From Limnoperna fortunei (Eukaryota; Mollusca; Bivalvia; Mytilida; Modiolidae): a stretch of DNA of 64,000 nt. The notes below the pieces were generated by a model. It ran no database searches and was not told where the DNA came from. It saw only the letters and a list, made by a program, of their open reading frames with translations. Location of the stretch: positions 29,039,220 to 29,103,219 of the forward strand of contig OX104114.1 of NCBI GenBank assembly GCA_944474755.1, given 5' to 3'. Of the stretch, positions 1 to 64,000 are shown one piece after another (position 1 is the stretch's first letter; the number at the start of each line of letters is the position of its first letter). Position numbers and translations under genes: made by a program.

Positions 1-1000
1 TTCTATTTGATAGTATACAATTGACTCTATCCAAACTGGGCATAGCCATAAAGTCAATTGTAATGCTATTAGAAACAACATTCTTACATAAATGGTAATG
101 ATTTATCTCAACTACTAGTAACAGTAATTATTAGTTTTTTATGTTTGTGGAAGTTAAGGGAGTTAATTTTCTCAATAATTCATGTAGATTTTATTTTTTT
201 ATTTAAAATTACAAGTTTTACATATAGTTTGATGATAATTAACATTTTCTGGTACTATCAGTTTAATAAATACATATTTTGGGGTATTTTAATTAGATTT
301 TTTCCAGCATCGATTTTTAGCAGACCAAGTACCTACAGTTATTATACATGTTATTAAATTGTTTTTTATTATTTCTTCCAGAATAAATAATCTAAACTGT
401 CTCACGTCATTAAACTTAATGTGTGTTATATCTTTGTACAGAGAGCCATAATTATGCACGTATTCTTATAGTTTTAGTGATAAATTATAATATTATGTGC
501 ACAGGTGATTAATTATATGCATTGCAATATGACTTAAGTTCAGTATACTTATGTTTCTTTATTTGTTTTTTTAAAAACATTTCAGTTCGATTTTCTTGAG
601 TTCTGAAGACAATTTTTTCAATATGGTTGGTATTTAGTGTTTTAATTAATTAATTTGTTTTAGTTTTATAATTTTGAATAAATTTAAACGAAGGTTGAAA
701 TATATGATAAGTGATTTAGTATCATAAAAATAAGTGTACATGATAGAAACCATTATTTATGTACATCAAATAAAAAAAAAACCTAAAAGGAAATTGTGAA
801 TGTGTCAAACCAGGTACATGGACAAATAATTTTTAAAAGTAAAAGTTAACCTTAATAAATTTTGACTTTGTTTCATCAGGTGCCAAGCGCAACAAAAATG
901 TTAATAATGGAAAACTTAACAAATATACATTAACAACTGGTGTAAATATGCATTCTTCTATTTTTGTCGGATGGTATGCATAGTATTATGGACTTTTCCA
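1..1000. other. AT-rich non-coding flank
   Basis: No coding signal, RNA gene or repeat border is recognisable here. The short ORFs are low-complexity, hydrophobic AT translations. Confidence 0.5.
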
Positions 1001-1112
1001 AAAGACGGTTTGGGACTAATTTTGAGATGGGACCATCTGGAGATTTAAATGGTAGGTACCCCTCAGTCCTCGGAAAGTATGGTAAGTATTCTTCAGTCTA
1101 GGGTGAGTAAGT

Positions 1113-1932
1113 ATGGTAGATGGAGAAGCCTTCTTTCCCATCTACCAGTGTCTGAGTGACCATATGGATAGAGTAGACCCGACTTCACTTTCACAGGTAT
1201 GTATTCCTCTCTATCCAGATGCCAGGACCCGTGAGGAGTTGTATTTGCCAGAGTGTAGGCGTGATGGACATACGGAGGAGGACCTAATCAGTACTAGTGT
1301 CACAAGGAAGCTTTCACCTGGACCGAGCACCTTGGGACTGAAGATGGAACTTAACAGGTATGTTAAAAAGTACCAAGTACGTTACGGCAATAAGGTAGAG
1401 AGATTTCATAGTATTGTCAGTTTTATTATGTTAGGTGAGAAAGATGACTGACACAGAAAAGCATACACTGTATGTAACAGTGAAGAGAAAGGTAGAGATA
1501 GTTGAAGAAGCAAGCAGACGAGTCAGATAGAGTTGATGAAGGAAGAGGTGTTCTAATTGCCATTGGTAGCCATTACAAGTGACGTCTTGGTTGACAAAAT
1601 GAATCCCTCAATCTGCAGTTAGATCCGGTGATTATTCCAATAGAGCTAAGATGATTAGTTGAGTCTTTAGCTAATTTTTTTACCAATATGCACGAAGAAG
1701 GGCAGAAGCTAGTAACCAGGAACATGGAGTTAGAGAATAATTGTTGGTAAGTGAGCAGAAGAAAGCCACTACCATCCAGCACCAGGAAGAAATGGAGGAG
1801 ATGAAAGACCGCCTTCAGGAGAAGAGCAGACGACTGAAGGACCACTACAAGCAGATGGTTGAGAAAGAAAGATCAAAACTGTCATTTGAAATTTTACTTA
1901 AATTAAAAAACAACAATAAGAACATGCATTAA
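1113..1932 (+). pseudogene. Unidentified gene fragment with coiled coil
   Basis: This stretch is visibly less AT-rich than its surroundings. It carries two coding-looking pieces on the plus strand: a 112-residue ORF (1113-1451) and a 63-residue charged ORF (1741-1932). The second contains a strongly helical, Glu/Lys/Arg-rich stretch (for example EEMEEMKDRLQEKSRRLKDH), typical of the coiled-coil tail of a larger protein. The interval between the two is interrupted by stops. Possible splice-like GT steps exist (for example around 1086), but no convincing gene model emerges. An AATAAA-like signal occurs near 1997. I do not recognise the family. It may be a decayed gene copy or a retro-pseudogene of a coiled-coil protein. 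Confidence 0.35.
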
Positions 1933-2039
1933 TGTTTTTGATAATACCAATATAGTTTATGAAAAATGCAAGGATATTGTATTATATTTTTAATTTAATA
2001 AAGACACATGAATCTATTACACAGCTGTGGATAGCCTTT

Positions 2040-2210
2040 TTTGTTTTTGTTTGTTTGAATGGTGTTTTATGCCACTTTACGCAATTGTTCACCTATATTA
2101 TTGCGTTAATGCACTCTGTATTTAGTAAGACTTGAACCAGCAAACACAGTGTTCACAAACCACACCATCAATAGTAGATGATTAACTACTTTAACCACAA
2201 CGTGTAACGT
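2040..2210 (-). repeat. tRNA-derived SINE, decayed copy
   Basis: This is the minus-strand body of the window's main SINE family: a degenerate 'gccactt..gcaattgttcacctatat' tail region, then the complement of the 'caacactgtgtttgctggttcaa' box B region, then 'catcaatagtagatgattaactactttaacc'. It is strongly diverged. It lies just outside the first copy of the segmental duplication. Confidence 0.55.
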
Positions 2211-3019
2211 AACAAAAAATGTAGTATGATGTATAAACATATAAATTTACTGAACTTCTGTAAATTAATGTGATAATTGTACTTTAATGAATTTTACCTT
2301 TTGTCGGCATTTCTGATACGTAACACTTATTACGTCGCCTAGTTTGGCACATGCCATATATAAAAATGTTTGTTATTATTTTGTTCGTTTCTAATTATTT
2401 TTTACAAAAAAATAAAACTTACAAATTTATGGTTGAAACATATTTTTTTACAATTTCTACTTAGGATCGCATAAGATGTTCTTTTTTATGGATTTTTCAT
2501 TTTGACAACAGATACATAATTTTCTTCAGTTTGATCATGAGTGATACACAGTGATTGGCTATCAAGTTTAGTTTAAACAATTTATTGTCAAAATAATCAA
2601 TAGGATCGAACGCAAGTTACTAAAACTGATGAAGTTCTCTCCGTTCAATAATCTTACAAAGTATTACACAAGACGACTGCAAGGAAAATACTTCACAATT
2701 TTAAATGCATACAGTAAATAAATAACAAATAACATATACAAAGTAATACATTTACTATATTAGCAATTCAAGAAAAGGCAACCAAAATAATAAGCTGGGG
2801 GAGGGGGAGTTGAGCTATGCAGAAAATTTCGAAGAAAGGTGAATGCAAGTGTGTACTTGTCTAAAAATTATAGTGATCACTTCTTCACTAAGGCTTTCAG
2901 AACCAAAATGGACTATTTCAATAGAGGGATTAGTAATTCGCATTAATGGATGTAAAAACCGATTGATAATATAAGGAGTCTTCTAAGGGACAACTACAGT
3001 ACAGTTAAGAAGATATTTT

Positions 3020-3250
3020 GTTTAAATATTGTTTAACGCCACTTTCAGCAATTTTTCCGCTATATCATGGCGTCCAGTTTTAATGGGGGAGGAAGCCGGA
3101 GTACCCGGAGAAAACCCACGACCTGCGGTAGGAAAACTGGCAATCCTTGTCAATTAAGATTGGAGCCGAGTACACACTGCCCGCAGTGAGACTCGAACCC
3201 GAAACCTCAGTGTTGACAGACTACGTGTTCAATAGTAGACAAACTACCTA
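3020..3250 (-). repeat. tRNA-derived SINE, near-complete
   Basis: On the minus strand it reads a tRNA-like head with box A-like 'gtaggtagtttgtctac', box B 'gggttcgagtctcact', then a conserved body ('gtgtactcggctccaatctt', 'gacaaggattgccagttttc', 'gggttttctccgggtactcc') and a tail ending near 'aatattgtttaaac'. At least a dozen related copies lie in this window. The conserved body recalls the long-lived SINE families of bivalves. The internal Pol III promoter is partly mutated. Confidence 0.8.
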
Positions 3251-3598
3251 CGAGCAAAAATACTTTGTTTGATGTATAGAAAATAACTTAAATTATATCA
3301 AATTTGTAGAATTGTGATATGTACTTACTGAAAGGTGGCTAGAAAACAAATTCCCCTCATTTTGCGGTCTACTCGATTACTACGTCAAATAAAAATTGTA
3401 CTACTTGTACCGTTAATAGAGATATTTACTATTGCGTGAAATTCTTTTTTTGTAATATATATTTTATTACTGTCTTATATCATCATCACATTACAAACAT
3501 TTTCAACAGCTCAATATTGAATGTAGTTGCATACTTTCAACAAAACGACTCAAGTAAGTGTTAAACTAAATTGAAACTGAAAAGATTATATTGTTACA

Positions 3599-6500
3599 TT
3601 ATTCACCCTCATCATATAAATTTTTAATTAAGGCCCATTTTTCTTCAAGTTTGTTAAATTTTTCTCTAGAGCATAAACTTCCAGAGGCCATATCTATTCC
3701 GTTATAAAATTTTAACCATTCAATTCCTTCATTAACTAATGGAAATGTATTTTTCATTTTACATATATAAATGTATCTTTTTAGTATTAAAATACAAGAA
3801 TTTAGAATTTCGGCATGAGGATGTGAGTCTATTCCAAGGATAATATTTGTCAAATTAAGAGTAAAATTAATATTGCATTTTTCTTCTAACTTGTCCCAAA
3901 AATTTAGCCAAAAGGTCCTCACATGTCTACATTAAAAAAAATAAGTGTCTATAAGTTTCTTTTGTCTGTGTACAGAAAGTACATAAGTCAGTTTCACTGA
4001 TATTACATTTCATCAAGATACTATTAATTCCTAGAATTCTATGGAGAAGTTTAAACAGAAAGGCTCTTAGGGCAGGGTCCTCTGTTGTCACCAAAGGTAA
4101 AGTAAAAAATACATTCCATTTCTCATCCTCAATTTTAACCCATAACTTTTGATTCCATTTTTCTTTTAATGCTGCAGGATTTTCTTTGACCCTATTCAAA
4201 AATTGATTGTAAATATGTTTCGATACTTTATTCTACCCTATGAAGAGTCAAGATATTCTTTTGGGTTACAGAGATTAATTTGATGGCAACATTTTGCCGA
4301 ATGTTATTTCTCCACACAACTGGAATAGCCTGAATAACTCCATAGAATTCTAGAAAGTTTGTATCTACCTTATAAAATCTAATAAATTCATCAAAGTTAT
4401 ACAAATTCCCATTTTCAGTTAATATATCATTCACAAAAAATATTCCAGCTTTGATCCAGTGTCTATAGAGGACCTTCTGACCATTTATCTTGATGTTTTC
4501 ATTTACAAATAAAGGTTGAGATAGTATATTATCAGGGGCTGTGGTTGGCGCTTCATACAAAGAGGACCATGAATTTAAAACGTTTTGCCAAAATATATTA
4601 AAATCCTGTTTTATTCTGCTTAATCCAGACTTGGTTAAATACCATATTTTTTCTCCTCCATATTCATCTAACAAATCTGAAAGTAAAGTTTTCCAAGGGG
4701 AGTTATTTTCTGGATCAAGAACTTTTTTACTCCAAGATATTTTCAGTGATTTAATAAATGATTCAATGTGAGGCATTTTCACGCCTCCTTCTTCGTAATT
4801 CCCAACCAATATTTTTCTTTTTATTTTATCAGGTTTTCCGTCCCAAACAAACTTACAAAATGTTGACTGAATCTCTTTTAAAATGTCAGAAGGTGGATCA
4901 GGTAAAACAGTAAAGCATTGAATCAATATTGGTAATGCAAGAGTTTTTACATGTATGACTGTAATTTTTCCATATATTGTGATGTTTCTTAATGACCAAT
5001 CATTTAACAGTTTCTTTATTTTCTCTAATTTTTCAGTATAATTGTCCAAATAAATATTATTTTTCCCAAGACAATATTGTATTCCAGAAATTTAAAATGT
5101 CCGGTGTGATTCCATATTATATTTTTGTCAGTTTTTAACTCCTCACCACAGCTCCGTCTTGCCCCTATCCATATAACCTGGGTTTTATCAAAATATGCTT
5201 GAAGACCAGAACAACTGGCAAACAAGGCTATCTTGTTCAAAGCATTATTTAATGATTCTTTACTATCTTCAAGAATGAGAGTAGAGTCATCAGCATACTG
5301 GCTTAATAGGAGTCCTGAATCTTAATTCCATTTATGTTGATATCATTTTTAATAGAAGCACTTAAGAGTTCTAAACACAAAATAAAAAGGTAAGGAGATA
5401 ATGGATCTCCTTTCCGGTCACCTCTATTGATTGTAAAGAAATCTGACAAGTATCCATTATTTTGAATGCAACTCTTTGAGTTTTTATATAATGTTTCCAC
5501 CCACATAGTAATTGTAGAATCGAATCCCAAAAATTTGAGTGTTTCACTAATAAAGGGCCATTCAAGTGAATCAAATGCTTTTTCAAAGACAAGAAGTACA
5601 AATAATCCTGGTATATCATCTTTTTCTGTTTTTTCAATGATCATAGGTCATAGATCAGACGTGTACACTCACCTATATATCTGCCCTTTATAAAGCCTGT
5701 TTGTGTTTCACTAATCAAAGTAAGAAGAACTTTTTTTATTCTATTTGCTATGCATGTTGATATTATTTTATAATCAACATTAAGTAAGGAAATTGGTCGC
5801 CAGTTATTTAGAAAGTTTTTCGGTTTGCCTTCCTTTTGTAAACATGTAATGATACCCCAATTTTGAGTAATGGAAAGATTTTCTTTTACAAAAATACATT
5901 AAGGTCATTCCAAACAAAACTTATAAAATTCTGTTGTATATCCATCTATCCCGGGAGATTTACCATTTTTCATATTTTTTAATGCACGATGAACTTCTAA
6001 TAATGTAATTTCTCCTTCGAGACTTAGCTTTTCCTCTTCTGACAAGATTGTAAGGAAAGGATTTTGGCATGAAAAGAAGTTAAGTTTGTGTTCATCATTT
6101 ATGTTTATTTTTCTTGAGGCATAAAGCGTCTCGTAATAGTGTTTCTGTTCATCTCTTTTTGATCAGTTATAATTTTTACATTATCCAGAGTTAATGAAGG
6201 AATTACTATCTAGTGCTACGTTCACCTTCTATTTGCCATTTGGCTTTAGCTCTCATTATAACACCTTTTATTCTAACCTCTCTTAATGTTTTTAACTGAA
6301 ATTCAACTTGTGTAATGTTTATTTGATTTTCTTCTGTACTTTCTGAATTATTAAGTATTTCTAAGGTCTTTTATAATTCAATCTCTTTTTTATTGAGCTC
6401 TTTTTAAAAGAAGAATAAGATATTGTTTTACCCCTGATCATTAATTTTAAAGTTTCACAAAATAATTGATCCGAGATTGAAAATTCTATATCCTCATAGT

Positions 6501-7348
6501 TTTCAGCGTCTCTTATATTGTATTGGCTAATACAATTTTGTATGCATTCTTTCACTAATGCAATATATTCTTTATCGTATAATAAATAATTGTTAAACTT
6601 CCATGAACCCTTCCCTTTTTCATGTTCATTAAATTGAACAGACATATATACTGGCGAGTGATCTGATCTATATGATATACCAATATCCCAATTTGTAATT
6701 AGTGACTGAAAATTTGATGACACAAGAAAATAGTCTAATCTAGCTTGCTTTTTGTTTGGGCCTCTCCAAGAAAATCTATTAACGTCAGGACTCAGTTCCC
6801 TATAAACATCCAGTAAGTCTAACTCAGCCATCATTTCATGTACTCTTTTTTGAGATTTCTGATTATCTTTATGTAAATAATTTAATGTGTCTTTTAGATA
6901 GTTTTGAGGTAAGTTCCAATCACCCCCAACTATAATAGAAGTATTTCCAAAGGTTTCAATGTCCCTCTGTAATCTATCATAAAAATCAGGTTTGTCTTCA
7001 TTAGGACCATAAATTACGGCCAATGTCATTCTAGTATCATATATTTTTATATCTAAAATAAAAAATACCATTTTTATCTGTTTTATGACCAAAAATCTCA
7101 AAAGTATTTTTGAACAAGACAGCCACGCCTCTACTATTTGTTATATATGAGCTAAACAATACCTTGTAGCCCCATTCAGCTTGCCAATATTTTTCGAATT
7201 CTTGTTTGCAATGTGTATCAACTAACAAAGATATATCGAAATTTTCTCTACACTTTGTAAATATGTCTCTTCGTTTTAGATTATCAGAAGAAAGCCCTCT
7301 GCAGTTTATGCATCCAATTTTTAAATTAACCATATTTTGAATATCCAA
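3599..7348 (-). pseudogene. LINE ORF2: endonuclease-reverse transcriptase, degenerate
   Basis: Fragments in order from the 5' end are as follows. The AP-endonuclease has its start at 7348, a frameshift in a T run near 7065, YGPN and GGDWN near 6915-7010, and SDHSPV near 6650. The linker runs through RAKWQIEGERST, with in-frame stops near 6376 and 6207. The RT contains KNGKSPGIDGYTTEF near 5950-5990, NWRPISLLNVDYK near 5780-5815 and TGFIKGRYIGE near 5670-5700. Motif A reads LLVFEKAFDSLEW (5570-5600), with Val at 5590-5592 where Asp is expected. YADD is at 5287-5299 in a shifted frame. The thumb contains FVWDGKP near 4830. A C-x2-C-x8-H-x4-C knuckle lies near 3930-3990, split by a frameshift in a homopolymer. 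Lesions are spread over the whole ORF, so decay was neutral. Confidence 0.85.
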
Positions 7349-8256
7349 TAAATATATTTAGAAAATTATTTGTGGTGAAATACTAATAAGAACGAAATTG
7401 GAAAAGACTATAGATTTGACGAGGACATAAGACATATAATAAGATGTAAGCCCCCCCCCCCCCCCTGAGCCCAAAACTAGCTTCCTTTGCCAGAAAAATC
7501 GAAGTGATATTCATGGAATAGTCAGATGTTATCGCCCTCCCTCTGAAAAAATACACAGAAATGACTAAACCTTTTCATTCCCATATATACATAAATGTTT
7601 GTTGTTATAAGCCAACCCTTTCCCAGTTCAGTTCATGTCCGTGATTTACTTCAACATTATATTTAACTGTAAATAAAAGAAATACAGATTGCTCATTACC
7701 AAATGGACGTTAAATTGAGATGGGATGACAATTCAACATCTTACTTTTTAATATACATATAGATTTGACCTTGTTAAAATGCCATCAAACCCCGTTTTTC
7801 GGTCTGTATACAATTATCTACTTCGTACTAGACAAAATATTTCGTGTTAGGCTGCGTAACACCCTACCCTTTATAAATGACAGATTATGATGCACGATTA
7901 CCTTTTTCGTGGGTAAAAGTTAGATGACAAACTGGAAATGATGGTATTATTGGATTGTTTGTTCACGCCACCTAGCGACTGAAAATATTGAATTATTCAA
8001 ATTAGCCACGCGACAGACCAAAACACAGGTAGGCATGTTGTCATTCATCACAGGTGAAGCTCAAGGACATTTAAATAAAATAACTGACGTGAAGAAAGAA
8101 AAGAAAACAAAAACAAACAAAACATAAATGAAAAGGATAGGTAAAACAAATTTTGAAAGAATATTTCTCAAATGTCGGCAAAATTAACATTGTTTATTTC
8201 ATAATGTTAGATCAAGTATGTTTTTTACTGTGGATACGTCTATCTGGGTCCCTCTG
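7349..8256 (-). other. Spacer between LINE ORF1 and ORF2
   Basis: This ~900-bp stretch without coding potential includes a C14 homopolymer at 7449-7463. It is longer than is usual for an L1 inter-ORF spacer, so part of it may be a secondary insertion. No repeat borders are recognisable. Confidence 0.4.
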
Positions 8257-8958
8257 TCAATCCCTTATATCGGTCTCATTTGAAAACGTTTTTTCCTTAA
8301 GATAACAAACGGATATTCCTTTAGATACACTAGGTGTACCTCCTTCTGCTGCTCCGCGTCCATACTCCGTCTTTCTTGTAGAAGGCGGCACATCTGGCAC
8401 AACACTAAAACCACTTCCTCCCTGCAGTTTCATGCCAGCTGCTAGGACGTCGTCCCGATCCATTAAGGAATTAAAACGAACAATAATGCGTCTTTTGTTC
8501 GGATTATCACCACCGGGCAGTCTGTGTACTGCTTGAAATAGCATTCCATTGACGGCTTCCTTAGAGAATCCCAGTGTTCTTTCGATAAAATTCCGAACAT
8601 ACTGTTCCGTGATCCTTTGCAGTTCCTGTTTTTGACCCTCTACTCCTCCAATTAACAAATTCCATTTACGTCCCCAGAGTTCTAATTTCAGCCGTTCCTT
8701 CTCCTCCTTTGAGATTTTCTCCTCTACATTAGGGATGAGTTTGTTATGGATAGACTGTAGACTCTCATCGGTCAATGCTGCATGAGACTCAAGATTGTCC
8801 ACTCTGTCTTTCAATTCTTTGACCTAAACTTTGACCTTCTCAATTTCTCCATCTACTTTGACATGAAGGGTAGCAAAACACTCGCTCATGCTCTTGTTCT
8901 CGTAATAGCCTTTAAAATTCTCATATTTAGCTTGCTCTTGTTCTTTGCTGGTGTCCAT
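8257..8958 (-). pseudogene. LINE ORF1 (L1 ORF1p-like RNA-binding protein)
   Basis: The reading frame starts at ATG 8958 (MDTSKEQEQ) and is interrupted by an in-frame TAG at 8824-8826, after which the same frame continues (VKELKDRVDNLESHA). The N-terminal part is a charged helical coiled coil. The middle has the L1 ORF1p RRM pattern: ELWGRKWNLLIGG, then AVHRLPGG, RRIIVRFNSLMDRDDV, and VVPDVPPSTRKTEYGRG in the C-terminal domain. In L1 elements this protein trimerises and coats the element RNA. The single internal stop is the only clear lesion, so ORF1 is much better preserved than ORF2. Its C-terminus may be slightly shifted near 8300. Confidence 0.8.
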
Positions 8959-8997
8959 TATGGATGTAAAGACTATTATTGTCCAAAGTTCAAAAAA

Positions 8998-9016
8998 AGG
9001 GCGGGGGGGGGGGGGG
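8998..9016 (+). repeat. Poly-G run
   Basis: A G14-class homopolymer ('gggcgggggggggggggg') sits at the 5' edge of the LINE. Similar C/G runs occur at 7449, 27611, 35886 and 55077. Length is likely polymorphic or subject to assembly error. Confidence 0.7.
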
Positions 9017-9049
9017 TAGCGATGCACTCGACTTTTCCAAGGTCGTAGA

Positions 9050-9600
9050 AATCAAGTATCGTTATTTAATGTTAATAACAGATAAGATGTCACAGCAGGG
9101 ATACAGTTGAACAAATTACGTTTTCATACGCCCGTTTAGACTGTCTTACGTATAGTTTTACTTTAAACTTGCTGTTATGATGGGAGCGGAGAGATCAACA
9201 AATTACTCCATTTTCCAAACAACCGGAAGTAAAAAAAAATTCTTTGTTTGTTTATTTTGTATGCTGAGTAGATGAGTTTTCATAGTAAAGTAGTATTAAT
9301 TTCGTGTAGAATAAGCTATGAAAACTTTCATAAATGATATTCTAGCAATTTTAACACTTTCAACACACGCACGCGCAACACAAACATAAAAAGTGCATTT
9401 CAAACAAATCCACAAACAAAAAGAAAAAAAGCACAAACCCGGGAGTAACTTTAGGTGCTCTGGAAGGGTAAACTTGTCTTGCCGTTATGAATGGCTATAT
9501 ATGGAGATGAATGAGCGGTTTAGCGGCTGGTGTATACATTGTTGGTGCTATTTGGTGGTCTTCTGATGCTCAAAGGTTTATTAAAGAAAATAAGAACAGC
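9050..9600. other. Non-coding stretch upstream of the LINE
   Basis: No recognisable gene. This block has no counterpart in the second duplication copy, so it belongs to the insertion that includes the LINE or to another inserted repeat. Confidence 0.4.
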
Positions 9601-10869
9601 AGACAAACATGAATGTACTAAAGCTGAGAATATGCCAAGATATTTCAATACATAGATCGAGGCAAGTTCATATAAGCAGGTCTCTTTTTTACATTTAAAG
9701 AAACTTTCTCTTTGGAAGCTAACAATAATATCTTTGCACCTTTTAGAAAAGCATTTAAAGAAAATATTTACTAGTATTAATCAAAAACAGCTTTGAACAG
9801 TAATGTCAGTATCCAAAACTACGATTTGCGAAATTTTTACGACTTGAGTGTTCATCTAATAATGACAGTTTCTAAATAATATAGATGCAAAATCACTACA
9901 CACTTTAAAAGTATTTTGTCTAAATTTTTGCAAGATTTGATCATTTGTACTTAAAGACGACCCCATCATTTTTTAATCCATGGATCAGTTCTTGCAGAAT
10001 AACAGTTCTGGGTCATTACTGTTTCGGTCCGCTTTCGATTGATTCTTGTCTATAATTAAAGGCCGGGATTGAAACGAAATATTAATAATTCCTTTGTAAA
10101 TTACTGTGAAGATTATTTTTCTTTTAATATAAACAATACCGATTTTCATAACTAATTAAACCTTCCGAATCATAATGGTGTTTCAGCATTACATTTTTAA
10201 GGTTTTGGTAATATATTTGTACTTTAGTTTTTTAATACTTTGGGAGCTGTGGTTACACATAATTAATGTAAAACTTTGAAATATATGTTTGACTCAGATC
10301 GAAGTACGTCCTCAAATCGAAGTTGCTTTGTTAAATCTATGGCAGATGACGTCATAGACGAAAGTAACTTATATCGTCAATGGTCGATGACGTCACCAAA
10401 CATAGATGAACTCTAAAATAAACAACTGATAATATTTCATTTGTAATAAAGTCTTGAAAAGTTGAATAGGAAAAATTCTTTATCAAATTAACAAAATATA
10501 ATTCGCATGTTGACCTTTGCTTTTAATTTTGTTTTCGAAAAAAAACAAAAGGTAAAAAACAAAGAAATCATTTATACTCTTAGTCACAAACAATTATTTA
10601 TATCGAAAAAAAACGTTTATGCTTAGACAATAACTTTAAGAAGTTGAACAAATTATTAATGAAAACGACGAAAACTATTCAGAAAGTAGACTAATAGTAT
10701 TATGCAGTTAGTTTCATCAGAATATATAATTTCTTTAAAATTAGCCGTCGATTTGAGAATGTGCTTCGATCTGAGTCTAACATATATACATGTAGTTTTA
10801 AAATAGAGGTATACAGTTTAAAAGCCTCGTAAAGCTATAAATAATTTTATAATTGTCTCAGACTTTATT

Positions 10870-11690
10870 TTAGAAGAAAAATAGTTAAGGAATCAACCGA
10901 ACACCAAGAGTCGAAAGTAAAGAGACAAACATAAATCCGGATATAGATAAACATATAGAGTTGGTCATTTGTAATTTATATATAACACAAAACAAAAATC
11001 AAAAAACAAAAACAAAGGAGTAGTCTGAACCCACTGGGTGCTCCGGACGAGTAAGCATTACTTGCCTCAGATTAGACAACCGTCGAGTTATTAAGTGCCC
11101 TGCATATGAAAAAGTGAAACCTAGGAATAGGAAAGACACTCAGCAAAAAGTTTAATGGTCAACATCAGTGAGCGGTCTGAAAATCGGAACCCCTTTCGCA
11201 GGATCTAGAAAAAGGTATAAGTTGTGAAATGTACACACAATGCGCTCGAGCTGCTTTAATGGCAACAAATTCACCAATAAAGCGGAATGTGAGATTAAAG
11301 TTATCGGCCAGTGTTCTTCTTTCTGCTTCGACAGGCCGCATAAGAGTACAAAAACAGCGAGGAGTACCCATAAGAATATCAACAGTTTGTTGAAAAACAT
11401 TTCCTTGACGAATATGTTGTCAATAAGAAAATCTAACATTTGACAGATTCAGTATATTTAATTAAGAGTCATTGATGACGAAGTAAGTTCTGTCATGTCT
11501 AATTACCAGGTATTTATATCGTCTCTCCGTTTTTCTTGAAAAAAACCAGCGTTTAATATGATCTTTAGGCCTGCTTTTAAGCTTTTTATGAGGGGTGGCC
11601 GTGTAGAGTGTCGAAAAATCGAATTTGTTAATGCTGTTAAAAAAGAATAGGGAAAGAGACCAAGACCTCAAGATGTCTAATTTTTTTTAA
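10870..11690 (-). pseudogene. Relic of invertebrate RT family with internal deletion
   Basis: On the minus strand it contains INKFDFSTLYT and a KYLVIRHDRTYFVIND segment (11462-11671), then LADNFNLTFRFI joined directly to VYISQLI (11165-11371), and a conserved non-coding 3' tail (10870-11150). In intact members about 100 residues separate TFRYIDDV from YGVYISQLI. The YIDD catalytic region is therefore deleted here. The 47,084-47,300 copy carries the same deletion junction (EFV-I then A-H-x-YISQLI), which shows the deletion predates the segmental duplication. The family looks Penelope-like in its RT motifs (FDFSTLYT, GTNC, YIDD), but its class is not certain. Confidence 0.7.
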
Positions 11691-11699
11691 ATTTTTAAT

Positions 11700-13290
11700 A
11701 TCTACATTTCATTTATGCCACTCCTGGAGTAGAAAGTGTCAATATATTTTTAAAGTTGACAAATATGGCCTAAAAGTACATCAATGCAGTATTGTGAACG
11801 TTCGTGAACCTTTGTATTATATCTCTTTGCTGTAATGAATTCTTTGAAGGTGCCCCAGAGTCATGATAATGGACTGGTGTTTGTCAGTATTGCACAATTA
11901 CTAACTTTGATAGATGTCGCTGTCGGTATTTCTCAACTAGAAAAAGTGTAATATTCACCGAGCCGCTATGTGAAATGAATATACATTTTTGAGGGTTCAG
12001 AAATGCCATACATGCTAATCCTGCCGATTTAATGGTCTACTACCGATTGTCGCTCTATCCCCTAACTACCGATTTTTAAAGAATGTGCCATTTGGCGTGC
12101 ACTAAAATAAATTTCACCAAGTTTTTATCGGTCCTTCTACTTTTTATTGTACCATACACACTTGATTGAACAAATTTTGAAATAAACTATAGGACAAAAA
12201 CGTATCATGCTTTTGATCTGATGATGCAGTAGACATGAATTTGAGACTCTGTATGGTAAAATGAATCATTTTTAGTACCTGAGAAAACGATCTGAATTTT
12301 TAATTTCATTTACATACAAGTGTTGTATATTATACATAATTCATTTCAGACGGAGACCTTTGTATTCATCTTTGCGGCAAAAATATGAAAAAGATTCGAA
12401 ATAATGGAAAAAAAAAGAAGTCGTTATAAATATAGAAATTTCGCTAGGAAAATTACGTAAAATACCATTTACAGAGCGTATTAAATTGAAAAAAGTTAAT
12501 GGTTATTTGCAATATGACAAACTTTTCTTGTGATTTAAAAAAAAATATATCACACTTCTAGACCATCGAATTCCAAATGATAAATCGCAATGTCACGAGA
12601 TGCTGTTAAGAAAAACATTGCCCATGGCTACCAGGAAATGCAGACGACAAAGTTAAGTTTAAAGTGATTATATTGAGAACTGATAGAATTTGTAGCTAAG
12701 ATTAAACAAAATTAACCGAAAATGAGATGGGATAAAAGAAAAGTTTATTTACTTTTTTAGAAGGAATGATTATTTTAGGTTGTAACACATACGTTAACGT
12801 GACTGGTTCTATATATAAACACGGAAGCAGTAATGCACATGGCCAGCAGAAATATAATAAATCAGTTATCAAAACACCTTATGAGACCATCATTATCCAA
12901 CAAAACTGCTATTGGGGTTGGAAATAATTTTCTGTATTGAACTTTAAACTTTTGACATAGGAAGCAATGCACAAAATATAGTGGTTTCGTTGGAACATTA
13001 AAAACTCGAATGTTTTGAAAAAAATTGTAGGCGGTCACTAATGTTAAAATTAGTCTAGATTTCACGTTTTGCGTACGTCTACTATGATACTCAGTTCCGA
13101 TCTTTATCAATCTGCAATTTGTCCAGAAACAGATTACAATATTAAAATGACGTGTTCATGTTTTACGTCCTGTCAAGTGGAACCCGAAGCGGATTAACTG
13201 GTTCATAAGCATGCAGATAAAAAAAACTGTGTTTCATCAAGTGATATTACATTGCATTCCATGTAATACACGCAGTGCATTTGTTTATTT
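11700..13290. other. Non-coding interval of duplication copy 1
   Basis: Matches 47,640-49,330 over most of its length. Residual RT-family coding similarity is visible up to about 11,950 on the minus strand. Beyond that no gene is seen. The part nearest 13,290 would be the B3GAT 3' untranslated region; an AATAAA on the minus strand lies just after the stop, near 13,284-13,289. Confidence 0.45.
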
Positions 13291-13296
13291 AAGATT

Positions 13297-13365
13297 CTAT
13301 ACCACAAGCCTTTGGTCGCCAGTTATAGCTTCTGGTTTCTTTGTTTGTGTGTGCCACACTAAAAT
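13297..13365 (-). CDS. B3GAT: B3GAT terminal exon
   Basis: After acceptor 'gttatcttttcag', the 23 codons read ILVWHTQTKKPEA and on to a TAG stop at 13297-13299. The phase (0) matches the AAG end of the previous exon and rebuilds the family's ECTK-ILVWHT block. The exon is too short for simple ORF finding. The paralogue at 49,321-49,389 has VRHT instead of VWHT and a premature stop. Confidence 0.85.
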   Translation of the reverse strand: MLVWHTQTKKPEAITGDQRLVV

Positions 13366-16300
13366 CTGAAAAGATAACAACGTGAAGTATAAAAAATAGA
13401 TATAAAACTTTCTGTCCCCGAGTCTATGGAAATATTAAGATTAGTATATTTATTGCTAACAAAGTCTTGAGTTACTTTTATATCCGAAGACATCTATTGT
13501 AGATCTCAAAAAGAGTAAGAACATTGTAGCTGTCAAAAATGGCTAAATTTTCTCTCTCCAATGCACACATATTTTGCTGGTGGCAGTCAAATTTTGTCCT
13601 TGGGTTAAAACATTCCCCAAACTACGTATAGTTCTTAAACTTAATTTTTTTTTGCTAATTGTTCAAACTATTCTCGGGCAGATGCGCAGTTAGAAGCATT
13701 GCACATTTTATCGTGTTTATTTCTTACGTGTCATATATAGCCAAATGTCAATACATGCAATATGGCAATCTATTAAAATCGTATTTTTTTACATATAACT
13801 AGCATTTAAAAAACGTTAATATACTTTTTAATAAATAAAACAATATTATTTAATAATGTTGACTTATCGTAAATAAACATATATTTCATATTATCTGTTG
13901 AAGGCTATAGAAAAAAGTATGATTAATTGATTCTCAGTTCTGACACTTTTGCATTTCCACACATAAAAGGATAATGGTATTCACTCCCTAATACATTTGT
14001 ATTACACAATGTACATTGTCAATATATCTGGATATTGTACAATATCCTTTTTCTATTGGGATATGTATTTTACAGCATCGACATTATGTTATCCAAAATT
14101 TTGCATTTCCAGGGAGATCAATGAGTTTCCCATGCCTAATTGATTTTTAAATAAGCTGTTAAAATTTCATCTAGATGAATCATCTATAGTTCTAAATCAT
14201 TTTTGTCTTACCCAATCTCAAAATGTCTGTTTAAAACCCGGTTTAATGAAAGTGATGTCGTAGTTTTGTTGGTTAGTAAATATATAACCTAAACCACAGT
14301 AATCAAAATGGATTTTACATAGGATACCCCTTTAAAGCTATCAAAATTATTTTGATGCAAGTATCAATTGAGCAATGTACTACTTAGTTTCCTTTAATCC
14401 TTCATCAATCTATTAAAAAAAAAGTTATTCTCATTTAAATATTGATATCAAGCCATAAAATTTAGAGTACTAGTTCGAAGACCTAGAATGCGTTTACAAA
14501 ATTGAAGATGTACCCTGTTTATCTTCTCATTGTTTTACATCACCATATCTCGGAACCATAAAGTAAGATTGGTTGAAAGAAGCTATCAAAAAGGTTAAAT
14601 TGGATGTCGATAGGTAAATTTATATTTCTAATTTTTTTGTGAACAAGTCGAACATTGTGTTCTTGTTCTATCAGTTTGGTTTCGGAATTGTCGAAAGATT
14701 CATTATAGTTCAAAAGTAAAACCATATGTATAGCTGTCTACAATTTCAAGTAATGCATCCTTAAATTTAAAATCCGAGTGTTACATGCCTTTCTTTTATA
14801 GAAAATCAAAACTTTTGTTTATTCTGTTAATGTCAAATGAGAGCATATTATATATATATATTGGCAATCCTGTTAAAAGCAGCGTGATTTTTTATTAAGA
14901 CTTTAAATTACCAAACTTCTTTTTAGTAATGGTACTAATTCCAATATCAAACAAAGGTTAGGTCATTTCAAGATGTATATATTTGGTCTTCCAAAGTTTT
15001 GTGAATATATCGTCACTGTACACAATATGTGGGACTGGGATTATTTATAAAACATATCTGTTATCCTTTTCTACAAATTACACAGATAAAAACACGTGAA
15101 AAATATACCAGGTAGAAGAACTGTTCTGGTTCGATTTTTTACGTATAAACTTGGATAAACTTGGACACAAACAATGTTGAAAATGAGAGGTAGTATAAAT
15201 TTGACAACAATGTTGCATCGATGACCGATTAGGTAAGGTATTAAGTCATCTTCTAATCTTCACAAGCTGTCATCACTGCAATTGTGAGTTCTAGTCTGAT
15301 TTTGACAAGGTGTGCTCGACTTAATGCTAAATTGCCTGTTTTCCTACCGACGTTTGGGTTATTCAAAACTATGTAGTTCGGTTTTCTGCAACATAAACAT
15401 CTGGATGTCATGGCATAGATAAAAACAAAATTCAAACATAGAAACGAAAACCAATTTGTCATAGATGATGTTTTGTTGATTTTCATTCTTGTGGTGGATT
15501 TGACTTGAATTGATTTTCAGTAGTTTGAATTTTAATGCAAGTGTACATCTTAAGTGTATATTTATTTTATTTACATACAGCCCTATTTTGCACTTTTATT
15601 TTTAAAAGAGACCTTGAAAAAGTACTCACAAAACATTTCTTTGAAAAATGCACAGTACATGTTTAAAATTGATGAATAAAATATACAAACCACGATTTAT
15701 ACCGTGAAATATCACGATCGTCACCATTTAGGAAGGTACATACTACTTCTAATATTATATATTAAGATAAAACATGAAGATGGTTCTGATTTACCAGTCT
15801 GTAAATCTTACCTTTGTGCATTCGTCAGCTAGAGGTTCTATATCACGGAAATCACAACATATTTCTAAGAACTTCGTTTCTAGCATTCCTGGAAGGTTTG
15901 TTGAGTTAAATCTCATTGGATGATAAGTCCAGAGGACATCTACATTCAATGCAAATCCAGCCATATCAATTGCAAACTTTCTTTTTTTCGTATTCCACGC
16001 AGAAAAATTATAGACCTGCAAAATTAGGAAGGATAATGTTTTAAAAGTAAATAATAACTAATTAATAATTTGCTCAGAGGTATATTTTGCAGAAAATTCA
16101 TGTGTGTGTGTGTGTTTGTTTGTTTTATCAGTGTTTTACAATTACCAAAAAATATTATAGAAAAGTAGGAATAGTGCAAAGAGGGATACTTCATCAGATG
16201 ACATGTATATAGACGCTGCAGTTAAAGCTGACATTTTCTAGAATTTTATTTAAGTTTGAATGATGATACCTTGCCGGTTAATTTTTATTATTTTTTTGCC

Positions 16301-19300
16301 ATATAATGTAATTCTGATAAAAAAGGTCAACGTATAATCTATATAAAATGACATCGACGCAGTCTGATAAAAATCAAGAGTAATAAAGTAATAATAATTG
16401 TTGTAATGCGACCTTAGATTATCAGTGATCCTGCACAGATTTTTCAAGAAATGTCTTTCACAAAAATGTTTGTCCCCATAGCTTCATCTGAACATGGTTC
16501 TTTTAGTCCCATGCACAGGTTTGTTGCCGGCCAAACGGAATCGAATTTTGATCTGTTTTTTTTATCTGATTCATGTATGCATTTGTAACACAAACATCTT
16601 GTCAACAATAGTTGCGTCTGATCCTAAAAGATTTACAACAATAGACGAAAATACGTTGGTTTTATTTATGTAATTAATTAATTACCCATGTTTATGTTAA
16701 TTGTACCAACTGAAAGTACTTATTGAAAGCCTTATGGCTACGCCTCAGACTGAAGAGAAGTACTTTCAGGTGGTACAATTTCCATACACTCCTGGTAATA
16801 ACGAAGTAACTGATAATATTTACTTGTTGCCTTATCGAATCAAAACGTATGAAACAAGAACTGGTTACGATAAAATAACAACGTTCTTGTTGATGTTCAG
16901 AATGAATGTCGGAAGTTATATACGTTCATATCCGTAGATATGTAGATTTTAACACCTGAAGTGCCCCAAGTACGCCCTGAGGCGAAGCCGAAAGATGTAC
17001 AGGGGTGCTGAAGGTGTTTAAATCTCTATATCTATGGATATGAACGTGTATAACGAATTTAAGTCCGATTTTAGTTTGAAATGGTGGATTTTTAGGTTCA
17101 TTGTCAGTGCAATGTCGGACGTTAACGTAACGTTTTCTTATTTATCGTAGAAAGTTTGATTGGAGTTTGGTAGGAATATCGCTTTTTTACCAGGTGTAGG
17201 GTACTACCTTTGGTAGAACCCTACAGTCGTCCAAAAACCCTGTTTTTTGTTGGATTCAAATAGATGTTGAAAAATTAAGTTTTGGAATGTCTTGCAGAGA
17301 CGTCATAATAGTGTGACGTCGTTGCTTGTCAAACTCCATTTATTTTGTTTCTTTTTCTATTGCAAATAAAACACATTTGGACCTTTTCTCCAAGATTACA
17401 GCATCCTGTATATGACGCAAATTAATTACCAATTCTAATATTAACGCATCTTAAGTACTATTGTAAAGCTTATGGTTAGCAACAGCCGAGTATATGACCT
17501 AGCAACGCCCAGGGTATATTAGTTTTGTAACGACGTGTAATTGACCAATCAAATTCCAGGAATAACACTGACATGGGATCATAAACAATAGAGAGTCCGT
17601 AATCGATATCGCGGTGTGAAAGTGTTGGTGTACAGAAGAAATAGGTCCTTTATGTGCTTTGGGAAAGCCCATGTGATCTTCCACGCGTAATAAAAAATTA
17701 AAAAAAATATTTTCTCTCACTCCGCTGCGGTCCAATGACGCACAGTTTCTATCCAACTAAAGTTAATCACTCTGTAGAGAACGTTTTAGTCTTCTTTGCT
17801 CGTTTTGCTGCGCACCTCTCACAAAAAGCCAAAAATGGCTATCAATATTGGAAGTTCATCCGATATTTTCAGAAACTTATGTAAGAACCTTTTATTCTTC
17901 TGTCATCCCTTTGAAGTTTAAATAAATATTAGCTTCTTTCATTACTAACTATTAATTACCATAAGATTAAAGGTAATAATTAAAGATTTACTTGTACTGT
18001 AACATCAGTTAATGTTTAAATAAAAGTTTTCGTGTAAGCGGGTTCGGTATAAGGAAAAAAGTGACATTTTAAACAAGGTTTATATTTTAATTTTTTTATT
18101 ACAGTTATTTCTTTATTAACAAAAAATAAACTCAGAGACCCATTTTTTTCTCCCCATCACTTAAACGTATACCAATTGCTTGACAATAAAGTTCAGAAAA
18201 TTGCGTTCGACAGAATTTTGTAATTCAACCACTTTATTGCTTTTATTATTCGCTTCTCTTTACAATTTGTTTACAAGATTAGAAATTTTGGTGTAGAAAA
18301 TTTATTGACACATTAATCCGTAATCCGTAATCGATATCGCGGTGTGAAAGTGTTGGTGTACAGAAGAAATAGGTCCTTTATGTGCTTTGGGAAAGCCCAT
18401 GTGATCTTCCACGCGTAATAAAAAATTAAAAAAAATATTTTCTCTCACTCCGCTGCGGTCCAATGACGCACAGTTTCTATCCAACTAAAGTTAATCACTC
18501 TGTAGAGAACGTTTTAGTCTTCTTTGCTCGTTTTGCTGCGCACCTCTCACAAAAAGCCAAAAATGGCTATCAATATTGGAAGTTCATCCGATATTTTCAG
18601 AAACTTATGTAAGAACCTTTTATTCTTCTGTCATCCCTTTGAAGTTTAAATAAATATTAGCTTCTTTCATTACTAACTATTAATTACCATAAGATTAAAG
18701 GTAATAATTAAAGATTTACTTGTACTGTAACATCAGTTAATGTTTAAATAAAAGTTTTCGTGTAAGCGGGTTCGGTATAAGGAAAAAAGTGACATTTTAA
18801 ACAAGGTTTATATTTTAATTTTTTTATTACAGTTATTTCTTTATTAACAAAAAATAAACTCAGAGACCCATTTTTTTCTCCCCATCACTTAAACGTATAC
18901 CAATTGCTTGACAATAAAGTTCAGAAAATTGCGTTCGACAGAATTTTGTAATTCAACCACTTTATTGCTTTTATTATTCGCTTCTCTTTACAATTTGTTT
19001 ACAAGATTAGAAATTTTGGTGTAGAAAATTTATTGACACATTATTTAATCCTTCAGAAGCAGCTATCTTGGCGTTCGGAACGAACAACGTACACTTCTTA
19101 GAGGTTTATTCTATAAACATTAAAATGCAAAGTAACAATTTGTATTCTGAGAACATGACATTTAAACATTGTTCAATTGAGCTCACGTTAACCAAATGCT
19201 GCTGTGGCGGCCTTTCATTTACTTATGGGCATACACAACATTCATTCTGTAGAGACTCATCCAATGAATATTGCTGAGAAGTTCAGCTTTTCATTAGACG

Positions 19301-22057
19301 TTTAGTGGTTTTCACGACACAGCATTTATTAAAAAACTTCATAGCAACAGCTTGAAGAAGTCTACCAGTAACAGAACTACACAATCACGTTACCTTCCCA
19401 TTGAAAACATTAGGGGTTTCGTAGAAACGCCCTCCAGCTAAACCTACTGGCCACATTGACAGCTTTTTTGTGTACCTTAACTACAACGAGAAATAAATTT
19501 GCATATGAATGAGATCAGTGGTCATGTGATTTTGTACGATAAATACCACTTTTGTAGATTAAGAAAAAAAAGGGTGAACTAAACGCCAAACAAAATTTGA
19601 TCTGTATTGTAAAATTAAAAAAAAACAGTATGGAGCGATTAATTTGGCCAATCAAGTTGAAATAAAAGTGCAGCAAGTGGAATAACACACAATAAGATAG
19701 TTGTTTCAAACCTTGTCTTAATATTTTTTTTATTTTCGCCATTAATGTAGATATTCATCTTCTGATTTTAGTTTGTTTTCAAGTATGCACTAATCCTGTC
19801 ACGAACCACCTACATATTACAATCATAATCTATCTAAGTACCAACCTAACCTATAGTTTTTTTGCTTCAGTCAACATTTAGTCGCCCTTTGCTATCCTAG
19901 TTACATGCTTTATTGTTGTAAATTTGCGTGTGTCCTTAATACGTTAGTGTATAGCTGAAATACTGCACGCTGAATCAATCAATCAATCAATCAATAATTC
20001 AATCAATCAATCAATAAATTAAGAGATTAACTGTTCGAATATTTCAAGGCTGTATGAGTCATCATCGTCTACGAAGTAAATCACAGCCCGAATATTTTGA
20101 TTGTGATGATCCATAATCCAATCAAGCGCTGCATTTCGCTGGTCAGAACCTCTGATGTAAGCTTTCGTTTTATTTAGTGTCCTTCTTGCTATATACTTAA
20201 AAGACAATCCGGTTGAGTTCAAAATCTCATAAATATTCGGATTAATAACATCTGAATCCTCCACAACAATCCAGTATAGACTTTGAACCTGTCGTAGAGT
20301 GTTAGCTAATCGTGTTACGTCAGCACGTTGTACGAGACGATAATATGTAGGTGTAATGGCGTATATAATGGGAAGTTCATTTACTGTTGAAACAAACTTG
20401 AATGTTCTGTAATCTTGAATAAAAAAGGCTGGTATTTTATATATTTACACTATATTTGTTCCGTTTCATATGAGTACAATATTCTGTTTAAACTTGGAAT
20501 CAATTAACATAATTGTTACAGTGTAACCTGCATATACTGATTTATCCCAATTAGGAATTATTTTGTTTGTTTTGTTTTGTTTGTTTGAATATTGCTTATT
20601 GTCACATTCAGCAATTTTCAGCTTTATCGTGGCGTCTAGTTTTTATTGGGGGGAGGGGGAGAAGACAGAGTACCCACGACCTTTGGTAGTAGTTTGCAAT
20701 CCTTGTCAATTAAGATTATAGTATAGCGCACCCTACTCCCAGTGAGTCTCGAACCCATAATCCCGGTGTTGACAGACCATGTGATTGTGATCAATAAATA
20801 GTAGACAAACTACCTTAACTACTTGGCCAACGATGCGCCTTTCGTTTCTATGTTCAGTGTATATAGATCTAAAATATCGTAACTGCAGTTTATGACCAAA
20901 TTTGCTGCATTTTTGTGAAGTCAAAAAACGGAAGTAAAATCCAATATAACACACAAATTTTTGAGGCCGCCGACCATAATAACTTAATCAATGATTTGTT
21001 TTATGAAGTTCAAATATTAATATACAAAAAAAATCATAACAATTGTTCGTTGTTAGGCGGCATCAGTACTTATTCCTATTTCAAATAGACAATTTGGTTT
21101 GATATTTGCATTATTGCTTAATGTTTTATCAATACACGGGATTTCAAGACGAGGAAAAAAGGAACTGTTTCATTCTTGTGAATTCTTGTGAATTGACCGA
21201 ATATTAAGGTATCTATGCCTAATAAAACTGAGTGCTTTGATGAAACTATGAATAACACCTATATACTGGAATACTTTATAATAAAGTGTGATCAAAAACA
21301 TACAGTTCAGTCAGCCCTTGTTTTCCCATTTGTACAAAATTGAAGGTAGCTAAAACATTCTTATATTCACTTAATATACAATCTATTTAATCTTTTTCTT
21401 ATTTGAGCTGTCTTTTGTTCTGGAAAATTAATCATTTTGTACGAAGGACGAAAGATCTACGTTGACAGCAGAACACAATTTATTATTTAAAGTCAGTTTT
21501 TATTGCAATAATATAATTTCACATTTTTAAATTGCGTTTAACATGTCGTCCAGTTTCTATTGGCAGAGGTAGCCGGTATACCAGGAGAAAACTCTAGACC
21601 TTTGTTGGACAACATAAAATTCTCGCCAATTAAGATTGGAGTTGTGTACGTCCTGCCCATTTAGAATCGAAACTCAAACTTAGTGATGAAAGTCACATGC
21701 TCAATGGTAGATTTACTACCTTTACCACTCAAGGCCTTAATTAAAAGAAAACAATTGATAAATACAAATTTAAAAAAGAAATAATCATAAACAGGCGTTA
21801 GACAATACTTTTGTGAAGACAGATGTCCTCAAATATACTGAATATATGGTTTTAAAGTACTTTAAACTAAGAACTAATTACCAGTTAAAAACGCGAAGAA
21901 AACAGCCAAAACAATAAATATAATGATGGTCAACAAACGTAAAATCCTGATTTTGTACTTGAAAACATTAGTAAATAACTGTCTAGTCATCGTAAAACAG
22001 GTGTAGCCTGTGACAGTCATATTCTTATAATAATCTCTTTATCGAAGTCCAATATAC
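13297..22057 (-). CDS. B3GAT: Beta-1,3-glucuronosyltransferase gene (GT43), five exons recovered
   Basis: GT43 enzymes transfer glucuronic acid from UDP-GlcA to terminal galactose in the Golgi, either on the proteoglycan linker region or on HNK-1-type glycans. They are type II membrane proteins. Exons recovered on the minus strand are 22057-21882 (ATG at 21990, membrane anchor), 20406-20031 (UDP-binding half with DDD), 19480-19394 (WPVG), 16015-15812 (DMAGFALN and the catalytic Glu in LETKFLE) and 13365-13297 (WHT and stop). Reading frame is continuous across the last four exons. The anchor exon ends in phase 1 and the DDD exon starts in phase 2, so a short stem exon is missing from my model. 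The splice donor after the DDD exon reads TT instead of GT, while the pseudogene copy at 52,722 keeps GT. The protein sequence itself is free of stops, so the gene is either newly damaged, allelic, or uses another donor. Confidence 0.85.
14460..14730 (-). pseudogene. LINE RT C-terminal fragment
   Basis: The minus-strand reading includes LPIDIQFNLFDSFFQPILL followed by YGSEIWG. A frame shift later it reads VHLQFCKRILGLRTST. This is the thumb/post-RT region of RTE/CR1-like LINEs ('PILLYGSEIWG ... HLQFCKRILG'). Only about 270 bp remain, with a stop between the two parts. It lies in the intron between the last two B3GAT exons. Confidence 0.7.
15215..15390 (+). repeat. Diverged tRNA-derived SINE
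   Basis: A head like 'gatgaccgattaggtaaggt', a box B-like 'attgtgagttctagtctga' and a body 'tgctaaattgcctgttttcc' match the SINE family in diverged form. The paralogous copy lies at 49,905-50,070, so this insertion predates the duplication. Confidence 0.6.
15812..16015 (-). CDS. B3GAT: B3GAT exon with DMAGFALN and catalytic Glu
   Basis: Exon of 204 nt flanked by acceptor 'ctaattttgcag' and consensus donor AAG|GTAAGA. It encodes VYNFSAWNTKKRKFAIDMAG, then FALN, LPGMLETKFLE and DIEPLADECTK. In GT43 structures the DMAGFA(I/V)N strand lines the acceptor pocket, and the Glu of the GxxExxFL-like block is the general base. Both are present. No counterpart exists in duplication copy 2: 50,070-50,520 holds other repeats at the equivalent place. 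Confidence 0.9.
16097..16128 (+). repeat. (TG)n/(TTTG)n microsatellite
   Basis: A short run of alternating TG followed by TTTG units lies just downstream of the DMAGFALN exon on the plus map. Confidence 0.8.
16911..17060. repeat. Imperfect hairpin MITE-like repeat
   Basis: The left arm 'tatacgttcatatccgtaga' and the following 'tgtagattttaacacct' pair with 'aggtgtttaaatctctatat' and 'ctatggatatgaacgtgtat'. The loop is GC-richer ('cgccctgaggcgaagccg'). Arms of about 45 bp give a ~150-bp foldback. Present only in copy 1 of the duplication. Confidence 0.7.
17597..19045. repeat. Recent 728-bp tandem direct duplication
   Basis: The block starting 'ccgtaatcgatatcgcggtg' at about 17,598 recurs at about 18,326 with a 728-bp offset and nearly no differences. 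Both units end in 'gtagaaaatttattgacaca'. The junction near 18,312-18,330 shows a small 'taatccgtaatccgtaat' stutter. High identity marks it as the youngest rearrangement in copy 1, or as an assembly duplication. No coding function is recognised. Confidence 0.9.
19394..19480 (-). CDS. B3GAT: B3GAT exon with WPVG motif
   Basis: Exon of 87 nt (29 codons), acceptor 'cgttgtag', donor AAG|GTAACG. It reads LRYTKKLSMWPVGLAGGRFY, then ETPNVFNGK. It corresponds to the RSTRRVSVWPV block of vertebrate GT43 enzymes, between the DDD strand and the DMAGFA strand. Frame is phase 0 on both sides. The paralogue (51,756-51,834) is 8 bp shorter and frameshifted. Confidence 0.9.
19968..20020 (+). repeat. (AATC)n microsatellite
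   Basis: About ten imperfect AATC units abut the DDD exon of B3GAT, within 15 bp of its damaged splice donor. Slippage here could have contributed to loss of the donor, though the change looks like a single substitution. Confidence 0.8.
20031..20406 (-). CDS. B3GAT: B3GAT exon with DDD nucleotide-sugar motif
   Basis: Acceptor 'caagattacag' is followed by FKFVSTVNELPIIYAITPTY, then RADVTRLANTL, LYWIVVEDSD, RGSDQRNAALDWI and VIYFVDDDDSYSLEIFEQ. ITPTY, LVVEDS-like and DDD are the UDP-GlcA and Mn2+-binding elements of GT43. The frame requires splicing straight after CAG at 20031, where the next bases are TTAATC. The paralogous exon at 52,722 has GTAATC. The substitution lies at plus-strand position 20030 (A where C is expected). 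Confidence 0.9.
20555..20835 (-). repeat. tRNA-derived SINE
   Basis: The full family body is in minus orientation, with 'gggttcgagactcactggga', 'gacaaggattgcaaactact' and a TTTG-rich tail on the plus map at 20,561-20,590. It lies in the B3GAT intron between the DDD exon and the anchor exon. Confidence 0.75.
21525..21735 (-). repeat. tRNA-derived SINE, decayed
   Basis: Diverged minus-strand copy: 'gtcgtccagtttctattggc' (plus map), 'ccaattaagattggagttgt', and a head complement 'tcaatggtagatttactacc'. Confidence 0.65.
21882..22057 (-). CDS. B3GAT: B3GAT signal-anchor exon
   Basis: The exon starts after acceptor 'ttatttatttcag' at 22058. The ATG at 21990 gives 36 residues: a basic N-terminus (MTRQLFTNVFKYKIRILR) followed by a hydrophobic stretch (LLTIIIFIVLAVFFAFL). 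It ends at donor ACTG|GTAATT. This is the layout expected for a type II Golgi anchor. It is too short for ordinary ORF detection. In duplication copy 2 only the acceptor and 5' untranslated start (about 53,900-53,930) survive, and the coding part is missing. Linkage to the downstream exons is inferred from position and topology. Confidence 0.65.
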
Positions 22058-22232
22058 CTGAAATAAATAAAACAGAACATTATTGCGAACCATCAGCTAA
22101 AATAGTGTTCAACTGAATGATTGAATAAATTCTTAGCCACTTTTGGCAATTTGTCTGCTATATCGCCACTCGGAAAGTGATAAAAAAATTAAAAATCGGA
22201 TTTAGTAAGAACATCAGTTTGTAATCCGAGTT

Positions 22233-22410
22233 ATTTGTTTGTTTAAATAAGATTTAACGATACCTTCAGCAATTTTTTCAATCCGTGTCAATTCAGATTG
22301 GAGTCGAGTACACCCTGCCCGCAGTGAGACTCGAACCTCAATGTTGACAGACCACGTGATCAATAGTAGACGAATTACCTTAACCATGTGGCTACCGTGG
22401 CCCCTGTAAT
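22233..22410 (-). repeat. tRNA-derived SINE, internally deleted
   Basis: The tail region 'gataccttcagcaattttt' is followed directly by 'caatccgtgtcaattcagat' and the head complement. The hairpin/body part is missing. Confidence 0.7.
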
Positions 22411-22956
22411 CCGAGTTTTCACAACTCTGAAACATGTTTAACAGTTAAAAACTGGGTGATAAAACTTAATAGGTTTATATGTTCATTTAGCTAAATATAG
22501 CTAAAATCTTGCTTGCCGGACGTAAAGCATCAATCAATTAATCAATAAATCAATCAAATAATCAATATATGTTAGGTAGAAATTAGAACAATTGACTGGA
22601 CAAATGATTTTCTGTTAAGTAGCTTTATGTTTAATATTAAAAAAAACTAACGTTTATTGCATGGATCGCGAATTACTTAAAAATCTGATCTTTAGTTAAT
22701 TGGTATTGACTATTGGTAAGACATCAAAAACTTCTCTTGGCAATGGTTAACCGTAAAAAAGGACTGATTTAACCCCTTCTTTATGGACACTTTTCTAAAT
22801 CTCAATTGTCAACTATTATAGACGTTTCTATGTGTATAGAAGCCAAGAAGATATTCAATGTTCTCATTTTGTTTACAATATTTGAAGAAAAAAGATATTG
22901 CAAATGTTGTACAACCAGAAAAAACGACAGTTTGTGACTAAAATAAATTATAGAAA

Positions 22957-23492
22957 GACGTCACGTCACCAATGGAATGCAGAGACCTTACAAATAGAAT
23001 TTAGAGACCTTTCAAATGTAATGAAGAGACCCTAGAAAAGTAATGAAGATACCCTAGAAATGGAATGAAGAGACCTTACACATCATATGAAGAGACCTTA
23101 CAAATGGAATGAAGATATCTTAAAAATGCAATGAAGACCTTACAAATAGGATGCAGAGACACTGTAAGGGTGCTCTGAAGTCCGGATATGAACAACAAAA
23201 TGCGTGATGGTCGCATTTAGGCTGCACCTATAATGTCCTATATTCTTATTAGCAAAGAAAATGTAGTGCACAATTTAATAAAATTCAAATCCTTGAAACG
23301 GTAAGATTTTCTATACCGCCTGGGGGCAGTTTCTATCTATGTTAGACAATAAAAAGCATTTCTTTTAAAATACGATAAAAGTAGCGGTAAAAAATATTTA
23401 TGACAAAATATGCAAAATTGTTTATGTAACTATGTTTATCGCTACTGTGAACGTAAGGTCTCTGCATTCCATTGGTGACATGACGTCACAGA
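22957..23492. mobile_element. TIR-bounded element with 21-22-bp minisatellite
   Basis: The ends are inverted repeats of about 34 bp, containing GTCACCAATGGAATGCAGAG and ACCTTAC. Next to the left end a minisatellite of about nine degenerate units ('aatggaatgaagagacctta' type) fills 22,975-23,165. The unit is a copy of the inner half of the TIR itself, so the array appears to have grown out of the element's end. The paralogous element in copy 2 (about 54,650-54,950) lacks the array. Confidence 0.75.
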
Positions 23493-23639
23493 AATAGGGG
23501 AAATCGAAGTTATTTTAGTAGCGTTGAGAAATGCATGTTCAGTAACTTTAATGAATTTGAAGAGGACAGATATTATAAAGTAAGTTAAAAAATTTTATTA
23601 CAAAAAATGATAAAAAAATTAAAAAACCATATGAGGTGT

Positions 23640-23868
23640 AATCTTGAACGTAACGATGAATATTTCTGACCTTAATTTTTTTAGACGCGCACTGGGACAA
23701 AATGGCATCATCACAAATTCGACATGGAAAACGAAGCCTCTGTATTTGAACAATTCCACGATTTAAGTTTGAGTCCAAATGATCGACATGATTGAAAGAA
23801 GTTGACCTCCAGATGGAAAATACGGTTGACATGTCTGCTAGTTTCGAACTAAGGTTTCTTAGTACCAT
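23640..23868 (-). CDS. Possible unassigned exon
   Basis: An ATG in good context (minus strand, 23868) opens a 76-codon frame (MVLRNLSSKLADMSTVFSIW, then RLRFPCRICDDAILSQCASK). It reaches a plausible donor AAG|GTCAGA near 23,683. CRICDD with a later Cys hints at a small metal-binding pattern, but this is too little for a family call. It lies at the boundary of duplication copy 1. It may be a 5' exon of an unseen transcript or chance. Confidence 0.2.
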
Positions 23869-24429
23869 TTTGACCTAGGAAATGATTGGCCGAGAAAAGA
23901 CGTTCGCTTTTCCGTCAGCGCAAGTAAAAATTAAAAGGGTATGAAAAATAAATTTGTTAAACTCTTCACGTAACCAAAGGTGTGTGTTCGTTGATTTTAA
24001 TTGACATATTCATTCATTACTCTCTTTCCGTTTGTAATAAACCCAATTTCCATGTCTTTTCAATTTAAAGATTTTTTTTGCAAATTCAGACAATGCGTAC
24101 CTCGAGGAATTTCTATTAATTGGAACACTGTCCAATTTAACTATATTTAATTTGACACTACTGCCGTTCCGAACGCCAAATGTTTTAGTATTGAATGCGG
24201 GCGATACTTGCGATTTCCAAGAAATCATATTGTCTTTATCGAGGTCTGCGTCTAATAATTTATGGAATATAACAATTTTATATATCTTTTATTTGTTTTA
24301 TTTAAAGGTGATCTGAATCAACGCCATATATCTGTCAAAGATATCCGCATTTGTTTCAAAATGAAGAGCTGCTAGAGATTTACGAATACTACTCTCGATT
24401 GATAGATAATTTAAAACAGTAGACCGTTT

Positions 24430-24704
24430 AAATTAAAAACCAGTGTAAAGAAAAATAGCAAAGAAAACCGACGGAACAACAAGAGTCAAAAGTCAAGGGA
24501 CAGTTACAAATCCGGATATAGACAAACACAACACAAAAACCAAAAACACAAAAACAGAAAGAGAGTAACACAAACCCAATAAAAACCATACGTGCACTCA
24601 GGTGCTCCGAACGAGTAAGCAGTGCCTGCCTCTCATTAGACACCCGTCGAATTACTCATTGTCATGTCTAGGGAAAAGTCAAATCCAGGAATAGGAATCA
24701 GTAC
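24430..24704 (-). repeat. Conserved 3' tail of the RT family
   Basis: The block contains 'gacgggtgtctaatgagagg', 'cactgcttactcgttcggag' and 'caccgagtg'-like steps. It is repeated at 10,870-11,150, 44,080-44,340 and 46,760-47,010, always downstream of RT-family coding remains on the minus strand. It is probably the 3' untranslated end of that element. Confidence 0.75.
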
Positions 24705-25132
24705 CTATGACTCAGCGAAAATGTCAGATTGTATTTTAGACACTGATTTCCCATCACGATCAATTAAGTCATGGTGACGACCATAGAACTTCTTGAGAGA
24801 TAACATCAGCCTAGGTGCAACAAACCCTTGCTTGAGTAGTTTAGCAGTCAGCAGCAATGATCGGTCTAGAAAATCGGAATACCGATCGCAAGATGTAGAA
24901 TAACGTATAAGTTGTGAAATGTACACACCATACGCCGGAGCTGCTGGAATGTTGCTGTCGGTGAACGGGAAGTTGACAATTGGAACGTTGAAGTTATCAC
25001 GTTTGTCGTAGTCTAGTTTGTAGTTTTCCTGAGTCAATTCTAGAAGTAGGTCTAAGTAAGAGTCTGACCTTAGTGTATTTGTGGTGTCTTTAATTTCAAG
25101 CTCGGGTAAATTGAATGTAAATAATCACCAAA
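24705..25132 (-). pseudogene. RT family, C-terminal half (split by nested element X)
   Basis: The open minus-strand frame reads PELEIKDTTNT, SYLDLLLE, YDKRDNFNVPIVNFPF, YGVYISQLIRYS and KKFYGRHHDLIDRDGKSVS to a stop near 24705. It starts abruptly at the left end of element X, with TTTGGTGATTATTTACATTC as first bases. The N-terminal half lies at 39,011-39,434, ending with TFRYIDDVLSLNNAK. Joined in the mind, the two give an uninterrupted target AAA|TTT. The family is widespread in molluscs and cnidarians and resembles Penelope-like RTs. Confidence 0.85.
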
Positions 25133-25493
25133 GGACAAGGTAGGGTAAGGGCCATTTTTGGCCCCCTCTTGAAAATAACTCATCTTTGCAGTAATTTGAG
25201 CATCCAGACATAGCATTAAAAATACGGTCTTATTTTGGTGCTATCATGCGCATGCGCGATACACTTCACGTGCTTCCATGCTTGCCAAATCTATTGGCTA
25301 TTTCAATTCAGCTTTAATTTGAAGATGGTTTCAGTAAATTAACTTCTGTTCTGCTCATCAAATATTCACCAAATGTTAACACACGATGTATAGATACCTG
25401 TTACAGGCAGGTTCTGATTTAAATAAATATAGAAAAACTTTATCTCGCAAAAATGAATGCTTTTCTCATGCAAAAATCTTTGCTTTTTGAGAA

Positions 25494-25757
25494 TTACAAG
25501 CTTTTAAACCAAAACTTGGTAATCACTATTTCTTCGTCAATTTTATCACAATATACAAATTGATAGAAGATACAGGCAGAAGGTAATTTTAAATAAGGGC
25601 TGTCTGGGTTAAAAGTTTTTTTTTCTGTTGATAAAAAGCTGTTAAACAAGTAATAAAATATAGATTTGTCGGAATTACCTCCCTTGTTAAAGATTGAATT
25701 TTCATTATGTTTGCCTTTACCGAACTCGTCATATCGAAAACTTTGATGTTTAAACAA
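25494..25757 (-). CDS. Small unassigned ORF in element X
   Basis: An 87-codon ORF that is identical at protein level in the inner X copy (37,766-38,029, plus strand). It is rich in Phe, Lys and Asn, with no motif I recognise. Identity between the two copies reflects the young age of the nested insertion and is not evidence for selection. Confidence 0.2.
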   Translation of the reverse strand: MFKHQSFRYDEFGKGKHNENSIFNKGGNSDKSIFYYLFNSFLSTEKKTFNPDSPYLKLPSACIFYQFVYCDKIDEEIVITKFWFKSL

Positions 25758-26129
25758 TTAATAAGGAGATTTGATATTAAGGTTATAAGTCTGTCGTAGT
25801 ATTTAATAATTTTATTGAAATGAGTTAATAATGAAAGATATTAATGTTAATTTTACCATCAGTGCAATATCTATTCTGAGATTTCCAGAAAAAACGGAGG
25901 ATGGTGTCCTGCATCCCATCAAGTCAAACAAATTATTTTTGTGTGACCTTATTGGTAAGACAAACTGTTAAACAATTATATAATAGCGAACAAAATATCT
26001 ATTTTTGCAAAAACCAATATTTAAATCTAATTTGTATTAGGTAAATCCCAAACATAATTACTTTTAGGAAGATATATAGATCCATTTCAAAGGTGCGTTT
26101 AAATTCTGTTTAGATGTTCTACCATGCAT

Positions 26130-26610
26130 AGTTTCAGCGGAACTGACATATTCCAAAAACTTTAACATAGTCACTGGACCGTGGTCAATGTCAGAAGACA
26201 CCTGTCATATATTATTCAACAGGAACCTAAATTCCAGGTATTGTCATTACACTATGCATAGTTTCACTGACCAAAAAATTTTAACGTATTCACTGGACCA
26301 TGAAATGAAAGGTCATGTTCAGGCGAAATTTGTACTATTCAACAGGAACCTATATGCCATGCCACTCATTCATCCTACCATGCACAGTTACAACAGAAGT
26401 AACCTTATCCACAAACGTTAGCGTAGTGATATGAATTCTAGTCAAGGTCAGGTGACACCTATCAAACTTGCATGTACTATTTGTCAGCAAACTATATAAA
26501 AAATATTGTCATGTTACAATGCGTGGTTACTGAGAAACTGACAGAACTCAAATAATTTTAACGTAGTCCCCTAACTGTGAAATTTATATTTAAACTTTAC
26601 ATTTGTATAT
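26130..26610 (-). repeat. Old ~145-bp tandem repeat inside X
   Basis: About three degenerate units in minus orientation contain 'acctgaccttgac', 'cagtgaatacgtta' and 'tgcatggtaggatga'. These are the same landmarks as in the 146-bp array of element T (28,960-30,140). The inner X copy carries them at 36,930-37,410. One repeat family thus occurs in two unrelated transposons at very different degrees of homogeneity. Confidence 0.7.
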
Positions 26611-27239
26611 TACTATTCCTGAAGTCGGAGATTGAGCATGCATAAAACCTGGTTTAACCCATCATTTCTTTTGAAGTGCCTGTACCAAGTCAGGGCCATT
26701 GCTGTAATTACTACATTGTGACAGTTTCTATGATACTATGATACCCATTTCTCTGGCGGGATAACGTACCACTGGCCTGCTGAAGCTCGAAATTCGAAAT
26801 CGGATTGCACTATGTTCAAGTTAACATTGTGTCCAAATCCGCGAAAATTCGGTCAACATTCAAAACATAATTAACTTGAAATGCGGCCGCCACAGTAGCA
26901 GTAAAAAGTACTGAAATTATTGTATCTTTTTTGCATGGTTAGGAGAAAATTTTATAGATCCAAAGCGTAATGTTTAATTAAAAAGTATTAAATATTCACA
27001 TATGTATTACGATAGTTTATGCTATCCATAAACGATTATCTCACGTGGTTTCCTTGATGTTAACTGCCAAAAAAAAAAAAACAAGCACGAGTAAAAAAAT
27101 GGTAACGTTTAACTTAACGGGCAAATAATTTTACAGTTTAAAGGAGAAAATACAAAATAAATTTGTTTTCATTTATGACACAAATATCCCTCGTTATCAT
27201 GTAAATTATTATTTTATCACATGTAATGATATATATTTA

Positions 27240-27656
27240 GGGACCGGTCAATATTTTTTGGGGTGGTGGGACCGGTGCACAATGCAATAGGACACATACT
27301 TTTTTATGCTGGCGTATATATGGGACTCCAAATTTTGTCATTTTCAGCACTGATACGGATAGGACAGCTAGTTTTTTTTCATAACAATATCATCAATGAA
27401 AAAACTAATTTTTTCTGACGTTTTAATTCAAAACCAATATACTGTAATCGCACAACTTGTTTAACAAACATAAATACTGAATTGTAACCATAAAATTATT
27501 CACTAGATAGGACACACATTTTTATAACACATCTGATGTAGGACGGCAACTTTTTTGTATTTTAGGGAGATAGGACATAGCCCTTTTTACACCTGATAAT
27601 TTGATAGGCACCGGTCCCAACCCCCCCCCCCCCCCCAATTAATATTGACCGGTCCC
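27240..27656. mobile_element. Harbinger-type MITE in outer X
   Basis: TIRs GGGACCGGTCAATATT are flanked by TTA duplications (27237-27239 and 27657-27659). The size is 417 bp. A 3-bp TTA/TWA target is typical of PIF/Harbinger. One end carries a C16 run (27611-27636), the other a GGGGTGGTGGG stretch. The same MITE sits at the same place in the inner X (35,872-36,285), so it was acquired before X copied itself. Element T inserted directly beside its right end. Confidence 0.8.
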
Positions 27657-28099
27657 TTATCCAGTCGGGACGCCACGATTCGATTTGTCCGTTAAAGTGG
27701 GCGTTGTCATGACCGTGAAATCAGGGGAAATAACCACAATTTTTATAGGTGTCGCGCTAATCGCATATTTTCGTCTCGATGTAAACAAATCGCATCGATC
27801 GATATTTGTATGAAAATCAATAAAGAATTATGTAAATCTATAAAAACGAAATAAACGAGATTAAAGTTAAATAATTTTTGGAGGCAACTGACATAAAAAC
27901 TATAAGTTTACAGTGATATAAATATAGACTAAATAGTTTAACTGACACTCGTTCGTCAGCTCATTTTTCAGAAACGTAATTTGGCGGGGAAAAACCAGGT
28001 CTATATTTAACTGTCACAAATGCATCCCCCAGTATCAAATTAGAAAAAAATGCTAAAAATAGATAAAATAAACATAGAGAATCCCTCTATTCGTCCAAT

Positions 28100-28804
28100 C
28101 ACACATCACTATATCATTTACTTCCAAAAAAGAACATTGAAGCGGACGAGGACAAACTGCGCCATTTTGCAGAGTTAGGACGTATTAAAGTCATCTGCTG
28201 AAGCAAACAAGAACAATGTAAAAAGGTAAGTATAAAAAATATTCTGTTTTTGTATATTGATACATTATATGAACATTAATTATGTAGTAAATGGCAGAAA
28301 TACGTTAATATTTCTTGATTAGCTCTCGGTCCCTCGAGACCAGTCGACTTCGCCGATTTCCATATAGCCCTGCAGTTTGCTTAATTTATTTAAGAAATTT
28401 GTGTTATTAATTCCCTGTTTATTTCCCATGTAACATGTTAAGCACTGTACGGTCAAAGATAGACTCCACACACATGGGTGAAAGCTTGGCTGGCCGCGTA
28501 AGCATAGGCCTATTTATATCATATCAAATTTATTTTACTTTCTCTTTTGCATTGAGGTCCAAGTTTTAATTTTGCATATTATGTATATTCAAAGTGTTCC
28601 ATGCAGTTTCAATATTTAAAGATGTTTTCAACTATTAGTCATTTTGTTATAATCCACATTTTATTTATTTCAGGAAGTTTGTTTGGTCCATGGATAATGC
28701 CTATCCATTTACCTTTACAAGTTATTGGATGAAGATATTGGATGGAGTGAAAATCTGTGGACTTGAAATATTATCATTCTTAAGAGATTTATTTATTATT
28801 GAAT
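28100..28804 (+). other. Exon-like pair inside T
   Basis: A GC-richer block (28,150-28,225) ends in a strong donor AAAAAG|GTAAGT at 28226-28227. Downstream, 'tttatttcag' at about 28,665-28,674 is a strong acceptor, followed by ~130 bp up to the repeat element. Neither block has a long ORF. This could be the untranslated first part of a lost transposase gene or a non-coding transcript. Confidence 0.35.
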
Positions 28805-28818
28805 AATTATTTCCTTTT

Positions 28819-30210
28819 TGTCTCGCCTGCGACGTTTCGTCGCTGGAGGCGAGACATATGTATGGGAATCCGGCGGCGGCGGCGGCGGCGTAAACACTTG
28901 ACATCTTGCTTCATATATTTGTAAGCCCAAGCCCTAGGTCCATCAAATTTGGTCCAGAGGTAGCTTATGATGAGTACTTGCCAGTCAGTCACCTGTCACC
29001 TGACCTTGACCTCAATTTCACGGTCCAGCGACTACGTTAAAGTTTTTGGGTTACGACAGTTCCTCTGTAACTACGCATGGTAGGATGACAATATTTGGTG
29101 TATAGGTTGCTGATGACTAGTACATGACTGTCTGGTAGGTGTCACATGACCTTGACCTCAATTTCACGGTCCAGCGACTACGTTAAAGTTTTTGGGTTAC
29201 GACAGTTCCTCTGTAACTATGCATGGTAGGATGACAATATTTGGTGTATAGGTTGCTGATGACTAGTACATGACTGTCTGGTAGGTGTCACCTGACCTTG
29301 ACCTCAATTTCACGGTCCAGCGACTACGTTAAAGTTTTTGGGTTACGACAGTTCCTCTGTAACCACGCATGGTAGGATGACAATATTTGGTATATAGGTT
29401 GCTGATGACTAGTACATGACTGTCTGGTAGGTGTCACCTGACCTTGACCTCAATTTCACGGTCCAGCGACTACGTTAAAGTTTTTGGGTTACGACAGTTC
29501 CTCTGTAACCACGCATGGTAGGATGACAATATTTGGTATATAGGTTGCTGATGACTAGTACATGACTGTCTGGTAGGTGTCACCTGACCTTGACCTCAAT
29601 TTCACGGTCCAGTGAATACGTTAAAGTTTTTGGGTTACGGCAGTTACTCTGTTACCACGCATGGTAGGATGACAATCTTTGGTATATAGGTTGCTGATGA
29701 CTAGTACATGACTGTCTGGTAGGTTCCACCTGACCTTGACCTCAATTTCACGGTCCAGCGACTACGTTAAAGTTTTTGGGTTACGACAGTTCCTCTATAG
29801 CCACACATGGTAGGATGACAATATTTGGTATATAGGTTGCTAATGACTAGTACATGACTGTCTGGTAGGTGTCACTTGACCTTGACCTCAATTTCACGGT
29901 CCAGCGACTGCATTAAAGTTTTTGGGTTACGGCAGTTTCTCTGTAACTATGCATGGTAGGATGACAATATTTGGTATATAGGTTGCTGATGAATAGTACA
30001 TGACTGTCTATTAGTTTCCACCTGACCTTGACCTCAATTTCACTGTCCAGCGACTACGTTAAAGTTTTTGGGTTACGGCTGTTCCCCTGTAACTATGCAT
30101 GGTATGGTGACAATATTTCGTATACAGGCCGCTGCTGATATTTAATGCTATTTACGTAATGCTTATGATGAAATTTATTTTCGTTACTGATGCGGAATGC
30201 AGGCGAGACA
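28819..30210. mobile_element. 12-bp-TIR element carrying the tandem array
   Basis: The ends are TGTCTCGCCTGC and GCAGGCGAGACA. The left end also folds on itself (TGTCTCGCC ... GGCGAGACA, 28819-28856) and is followed by a (GGC)n run at 28870-28889. The core is the 146-bp array. The layout (hairpin end, simple repeat, tandem core of 140-160 bp) recalls the pearl/Helentron-associated interspersed elements of bivalves. That assignment is an inference. Confidence 0.6.
28960..30140. repeat. 146-bp tandem array, eight units
   Basis: The landmark 'cggtccagcg' or its variants falls at 29021, 29167, 29313, 29459, 29605, 29751, 29897 and 30043, every interval exactly 146 bp. The middle units are nearly identical and the edge units more diverged, as expected from unequal exchange. 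A truncated unit precedes the first. No indel has accumulated in any unit. Confidence 0.95.
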
Positions 30211-30244
30211 TTTTTCTGTGTCCACACTTGTTTACTTCTTTACA

Positions 30245-30246
30245 AT

Positions 30247-30321
<75 letters not shown>

Positions 30322-30325
30322 CTTA
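30245..30325 (+). repeat. (TTTA)n microsatellite
   Basis: About 20 near-perfect TTTA units, directly after the tandem-array element. Confidence 0.95.
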
Positions 30326-30329
30326 AACT

Positions 30330-31700
30330 ACATGCATATGATTTATTTTTGTTTTAAATTTATTTAAGTTATATTTTATTTATTTACTTGATAATTATTT
30401 CTAATATTTACTTCTTTACAGTATTTATTTAGATAACTTTCAAGACTTTTTTTAGTAATTTCTGTTTGAGTATTTTTTTTAAATTTTACTTGTATTAAAA
30501 CCAAACAGTCTTAACTGTAAGAATTAAAACTCTACAGTAGACCTGCAGATTACCTCTATTAAATTGCCTTTATGTATATAGGTACGAATTGAAATTAACC
30601 TGTAAGAGTTATTGCAACCTATGTACCCTTATATGCGTATGCTGGTCATTGTTTTATAGCGAGGAAAGAGTTAAGTCACATAAGTACCCTTACATGTGAA
30701 TGCTGCTCATTCTTTCTTGGTTTTTTTTTTGGTTGGGGGGTGGGGGGTGGGTGTGGAAGGTTATTGCAACCCAAGTACCCCTACATGTGTATGCTGGTCA
30801 GAAACACACATTTTTTAATTTTTAATTTAAATTCAGGTTTTGTTTGTTTATTTTTTTTTATTTTTGTTGTTGTAAGATGTCTTTTTAAATACTGTACATT
30901 GATAAATAATAATAATAATAAATGTTTAAGAAAAAATTATATTGCCCATGTTGCATTCAGTTGTCATTTTGTTAATTAGTGTGCATTTGCATTATTGATA
31001 CATGTACATGGAGCTTACCTCTTCACTTTTATTCTGTCATCATTTATTTGTTCTTAAAAAACACTGGACAAACACTATCTCCACGATGCTTATTAATAGA
31101 CATACTGTGTCTGACAGTTATGATTATTATTTACTGAAATTTCAAAAAATTGAGGATTCCCAATCTACATGACAGAAAAATTTAATACAGTGTACTGTAT
31201 AAATTTAAAATGAAAAAAATTGTAAAACCAGGTGTTCTTGAAGTATGATTAGTTTCCATCTTACATGTATTTATGGTAAAAATAAATCTTTGAAACTACC
31301 AACTCAATAAGTACAATGCTTTTGCATTTATCATATGGATGGTCTGCTACATTATGGTATTTTATGACATAAAAAAATGAAAACCCCATTCAACATTTTT
31401 TTAATTCCTGAAATTATATGTCATTTGGGCCTGAAGCCAGGTATGAAATTACAAATCTATGAATTACAAAAACAAACAAAAAACAAAACAAAGAAAAAAT
31501 CATAATCCCTCTATCAACAGAATGGGGGAATCGCTGGCGTTCCTGAACGGTTTTACCTCTATTTTAAAACAACATAATTATGCAGTGATAATGATTTGAA
31601 TTCTAAGAATGTAATATTTTCAATAACCTCTAGATTTTTAATCATTTTTGTAAAAAAAATCTCGTAATGAAACATTTCAGTTTCAACGTAAACCCACATC
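30330..31700. other. AT-rich interior of T
   Basis: No gene. A short dispersed repeat ('aagtacccttacatgtgaat' type) occurs three times between 30,605 and 30,800. A 45-bp block near 31,820-31,862 ('catttaactgtaacaattgc') repeats one near 27,998-28,042 in the same orientation. Confidence 0.45.
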
Positions 31701-32233
31701 TTCATTCGGAATAAAGATTCTAACGTCATTTTTCTGTACATTTAATGATTAGATGAATAACGTTCCGAATGTCAAAAATCCGAGCGTCGACATTCTTTGG
31801 GAAACCCCTATACAGGAAGAGACATTTAACTGTAACAATTGCATCCCCCAACTGATAAACATAATTTTTTGGTATCATTCGATAGCTAATATGAACTTTA
31901 AAGCATGTCTTTACTAGCAATTCATCACTATGACTATTAAACATCCAATTCAAGGAATTCCTAGCGCGGACATTTGAACAGTCGCCCCATCACCAACTTT
32001 AGACATACATTTTATTGTGATGCAGTGAGTATTTTATCGCATTTTGCATTAAAAAGGGTATACAATTTTCTCGTTAATTATATCTATGAAAAAATATTTA
32101 ATGTGTAACAAAGAGTAGCTCAAAATTTTGCATTTTCTACGGCATCGTCTGTTTACCTAATTTTGAATTAAAGTCACGTGACCCTGGTCATGACAATGGA
32201 ACTCTCCTGTGTCGGTGGCATCCCGGCTGTATC

Positions 32234-32396
32234 TACTTTTACACATCATCGGAAACCCACGTCAGGTCGCGTTCTCACTGTGCTACCACTTGCCTGTCGC
32301 GTTTTCGCTTTGCTACCACCACCGCTACCACCACCAAGTGGTAGCAAAGTGAGAACGCGACCGGGCATGGGTTTCCGACGATTACTTTTACAAGGT
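32234..32396. repeat. Hairpin in X (outer copy)
   Basis: Arms of about 57 bp ('ggtcgcgttctcactgtgct' against 'agcaaagtgagaacgcgacc') enclose a spacer of GGTGGTAGC-type repeats. The same hairpin lies at 35,701-35,862 in the inner copy. It starts within a few bases of where T inserted. Confidence 0.8.
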
Positions 32397-32491
32397 TAAA
32401 GAATATGCTCGCGCTGGCATTCGATGTTGCTACACCAATATATGTTTAAAACGTTTCCTGTTAATAAAAGCAAGCTAAATAGAAAATAAAC

Positions 32492-32572
32492 ATAGACCAT
32501 CGGGACTCGAACCATCGATTCGTGGTGTATAATATTCACAAGCTACGGGTTAAGCAAAAACGCCACATACAC
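32492..32572 (-). tRNA. tRNA-like unit 2, outer X
   Basis: On the minus strand: box A-like TGGCGTTTTTGCTTAACCC, box B GGTTCGAGTCCC, with usual spacing. The T-stem does not pair well, so this is tRNA-like or a tRNA pseudogene, not a proven tRNA. Its twin is at 35,530-35,605 (plus). Confidence 0.4.
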
Positions 32573-33117
32573 ACAGACATTTTCATTCAAAAGCAACTTA
32601 TTTATGCGTCATACAAGGCCGTAAACAAAAGGGGTGCACTGATTGCACGTGTACTCCTAGTCCGAGAATCCTCTGCTGCCTACGGCACTGTCATTTTGCA
32701 GACGTTATATATTTGCTAATAGATTAGTAGTTTTTATAACATCTTTAATTATTGCGTATAAAAAATAATGGTGTAAATTAACATTTATTGAGACATATCG
32801 AGATGTGATCGCTGAAGATGTTTTACTTCAATAAAAATGACTTCTAGAACAGTCTTATCAGTTTGTTGTTCGAGTGGATACAAACGAAACAAAATTAAAT
32901 TCTTTACGTTTACTTCGTCGGAACGTGTGTTTCGCGCATGTCATACGTTTCGTCCACTTTCGGTATTAGTTTAGACACATAATTTTTTCAACCTTTACGT
33001 ACCAATTGTGTTCTTTAAAATATTCTATTTTTGGACACTTCACTATCATTTATCATACAAACTTTCTTAAATATATGTGACAAATGAAAGTAGTCTTAAA
33101 AAAACAGCAACAAAAAA

Positions 33118-33203
33118 GAAAAACATCGGGACTCGAACCAGCGTTTCGCGATCTGTAATTCGTATAATCTGCGAGCTAACCAATTACGCCATATTTGCAC
33201 AAA
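33118..33203 (-). tRNA. tRNA-like unit 1, outer X
   Basis: On the minus strand: box A TGGCGTAATTGG followed by TTAGCTCGC, box B GGTTCGAGTCCC, then a TTTTT run that fits a Pol III terminator. Stem pairing is imperfect. Units 1 and 2 lie in two diverged tandem modules of about 600 bp, so X carries a duplicated tRNA-like cassette. Twin at 34,903-34,985 (plus). Confidence 0.45.
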
Positions 33204-33971
33204 CGTTTTCTTACGAAATTAAGACCTATTTATGCGTCAAATTGCTGACGTGATATATTTGATGATAGATGACACCAGTTTTTATACCATTTATAAGTAT
33301 TACGTAAAAGAAAAATTAAAAAGGTGTAACTTTAACATCTATTTAGACGTATTAGATCATATGAAGGTGTTATCTCTTAAGATTTTTTCATGAATAACAA
33401 TGTCTGGAACAGTCTTTTCATTATATTTTTACGCGTGTGTATTCAAACCAGTTAAACAAAGCGAAAATTCTTTACATTACTTCTAACTTTCTCTGATGTT
33501 TGTTAATCCGGTGATTCCGCGCATATTATACCTATCTTCCACATTCGCTTAATATTATTGTGGTAATTTTATTTATTTCAATCTGTGAACTAATTGCGTT
33601 CTATAAATATTCCATTTCCGGACGATTAAGTCTGCAACTTAATTTTTTCACAGTTTTGCCTCTTTAAATATGATTAAAAAATGCTACGCTTTGAAAGACA
33701 CGATCTTTCAAGACTTAAATAATCAATCTGGAATGGAAAGGACAAGGTAGGATAACCTACTGTCACTGGCCCGCTATTTTCGCTAAAAATGAAAAGACTA
33801 CAATCTGTAGATCATAATGTTTTTTCAAAGGTACATTATCCCTTCTTACAGAAAATCAATATAACTTTCTTTTCTTATCATGTAAAATAATTATATGCAC
33901 CTTACTAACATAGGCCAATTGTAGTGGCCTGTGAATATCGGTACGTTTTCGTGATTTCGAACACCATTTTA

Positions 33972-34078
33972 AATATGAGCGGAAGCGTGTACCACAAAGA
34001 TATTTGACTGTATTATTTGTTGCAAAAACAGTGTTTAATGTGTAAAATATATTTGTGGTACACGCGTCCGCTCATATT
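33972..34078. repeat. Short hairpin inside X
   Basis: AATATGAGCGGAAGCGTGTA at the left pairs with its complement ending at 34078. The stem is about 27 bp and the loop about 52 bp. The twin lies near 38,671-38,777. It may be a small MITE carried by X. Confidence 0.8.
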
Positions 34079-34902
34079 AAAAAATTAATATTTTGTCCCC
34101 AAATTCGCGTGATTTTTGTATTGTTCAGCATAGTATGTAAGCCTACAACCGGACCGGACTTGCATTTCCGAATCTGTATATACATCCATTTATGCTGATA
34201 ATTGTTAAACATTGTTGACAAACTTAGATAGAAATGTGTAAAAAAATCAATATAGGGATAAATTAAGTAAATATTTTAATATGTAACAATTTAAACGTTT
34301 AACAGTGATGAAACAGCTAAATTTTGATAATAAAATACATCTATCAGGCACTGATAAAATTTCCATTCCAGATTGATTATTTAAGTCTTGAAAGATCGTG
34401 TCTTTCAAAGCGTAGCATTTTTTAATCATATTTAAAGAGGCAAAACTGTGAAAAAATTAAGTTGCAGACTTAATCGTCCGGAAATGGAATATTTATAGAA
34501 CGCAATTAGTTCACAGATTGAAATAAATAAAATTACCACAATAATATTAAGCGAATGTGGAAGATAGGTATAATATGCGCGGAATCACCGGATTAACAAA
34601 CATCAGAGAAAGTTAGAAGTAATGTAAAGAATTTTCGCTTTGTTTAACTGGTTTGAATACACACGCGTAAAAATATAATGAAAAGACTGTTCCAGACATT
34701 GTTATTCATGAAAAAATCTTAAGAGATAACACCTTCATATGATCTAATACGTCTAAATAGATGTTAAAGTTACACCTTTTTAATTTTTCTTTTACGTAAT
34801 ACTTATAAATGGTATAAAAACTAGTGTCATCTATCATCAAATATATCACGTCAGCAATTTGACGCATAAATAGGTCTTAATTTCGTAAGAAAACGTTTGT
34901 GC

Positions 34903-34985
34903 AAATATGGCGTAATTGGTTAGCTCGCAGATTATACGAATTACAGATCGCGAAACGCTGGTTCGAGTCCCGATGTTTTTCTTTT
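34903..34985 (+). tRNA. tRNA-like unit 1, inner X
   Basis: Box A TGGCGTAATTGG at 34908-34919, box B GGTTCGAGTCC at 34960-34970, TTTTT at 34976-34980. Spacing and terminator fit a type 2 Pol III gene. Acceptor and T stems are not well paired, so function as a tRNA is doubtful. Confidence 0.45.
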
Positions 34986-35529
34986 TTGTTGCTGTTTTTT
35001 TAAAGACTACTTTCATTTGTCACATATATTTAAGAAAGTTTGTATGATAAATGATAGTGAAGTGTCCAAAAATAGAATATTTTAAAGAACACAATTGGTA
35101 CGTAAAGGTTGAAAAAATTATGTGTCTAAACTAATACCGAAAGTGGACGAAACGTATGACATGCGCGAAACACACGTTCCGACGAAGTAAACGTAAAGAA
35201 TTTAATTTTGTTTCGTTTGTATCCACTCGAACAACAAACTGATAAGACTGTTCTAGAAGTCATTTTTATTGAAGTAAAACATCTTCAGCGATCACATCTC
35301 GATATGTCTCAATAAATGTTAATTTACACCATTATTTTTTATACGCAATAATTAAAGATGTTATAAAAACTACTAATCTATTAGCAAATATATAACGTCT
35401 GCAAAATGACAGTGCCGTAGGCAGCAGAGGATTCTCGGACTAGGAGTACACGTGCAATCAGTGCACCCCTTTTGTTTACGGCCTTGTATGACGCATAAAT
35501 AAGTTGCTTTTGAATGAAAATGTCTGTGT

Positions 35530-35605
35530 GTATGTGGCGTTTTTGCTTAACCCGTAGCTTGTGAATATTATACACCGCGAATCGATGGTTCGAGTCCCGA
35601 TGGTC
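35530..35605 (+). tRNA. tRNA-like unit 2, inner X
   Basis: Diverged tandem relative of unit 1: box A TGGCGTTTTTGCTTAACCC, box B GGTTCGAGTCCC at about 35588-35599. No clean terminator follows. Confidence 0.4.
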
Positions 35606-35700
35606 TATGTTTATTTTCTATTTAGCTTGCTTTTATTAACAGGAAACGTTTTAAACATATATTGATGTAGCAACATCGAATGCCAGCGCGAGCATATTCT

Positions 35701-35862
35701 TTAACCTTGTAAAAGTAATCGTCGGAAACCCATGCCCGGTCGCGTTCTCACTTTGCTACCACTTGGTGGTGGTAGCGGTGGTGGTAGCAAAGCGAAAACG
35801 CGACAGGCAAGTGGTAGCACAGTGAGAACGCGACCTGACGTGGGTTTCCGATGATGTGTAAA
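35701..35862. repeat. Hairpin in X (inner copy)
   Basis: Mirror copy of the hairpin at 32,234-32,396, with the same arms around a GGTGGTAGC spacer. Confidence 0.8.
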
Positions 35863-35871
35863 AGTAGATAA

Positions 35872-36285
35872 GGGACCGGTCAATATTAATTGGGGGGGGG
35901 GGGGTTGGGACCGGTGCATATCAAATTATCAGGTGTAAAAAGGGCTATGTCCTATCTCCCTAAAATACAAAAAAGTTGCCGTCCTACATCAGATGTGTTA
36001 TAAAAATGTGTGTCCTATCTAGTGAATAATTTTATGGTTACAATTCAGTATTTATGTTTGTTAAACAAGTTGTGCGATTACAGTATATTGGTTTTGAATT
36101 AAAACGTCAGAAAAAATTAGTTTTTTCATTGATGATATTGTTATGAAAAAAAACTAGCTGTCCTATCAGTATCAGTGCTGAAAATGACAAAATTTGGAGT
36201 CCCATATATACGCCAGCATAAAAAAGTATGTGTCCTATTGCATTGTGCACCGGTCCCACCACCCCAAAAAATATTGACCGGTCCC
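35872..36285. mobile_element. Harbinger-type MITE in inner X
   Basis: 414 bp, GGGACCGGTCAATATT ends, TAA flanks at 35869-35871 and 36286-36288 (complement of TTA). Beside it the T target site TATC is empty. Confidence 0.8.
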
Positions 36286-37765
36286 TAAATATATATCATT
36301 ACATGTGATAAAATAATAATTTACATGATAACGAGGGATATTTGTGTCATAAATGAAAACAAATTTATTTTGTATTTTCTACTTTAAACTGTAAAATTAT
36401 TTGCCCGTTAAGTTAAACGTTACCATTTTTTTACTCGTGCTTGTTTTTTTTTTGGCAGTTAACATCAAGGAAACCACGTGAGATAATCGTTTATGGATAG
36501 CATAAACTATCGTAATACATATGTGAATATTTAATACTTTTTAATTAAACATTACGCTTTGGATCTATAAAATTTTCTCCTAACCATGCAAAAAAGATAC
36601 AATAATTTCAGTACTTTTTACTGCTACTGTGGCGGCCGCATTTCAAGTTAATTATGTTTTGAATGTTGACCGAATTTTCGCGGATTTGGACACAATGTTA
36701 ACTTGAACATAGTGCAATCCGATTTCGAATTTCGAGCTTCAGCAGGCCAGTGGTACGTTATCCCGCCAGAGAAATGGGTATCATAGTATCATAGAAACTG
36801 TCACAATGTAGTAATTACAGCAATGGCCCTGACTTGGTACAGGCACTTCAAAAGAAATGATGGGTTAAACCAGGTTTTATGCATGCTCAATCTCCGACTT
36901 CAGGAATAGTAATATACAAATGTAAAGTTTAAATATAAATTTCACAGTTAGGGGACTACGTTAAAATTATTTGAGTTCTGTCAGTTTCTCAGTAACCACG
37001 CATTGTAACATGACAATATTTTTTATATAGTTTGCTGACAAATAGTACATGCAAGTTTGATAGGTGTCACCTGACCTTGACTAGAATTCATATCACTACG
37101 CTAACGTTTGTGGATAAGGTTACTTCTGTTGTAACTGTGCATGGTAGGATGAATGAGTGGCATGGCATATAGGTTCCTGTTGAATAGTACAAATTTCGCC
37201 TGAACATGACCTTTCATTTCATGGTCCAGTGAATACGTTAAAATTTTTTGGTCAGTGAAACTATGCATAGTGTAATGACAATACCTGGAATTTAGGTTCC
37301 TGTTGAATAATATATGACAGGTGTCTTCTGACATTGACCACGGTCCAGTGACTATGTTAAAGTTTTTGGAATATGTCAGTTCCGCTGAAACTATGCATGG
37401 TAGAACATCTAAACAGAATTTAAACGCACCTTTGAAATGGATCTATATATCTTCCTAAAAGTAATTATGTTTGGGATTTACCTAATACAAATTAGATTTA
37501 AATATTGGTTTTTGCAAAAATAGATATTTTGTTCGCTATTATATAATTGTTTAACAGTTTGTCTTACCAATAAGGTCACACAAAAATAATTTGTTTGACT
37601 TGATGGGATGCAGGACACCATCCTCCGTTTTTTTCTGGAAATCTCAGAATAGATATTGCACTGATGGTAAAATTAACATTAATATCTTTCATTATTAACT
37701 CATTTCAATAAAATTATTAAATACTACGACAGACTTATAACCTTAATATCAAATCTCCTTATTAA

Positions 37766-38029
37766 TTGTTTAAACATCAAAGTTTTCGATATGACGAGTT
37801 CGGTAAAGGCAAACATAATGAAAATTCAATCTTTAACAAGGGAGGTAATTCCGACAAATCTATATTTTATTACTTGTTTAACAGCTTTTTATCAACAGAA
37901 AAAAAAACTTTTAACCCAGACAGCCCTTATTTAAAATTACCTTCTGCCTGTATCTTCTATCAATTTGTATATTGTGATAAAATTGACGAAGAAATAGTGA
38001 TTACCAAGTTTTGGTTTAAAAGCTTGTAA
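37766..38029 (+). CDS. Small unassigned ORF in element X, inner copy
   Basis: Same 87-codon ORF as at 25,494-25,757, with identical translation. No domain recognised. Confidence 0.2.
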   Translation: MFKHQSFRYDEFGKGKHNENSIFNKGGNSDKSIFYYLFNSFLSTEKKTFNPDSPYLKLPSACIFYQFVYCDKIDEEIVITKFWFKSL

Positions 38030-39010
38030 TTCTCAAAAAGCAAAGATTTTTGCATGAGAAAAGCATTCATTTTTGCGAGATAAAGTTTTTCTATATTTAT
38101 TTAAATCAGAACCTGCCTGTAACAGGTATCTATACATCGTGTGTTAACATTTGGTGAATATTTGATGAGCAGAACAGAAGTTAATTTACTGAAACCATCT
38201 TCAAATTAAAGCTGAATTGAAATAGCCAATAGATTTGGCAAGCATGGAAGCACGTGAAGTGTATCGCGCATGCGCATGATAGCACCAAAATAAGACCGTA
38301 TTTTTAATGCTATGTCTGGATGCTCAAATTACTGCAAAGATGAGTTATTTTCAAGAGGGGGCCAAAAATGGCCCTTACCCTACCTTGTCCTTTTATCAGT
38401 GCCTGATAGATGTATTTTATTATCAAAATTTAGCTGTTTCATCACTGTTAAACGTTTAAATTGTTACATATTAAAATATTTACTTAATTTATCCCTATAT
38501 TGATTTTTTTACACATTTCTATCTAAGTTTGTCAACAATGTTTAACAATTATCAGCATAAATGGATGTATATACAGATTCGGAAATGCAAGTCCGGTCCG
38601 GTTGTAGGCTTACATACTATGCTGAACAATACAAAAATCACGCGAATTTGGGGACAAAATATTAATTTTTTAATATGAGCGGACGCGTGTACCACAAATA
38701 TATTTTACACATTAAACACTGTTTTTGCAACAAATAATACAGTCAAATATCTTTGTGGTACACGCGTCCGCTCATATTTAAAATGGTGTTCGAAATCACG
38801 AAAACGTACCGATTTTCACAGGCCACTACAATTGGCCTATGTTAGTAAGGTGCATATAATAATTTTACATGATAAGAAAAGAAAGTTATATTGATTTTCT
38901 GTAAGAAGGGATAATGTACCTTTGAAAAAACATTATGATCTACAGATTGTAGTCTTTTCATTTTTAGCGAAAATTGGGGGCCAGTGACAGTAGGTTATCC
39001 TACCTTGTCC

Positions 39011-39434
39011 TTTAGCATTGTTGAGGGACAAAACATCATCAATATAGCGGAATGTTAAATTAAAGGTCTGGGCCAGTGTCTTTTCTTTCTTCATCAGCAG
39101 GCCTCTTAGGAACTCAGCCTCATAAGAGTACAAATATAGGTCGGCGAGGAGAGTAGCACAATTTGTACCAATTTGAATACCAACAGTCTGTTCAAAGACC
39201 TGTCCTCCAAACATGACGAATATGTTGTCAATCTGAAAATCTAACGTATGACAGATTTGGTCTTGAGTATATTTAGTATTAGATTTATAGTCATTGATGA
39301 CGAAGTAAATTCTTTCATGACTAATTACTAAGTATTTATATCGTGTCTTTCCGTTTTTCTTAAAAAAGCAGCGTTAAATTCGGCGAAGAACCTATTAGTG
39401 TCAACAATGAAAACGATGTTTTCTGAAGCGGGCA
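39011..39434 (-). pseudogene. RT family, N-terminal half (split by X)
   Basis: The open minus-strand frame runs from about 39434: FLRKNGKTRYKYLVISHERI, DFQIDNIFVMFGGQVF, GIQIGTNCATLLADLYLYSY, TFRYIDDVLSLNNAK. It is cut after AAA by the right end of X. GTNC and YIDD are RT motifs B-like and C, and both look intact. The 5' part is missing beyond 39,435, where an unrelated tandem repeat begins. With 24,705-25,132 it makes one RT gene broken by the X insertion. Confidence 0.85.
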
Positions 39435-39436
39435 TT

Positions 39437-40490
39437 GATGCATTCGGGTAAACGAACTTGTGCTATCGCTTTATATCAAGCTGGGATACTGTCCCAAGAA
39501 ATTATAAATAGAACTGGACAGTACAAATTGCGAACTATAGTTTTTAAAGTTCTTAAACATATAATTTCATTTGATTTTTGTCATATTTTTCAAACAGTTC
39601 TTTTTACAAAAGAGATATACACCACCGTTTTAGGACTTTTTTTAGGTAAGTCAATGCAGACCTTGATTTAAAACCGTGGGTTAGTATGTATATAACTTAC
39701 TCTTTTTACAAACAAAAAATGTTTCAACCATAGTATATAATATATTTCGAAACTTCAAAATTACAAGATTCTTGAATGTACATGAGCTAAAGACAGGAAC
39801 AACTTAACCTTTACGTTACGGTAGAATATTACCTTCATTCTCTTAAATGCTAAACCAACGTTTTCACACTAAGGTCACAAGGGTCATTCATCGTGGTATT
39901 ATGCGCATATATGTAAAGTATTACATTATATATGTACATCTATTATTTATGGCGAGAACATTCGGGTAAACGAACCTCTGCTATCGCTTTATATCAAGCG
40001 GGGATACTGTACCAAGAAATTATAAATAGAACTGGACAGTAAAAATTGCGAACATTAGTTTTTAAAGTTCTTAAACATATAATTTCATTTGATTTTTGTC
40101 TTATTTTTCAAACAGTTCTGTATAAAAAAGAGATATACACCACCGATTTAGGATTTTCTTTTAGGTAAGTCAACTGTAGGCCTTGATTTAAAACTGTGGG
40201 TTAGAATGTATATAACTTACTCTTTTTACAAACAAAAAATGTTTCAACCATAGTACATAATATATTTCGAAACTTCGAAATTACAAGATTCTTGAATGTA
40301 CATGAGCTAAAGACAGGAACAACTTAACATTTACGTTAAAGTAGAATATTACCTTCATTCTCTTAAATGCTAGACCAACGTTTTGACACTAAGGTCACAA
40401 GAGCACTTCATTCATCATAGTATTATGCGCATATATGTAAAATATTACGTTATATATGTACATCTATTATTTATGGCGAGAACATTTTTA
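39437..40490. repeat. Tandem pair of ~525-bp units
   Basis: 'cattcgggtaaacgaac' starts units at about 39,440 and 39,960. Both end in 'tctattatttatggcgagaa'. Divergence is a few percent. No coding content. The left edge coincides with the 5' truncation of the RT fragment. Confidence 0.9.
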
Positions 40491-40560
40491 CTCTTAATTT
40501 AAATTAATGGTTGTTTAACTCGTAACTTACCTCTTTGCTTGTTTCATTGTATCCAGTTAT

Positions 40561-41689
40561 ACAATTGTACGAAAGCCCAGAAGGCTCATTCGATATTCGA
40601 AATTCGAGATTCAAGATTCGAAACTCGAAATTCGAATATTCGAAATTCGAAATTCGAGATTCGAGATTCGAAACTCGAGATTCGAAATTCGAAATTCAAT
40701 ATAGTTATAACCAATCAAATTGTGTGTAACAAAATCCTCTACCAATCAGAATAATTCTTATATAAACGTGCTATTATGCTTATTTGGTGTTTTAACAGTC
40801 GACATATTTGTCAACGAATGACTTGTTCAACATGGTTTTGTTAAAAAAATCAAATTTATAAGCTTTATTTGTTATTTTATCAAATGAATTCAGTTTACAA
40901 TAACATCTTGATTTTACAAATCAAGAAACAAAAATGTACATGTAAAACGGAATTTTTTTGTGTGTGGGGCTATCAGGGGTGGATCCAGAGGGGGCCCTCC
41001 CTTTTGACGGAAAAATTTGGTTGGATATATAGGAAATCATTGAAGCATGACCAAAGTGGCCCCCCTTGGCCAGTCAGTGCCCCACCCTTTTCGAAATTTT
41101 GGATCCGCCACTGGCTTATTTTGGCCCTTTGAACTTAGAAATGTGCTGAAAATACCCATTAATTATCTTGTCAGCACAAATCCTCTGAAACTACTCAGTA
41201 CTATACAAAATTTTATGAAACTTGGTATGTAACTAGTACACCATATATGTAGTGCATATTATCAGGAATTGTTGATTCCTAAATTTATATGGTAGTTATG
41301 GCTCTTTGAACTTGGGAATTTTCAGTAATCCTCAATAATCATGGTTTTAGCATTAACTCCCCTAAAACAACTCAACCAAATTTTATGTAGTTTCGATATA
41401 ACCAAGGAATTCTGATTGGTAGAGATTATGTCACACGCAATCTAATTAGCTAAAACTATATTGAATTTCGAATTTCGAATCTCGATTTTCGAATTTCGAA
41501 TCTCGAATTTCGAATTTTGAATCTCGAATCTCGAATTTCGAATATATAAGAACTATTCTGATTGGTTGACGATTATGTCACACGCAATCTGATTGGTTAT
41601 AACTATATTGAATTTCGAATTTCGAATCTCGAATTTCGAATTTCGATTCTCGAATTTCGAATGAGCCTTCTGGGCTTTCGTACAATTGT
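40561..41689. mobile_element. Foldback element built from TTCGAAA repeats
   Basis: The outer TIR ACAATTGTACGAAAGCCCAG followed by AAGGCTCATTCGA is present at both ends. Next, both arms contain a short-period array of ATTCGAAATTCGAGATTCGA type (40,588-40,700; 41,465-41,660), then a further inverted block ('ataaccaatcaaattgtgtg' type) that is doubled on the right. A nested MITE lies in the centre. No TSD could be identified with confidence. Confidence 0.85.
40972..41116. mobile_element. Small MITE nested in the foldback element
   Basis: It starts 'caggggtggatccagagggg' and ends 'ttttggatccgccactggc'. GGATCC-containing inverted ends with G- and C-rich subterminal stretches match a MITE type common in molluscs. 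Confidence 0.6.
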
Positions 41690-42574
41690 GCTACCTTTCA
41701 CTCAATACGCGCTTTATTTAAACCTTATGGGGAATATAGATGTCAAACTATGTAAAGTAACAAAAAAATGTCATCTGACGTATACACATTTAAATCAACT
41801 GAACTTCTGTTAATTAATGTTATCATTGTACTTTAATGTTTTTACCTTTGGTCAGCATTTCTAATACGTGACAACTGTGACACCTGTACGTCGCCTAGTT
41901 TGGCACATGGCGCATATAAGATGTTTGATATTATTTTGTTCGTTGTTAATTATTTTTTATAAAACAAACATATGGTCGAGATAGATTTTATTTTACAATT
42001 TCTACTTAGGATCGCATCAAATGTTCTTTTTTATGGATTTTTCATTTTGACAACAGATACATAATTTTCTTCAGTTTGCTAATGAGTGATTCACAGTGAT
42101 ATTCTATAAAGTTTAGTTTAAATATATTTTATTGTCAAAATAACCAATATGATCGAACAAAAGTTATTACAACTTATGAAGTTCTCTCTGTTCAATAAAT
42201 CTTATAAACTATTGCATAAGATGACAGCAAAGTTATTACTACACATACAGAAAATTAATGACACATAACACAATATACAAAGCACTACATTTACTGTATA
42301 AACAATGCAAGGAAAAGGCAACCAAAATAATAAGGTGTGGGAGTCCATCTATGACGGAAATCTCTTGGAATAGTGAATGTAACTGTGTACATGTCTAACA
42401 ATAACAGTGTTCACTTCTTTACGAAGGCTATCAGAACCAAAATGGACTATTTCAATAGAGGGATTAGTAATTCGCATTAATGGATATATAAAAAAAATAT
42501 TTCTAATATAAGGAGTCTTCTAAGGGACAACCACAGTATGGTCAAGAAGACTTTAATTACTAAAAGGGTTTTTT

Positions 42575-42870
42575 TTGCTGAGTGGTTACGGTGGTAATTC
42601 TACTAATTCTGTCAACACTGAGGTTCAGAGTTTGAGTCTCAATGCGGGCAGGATTCAGGGTTCACGCAACTACAATTGAGGGCTTGATGGCCGACGGGTG
42701 CAGGTGGTTATTCTACTAATTCTGTCAACACTGAGGTTGCAAGTTTTAGTCTAAATGCGGGCAGGCTTCTCGCGACTAACATTAATTGACACGGATTGCC
42801 AGTTTTCCTACCAAAGGTCGGGGTTTTCTCCCGGTACCCAAGCTTCTTCTCCCATAATTTTGGCGCTAAC
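42575..42870 (+). repeat. tRNA-derived SINE with doubled head
   Basis: Two consecutive heads ('attctgtcaacactgaggtt' at about 42,606 and 42,721) precede one body ('cggattgccagttttcctac', 'gggttttctcccggtaccca'). A related copy stands at the equivalent place of the third duplication unit (58,060-58,260). Confidence 0.75.
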
Positions 42871-43796
42871 AACAATTCAAACATCCAATATATCCAAATC
42901 TGATGTTAAGATAAAAGTGCAAATGCGCGGCAAATTAGAAAGAGAGTGTTATTTTGTTATGGAGAAATCACTCCTGATGTACTTTTTTTACACTTTTCAT
43001 AAAGTATAAATGAAACTATATATAAATTTGCCTAATATCCCGTCGAATGGATGCCGAAAATATATTACTTATCTAAAACAATCACACACAAACAGGTTGA
43101 AAATACACCTCGGTGAAAGTTCTTCCCAACGACAGACGGCTAATGCAGGCCCAGGTAAAATAAGAGATTCTCTAGAAACTCTTTTGTTTGTTTAATATAG
43201 AAAATAACTTAAATTATATCAGATTTATAGAATTTTGATGAGTATTTACTGAAAGGTAGGTAGAACAAAAATGCCGCTCAATTTTTCCGGTTTACTCGAT
43301 TACTATGTCAAATAGAAATTGTACCCGTTGTACAATAGCCGAGAATATGCCAAGATATTCAATGCATAGATGGAGGCAAGTTCACATAAGCATGTTTCTT
43401 TTTTACATTTGAAGAAAACTTTCCCTTTTGATACTCAAAATAATATCTTGTCACCTTTTAGAATAGCATTTAAGGAAAATATTGACTAGTATTCATCAAA
43501 AACAGCTTTGAACATCATATTATCGAAAATTACGTTTCGCAAAATTAGCAATCCTTACGTCTTGAGTGTTTATCTAACAGTAACAGTCTCTAACTAATAT
43601 AGTTGCAAACTTGAAACTTATTTTTTCTATATTTTTGCAGGAGTTGATAATTTTTTAACAGACGACCCCATCATTTTTGTGCCCAGGATCAGTTCCTGCA
43701 GACTTACAGGCAAGGGTCCGCTCAGTCTCGTACTGTTAACATTTTTGTCCGCATTCGATTGATTATATTCTGTAAAGGTCGGGAATAAAAGAAATA

Positions 43797-44420
43797 GCAA
43801 TAATTCCACTGTAAACTCCGGTGTACGTTATTTTTCTTTTAATATAAGCACTACCGATTTACACTACCAATTAAACTTCCATAACATATTCGTGTTTAAA
43901 CATAACATTTTTTAAGGTTTTAGCAAAATATTTGTATTTTCGTTTTCTTTTGATACTGTGGGAGCTATGGTTAGACATAGTCAATGTTAAACTTTGAAAT
44001 ATATATTTTTAAGATAGAGGTATACATTTTAAAAGCCTCGCAAAGCTATAAATGATTTTACAATTGTCTCAGTTGACTTTGTTTCAGAGGCAAAATAGTA
44101 AGAAAATCGACCGAACAGCAAGAACCGAAAGTCGAGAGACCAGTATAAATCCGGATATAGATAAACATATAGATTTGGTCATACGACACAAAACAAAAAC
44201 AAAGGAGTAGTCTGAACCTAGTCAGGTGCTCCAGATGAGTAAGAATTGCCTGCCTCAGATTAGAAACCCTTCGAGTTACTAATTGCCATGTCTGGGAAAA
44301 AGTCAAATCTAGGAATAGGAAAGACACTCAGCAAAAAAGTCCGATTGTATTTTAGAGACTGATTTCCCATGATGATCAATTAATTTATGTTGACGACCAT
44401 AGAACTTCAGGATGTTATCC
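43797..44420. repeat. Local duplicate, repeated at 46,475-47,090
   Basis: Starting 'caataattccactgtaaact', the block is repeated 2.68 kb downstream with high identity. It includes the 3' tail of the RT family on the minus strand (44,080-44,340). In copy 1 of the duplication there is only one equivalent (10,080-11,150). Confidence 0.8.
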
Positions 44421-44579
44421 ATGTACATACATAATTAAACAAAAAACCTAAAAGGTATAAATAAATTAATAGATACCTAAAAAGGGGTGGGGTGGGGGTA
44501 AATAAATAAATAAATAAACAATTAAATTGTATAAAAGTTATACAATATGGATAAGTAATAATGTGTATAAATATTAATA

Positions 44580-45870
44580 AAATGTCAATCTGCGGGTTAA
44601 GTCCGTCTGGATGTAGTGTTTGAAGTTTTTTTTTATCAAAAAAGGATTCTTTGACTTTTCTGTAAGTATCTTCCCATAGACTTTTTCAATTCCAGGTACC
44701 GAGAAATCATCAATGCTGTGTCCATCTGTATAAAAATGTGTGGCTACGGAGTCTTGTTTTTTTTCTTATTTTTGAAAAGTTTAAAAGCATTTTGTGATAA
44801 AACGTGTCACCAGTTTGTCCAACATATACAATACTGTTACATGTTTTACAAAATATCGCATAAATTATTCCAACTGTTTTACAATTTATATGTCCTTGTA
44901 TCTGGTATTTTGTCCCGTCCTTTCCTTTAAAACTATTATCTTTAACTATGTATGGGCACAAAGCACAATTTTTGCCGCATGGCTCACATTTATTTTCTTT
45001 ATGATAAAATTTGTTATTATGTTTCTTATGGACAAGAATATCTTTTATATTTTTGTCTCTGCGGAATGCAACTAGTGGTGGTTGTGGAAAAATATCTTTT
45101 AAATTTTCTGATCTGTGTAATGTTGATATGTGTTTATGTAAAATTGAATGGATGTTAGGTAAGGTATCGGAATAGGTCAATACCAGTGGCACTCTGTCAT
45201 TTTTTTTTCGTTTTGTATTTGAGAAGGTCTTCCCTGTCTAAATTGTCTACTTTATTTAGTTGTTTAATGATCAGTTCCGTTTTGTATCCCCGTTTTTGAA
45301 GCTGTTCTTTCAAATCATTTTTTCTCCTTTCATACTCTGTTGGTATAGAACAAATTCTTTTTAATCTCACACCAATGCCATATGGAATTGATTCTTTGGT
45401 TTTTCTAAGGTGGTTTGAACTTATATGTAAATATTGATGTTTATCTGTTTCTTTTGAATAAAGATCAGTTTCAATATATCCGTTTGAAATTTGTATTTTG
45501 GTGTCAAGAAATACTATCGTATCTTTTGATGATCTTAATCTCGAGTTTTATTCGGGGGTAAATATTGTTAGCCGTATTTACAAATTCATTGAGTGTATCT
45601 TCTCCGCTTGTCCATATTCCCCAAATATCATCTACATACCTCCAGTAGCATAATGGTTTATGTTCACTAATCTCAAATAGTTTTTTTCCCATTGACCCAT
45701 GTACGCACACGCATAATTCATTCCTAGTTTAGATCCGATGGCTGTTCCTGAATATAAAATTTATTATTGAATAAAAAATATTATTTTCAAAAACAACGTC
45801 CATTAAAGTTAAAGCATCTTCAGTTGGTATCTTTATAGATAGAAATATAAATTCAAAAACGAATCTATAT
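44580..45870 (-). pseudogene. Penelope-like element (RT plus GIY-YIG endonuclease)
   Basis: Order on the minus strand: PTEDALTLMDVVF (near 45,800), ACAYMG, CYWRYVDDIWGIW (RT motif C, near 45,640), a frameshift near 45,540, FLDTKIQISNGYIETDLYSK, SIPYGIGVRLKRICSIP, RRKNDLKEQLQKRGYKTEL. After a stop near 45,205 it continues TYSDTLPNIHSILHKHI, FRRDKNIKDILVHKK, a Cys-rich CEPCGKNCALC, and the GIY-YIG core YAIFCKTCNSIVYVGQTG (near 44,800). It ends HFYTDGHSIDDFSVPG in another frame. Penelope-like elements combine this RT with a GIY-YIG nuclease. The 5' part of the RT is missing and at least three lesions are present. Confidence 0.9.
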
Positions 45871-45974
45871 GCACGCTTCTGTATAATTGCTTACAGATCC
45901 ATTCTGATTGTATGAAAATCGTTGTTATTAATCTCAACCAAAAGTAACACTAGGCCAGTTTTTTAGCAGACGGA

Positions 45975-46130
45975 TCTGGTCTAGAGGTTACATCTCTGTC
46001 TTTACATGCTAGGCGCAGTAGCCATAGATGTTATAAACTGGCACGAGTTCGATTCCCGAGGTGTGACGGTTCAAAAATCAAATCTGTGTGTACAGATGAT
46101 TTTCAGAGTGGAAATTCTTATTGCTTGTTG
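45975..46130 (+). repeat. Second tRNA-derived SINE type
   Basis: Box A-like TGGTCTAGAGGTTACATC, box B CGAGTTCGATTCCCG, then a body 'ggttcaaaaatcaaat' and 'gattttcagagtgga'. A 3' fragment of the same family is at 50,430-50,520 on the minus strand. It is distinct from the main SINE. Confidence 0.6.
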
Positions 46131-46144
46131 ATAACAGTAAGGCT

Positions 46145-46410
46145 TATTTGTTCGTTTAAATGTTGTTTAACGCCACTTTCAGCTATTTTTCAGCTATTTT
46201 ATGGCGTTCAGCTTTTATTGTGGAAGGAAGTCGGAGTAACCGGAGAAAACCCTTGACATTCGCTAGGAAACTGGCAATCATTGTTAATTAAGATTGGAGT
46301 CGAGTGCACTCTGCCCGCAGTGAGACTCGAACATGCAATCTCAGTTTTGACAGACGACGTGATAAATAGCTGACGAACTACCTTAACCACTCGGCCACCA
46401 AGGACCCTCA
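46145..46410 (-). repeat. tRNA-derived SINE within a duplicated 350-bp block
   Basis: Main SINE family. Identity with 52,240-52,500 extends beyond the SINE on both sides ('gcttgttgataacagtaagg' before; 'gagctaaca' and 'gagtaataataacatacg' after). One copy therefore arose by DNA duplication rather than retroposition. Confidence 0.8.
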
Positions 46411-46474
46411 TTAAAAGTGAGCTAACAATAAAAAACGGTATCAGAGATTTGAGTAATAATAACATACGAAAACA

Positions 46475-47090
46475 AGCAATAATTCCACTGTAAACTCCGG
46501 TGTAGGTTATTTATCTTTTAATATATAAGCACTACCGATTTACACTACCAATTAAACTTCCATATCATATTCGTGTTTAAGCAGAACATTTTTTAAGGTT
46601 TTAGCAATGTATTTGTATTTTCGTTTTCTTTTGATACTGTGGAAGTTATGGTTAGACATAGTCAATGTTAAACTTTGAAATAGATTTTTTAAAGATAGAG
46701 GTATACATTTTAAAAGCCTCGTAAACCTATAAATGATTTTACAATTGTCTCATTTGACTTTATTTCGGAAGAATAATAGTAAGGAAATCGACCGAACACC
46801 AAGAACCAAAGTCAAGAGACCAATATAAATCCGGATATAGATAAACATATAGATTTGGTCATTTATAATTTATATACAACACAAAACAAAAACAAAGGAG
46901 TAGTCTGAACCTAGTCATGTGCTCCAGATGAGTAAGAATTGCCTGCCTAAGATTAGACACCCGTCGAGTTACTAATTGCCATGTCTGGGAAAAAGTCAAA
47001 TCTAGCAATAGCAAAAAGGGATTGTATTTTAGAGACTGATTTCCCATGATGATCAATTAAGTTATGTTGACGACCATAGAACTTCAGGAA
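46475..47090. repeat. Second local duplicate of 43,797-44,420
   Basis: Near-identical to the earlier block. The Penelope-like element and both SINEs lie between the two. It carries a copy of the RT-family 3' tail (46,760-47,010) contiguous with RT coding remains. Confidence 0.8.
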
Positions 47091-47640
47091 GTGATAAAAT
47101 CCGTACAACAAATCCTTGTTTGAATAGTTTTGTGGTAAACAGCTGTGAGCGGTCTAGAAAATCGGAAAACCGTTCGATAGGATCTAGAATAACGTATAAG
47201 TTGTGAAATGTACAAACCATGCGCTGAAGTTGCTGGAATTAAAACAAATTCATAAATATAGCGGAACTCAGCCTCATAAGAATACAAAAAAGAGCACAAT
47301 TAGTACCCATTAGAGTATCAACAACATTTCCTCGACGAGTATGTTGTCAATAAGAAACTCATCAGATTCAGTATATTTAATTTAGAGTCATTGATGACGA
47401 AGTAAATTCTATGATGTCTAAGTGTCTAATTGTCTCTCCGTTTTGTTTTTGAAAAAGCAGCGTTTAATAAGATCTTTAAGTCTGTTTTAAGCTGCATTTG
47501 AGGGAGTGTCGAAACATCAAATTTGTTAATGCTGTTACATTGGGAAAGAGATCTAGGCCTCAAGATATCTATCAGGTCTTTTGAATTTTTTAATATCCAC
47601 ATTTCATTTAATGCCACTCCTGGAGTAGAAAGTGTCACTG
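47084..47640 (-). pseudogene. RT family relic, paralogue of 11,150-11,690
   Basis: FLYSYEAEF is fused to RYIYEFVLIPATSAHGLYIS and QLIRYSRS (47,084-47,299). WILKNSKDLIDILRPRSLSQ and INKFDVSTL are at 47,426-47,638. The deletion junction is the same as in copy 1, so this relic was already broken before the segmental duplication. Confidence 0.75.
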
Positions 47641-49320
47641 TATTTTTGAAGTTGAGAGATATGGCCTAAAAGTACATCAATGCAGTATTGCGAACGTTAG
47701 TGAATCTTTGCAATATATCTCCGTTGTAAGGAATTCTTTGATTTTCCGGAGTCATGATAATGGATTGGTGTTTGTGTCAGTATTACACAATTACTGACTA
47801 ATATATGTCGCCGTCGGAATTTCTCAACTAGAATAAGTGTAATATTCACCGAGCCGCTAGGTGAAATAAATATACATTTTTGAGGGTTGAGAAACAAAGT
47901 TCATCTTTTCACCAGGTTTTTATCGACCCTCTACTTTTTATTGTACCATACACACTTGATTGAACAAAGTTTGAAATAATTTATAAGAAATGAACGTAAG
48001 ATGTTTATGATAACTAATGTGGTGATGTACTAGACATGAATTTGAGACTTTATATGGTGAAATGAATCATTCATTTAAACCCGAGAGAAAGATCTGCAAT
48101 AAACTTCATTTTAGTAACCTTTACATACAAGGGTTGTTTATTATAAATTTCACAGCATTATCCTTTTCAGAAAGAAACCTATGTATTTCAGCTTTGAAGC
48201 AAGCAAAAATATGTAAAGGAGACGCGATAATTAAAAAAAAGAAATGTCTTTACAAAAATAGGCATTTAACTAGGAAAATTACGAAAAAATACCATCAGCC
48301 TCTTGAACTGAAAAAAAGTTAATTGTCATTTGGAATAAGAAAAACTTTTCTTGTGATTTAAAAAACAATATCCCATGTCTATACCATCGAAATCCAAATG
48401 GTAAATCTTAATGTCACGTGATGCTCTATAGAAAAACATTGCACATGGCTACCGAGAAGTGCTGACGGTAAATCATGTTAAGTTTAGTGTGATCAATAAT
48501 GAGAACTGATATAATTTGTAGACAAGCATAAACAGACTTAACGGAAAATGACATGTGATAAAAGAAAATGGTATTTAATTTTTAAGAAGGTATGATTATT
48601 TAAAGTTGTACCATATACCTCAACAGTGACATGTTTTGGGTTTAGGTTCTATATATAAACACGGAAGTAGTAATGCACATGACCAGCAGAAAAAAAAACA
48701 ACTAGTTATCGAAAAACCTTAGTAGACCATAATTATCCAACAAAAGTGCTATTGCGGTGGTTAATAATTTCTGTTTCTAAACTTTAAACCAAGAAATTTC
48801 TGAATAGTTCACAGAGGAAACAATGCACAAAAATATAATGGTTTCGTTTGAACATTGAAAATTCGAATGTTTTGAAAAAATTGTAGACGGTCACTAATAT
48901 TAAAATTACGAGTCTAGATTTCACTTTTGCGTACAACTACTATTTTTTTAAATACAAAATTTATTAATATGTAATTGCTATTTTTTTACCAGAGAGCGGA
49001 GATTTTAGAACTGCCGTGTTATTTGTAAAAAAAAAGTGTGCGTAAAAATGTTGTACTCAGTTCCGATCTTTATCAAACTGCAATTTTGTCTAAGAACAGT
49101 TTACAATATTTTATGTGTTTTACGTCCTGTCAAGTGGAAACGGAAGCGGATAAACTGGTTGATAAGCATGCGAATCCTTCTACATACAATCTGTTTCATC
49201 AAATGATATTACATTGCATTCTGCCTGTAATAAGCGCAGTACATTTGTTTATTTAACCCTGGCTGATAAGAAACATTAAGTACATCGAAAAACAAAAATA
49301 CAAAACCCGCAAAAAAGATT
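47640..49320. other. Non-coding interval of duplication copy 2
   Basis: Equivalent of 11,750-13,290. Faint RT-family coding traces on the minus strand reach about 47,900. Otherwise no gene is seen. Confidence 0.4.
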
Positions 49321-49904
49321 TTATACCACAAGCTTTTGGTCGCCATTATTAGCTCCTGATATGTTTGTTTGTGTGTCGCACACTTAAATCTGAAATGATA
49401 ACAACGTGATGTATGAAAAATAGATCTAAAACTTTCTGTCCCAGCACGTATCGAGATATTAAGATAAGCATGTTTACTGCTAACAAAGACTTGTGTTACA
49501 TCCATATACGAATACACCTATTGTAGAAAGAAAGAACATTGTAGTCGCCAAAAAAAAACGCTAAATTCTTCGTGCCTCTCCAATGCACACATATTTTGCT
49601 AGTGGCAGTCAAATTTGTTTGCCCTTCAGTACTAACCATTCCCCAAACTATATACTGTTCTTAAACTTTTGAAAAAAAATGGTTTTTTGCGAAATGTTAC
49701 AACTATTCCCTAGCAGATACGCAGTTAGAAGCATTGCACATTATCGTGTTTCATTTGGTAGGTGTCATATATTATTTACAAAACATATCTGTAATCCTTT
49801 TCTATATATATATAAATATGCCATGTAGAAGAATTGTTCTGGTTCGTTTTTCTTCGTAGAAACTTGGACACAAAAAATGTTGAAAATGGGAGGTGGTATA
49901 TTTG

Positions 49905-50070
49905 GCATCGATGACCGAGTGGATAAGGTAGCAAGTCATCTTCTAATCATCACTAGTTTGTTTATCACTGAGATTGTGAGTTCTAGTCCGATTTAGGCAA
50001 GGTGTGGTCGACTTAATACTAAATCGACAATGATTGCTAGTTTTCCTATCGGCGTTAAGGTTAATCAAAA
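49905..50070 (+). repeat. Diverged tRNA-derived SINE (paralogue of 15,215-15,390)
   Basis: Head 'cgatgaccgagtggataagg', box B-like 'attgtgagttctagtccga' and body 'aatgattgctagttttccta' are shared with the copy 1 equivalent. Confidence 0.6.
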
Positions 50071-50440
50071 CTATGTATATATATATGAACGGGAGGCCCG
50101 AGAGAAATTCTCGATTAAAGAGCTCTGCTCTGTACCCCAATGGAATAAACAAAAAACAATAAATATCATTCAAACTATAAATATTAAATTCATGAATATC
50201 AAGAAGTTAAAGATTAGAGGTGATCCGAAAAAGTTCAAGATCAATAAAATCAGACCCGATCACGTCACCACCGGATGCTGATGTATCAATAACAAAATTT
50301 TATCGTTTATTATAGATTGATATTGACACTGAAGAAGGCCATCAGTTGGCCGAAAATTTTGTCATATTTATTAATATAATTATTTTATAGTAGAAGCATC
50401 TCTATATTTGTATCGTTGCATAATTCTTTATAAGTCTTTA
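50071..50440 (+). pseudogene. 3' end of a Penelope-like element
   Basis: The short frame YIYEREAREKFSIKELCSVP followed by QWNKQ matches the C-terminal end of GIY-YIG Penelope-like ORFs (E-R-x-x-R-E-x-x-x-I then P-x-x-N-K/R). Downstream, 'gacactgaagaaggccatca' and 'gttggccgaaaattttg' form the short inverted motif typical of such 3' ends. It interrupts the SINE and replaces the region that holds the DMAGFALN exon in copy 1. Confidence 0.55.
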
Positions 50441-50520
50441 GATGTCGTTGTAATGTCCACTCTGAAAATCATTTGTACACACATATTTGATTTTTGAGCC
50501 GTCCCACCTCGGGAATCGAA
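50430..50520 (-). repeat. 3' fragment of the second SINE type
   Basis: Complement of 'ttcgattcccgaggtgggac', 'ggctcaaaaatcaaat' and 'gattttcagagtggacatt', shared with 46,045-46,125. Confidence 0.6.
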
Positions 50521-50615
50521 ATATCTATCGAAAAGTGGCAATTGTGCAAAGAGAGATATTTCATCAGATAAAATGTATATAGACGCTGCAGTTAAAATTT
50601 ACATTTATTTAAAGA

Positions 50616-50764
50616 TTAACTACAAAAAATATTTTCTCCATCGAGGGATAACAAAATTTCCGTTTTGCACATTGTATAATCCGCGTAGTAGCGGATTATA
50701 TTAAATGTGCACAACGGAAATTTTGTTATCCCTCGATGGAGAAAATATTTTTTGTAGTTAATAC
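50616..50764. repeat. Near-perfect hairpin MITE
   Basis: Arms of about 70 bp begin TTAACTACAAAAAATATTTT and end in its exact complement at 50,764, with a loop of about 6 bp (GTAGTA). TTAA stands at both tips and could be a TTAA target duplication. The two arms differ at only a few positions. Absent at the equivalent place in copy 1. Confidence 0.9.
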
Positions 50765-51344
50765 TTATAAATAAATTCAAACAATAGAATAAACTCAACA
50801 ATTTTATTTTTGTAACTGGACATTTTGGAAAAAAGATATCAACACAAAAACTGTTAGTTTCCCGTGGAGTGATATATGACGTCAAATGGCGCGTGTCTCC
50901 ATGACGATCAAATTTGTTTTCCATCCTCTGATAGAAAATATTTTCCAGCCAATCAAAAGTCTGTAATCTCGCAAAATTTATTTATATAATTTTGTTAAAG
51001 TTTGAGCGATGATACCTTTCGTCATTGTCTGTTGCCATGATGATAACGTGACAAAGGCGCCAAAATACCAAAAGTAGAAAAACCAATGTGAAACAGAATA
51101 AAACTCATTAAACACGCTAAGTCTGATGTTGGTACTCAAGGTACCGTCCTCAACTTGGTTAAATGAACATTTTTTTTTATGAAAAACGTATGATTGTAAC
51201 TTATTTCTGACGACAGAAAAACCTATTTTCATGTTTTACATCTGTAAACCGGGGAAAAATCCATTACCTTCATTATTACCCAGGTGTATGTTAATTGCTC
51301 CACTTGACAGTATTTTTTAACAGCCTTCGCTTCAGCCTCAAGAT

Positions 51345-51437
51345 CGGAGTCGAGCGCACCCTGCCTGCAGTGACACTCGAACCCGCAATCTCATTGTTGA
51401 CAAGCCACATGATCAATAGTAGACGAACTACCGAGGG
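51345..51437 (-). repeat. tRNA-derived SINE, head fragment
   Basis: Only the head and first body part remain: 'gggttcgagtgtcactgcag', 'gtgcgctcgactccgatctt'. Confidence 0.7.
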
Positions 51438-52239
51438 CGCTTAGCTATCTTGGAGTTCAGTACGCACTTCGTAGAGGTTCATTCTATAAACATTTGTATG
51501 CAATATCACACTGATTATCCTTTCAAATTCTGAGAACATGACATTTGAACATTGTTCCATTTTACCCACGTTAACCACATCCTTCATTGGCGACCTTTTA
51601 TTTAACTTATAGGCATACAAAGCAGATGGTTTTTAGAAAACCATCCAAAACATATTGATGATAGTTTAGATTTTTTTATTGGTTCAGTAGATCCAGCGAA
51701 GCAGCAATTTAAAAAAAATTTCATTTTCCCCGTAGAACCTACACAATCACGTAACCTTCTCATTTAAAACATTAGTATTTTCGTAGATACGCCCTCCAGA
51801 GAAACCAACTGGCCATTTTTTTGTTGTACCTCAACTACAACGAGAAATAAATCTGCATATGAATGAGATCTATGATACAGTGATAAAACATACAAAACAA
51901 AGTCTGTACGGTAAATTTAGAATGAAAATAATATGGAACAATTAGTTTGGCCATTCAAATTGAAAAAAGTGCAGCAAATGAAACAATAACATATCAGTTA
52001 AAATAAGTTGTTTCAAACCTTGTGTGGTCTTCTATTGTTTGTATACTAATCTTCTGATGCCAGTTTGGTTCGAGTATGCACTAATCCTCTCACAAACCAC
52101 TGACATATTACATTCATAAACTGACAAAGTATTCAATTGGTGTAAGTTTGCGCCTTGCTCTGCGCAAGGTGTGCTTGATTTCAGCCTTGAAAGAAACGTA
52201 TGACCTCATTTTTTATTGCTTGTTGATAACAGTAAGGCT

Positions 52240-52560
52240 TATTTGTTTGTTTAAATGTTGTTTAACGTCACTTTCAGCTATTTTTCAGCTATTTTATGGC
52301 GTTCAGCTTTTATTGTGGAAGGAAGCCGGAGTAACCGGAGAACACCCTTGACATTCGCTAGGAAAACTGGCAATCATTGTTAATTAAGATTGGAGTAGAG
52401 TGCATTCTGCCCGCAGTGAGACTCGAACATGCATTCTAAGTGTTGACAGACCACTTGATCAATAGCAGACGAACTCCCTTAACCACTCGGCCCACAAGGA
52501 TCAATAGCAGACGAACTACCTTAACCACTCGGCCCACAAGGACCCTCATTAATAGTGAGC
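52240..52560 (-). repeat. tRNA-derived SINE with 50-bp head duplication
   Basis: Same block as 46,145-46,410, followed by an extra direct repeat of the head ('gatcaatagcagacgaact' twice, 52,457 and 52,498). Confidence 0.8.
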
Positions 52561-53214
52561 TAACACTAAAAACGGTATCAAAGATCTGAGTAATAATAAC
52601 ATACGGAACACAAGCATTCAGATCTTTTCAAACATTCCAGTCATAATCCAATTTTGAACCATATAATGTTAAATGAATCAAACAAACAATGAATGAATCA
52701 ATTAATCAATCAAGAGATTACCTGTTCGAATATTTCAAGACTGATTAAAATCTCATCGTCTACAAAGTAAAACACTGCTTGCAAAATTCTGATTGTGGTG
52801 ATCCATAATCCAATCAAGAGCTGCACACTTTATATAAGCTCTTGTTGTATTCAGTTTTTTATTTGCCATATACGTAAAAGACAATCCGGTTGTGCTCAAA
52901 ATCTCATAAATTCAGATTTATAACATCTGAATCCTCCGCAACAATCCAGTGTAGACTTTCAACCTGTCGTAGAATGTTAGCTAATCGTGTTACGTCTTCA
53001 CGCTGTGCGAGACAATTATATTTAGCTGTTATGGCTTATATGAAGGGAAGTTCATTTACTGTTGAAACAAACTAAAATGTTCTGTAATCTTGAAATAAAA
53101 CTGGACTACTATCTAATATATTTAATATAATCATAATGAGTACAATATGAACATATATTCTATTTTAACTAGGAATCAGTTGATATTATTGTTACTATGT
53201 AACCTGCATATACA

Positions 53215-53475
53215 TAATTGGGAATTTAGTGGTCGAGTGGTTAAGGTAGTTCGTCTACTATTGATCACATGGTCTGTGAACACTGAGATTGCGGGTTAGA
53301 ATCTCATAGCAGATAGGGTGAGCTCGACTCAAATCTTAATTGACAAGGATTGCCAGTTTTCTTACCAGAAGTTCGGGGGTTTTCTCCGGGTACTATGGCT
53401 TCTCCCTAATAAAACAAATGAACTCTTTAATATAGCTGAAAAAGTGCTTAAAGTCGCCTTCAAACAAATAAAAAA
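53215..53475 (+). repeat. tRNA-derived SINE, best-preserved plus copy
   Basis: Box A GTGGTCGAGTGGTTAAGG, box B-like 'gcgggttagaatctc', body 'gacaaggattgccagttttc', 'ttttctccgggtactatggc', and an A-rich 'caaacaaataaaaaac' end. Useful as a family reference for the window. Confidence 0.85.
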
Positions 53476-54979
53476 CATATACTGATTTTTTTTTTCTTAA
53501 TAGACAATTATTTTGTTTTCGTGTTCAGTGTATATAGATCTAACATACATTGACTGTAGTTAATGTTTGAATTCGCTGCATATTTTGTGAAGTCAAAAAA
53601 CGGAAGTAAAATCAAATATAACAAATTTTTGAGGAGGGCGCTGAATGTGTTTTGTAAAGATTTTTATCATACAATTAAAACAGTTTCTTGTTGTAAGACG
53701 GCGGCAGTACTTATTCTTATTTTTAATTAACAGTTTAATTTGACCATTACTTTATTGCTGTATCAATATACGGAATTTCAATGTAATGGAATGTTTAGTT
53801 CACTGACAAAATTTTCAAAGAATAGGAACTATTTTACTGTGATGGGTTTTTCCTGAATAATTGTGTTTCCACGACTTATTAAAAATGAACGGTCATATTC
53901 GGTATAATCTCTTCATCGAAGTCCAATATAGCTGAAATAAATGAATTGAAAATTATTATTAAATAAGTGTTCCATTAAATGTGTTGTAAAAATTCATAAC
54001 CTCTTGGGGGTAATTTGTCTGCTTTATCGCCAATACGGTGATAGACGAATTAAAAAACGGATTTAGAATCCGAGTTTACACGACCCTAAAACATGATGAC
54101 CGACAGTTGACAGATATAATTGGCTGATATAATTGTTTTCTTGATTCATTTGTTTATTAGAAATCCTGAAAATATTTAAAATATTGACGTAAAACATCAA
54201 TCAATCAATCTATGTTCATTAGAAATTAGAAAAATTGACTTGATTAACGATTTTCTGTTAGAAATGGGTGGTAGATTTAGGTATATTATTTTTAAAGTCC
54301 ACTAATGCTTAAGGCATCGCTCCTGAATTGTCTTAAAGCTAAACTTTAGTTAACTGGTATTGGATAGTGGTGACACATCATAACCTTCTCGTGGCTTAGA
54401 GTTGATTTGTGAAATACGTTGTATATTATTCTTTAAGATATTATATTTTATATTGGCAGAAAATGACTCAGTGTCTTAAAATCTTGTTTCTGGTCAATTA
54501 TTATAAATCTCAATTGTCAATTATTCATAGACGTTTCTATGGGTAAAAAAAGAAGATATTAATTTTACTGATCAATATTTGAAGAAAAAAGAGATTCCTC
54601 ATACCAATGATTGCGGAAATTTGTGAAATATAACACATTATAAAAAGGGTCACGTCAACATTTGAATACAAATACACTGTTATGGTGCTATGAAGTAACT
54701 TCGTGAACCATAAAATGCGACGCTGGCATTTATGCTTCGCCTCTATTCATATTAGCAAAGGAAGTCTGGTTCACAATTTTAGAAATTTCACATCATCATC
54801 CTTAAAACGGTAAGATTTTCTATACCACTGGAGGCATTTTCTACCTGTATTAGACAATAACAATCATTTCTTTTAAAATATGACGAAGTAACGATATGCT
54901 TAAACAAATTTGAAGTTCTTGTCAAAATGTAGGGACAGAAATGAGGAAAATCGAACTTGTTTTAATTGTTTCGTCGAGA

Positions 54980-55540
54980 AATGCAAGTTTTTGTAACTTT
55001 AAAGAATTTTCAGAGAAGTTAATAAAAGAATATTTTTATTTAAGCAATTAGTAAACATTTCTTAAAAAACATCTCACCCCCCCCCCCCACCCCATAAAAA
55101 AATATAGAACGTAACGGAAATGCCAGTCTTATAAGTCATTAACGTCATAAATGGAAATAGCTAAAAAAATTAAGACCATGCCTTACTCATATTAGAAGGC
55201 ATAAATCAAGTTTAAGTGGAATACAAGAACGTACATTTTGAACAAAGTCGAATGATTTATTGATACGGCACATATATTTTATGTATTTAAAGAATAATTG
55301 ACGATTATTTTAGTCATTTTGATTAAAATTGTGATAAATTATGAATTATCATTTTTTTAAATGATACAAATTATATTATGTTTGTGCTCCATTAAGTAAT
55401 GTTGCTGAAGTATTCTATACAAGCCTAACAGGATTTTAGATACTTATTATTATTTTTTTAGTGTAATTATGAATGTAAATTAACCTTATTAAAATTAAAT
55501 CTTTCACACACTCCCTTTTTAGTTCCAAAATATTACATGA
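54980..55540. other. Non-coding DNA at the end of copy 2
   Basis: Contains a C13 run with neighbours at 55,077-55,092. No gene. Confidence 0.4.
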
Positions 55541-55899
55541 TTTGTCAATAGAAAAAGGGGATCTCAAGTGAAAAATTTACATGTAATTTTCATTAGATTG
55601 GGTATATGCAAGGATTCTACCGTTTGTATGAACAGTACTCATTTTAAAAGTTGGATCTGGCTTAAATTGTAGAAAAACACATACCTAAGCAGAATAAAAT
55701 CGAGGGAGGCATGAGTCATTTTGTAAAATAAGCTTCAATTTTGTTAACACTAACTATAGTTTTTATCCCACATAAGCCAAGGAATCAAAATAGCTTTCAA
55801 ATCGATATTTGTCTATCGTCTTTCGTCATAATTGTCATTACATTTTCATCTTCTTCAGATTAAGTAGGCCAATTTCAATTAAAAAACTTATCAAAGTAT

Positions 55900-56480
55900 C
55901 CTTGCGTTAGGGAATTCATGAGAGTCCTCTTTGAAGGGGAGATTATCAAGTTGTACAAATATGAATAGGTAGAAAGTTAGAACATTCTTCTGACATGATG
56001 TTGCAAATTTAAAATCTTTCTCTCAAATTCACTGTTATGCTTACTTCTGTCAGATTTGATACCGAGTAAACTTTGTGAGGAGAATTGAACTTTATGCCTC
56101 TTTAGAGGGGAGATAATTTAGAAGTTTTAAAATATTATATCAAAATTTAGGTTCTTCTGAGGTACTTATTGTGCAAATTTAAGCAATTGAGAAAAGGAAA
56201 TTACTGTTTGTGCAAAAAAATAAACAATCTCATCTTGAAAAGGGGAAATAATGAACAAATTATTACAATTTCTTTTTAGTTATCTTTTGTGCTAATTTTA
56301 ATTGTCGTTCATTGAAATCAGAGGTAAAAGTAATGATTCAAATTTTTTTGATTCAATGGTTGTTCCTTCTTTAAAAAGGAGATATTAGGAAAACGTTAAG
56401 CTGGGACCATTTAGTATTACTTAAAGGTTCCTGCTTTGAGATATAGTTTTAATTAGGAAAAATACATGTAACCCTTTTTA
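55900..56480. repeat. Degenerate tandem repeat, ~136-170-bp period
   Basis: A landmark of the form 'ctttnaaaggggagatna' falls near 55,927, 56,097, 56,233 and 56,369. The spacing is about 170, 136 and 136 bp. The units are strongly diverged. Confidence 0.5.
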
Positions 56481-57310
56481 ATTTTGAACATATATAAAAC
56501 ACCTCGTTCAATACTTGTTTATGGCTTCAAACATGTTCAAAGGGCAAACAAAATGGTGAAAAGGATGAATTTTTTCCGGTGGAGGAATTCGACCTGCTTC
56601 CCATAAAAGTAGTTAATTGTTTTGTTAACACATTTCAGTTTTTTTTTACAGATTTGTTTTGGAGGGGTGAAGTGGGTGGGTGGCTGGAGTGGGTGGGGAA
56701 AGGTTGATGGTGGCAAAAAGGGAGCGATGTAAAAATATGCTTGGACTTTTTATTCTTAATGTATTGATTAGTACAATCTCTCTATGCTGTTAACATACTC
56801 CACATGCTCCAAACAGTTATACCTTTATTTGTGTAGTATTGATTTCCATGTTTCGTTTACCTTTTAAAGTTTTTACATACTTGGGACTTGCCGAGGTACA
56901 CCCCGTCCATTATAAATGGTAGAGCAATGAATTAAACCACTGAACAAAAAATATTATTTAAATATTTATATTCGTAATGCGGCAGTATTCATTTCCTTCA
57001 ACACAGTGGTAACTGTCTGCTTTACCCGGCTCGACAAAAATGGAGAACATTCAACTCATAGTAACTCTTAATATCAATGATTATTATTTATAACCCTTGA
57101 CTTCAATATCAATTTACACAACAAAAAAACAACTATTCGTGCATTTACTATTTTGACTTGCAAGATTTAATGACATTTTGATGCGACTTGCAGTTTTTTA
57201 CCGAGCTGCGATTTTTACAACAGTCAGCGTAAAATACACATTTTTTGACCGGAAACCGGAAGCGAAACTTGCATTTTTTTACGGACTTGCAAATTTTACG
57301 CTACAACTTC
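56480..57310. other. Intergenic, no gene seen
   Basis: A G-rich tract at 56,657-56,710 (GGGTGGGTGG type) could form a G-quadruplex. Nothing else is supported. Confidence 0.4.
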
Positions 57311-57654
57311 TCGTAATTTGGAAAATGGCGCAATAATGTTTGATATTGTTTCTGTTCATAGATTTAAAAAGAAAAAAACTTACATAACTCTGGCCGAAAC
57401 AGATGTTTTTACAATTTTTACTTTTGTAGTGCGTGTTCAATTGTTTATGGACTTTTCTGTTTGATCAAAAATACATAATTTTCTTACGTTTGCTCATAAC
57501 CATTCACAATAATTGTCTATAAAGAAATATATCAACTACATTTAGGGTGTGCCTTTGAACGCTGTAACAATACTACGTCTTAAGTACAAATGCATACCAT
57601 GTTTGATTTTTTTAAACATAAATTTATTTCATGCAATATACACATGTGTAAGTG

Positions 57655-58070
57655 TAAGTATTATCGTCGCTTTAAATAGTAGTGACGACCGGGTAGGAAG
57701 TTTCGTCGCTTTAGATAGAAGCGAAGTCCGTAATAAGTTTCGTCGAATGGCTACGGCTAGAATCTGTTGTATTCGATAGAAGCGACAGTCGTATATGATG
57801 TATTATCATATTTTATAACAGGAAAGCCACACAGAATAATATATCATCGCATTGATAAGAAGCGACAATCCTAAAGGATGTATCAGCGCAATGATATTTA
57901 GAGACAGTCGAGAAGGTTGTAACGTCATTTAAGTGTAGGGATGCCGTGTAGAATACCTTATCGCATTGATAAGTAGCGACAGTCGGTAAGGATGTATCGT
58001 CTTATTGAAGAGTAAGGACGCCGTATACAATATTATCGTATAGATTACTAATAGTAGCCTCGGTAGCGAT
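57655..58070 (+). repeat. Degenerate ~45-60-bp minisatellite
   Basis: Repeated motifs 'tagaagcgacagtcg' and 'gatgtatcgtcgcattgata' with many variants (for example 57,775, 57,858, 57,970). Confidence 0.7.
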
Positions 58071-58260
58071 CGGTTATGGTAATAAGTCTACTAATTCTGT
58101 CAACACTGAGGGTAAGGGTTCGAGTCTCAAAGGTACGCTCGAGTTTAATCTTAGTTGACAAGGATTGCAAATTTTCATATCCAAGGTTGGGGGTTCACTC
58201 GGTACTTCATTTTCTTCCCCAATAAAAACTGCGCGTTAAACTATTAAAACAAACAAATAT
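58060..58260 (+). repeat. tRNA-derived SINE
   Basis: 'gtctactaattctgtcaaca', box B 'agggttcgagtctcaa', body 'gacaaggattgcaaattttc'. At the equivalent position to the SINE at 42,575-42,870. Confidence 0.75.
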
Positions 58261-58329
58261 AATATTGTACTATCCAAACAGACGTGAATGATAAAAGTGC
58301 AAAAGAACTCCTAATTTGAAAGGGTTAAT

Positions 58330-59420
58330 TAGCTATCACTAAACAATCTCAAACGAGGTATTAAGATGGTCTTTTAATTTCAGTATAATAATACAGTTAT
58401 GGCCTTAAATCGACTTTAGGTATATTCATTAGTATTGAATTATACCCGGTTGCTTATGATATATTGACAGAATTTGTATGAATAGCGACAGCCGTGTATA
58501 ATAATGTTTCTTTATATTGTACAGTACGATGGCTCTGAATGATGTGTGGATTTGGTATAGATGACCATGTAGGATATACAAATGTTTTGGAGAATTATGA
58601 CGTCCTTTCAAAGGTCATTAATTTTTTAATAATAATTTCTTTTGAGATTGAGAACATTTGGCATTATGAACAACATTAATGTTTTTTATTACACTTAAAA
58701 TAAATGAAATTGATTTAAGACATCTTTGTTAGTTTAAAGTGTATTCCTATCAGTAAGGAAATTATTCTCTGTTCTTTTCCTTGGAAAGTGTTAATGAAAA
58801 TCATCATCCTTATTGATTAATACATCCATCTGTTACACCTTTCATACTGATATCTATATATTGATCAGTTAGTTTTATTGTCAAACAAACAAACATGATC
58901 TTTGACCCAGGGAATTTACAACAAGGGTGTTATGGAATATTTATTTAGGTTGGTTTAAGTGAAATTAAGTGTTTATTCTGTTATTTATGTATATGTAAGT
59001 GTCCTTTTAAAAACAACTCTCAATTAGAAACGCACAGAGAAACACCGCATGTTAATATAGGAAATGTCACCAAATTTTATTCTTTTTTGTTTTACGACGG
59101 ACCCACCAACCACGAGTTTAAGAATCCCACGAAATATCTCTTATTTCTCCTGCTACGAAAATCGATAAACACGAAAAAAATGAGTACTCGGTAAATGGTG
59201 TAAATGTAAGGAGTCAGTGAGGGAATGGGTCACCCGGTCTTCTTGGACTCCCTTCTAATAACCGCTTTGTTTTTTTAACGTTATAGTGTTCTACTTTCTT
59301 CCCCTCTCTATCTGTGGTTTGTGTTTCTTACATTTATTTCATTGCTAATGGAGTCCCATACTTTCCTCATATTACTGTCTTGTTGCCACAGAAGACAATT
59401 TACTGAGAGGAGTCTATTCT
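58330..59420. other. Intergenic, no gene seen
   Basis: AT-rich with no coding frame of note. A short (TTTA)n run follows at about 59,424-59,445. Confidence 0.4.
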
Positions 59421-59639
59421 TATTATTTATTTATTTATTTATTATCACTGCTTCGACATGAGTCTGCAACTCTATCTCTCTAAAGCTTGGATTCCTTTTC
59501 TTACCGGTGCTCATTTAATATTTTATGTATATAGCATAGAACTTACGTTGTTTTATTTTTTTAAATAAAGAAGACAAAAACGACCCGGATACGTTATTTG
59601 GGAGGACCCATTCTTATACGGGCACCAAAACTTTAATTG

Positions 59640-59870
59640 TGCCGTTTCAACACTGAGGTTCAGTGTTCGAGACTTACTGCGGACAAGAAATGGCAGACTA
59701 CGTCTTAATTGAAAAGCATTGACATTTTTCTGCTGAAGGTCAGGTTGTACATCAAGTAGTACGACTTCCTCACCTTTAAAAATTGGAAGCCATAGTAAGC
59801 TGAACAAATTTTTAAAAAATGTGTTAAACCGCAAATACAAAAAAGATACCGTACATGCGATATTAACTTA
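59640..59870 (+). repeat. tRNA-derived SINE, decayed
   Basis: 'tcaacactgaggttcagtgt', 'tcgagacttactgcggacaa', 'cattgacatttttctgctga' keep the family order. Confidence 0.65.
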
Positions 59871-60379
59871 TAAATATTTAAACTCTTATTGAAATAATTG
59901 CTGACAAGGGCTGGCGGTATGTACGACATCTCCACCTACGATTGCAAATTTATGTTTTTACAACCCAAAGTTGATCATTTATGGAATTTGACGTAACACA
60001 ACAGTTTATATCGAGTACAACCACAATTCGCATAACCCATGATTTAATCACCTTACCATACAGTTCAAAATCCACAATTAACTTAGTTTCAAATTTCTAA
60101 ACAGGTAATAGAGTATTTTGAATTATAATAATTTAATTTTAACTATAAATCTTGATAATTTAAATGGTTAAAATACCGATTATTATTTGAACTTTAACGG
60201 TGTAAGAACAAGTCATGGAACGAACGCATGTTATATCGTATAATATGGGTTTCTCCATTCGAATTTCAGCTTACAAAGCAATTAAAATTATTTCAAAAAA
60301 GAACAGCAAAACAATGCAAGCAACTTTTGATATAATTTTCACAAACAATAAATCAAAAGGTACAGAATAGTGTAGTACT

Positions 60380-60940
60380 GGCAAAAATGGTACAAAAAGT
60401 TAATGAATTCGAGAGTAAATTTGATTTCTTGACAAGAGAACCGAGAGATGTTAAGTTTGACTTGAAACAACAGTCAGAGAGGTAAGTGCTGAAGAATGCC
60501 ATTACACTATTCTAGACAATAGACTTGAAATGGGGTACACATGTTACGGTCAAAAGAAAAGAAAACATATGGAAAGGAGAACAATCTGACATTTGTGGGG
60601 AACTCCGGAAACCAGACGACCAGTTATCTCCTAAGAGCTTCTAATCAATGTCTTACATCAATTAAAAGCAAGACGCCATGCCAAACCAAGAAATATCATA
60701 GCCAAACTATAAAGACATTGGAAAATGGCTGATTCAAAACCTAAAGATAAACCACAATACTCAATTAATGAACATTACCAATAACTAGCAGATAGGCGCA
60801 AAGATCTTTCCCCACTATCACAAACTTTAAAATCACAAGGTCATCGTGTCACAATTATAAATGACCAACTCTGTGAACAATTAACTAGCAGGACCTCATT
60901 GTTGACATGGGAAACCGCTCAACACCACTTCAAAAAGTAA
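60380..60940 (+). pseudogene. LINE ORF1-like relic
   Basis: A short helical start (MVQKVNEFESKFDFLTREPR), then NNLTFVG (near 60,575), RHAKPRNIIAKL (near 60,680), an in-frame stop, EHYQ-stop-LADRRKDLSPL (near 60,785) and GHRVTIINDQL. The order coiled coil, RRM-like strand, then 'P-x-I-x-x-R-R-K-x-L' and 'D-x-L' is that of L1-type ORF1p. Several stops and one or more frame changes are present. No ORF2 follows. It is a different lineage from the LINE at 3.4-9.0 kb. Confidence 0.6.
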
Positions 60941-60944
60941 CATA

Positions 60945-63900
60945 AAACCCTATACTCCATCACAACAGCAGTCAGTATTCCACCACAAAATGTTGCTTAT
61001 TGCTAGGGAGTTGACAACAGGAGGCGCCTAAAACGAACAGACATTTGGAATTAAAATTTACAAATGGATTAATTTGTCCCATGATATTTCAAAAACCCCG
61101 TGTATGTTTGTAATGTGATGTATCGGGCAGCTGTTGTAGCTGTTCTGGAAAACAACTGTACTAAGTTTTACATTTAACTCCACTGAATACATGTAGATTG
61201 ATGTTTAGAACATCCTTAGCATGCCTTCTTAAATACAACTGCTTTCAAAACGTTCTCCACACTACTGTCCTGGCATCTGGTGTGGAAATGTAGTAAGGGC
61301 TTTTGTCTGAAGAGATGATGTTACAACAAATTTTGTCGCTGCAAAGCCTATTTAAGACGTGCCTGTTGGTGTCGGGGTGTTAGAAAAGTCATCTGTCGAG
61401 ACGACGGCTGATATTCCTGGCAGCTAATCGACAACAAAGTGTATCAGCACTAATTGGTCGCCTGTGTGTTCCGATAGTATGCTGTGCAATTTATGTAGAC
61501 TTAGTAAACAAATTCATCACATTGTGCAAGTCAATGCCCATTTTCTGGCAAAAGGGGGTGGATGGGGTTGCATAGTATGGACTACCACTCCGTGGCCGGC
61601 ATTGATGCTGTTTGGAACGCATCCACAGACGTTCGATATTTTAGGTTGCTCACTGTATCCCCGCATGCACTATACCGATATCTCGTCCTCTGTGATGTGG
61701 ATTCAATCATGACATAGCTTCTGTTTCAAAACTTATACTGACAATCGCCGTTTATACATTTGGCAAGCACAAAATCATGAACATATACATTTTCAAAATT
61801 TTGCCTCTAGTGTGTTTCACTAGAGACTTAAGGTACGACGTTCTTTGACATCTGTGAAAAATCATTCAAGCCAAATTTTAATTAAAATGTGACTTACGAT
61901 ATACCATGTGTTGCAAATAAGACTTGTATTATAAAAATTTAGAACAAAAATATATTTTCGGTATTTCAATAACTTTGAAAATGTACGTGTCCTAATAATG
62001 GAAAGACATCTAAAATAATATATTTCCAACGAACTCGTGCAATCTTAGAAGAGAAGAAAACATCATTATAGCTAGAAAAAGTAGCAATACAACTTATAAT
62101 CATGATTAACGTGCGTCTTAAAGCATGCATGCAATATATAGTCATGTTTAATTTCTGGTCTTGAAATTCGGAAATGCGTTTAGTGAAAAGTATTTTGACT
62201 ACCTCGAAAACCGAACAAGTATAATTGGGTCCCGTGGTTTACTATATCCGGTTTGCTGTATTCCAACACATACAATCTGCTGATGCATTGCTAATATATT
62301 CACATTTTTACACTTTATACTTTTAAAAGATGACCAAGCCAATATTCTGTATCTAAGAAGGTTTGTTTGAAGTTTAAAAAATGGAGTACTGAGTACTTTG
62401 GATAGACAACAATCGTTGTCGAGTTTCTGGTTGAGTTCAATTAAATATTTACAATTTAAATTTTTTCAAAAGCCATGATCGGATTCATTCTCCCAATTGA
62501 ATGCCAAGTCTTCATATTGTTTGTGTGTTTGTACATATATCGGGCCTTTACACATTGCGCATCCTATTTGTGAATTTATTACCTTTGCGTGTGTTGATAT
62601 CAATTCGATAACTTCGAGTTTTATTCCGATTACAGGGAAATACTAACATTGCTTGCAAAACCATTAAAATATTAGAATCCTATTATACAGGCGTTTGGTT
62701 AATTTCAAACTATGACAATTATTTCTGACTTTAGTGGGAGGATCCAGTTTACCAAGTTTTTGCTCATTTAAATAAAGTTAAGGAAACCACGAGACAATAT
62801 GCTGTCATTGACTGTATATTACAAAATATGCCTCAGTACATTTTAAACTGCTTTTATAGGACATAGGATGTATTATAAATTGTGATACGTCGATAAGGTG
62901 AAACTGTATAATTCGTTTTAAGTTCAGAAATATCCAGCTATTACAAAAGATTCATATAAATTACAATTTCAATCTACAAATAATACTTAACAAATACAAT
63001 AACAAACAAAAATGTTAATTTAACAGGTTTTTGTAAAGTTGTAAAGTGTCGGAAAAATGGAATGTCCAATCACTAAATGAAGTCCAAAAGTTATATAAGA
63101 ATCCGTTGAATATCAATATTGTTGTGAAGTTCTACACTATTGAAGCATGAACAATTGTAGGTTAAGGAATATTCTAGACTTTTGTAGAATAATATTTACT
63201 TGTCTTAAGAATATTTTACAAAATTCTTTTTTCAAGTAAACAAATGATAAATAAAAAAAGATTACAGCATAAAATTTTTTTTATCTTTGATGTTAGCAAG
63301 AAGAAAGTACAAATATAAAACTAACAAGTAAAAAAAAATAAGATCCTCATAACAATTTTGTGTTTGGGTTTTTGTTTTGCGCATGGAACACATTTCTACC
63401 TTTCGAAGTAGACCTACTACTGCCCTCAGTTTTTCTTTGTTTATTGTTAGTTAGGTAAGAATTTTTATATCCTTTTTAAAATGACATAATTTTAAAATAT
63501 AACTATTAACAATAATATTTTAAATTTAATCTGTCGCACAAGTGCAGAATCAGTTTCATGTAATCCTTCATCTTTTATGTTGCTCAATCTTTACATAAAA
63601 TCATACCCTCTAGGGCTTTCATTTGAAACTACAAAGCCTATAGCTTCACGTAGATATTTATTATTTACTCATTTGTTGTTAAAGCCTATCCCATTTATAG
63701 CTGTTATTTGAATCTTTATATCATCCATTACTTATCAACTTGGACAAAAAAGACATTTACAGAAATGTAATTTATCCAAGCTGTTAATATTTGATACAGT
63801 TTGTCAAAACATCAGGTTCAAACCAGATATTAAGTATTTGTGCACAGTAAACTTAACAATGTAGCAGCTGAAAAATATATTAACTATTTTGTATTTTCTA

Positions 63901-64000
63901 CTGCTGAATTTTAACTCCAGTACACTTTAACTGGGCGAGACGAAAAACATTTGATGTGACACAATCAAACGATAGAAGTCATAGTTGCGAATGATTTATG
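60945..64000. other. Intergenic, no gene seen
   Basis: A GC-richer patch at 61,230-61,720 has an 82-codon plus-strand ORF (61,464-61,712) with no motif I recognise. It may be an old transposon. The rest is AT-rich without supported features. Confidence 0.4.

Follow-up and report, generated by a model that had tools for sequence, protein, structure and literature searches.

The locus between positions 25133 and 39010 of the window, the whole 64-kb stretch of DNA that was analysed, raises two questions: did a transposon insert into a copy of itself without duplicating a single base of its target, and which kind of transposase would have moved it? The original prediction described four ends, at 25133, 33740, 38390 and 39010, bounding an element X of about 4.65 kb with a second X inverted inside it, and this architecture was borne out. 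Exact matches to GGACAAGGTAGG occur at four places in the 64-kb window and nowhere else, namely at 25133 (+), 33740 (+), 38379-38390 (-) and 38999-39010 (-), for a composition-based expectation of 0.0018 exact 12-mers. Matches with 2 mismatches add two places, 3885 and 49921, which is the number that chance would give; the chance expectation at up to 2 mismatches is 1.85, and six places were reached in 2 of 100 shuffles. The terminal repeats begin with the outermost base of X on either side, where they are identical over the first 12 of 12 bases and over 15 of 16 overall, with divergence beyond, and the termini read GGAC...GTCC. The two copies, their terminal repeats and a foreign insertion, E, are positioned as follows.

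25133..39010, plus strand: outer X copy, 4655 bp without E and the inner copy, interrupted by both
33740..38390, minus strand: inner X copy, 4651 bp, inverted relative to the outer copy
25133..25148, plus strand: outer left terminal repeat, GGACAAGGTAGGGTAA
38995..39010, minus strand: outer right terminal repeat, GGACAAGGTAGGATAA, read inward
33740..33755, plus strand: inner right terminal repeat, GGACAAGGTAGGATAA
38375..38390, minus strand: inner left terminal repeat, GGACAAGGTAGGGTAA, read inward
27662..32229, no strand assigned: E, foreign insertion of 4568 bp, present in the outer copy only, with terminal repeat CAGYCGGGAYGCCAC (13/15)

The reverse complement of the inner copy was aligned with the outer copy minus both inserts, as the prediction had proposed. 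The two are nearly identical: across 4657 columns they show 11 mismatches and 4 indel events, and BLAST of the two copies agrees (11 mismatches, 4 gap openings). X can be described as a segment A (4031 bp) followed by a segment B (620 bp), and the order along the locus is A B' A' B, with E located within the first A. This order creates long inverted arms of about 4.03 kb separated by a spacer of 620 bp, which corresponds to the palindromic arms of roughly 4 kb that had been anticipated.

Each X copy was expected to lie exactly between AAA and TTT, and this is the case at both copies (2/2). The halves of the two targets, and an intact version of the inner one, are found at these positions.

AAA 25130..25132 and TTT 39011-39013, plus strand: outer target halves
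AAA 33737..33739 and TTTT 38391-38394, plus strand: inner target halves
34351..34369, minus strand: intact empty version of the inner target, GGAATGGAAATTTTATCAG, within the inner copy

The inner junction reads ggaatggAAA/X/TTTTatcag and the outer junction AAA/X/TTT, with slashes at the limits of X. Compared with the empty site, the inner insertion has gained zero bases and lost zero bases, so that the claim of an intact site in the inner copy with no base duplicated holds. No exact flank repeat of 1-15 bp was found at either X copy. The position of the boundary is unambiguous, since the first base of X is G and its last is C, next to A and T outside. Outside the element, AAATTT is found at 94 of 50117 window positions, and the chance of finding it at two of two junctions is about 3.5e-6.

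The control for the outer copy comes from the sequence that it interrupts. The outer X splits a reverse-transcriptase reading frame on the minus strand, the two parts of which are given below.

39011..39373, minus strand: reverse-transcriptase frame, first part, resuming at 25132 and leftwards
24705..25132, minus strand: reverse-transcriptase pseudogene, second part, with a frame shift about 9 codons past the junction

Once joined, the flanks read DDVLSLNNAK/FGDYLHSI in one frame (the slash marks the junction), in which AAA is the K codon and TTT the F codon. The joined translation (residues 1-135) was used as a query and 347 relatives were found; the alignment is ungapped over the 18 junction residues in 120 of the 120 relatives examined, which are the 120 listed of these 347. 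The frame change about 9 codons past the junction is a lesion separate from X. Neither flank piece was named by Pfam at E<=0.01, and the pieces are called reverse transcriptase because several of the relatives carry PF00078. The intact site of the inner copy and the reading frame through the joined outer flanks thus indicate that neither X insertion duplicated any bases. Zero duplication at AAA/TTT holds for both insertions, which are independent and each provided with an empty-site control, and so extends beyond the single insertion for which it had been claimed.

When a target duplication is missing, it is usually difficult to say whether none was made or it has since decayed. E and M3, a small element common to both X copies, act as internal positive controls for the detection of duplications in this locus. 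E has the ends CAGTCGGGACGCCAC and CAGCCGGGATGCCAC and is flanked by a 4-bp duplication, TATC, at 27658-27661 and 32230-32233. Two six-frame Pfam matches were considered for an E-encoded protein and rejected, both being under the curated cut-offs. The two occurrences of M3 are located as follows.

27240..27656, no strand assigned: M3 in the outer copy, a small element with GGGACCGGTCAATATT ends and a TTA duplication
35872..36285, no strand assigned: M3 in the inner copy, with GGGACCGGTCAATATT ends and a duplication that reads TAA on this strand (= TTA)

The TTA duplication is kept in both. Decay is therefore a poor explanation for the zero duplication of X, since E keeps TATC and M3 keeps TTA. 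M3 is one component of the interior of X, which is a patchwork that also includes a palindrome (35719-35854), duplicates that have diverged, and repeats resembling the 146-bp array of E. An exact 10-bp repeat, TGTAAAAGTA, is found 1-2 bases outside the ends of the palindrome. The patchwork predates the spread of both copies, as these near-identical copies both carry it and E is unshared.

We searched the locus and the wider window for coding content and for relatives of X. Six frames of the inner X, with stops masked, matched no Pfam family at E<=1, and the same six-frame search found no single-ORF DDE/HTH transposase of the Spy clade. No sequence similar to X was found elsewhere in the window at E<=1e-4. 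A window scan for inverted repeats with AAA/TTT flanks returned 199 pairs, and five other flank pairs gave 69-159; all but 11 of the 199 fall in X, E or the repeats at 40.5-41.7 kb, and with such counts for other flanks the scan is uninformative. The pair at 40575-41675 is not counted as Spy-like because its inverted arms extend past the AAA/TTT flanks. When viral_contigs was scanned for AAA joined to the 16-bp X end, one locus, L001, was returned, which is a probable chance match: blastn found no similarity to the window at E<=1e-3 (12,680 of 22,572 bases compared), no CCTTGTCC partner end lies downstream on that strand, and the 320 bases around the match were inspected. The window itself is AT-rich, with 4 frames of at least 120 aa, and has a glycosyltransferase-43 stretch at 20019-20444; its composition and repeat style suggest an invertebrate, perhaps a bivalve. 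It contains no tRNA detected by ARAGORN and no Rfam family at gathering score. Candidate matches in X to mir-5014, MIR7127, MIR6274 and MIR1878 were discarded, with Rfam scores under gathering and positions on plain palindromes.

The likely reading is that X is a non-autonomous transposon and that a Spy-type transposase (PHIS superfamily) made elsewhere in the genome moved it. This reading is based on the AAATTT target and the zero duplication, which match the published behaviour of Spy. The Spy traits found in X are zero duplication (2/2), the AAA/TTT target (2/2) and inverted terminal repeats (15/16). The original prediction had characterized Spy by an AAA/TTT target and no duplication, and passages of two papers agree: AAATTT is the preferred target, without duplication, in those of PMC4482050, and most Spy elements are flanked by 5'-AAA and TTT-3' in those of PMC11304231. 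According to the same portions of PMC11304231, Spy ends measure 5-691 bp and intact elements 1165-5910 bp, a range that includes X, and the hosts are Arthropoda, Cnidaria and Mollusca, with 4 elements in 4 molluscs. For an active Spy, the same paper puts about 60% of the integration sites in human cells at AAWTT, with no duplication. X thus resembles Spy by its inverted terminal repeats, AAA/TTT insertion, absence of duplication and size. Unlike Spy, it is without a transposase gene, and the comparison covers target, duplication, repeats and size.

X is filed as Spy-like only, because no Spy-clade transposase was found in it. The prediction of a large non-autonomous Spy derivative stands for the Spy-like target and zero duplication, and the non-autonomous state fits the lack of any Pfam match at E<=1; X may also descend from Spy, but the analysis turned up no transposase behind these ends. 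The small count also limits the case for Spy, with two insertions and no transposase or autonomous relative seen. Efficiency data in PMC11304231 make for a less easy fit: an active insect Spy had lower efficiency with inserts of 3.1-8.5 kb, short-ended Spy donor plasmids were non-functional in human cells, and the 4.65-kb size and 16-bp ends of X sit uneasily with both.

Could X instead represent a new, separate zero-duplication lineage that is not Spy? We consider this unlikely. No transposase ties X to Spy and X is without a Pfam match, which leaves room for such a lineage, and Harbinger relatives vary in their duplications (0, 2 or 3 bp) according to portions of PMC12730594. Two other PHIS groups differ from X in this respect. 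ISL2EU, which forms one lineage with Spy in a low-support tree in portions of PMC12730594 and a separate clade in those of PMC4482050, usually has ends that begin with GG, as X does (passages of PMC4482050), which speaks for the Spy-type reading; unlike X, which has no duplication at either site, it duplicates a 2-bp AT. X is similar to PIF/Harbinger (PHIS) elements in being a cut-and-paste element with inverted repeats, and the TTA that M3 duplicated within X is of the TWA kind, but Harbinger duplicates 3 bp (TWA) and X none. A literature search for further zero-duplication DDE groups in eukaryotes found none, a weak indication that there are none. A second origin is needless, because the target and the zero duplication of X both match traits of Spy as set out in the published passages.

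It is very improbable that X is a non-autonomous rolling-circle element, either Helitron or Helitron2. Helitrons insert without duplication, canonically between A and T, and the zero duplication of X and its AAA/TTT junction, which includes A/T, are compatible with this. Small hairpins are also found close to both X ends, with modest z values of -1.4 to -2.1. In passages of PMC5148889, small terminal hairpins are likewise described for Helitron2, and Helitron2 and composite Helitrons share with X the absence of duplication and nested self-insertions. The same passages argue against this assignment: canonical Helitron ends are TC...CTRR whereas X has GGAC...GTCC, and the 3' repeat of Helitron2-type elements is set back from the end by about 20-40 bp whereas the repeats of X are terminal, so that both the terminal motifs and the position of the inverted repeats differ. 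The inverted repeats of X are at the very ends on both sides, and six-frame Pfam gave no match in X to a Rep or helicase family. That the palindrome is an assembly artefact, from a folded-back read or a haplotype misjoin, is hardly credible: long inverted repeats are known to mislead assembly, but 11 substitutions and 4 indels set the two arms apart, E is present in one arm only, and the palindrome turns precisely where transposon ends meet AAA/TTT.

For the Spy-type reading, a transposase from elsewhere would bind the ends of X and cut X out as double-stranded DNA. Both strands would then be joined in the middle of AAATTT, at bonds lying directly opposite each other, leaving no overhang to fill in and hence no duplication. 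The nesting of one copy in the other sets the order of events. X initially inserted into the reverse-transcriptase gene or pseudogene, and a second X, without E, later inserted into the first in inverted orientation, using one of the AAATTT sites that X itself carries. E inserted into the outer copy only after that copy was in place.

X carries eight AAATTT sites, and the inner copy lies in the one at X position 4029. A nested landing is thus to be expected now and then for an element with this target. The self-insertion had been called unusual, which is overstated given these eight sites and the nested Helitron self-insertion reported in portions of PMC5148889. For Spy, no description of a nested self-insertion was found in the Spy and self-insertion literature by title and abstract start, and none is given in passages of PMC10294476, PMC10045372, PMC9179366, PMC4298943, PMC4482050, PMC12730594 and PMC5148889; the words nested, MITE and non-autonomous are absent from PMC11304231. 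As a case of nested self-insertion the locus is clean and instructive, though one to be expected occasionally.

The long inverted arms and the four similar ends may make the locus prone to rearrangement. The nested pair might even be a working composite, in which four near-identical ends, alternating in direction, allow the enzyme to pair ends from different copies, and the 13.9-kb A-B'-A'-B block or parts of it move, invert or break as units, although this is quite unlikely. If it were true, the locus would be a natural hot spot, with a transposon making its own targets; it would keep doing so because each X carries its eight AAATTT sites.

The observation is confirmed and strengthened, and the mechanism is Spy-like. 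Within the locus, two insertions of one family can be compared with their empty sites, beside two inserts that retain their duplications, and this combination establishes zero net duplication at AAA/TTT without a genome-wide alignment. If copies in the host confirm this, X would represent a large Spy-type family that lacks genes and is built internally from a mosaic of older insertions. The locus also offers a natural case for how cut-and-paste elements with a fixed target avoid or tolerate landing in themselves.

The outer copy of X, the Spy-like element of about 4.65 kb, is interrupted by a foreign insertion, E, a transposon-like unit of 4.57 kb (27662-32229) with imperfect 15-bp inverted ends (CAGYCGGGAYGCCAC) and a flanking 4-bp duplication, TATC. 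A Pfam search of its six frames returned no family over the cut-off. E includes a 146-bp tandem repeat of 7.8 copies (28994-30128), and diverged copies of the same repeat unit are also present in X. X additionally harbors a small palindromic element, at 35719-35854 and 32246-32381, with an exact 10-bp direct repeat, TGTAAAAGTA, a base or two beyond its ends. This repeat suggests a duplication of the Mutator-like kind.

To the right of X, 7-bp repeats of the ATTCGAA type make up inverted arms (40575-41675) that run past the AAA/TTT flanks of this pair. A tandem duplication with a spacing of about 520 bp (39441-40486) adjoins these arms.

The Pfam run on long frames located the domains of a decayed retrotransposon:
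3599-8823, minus strand, decayed retrotransposon, RVT_1 and endonuclease in separate frames
5303-5647, minus strand, its RVT_1 frame
6361-7140, minus strand, its endonuclease frame

Two further minus-strand reading frames (44710-45547), which had no match in Pfam, resemble the C-terminal portion of an element encoding a reverse transcriptase, with a GIY-YIG-like stretch. Of the 22 long frames, 10 were run through Pfam, and only one of these clearly belongs to a host gene: a minus-strand coding stretch of glycosyltransferase family 43 (20019-20444; Pfam, 9.5e-25).
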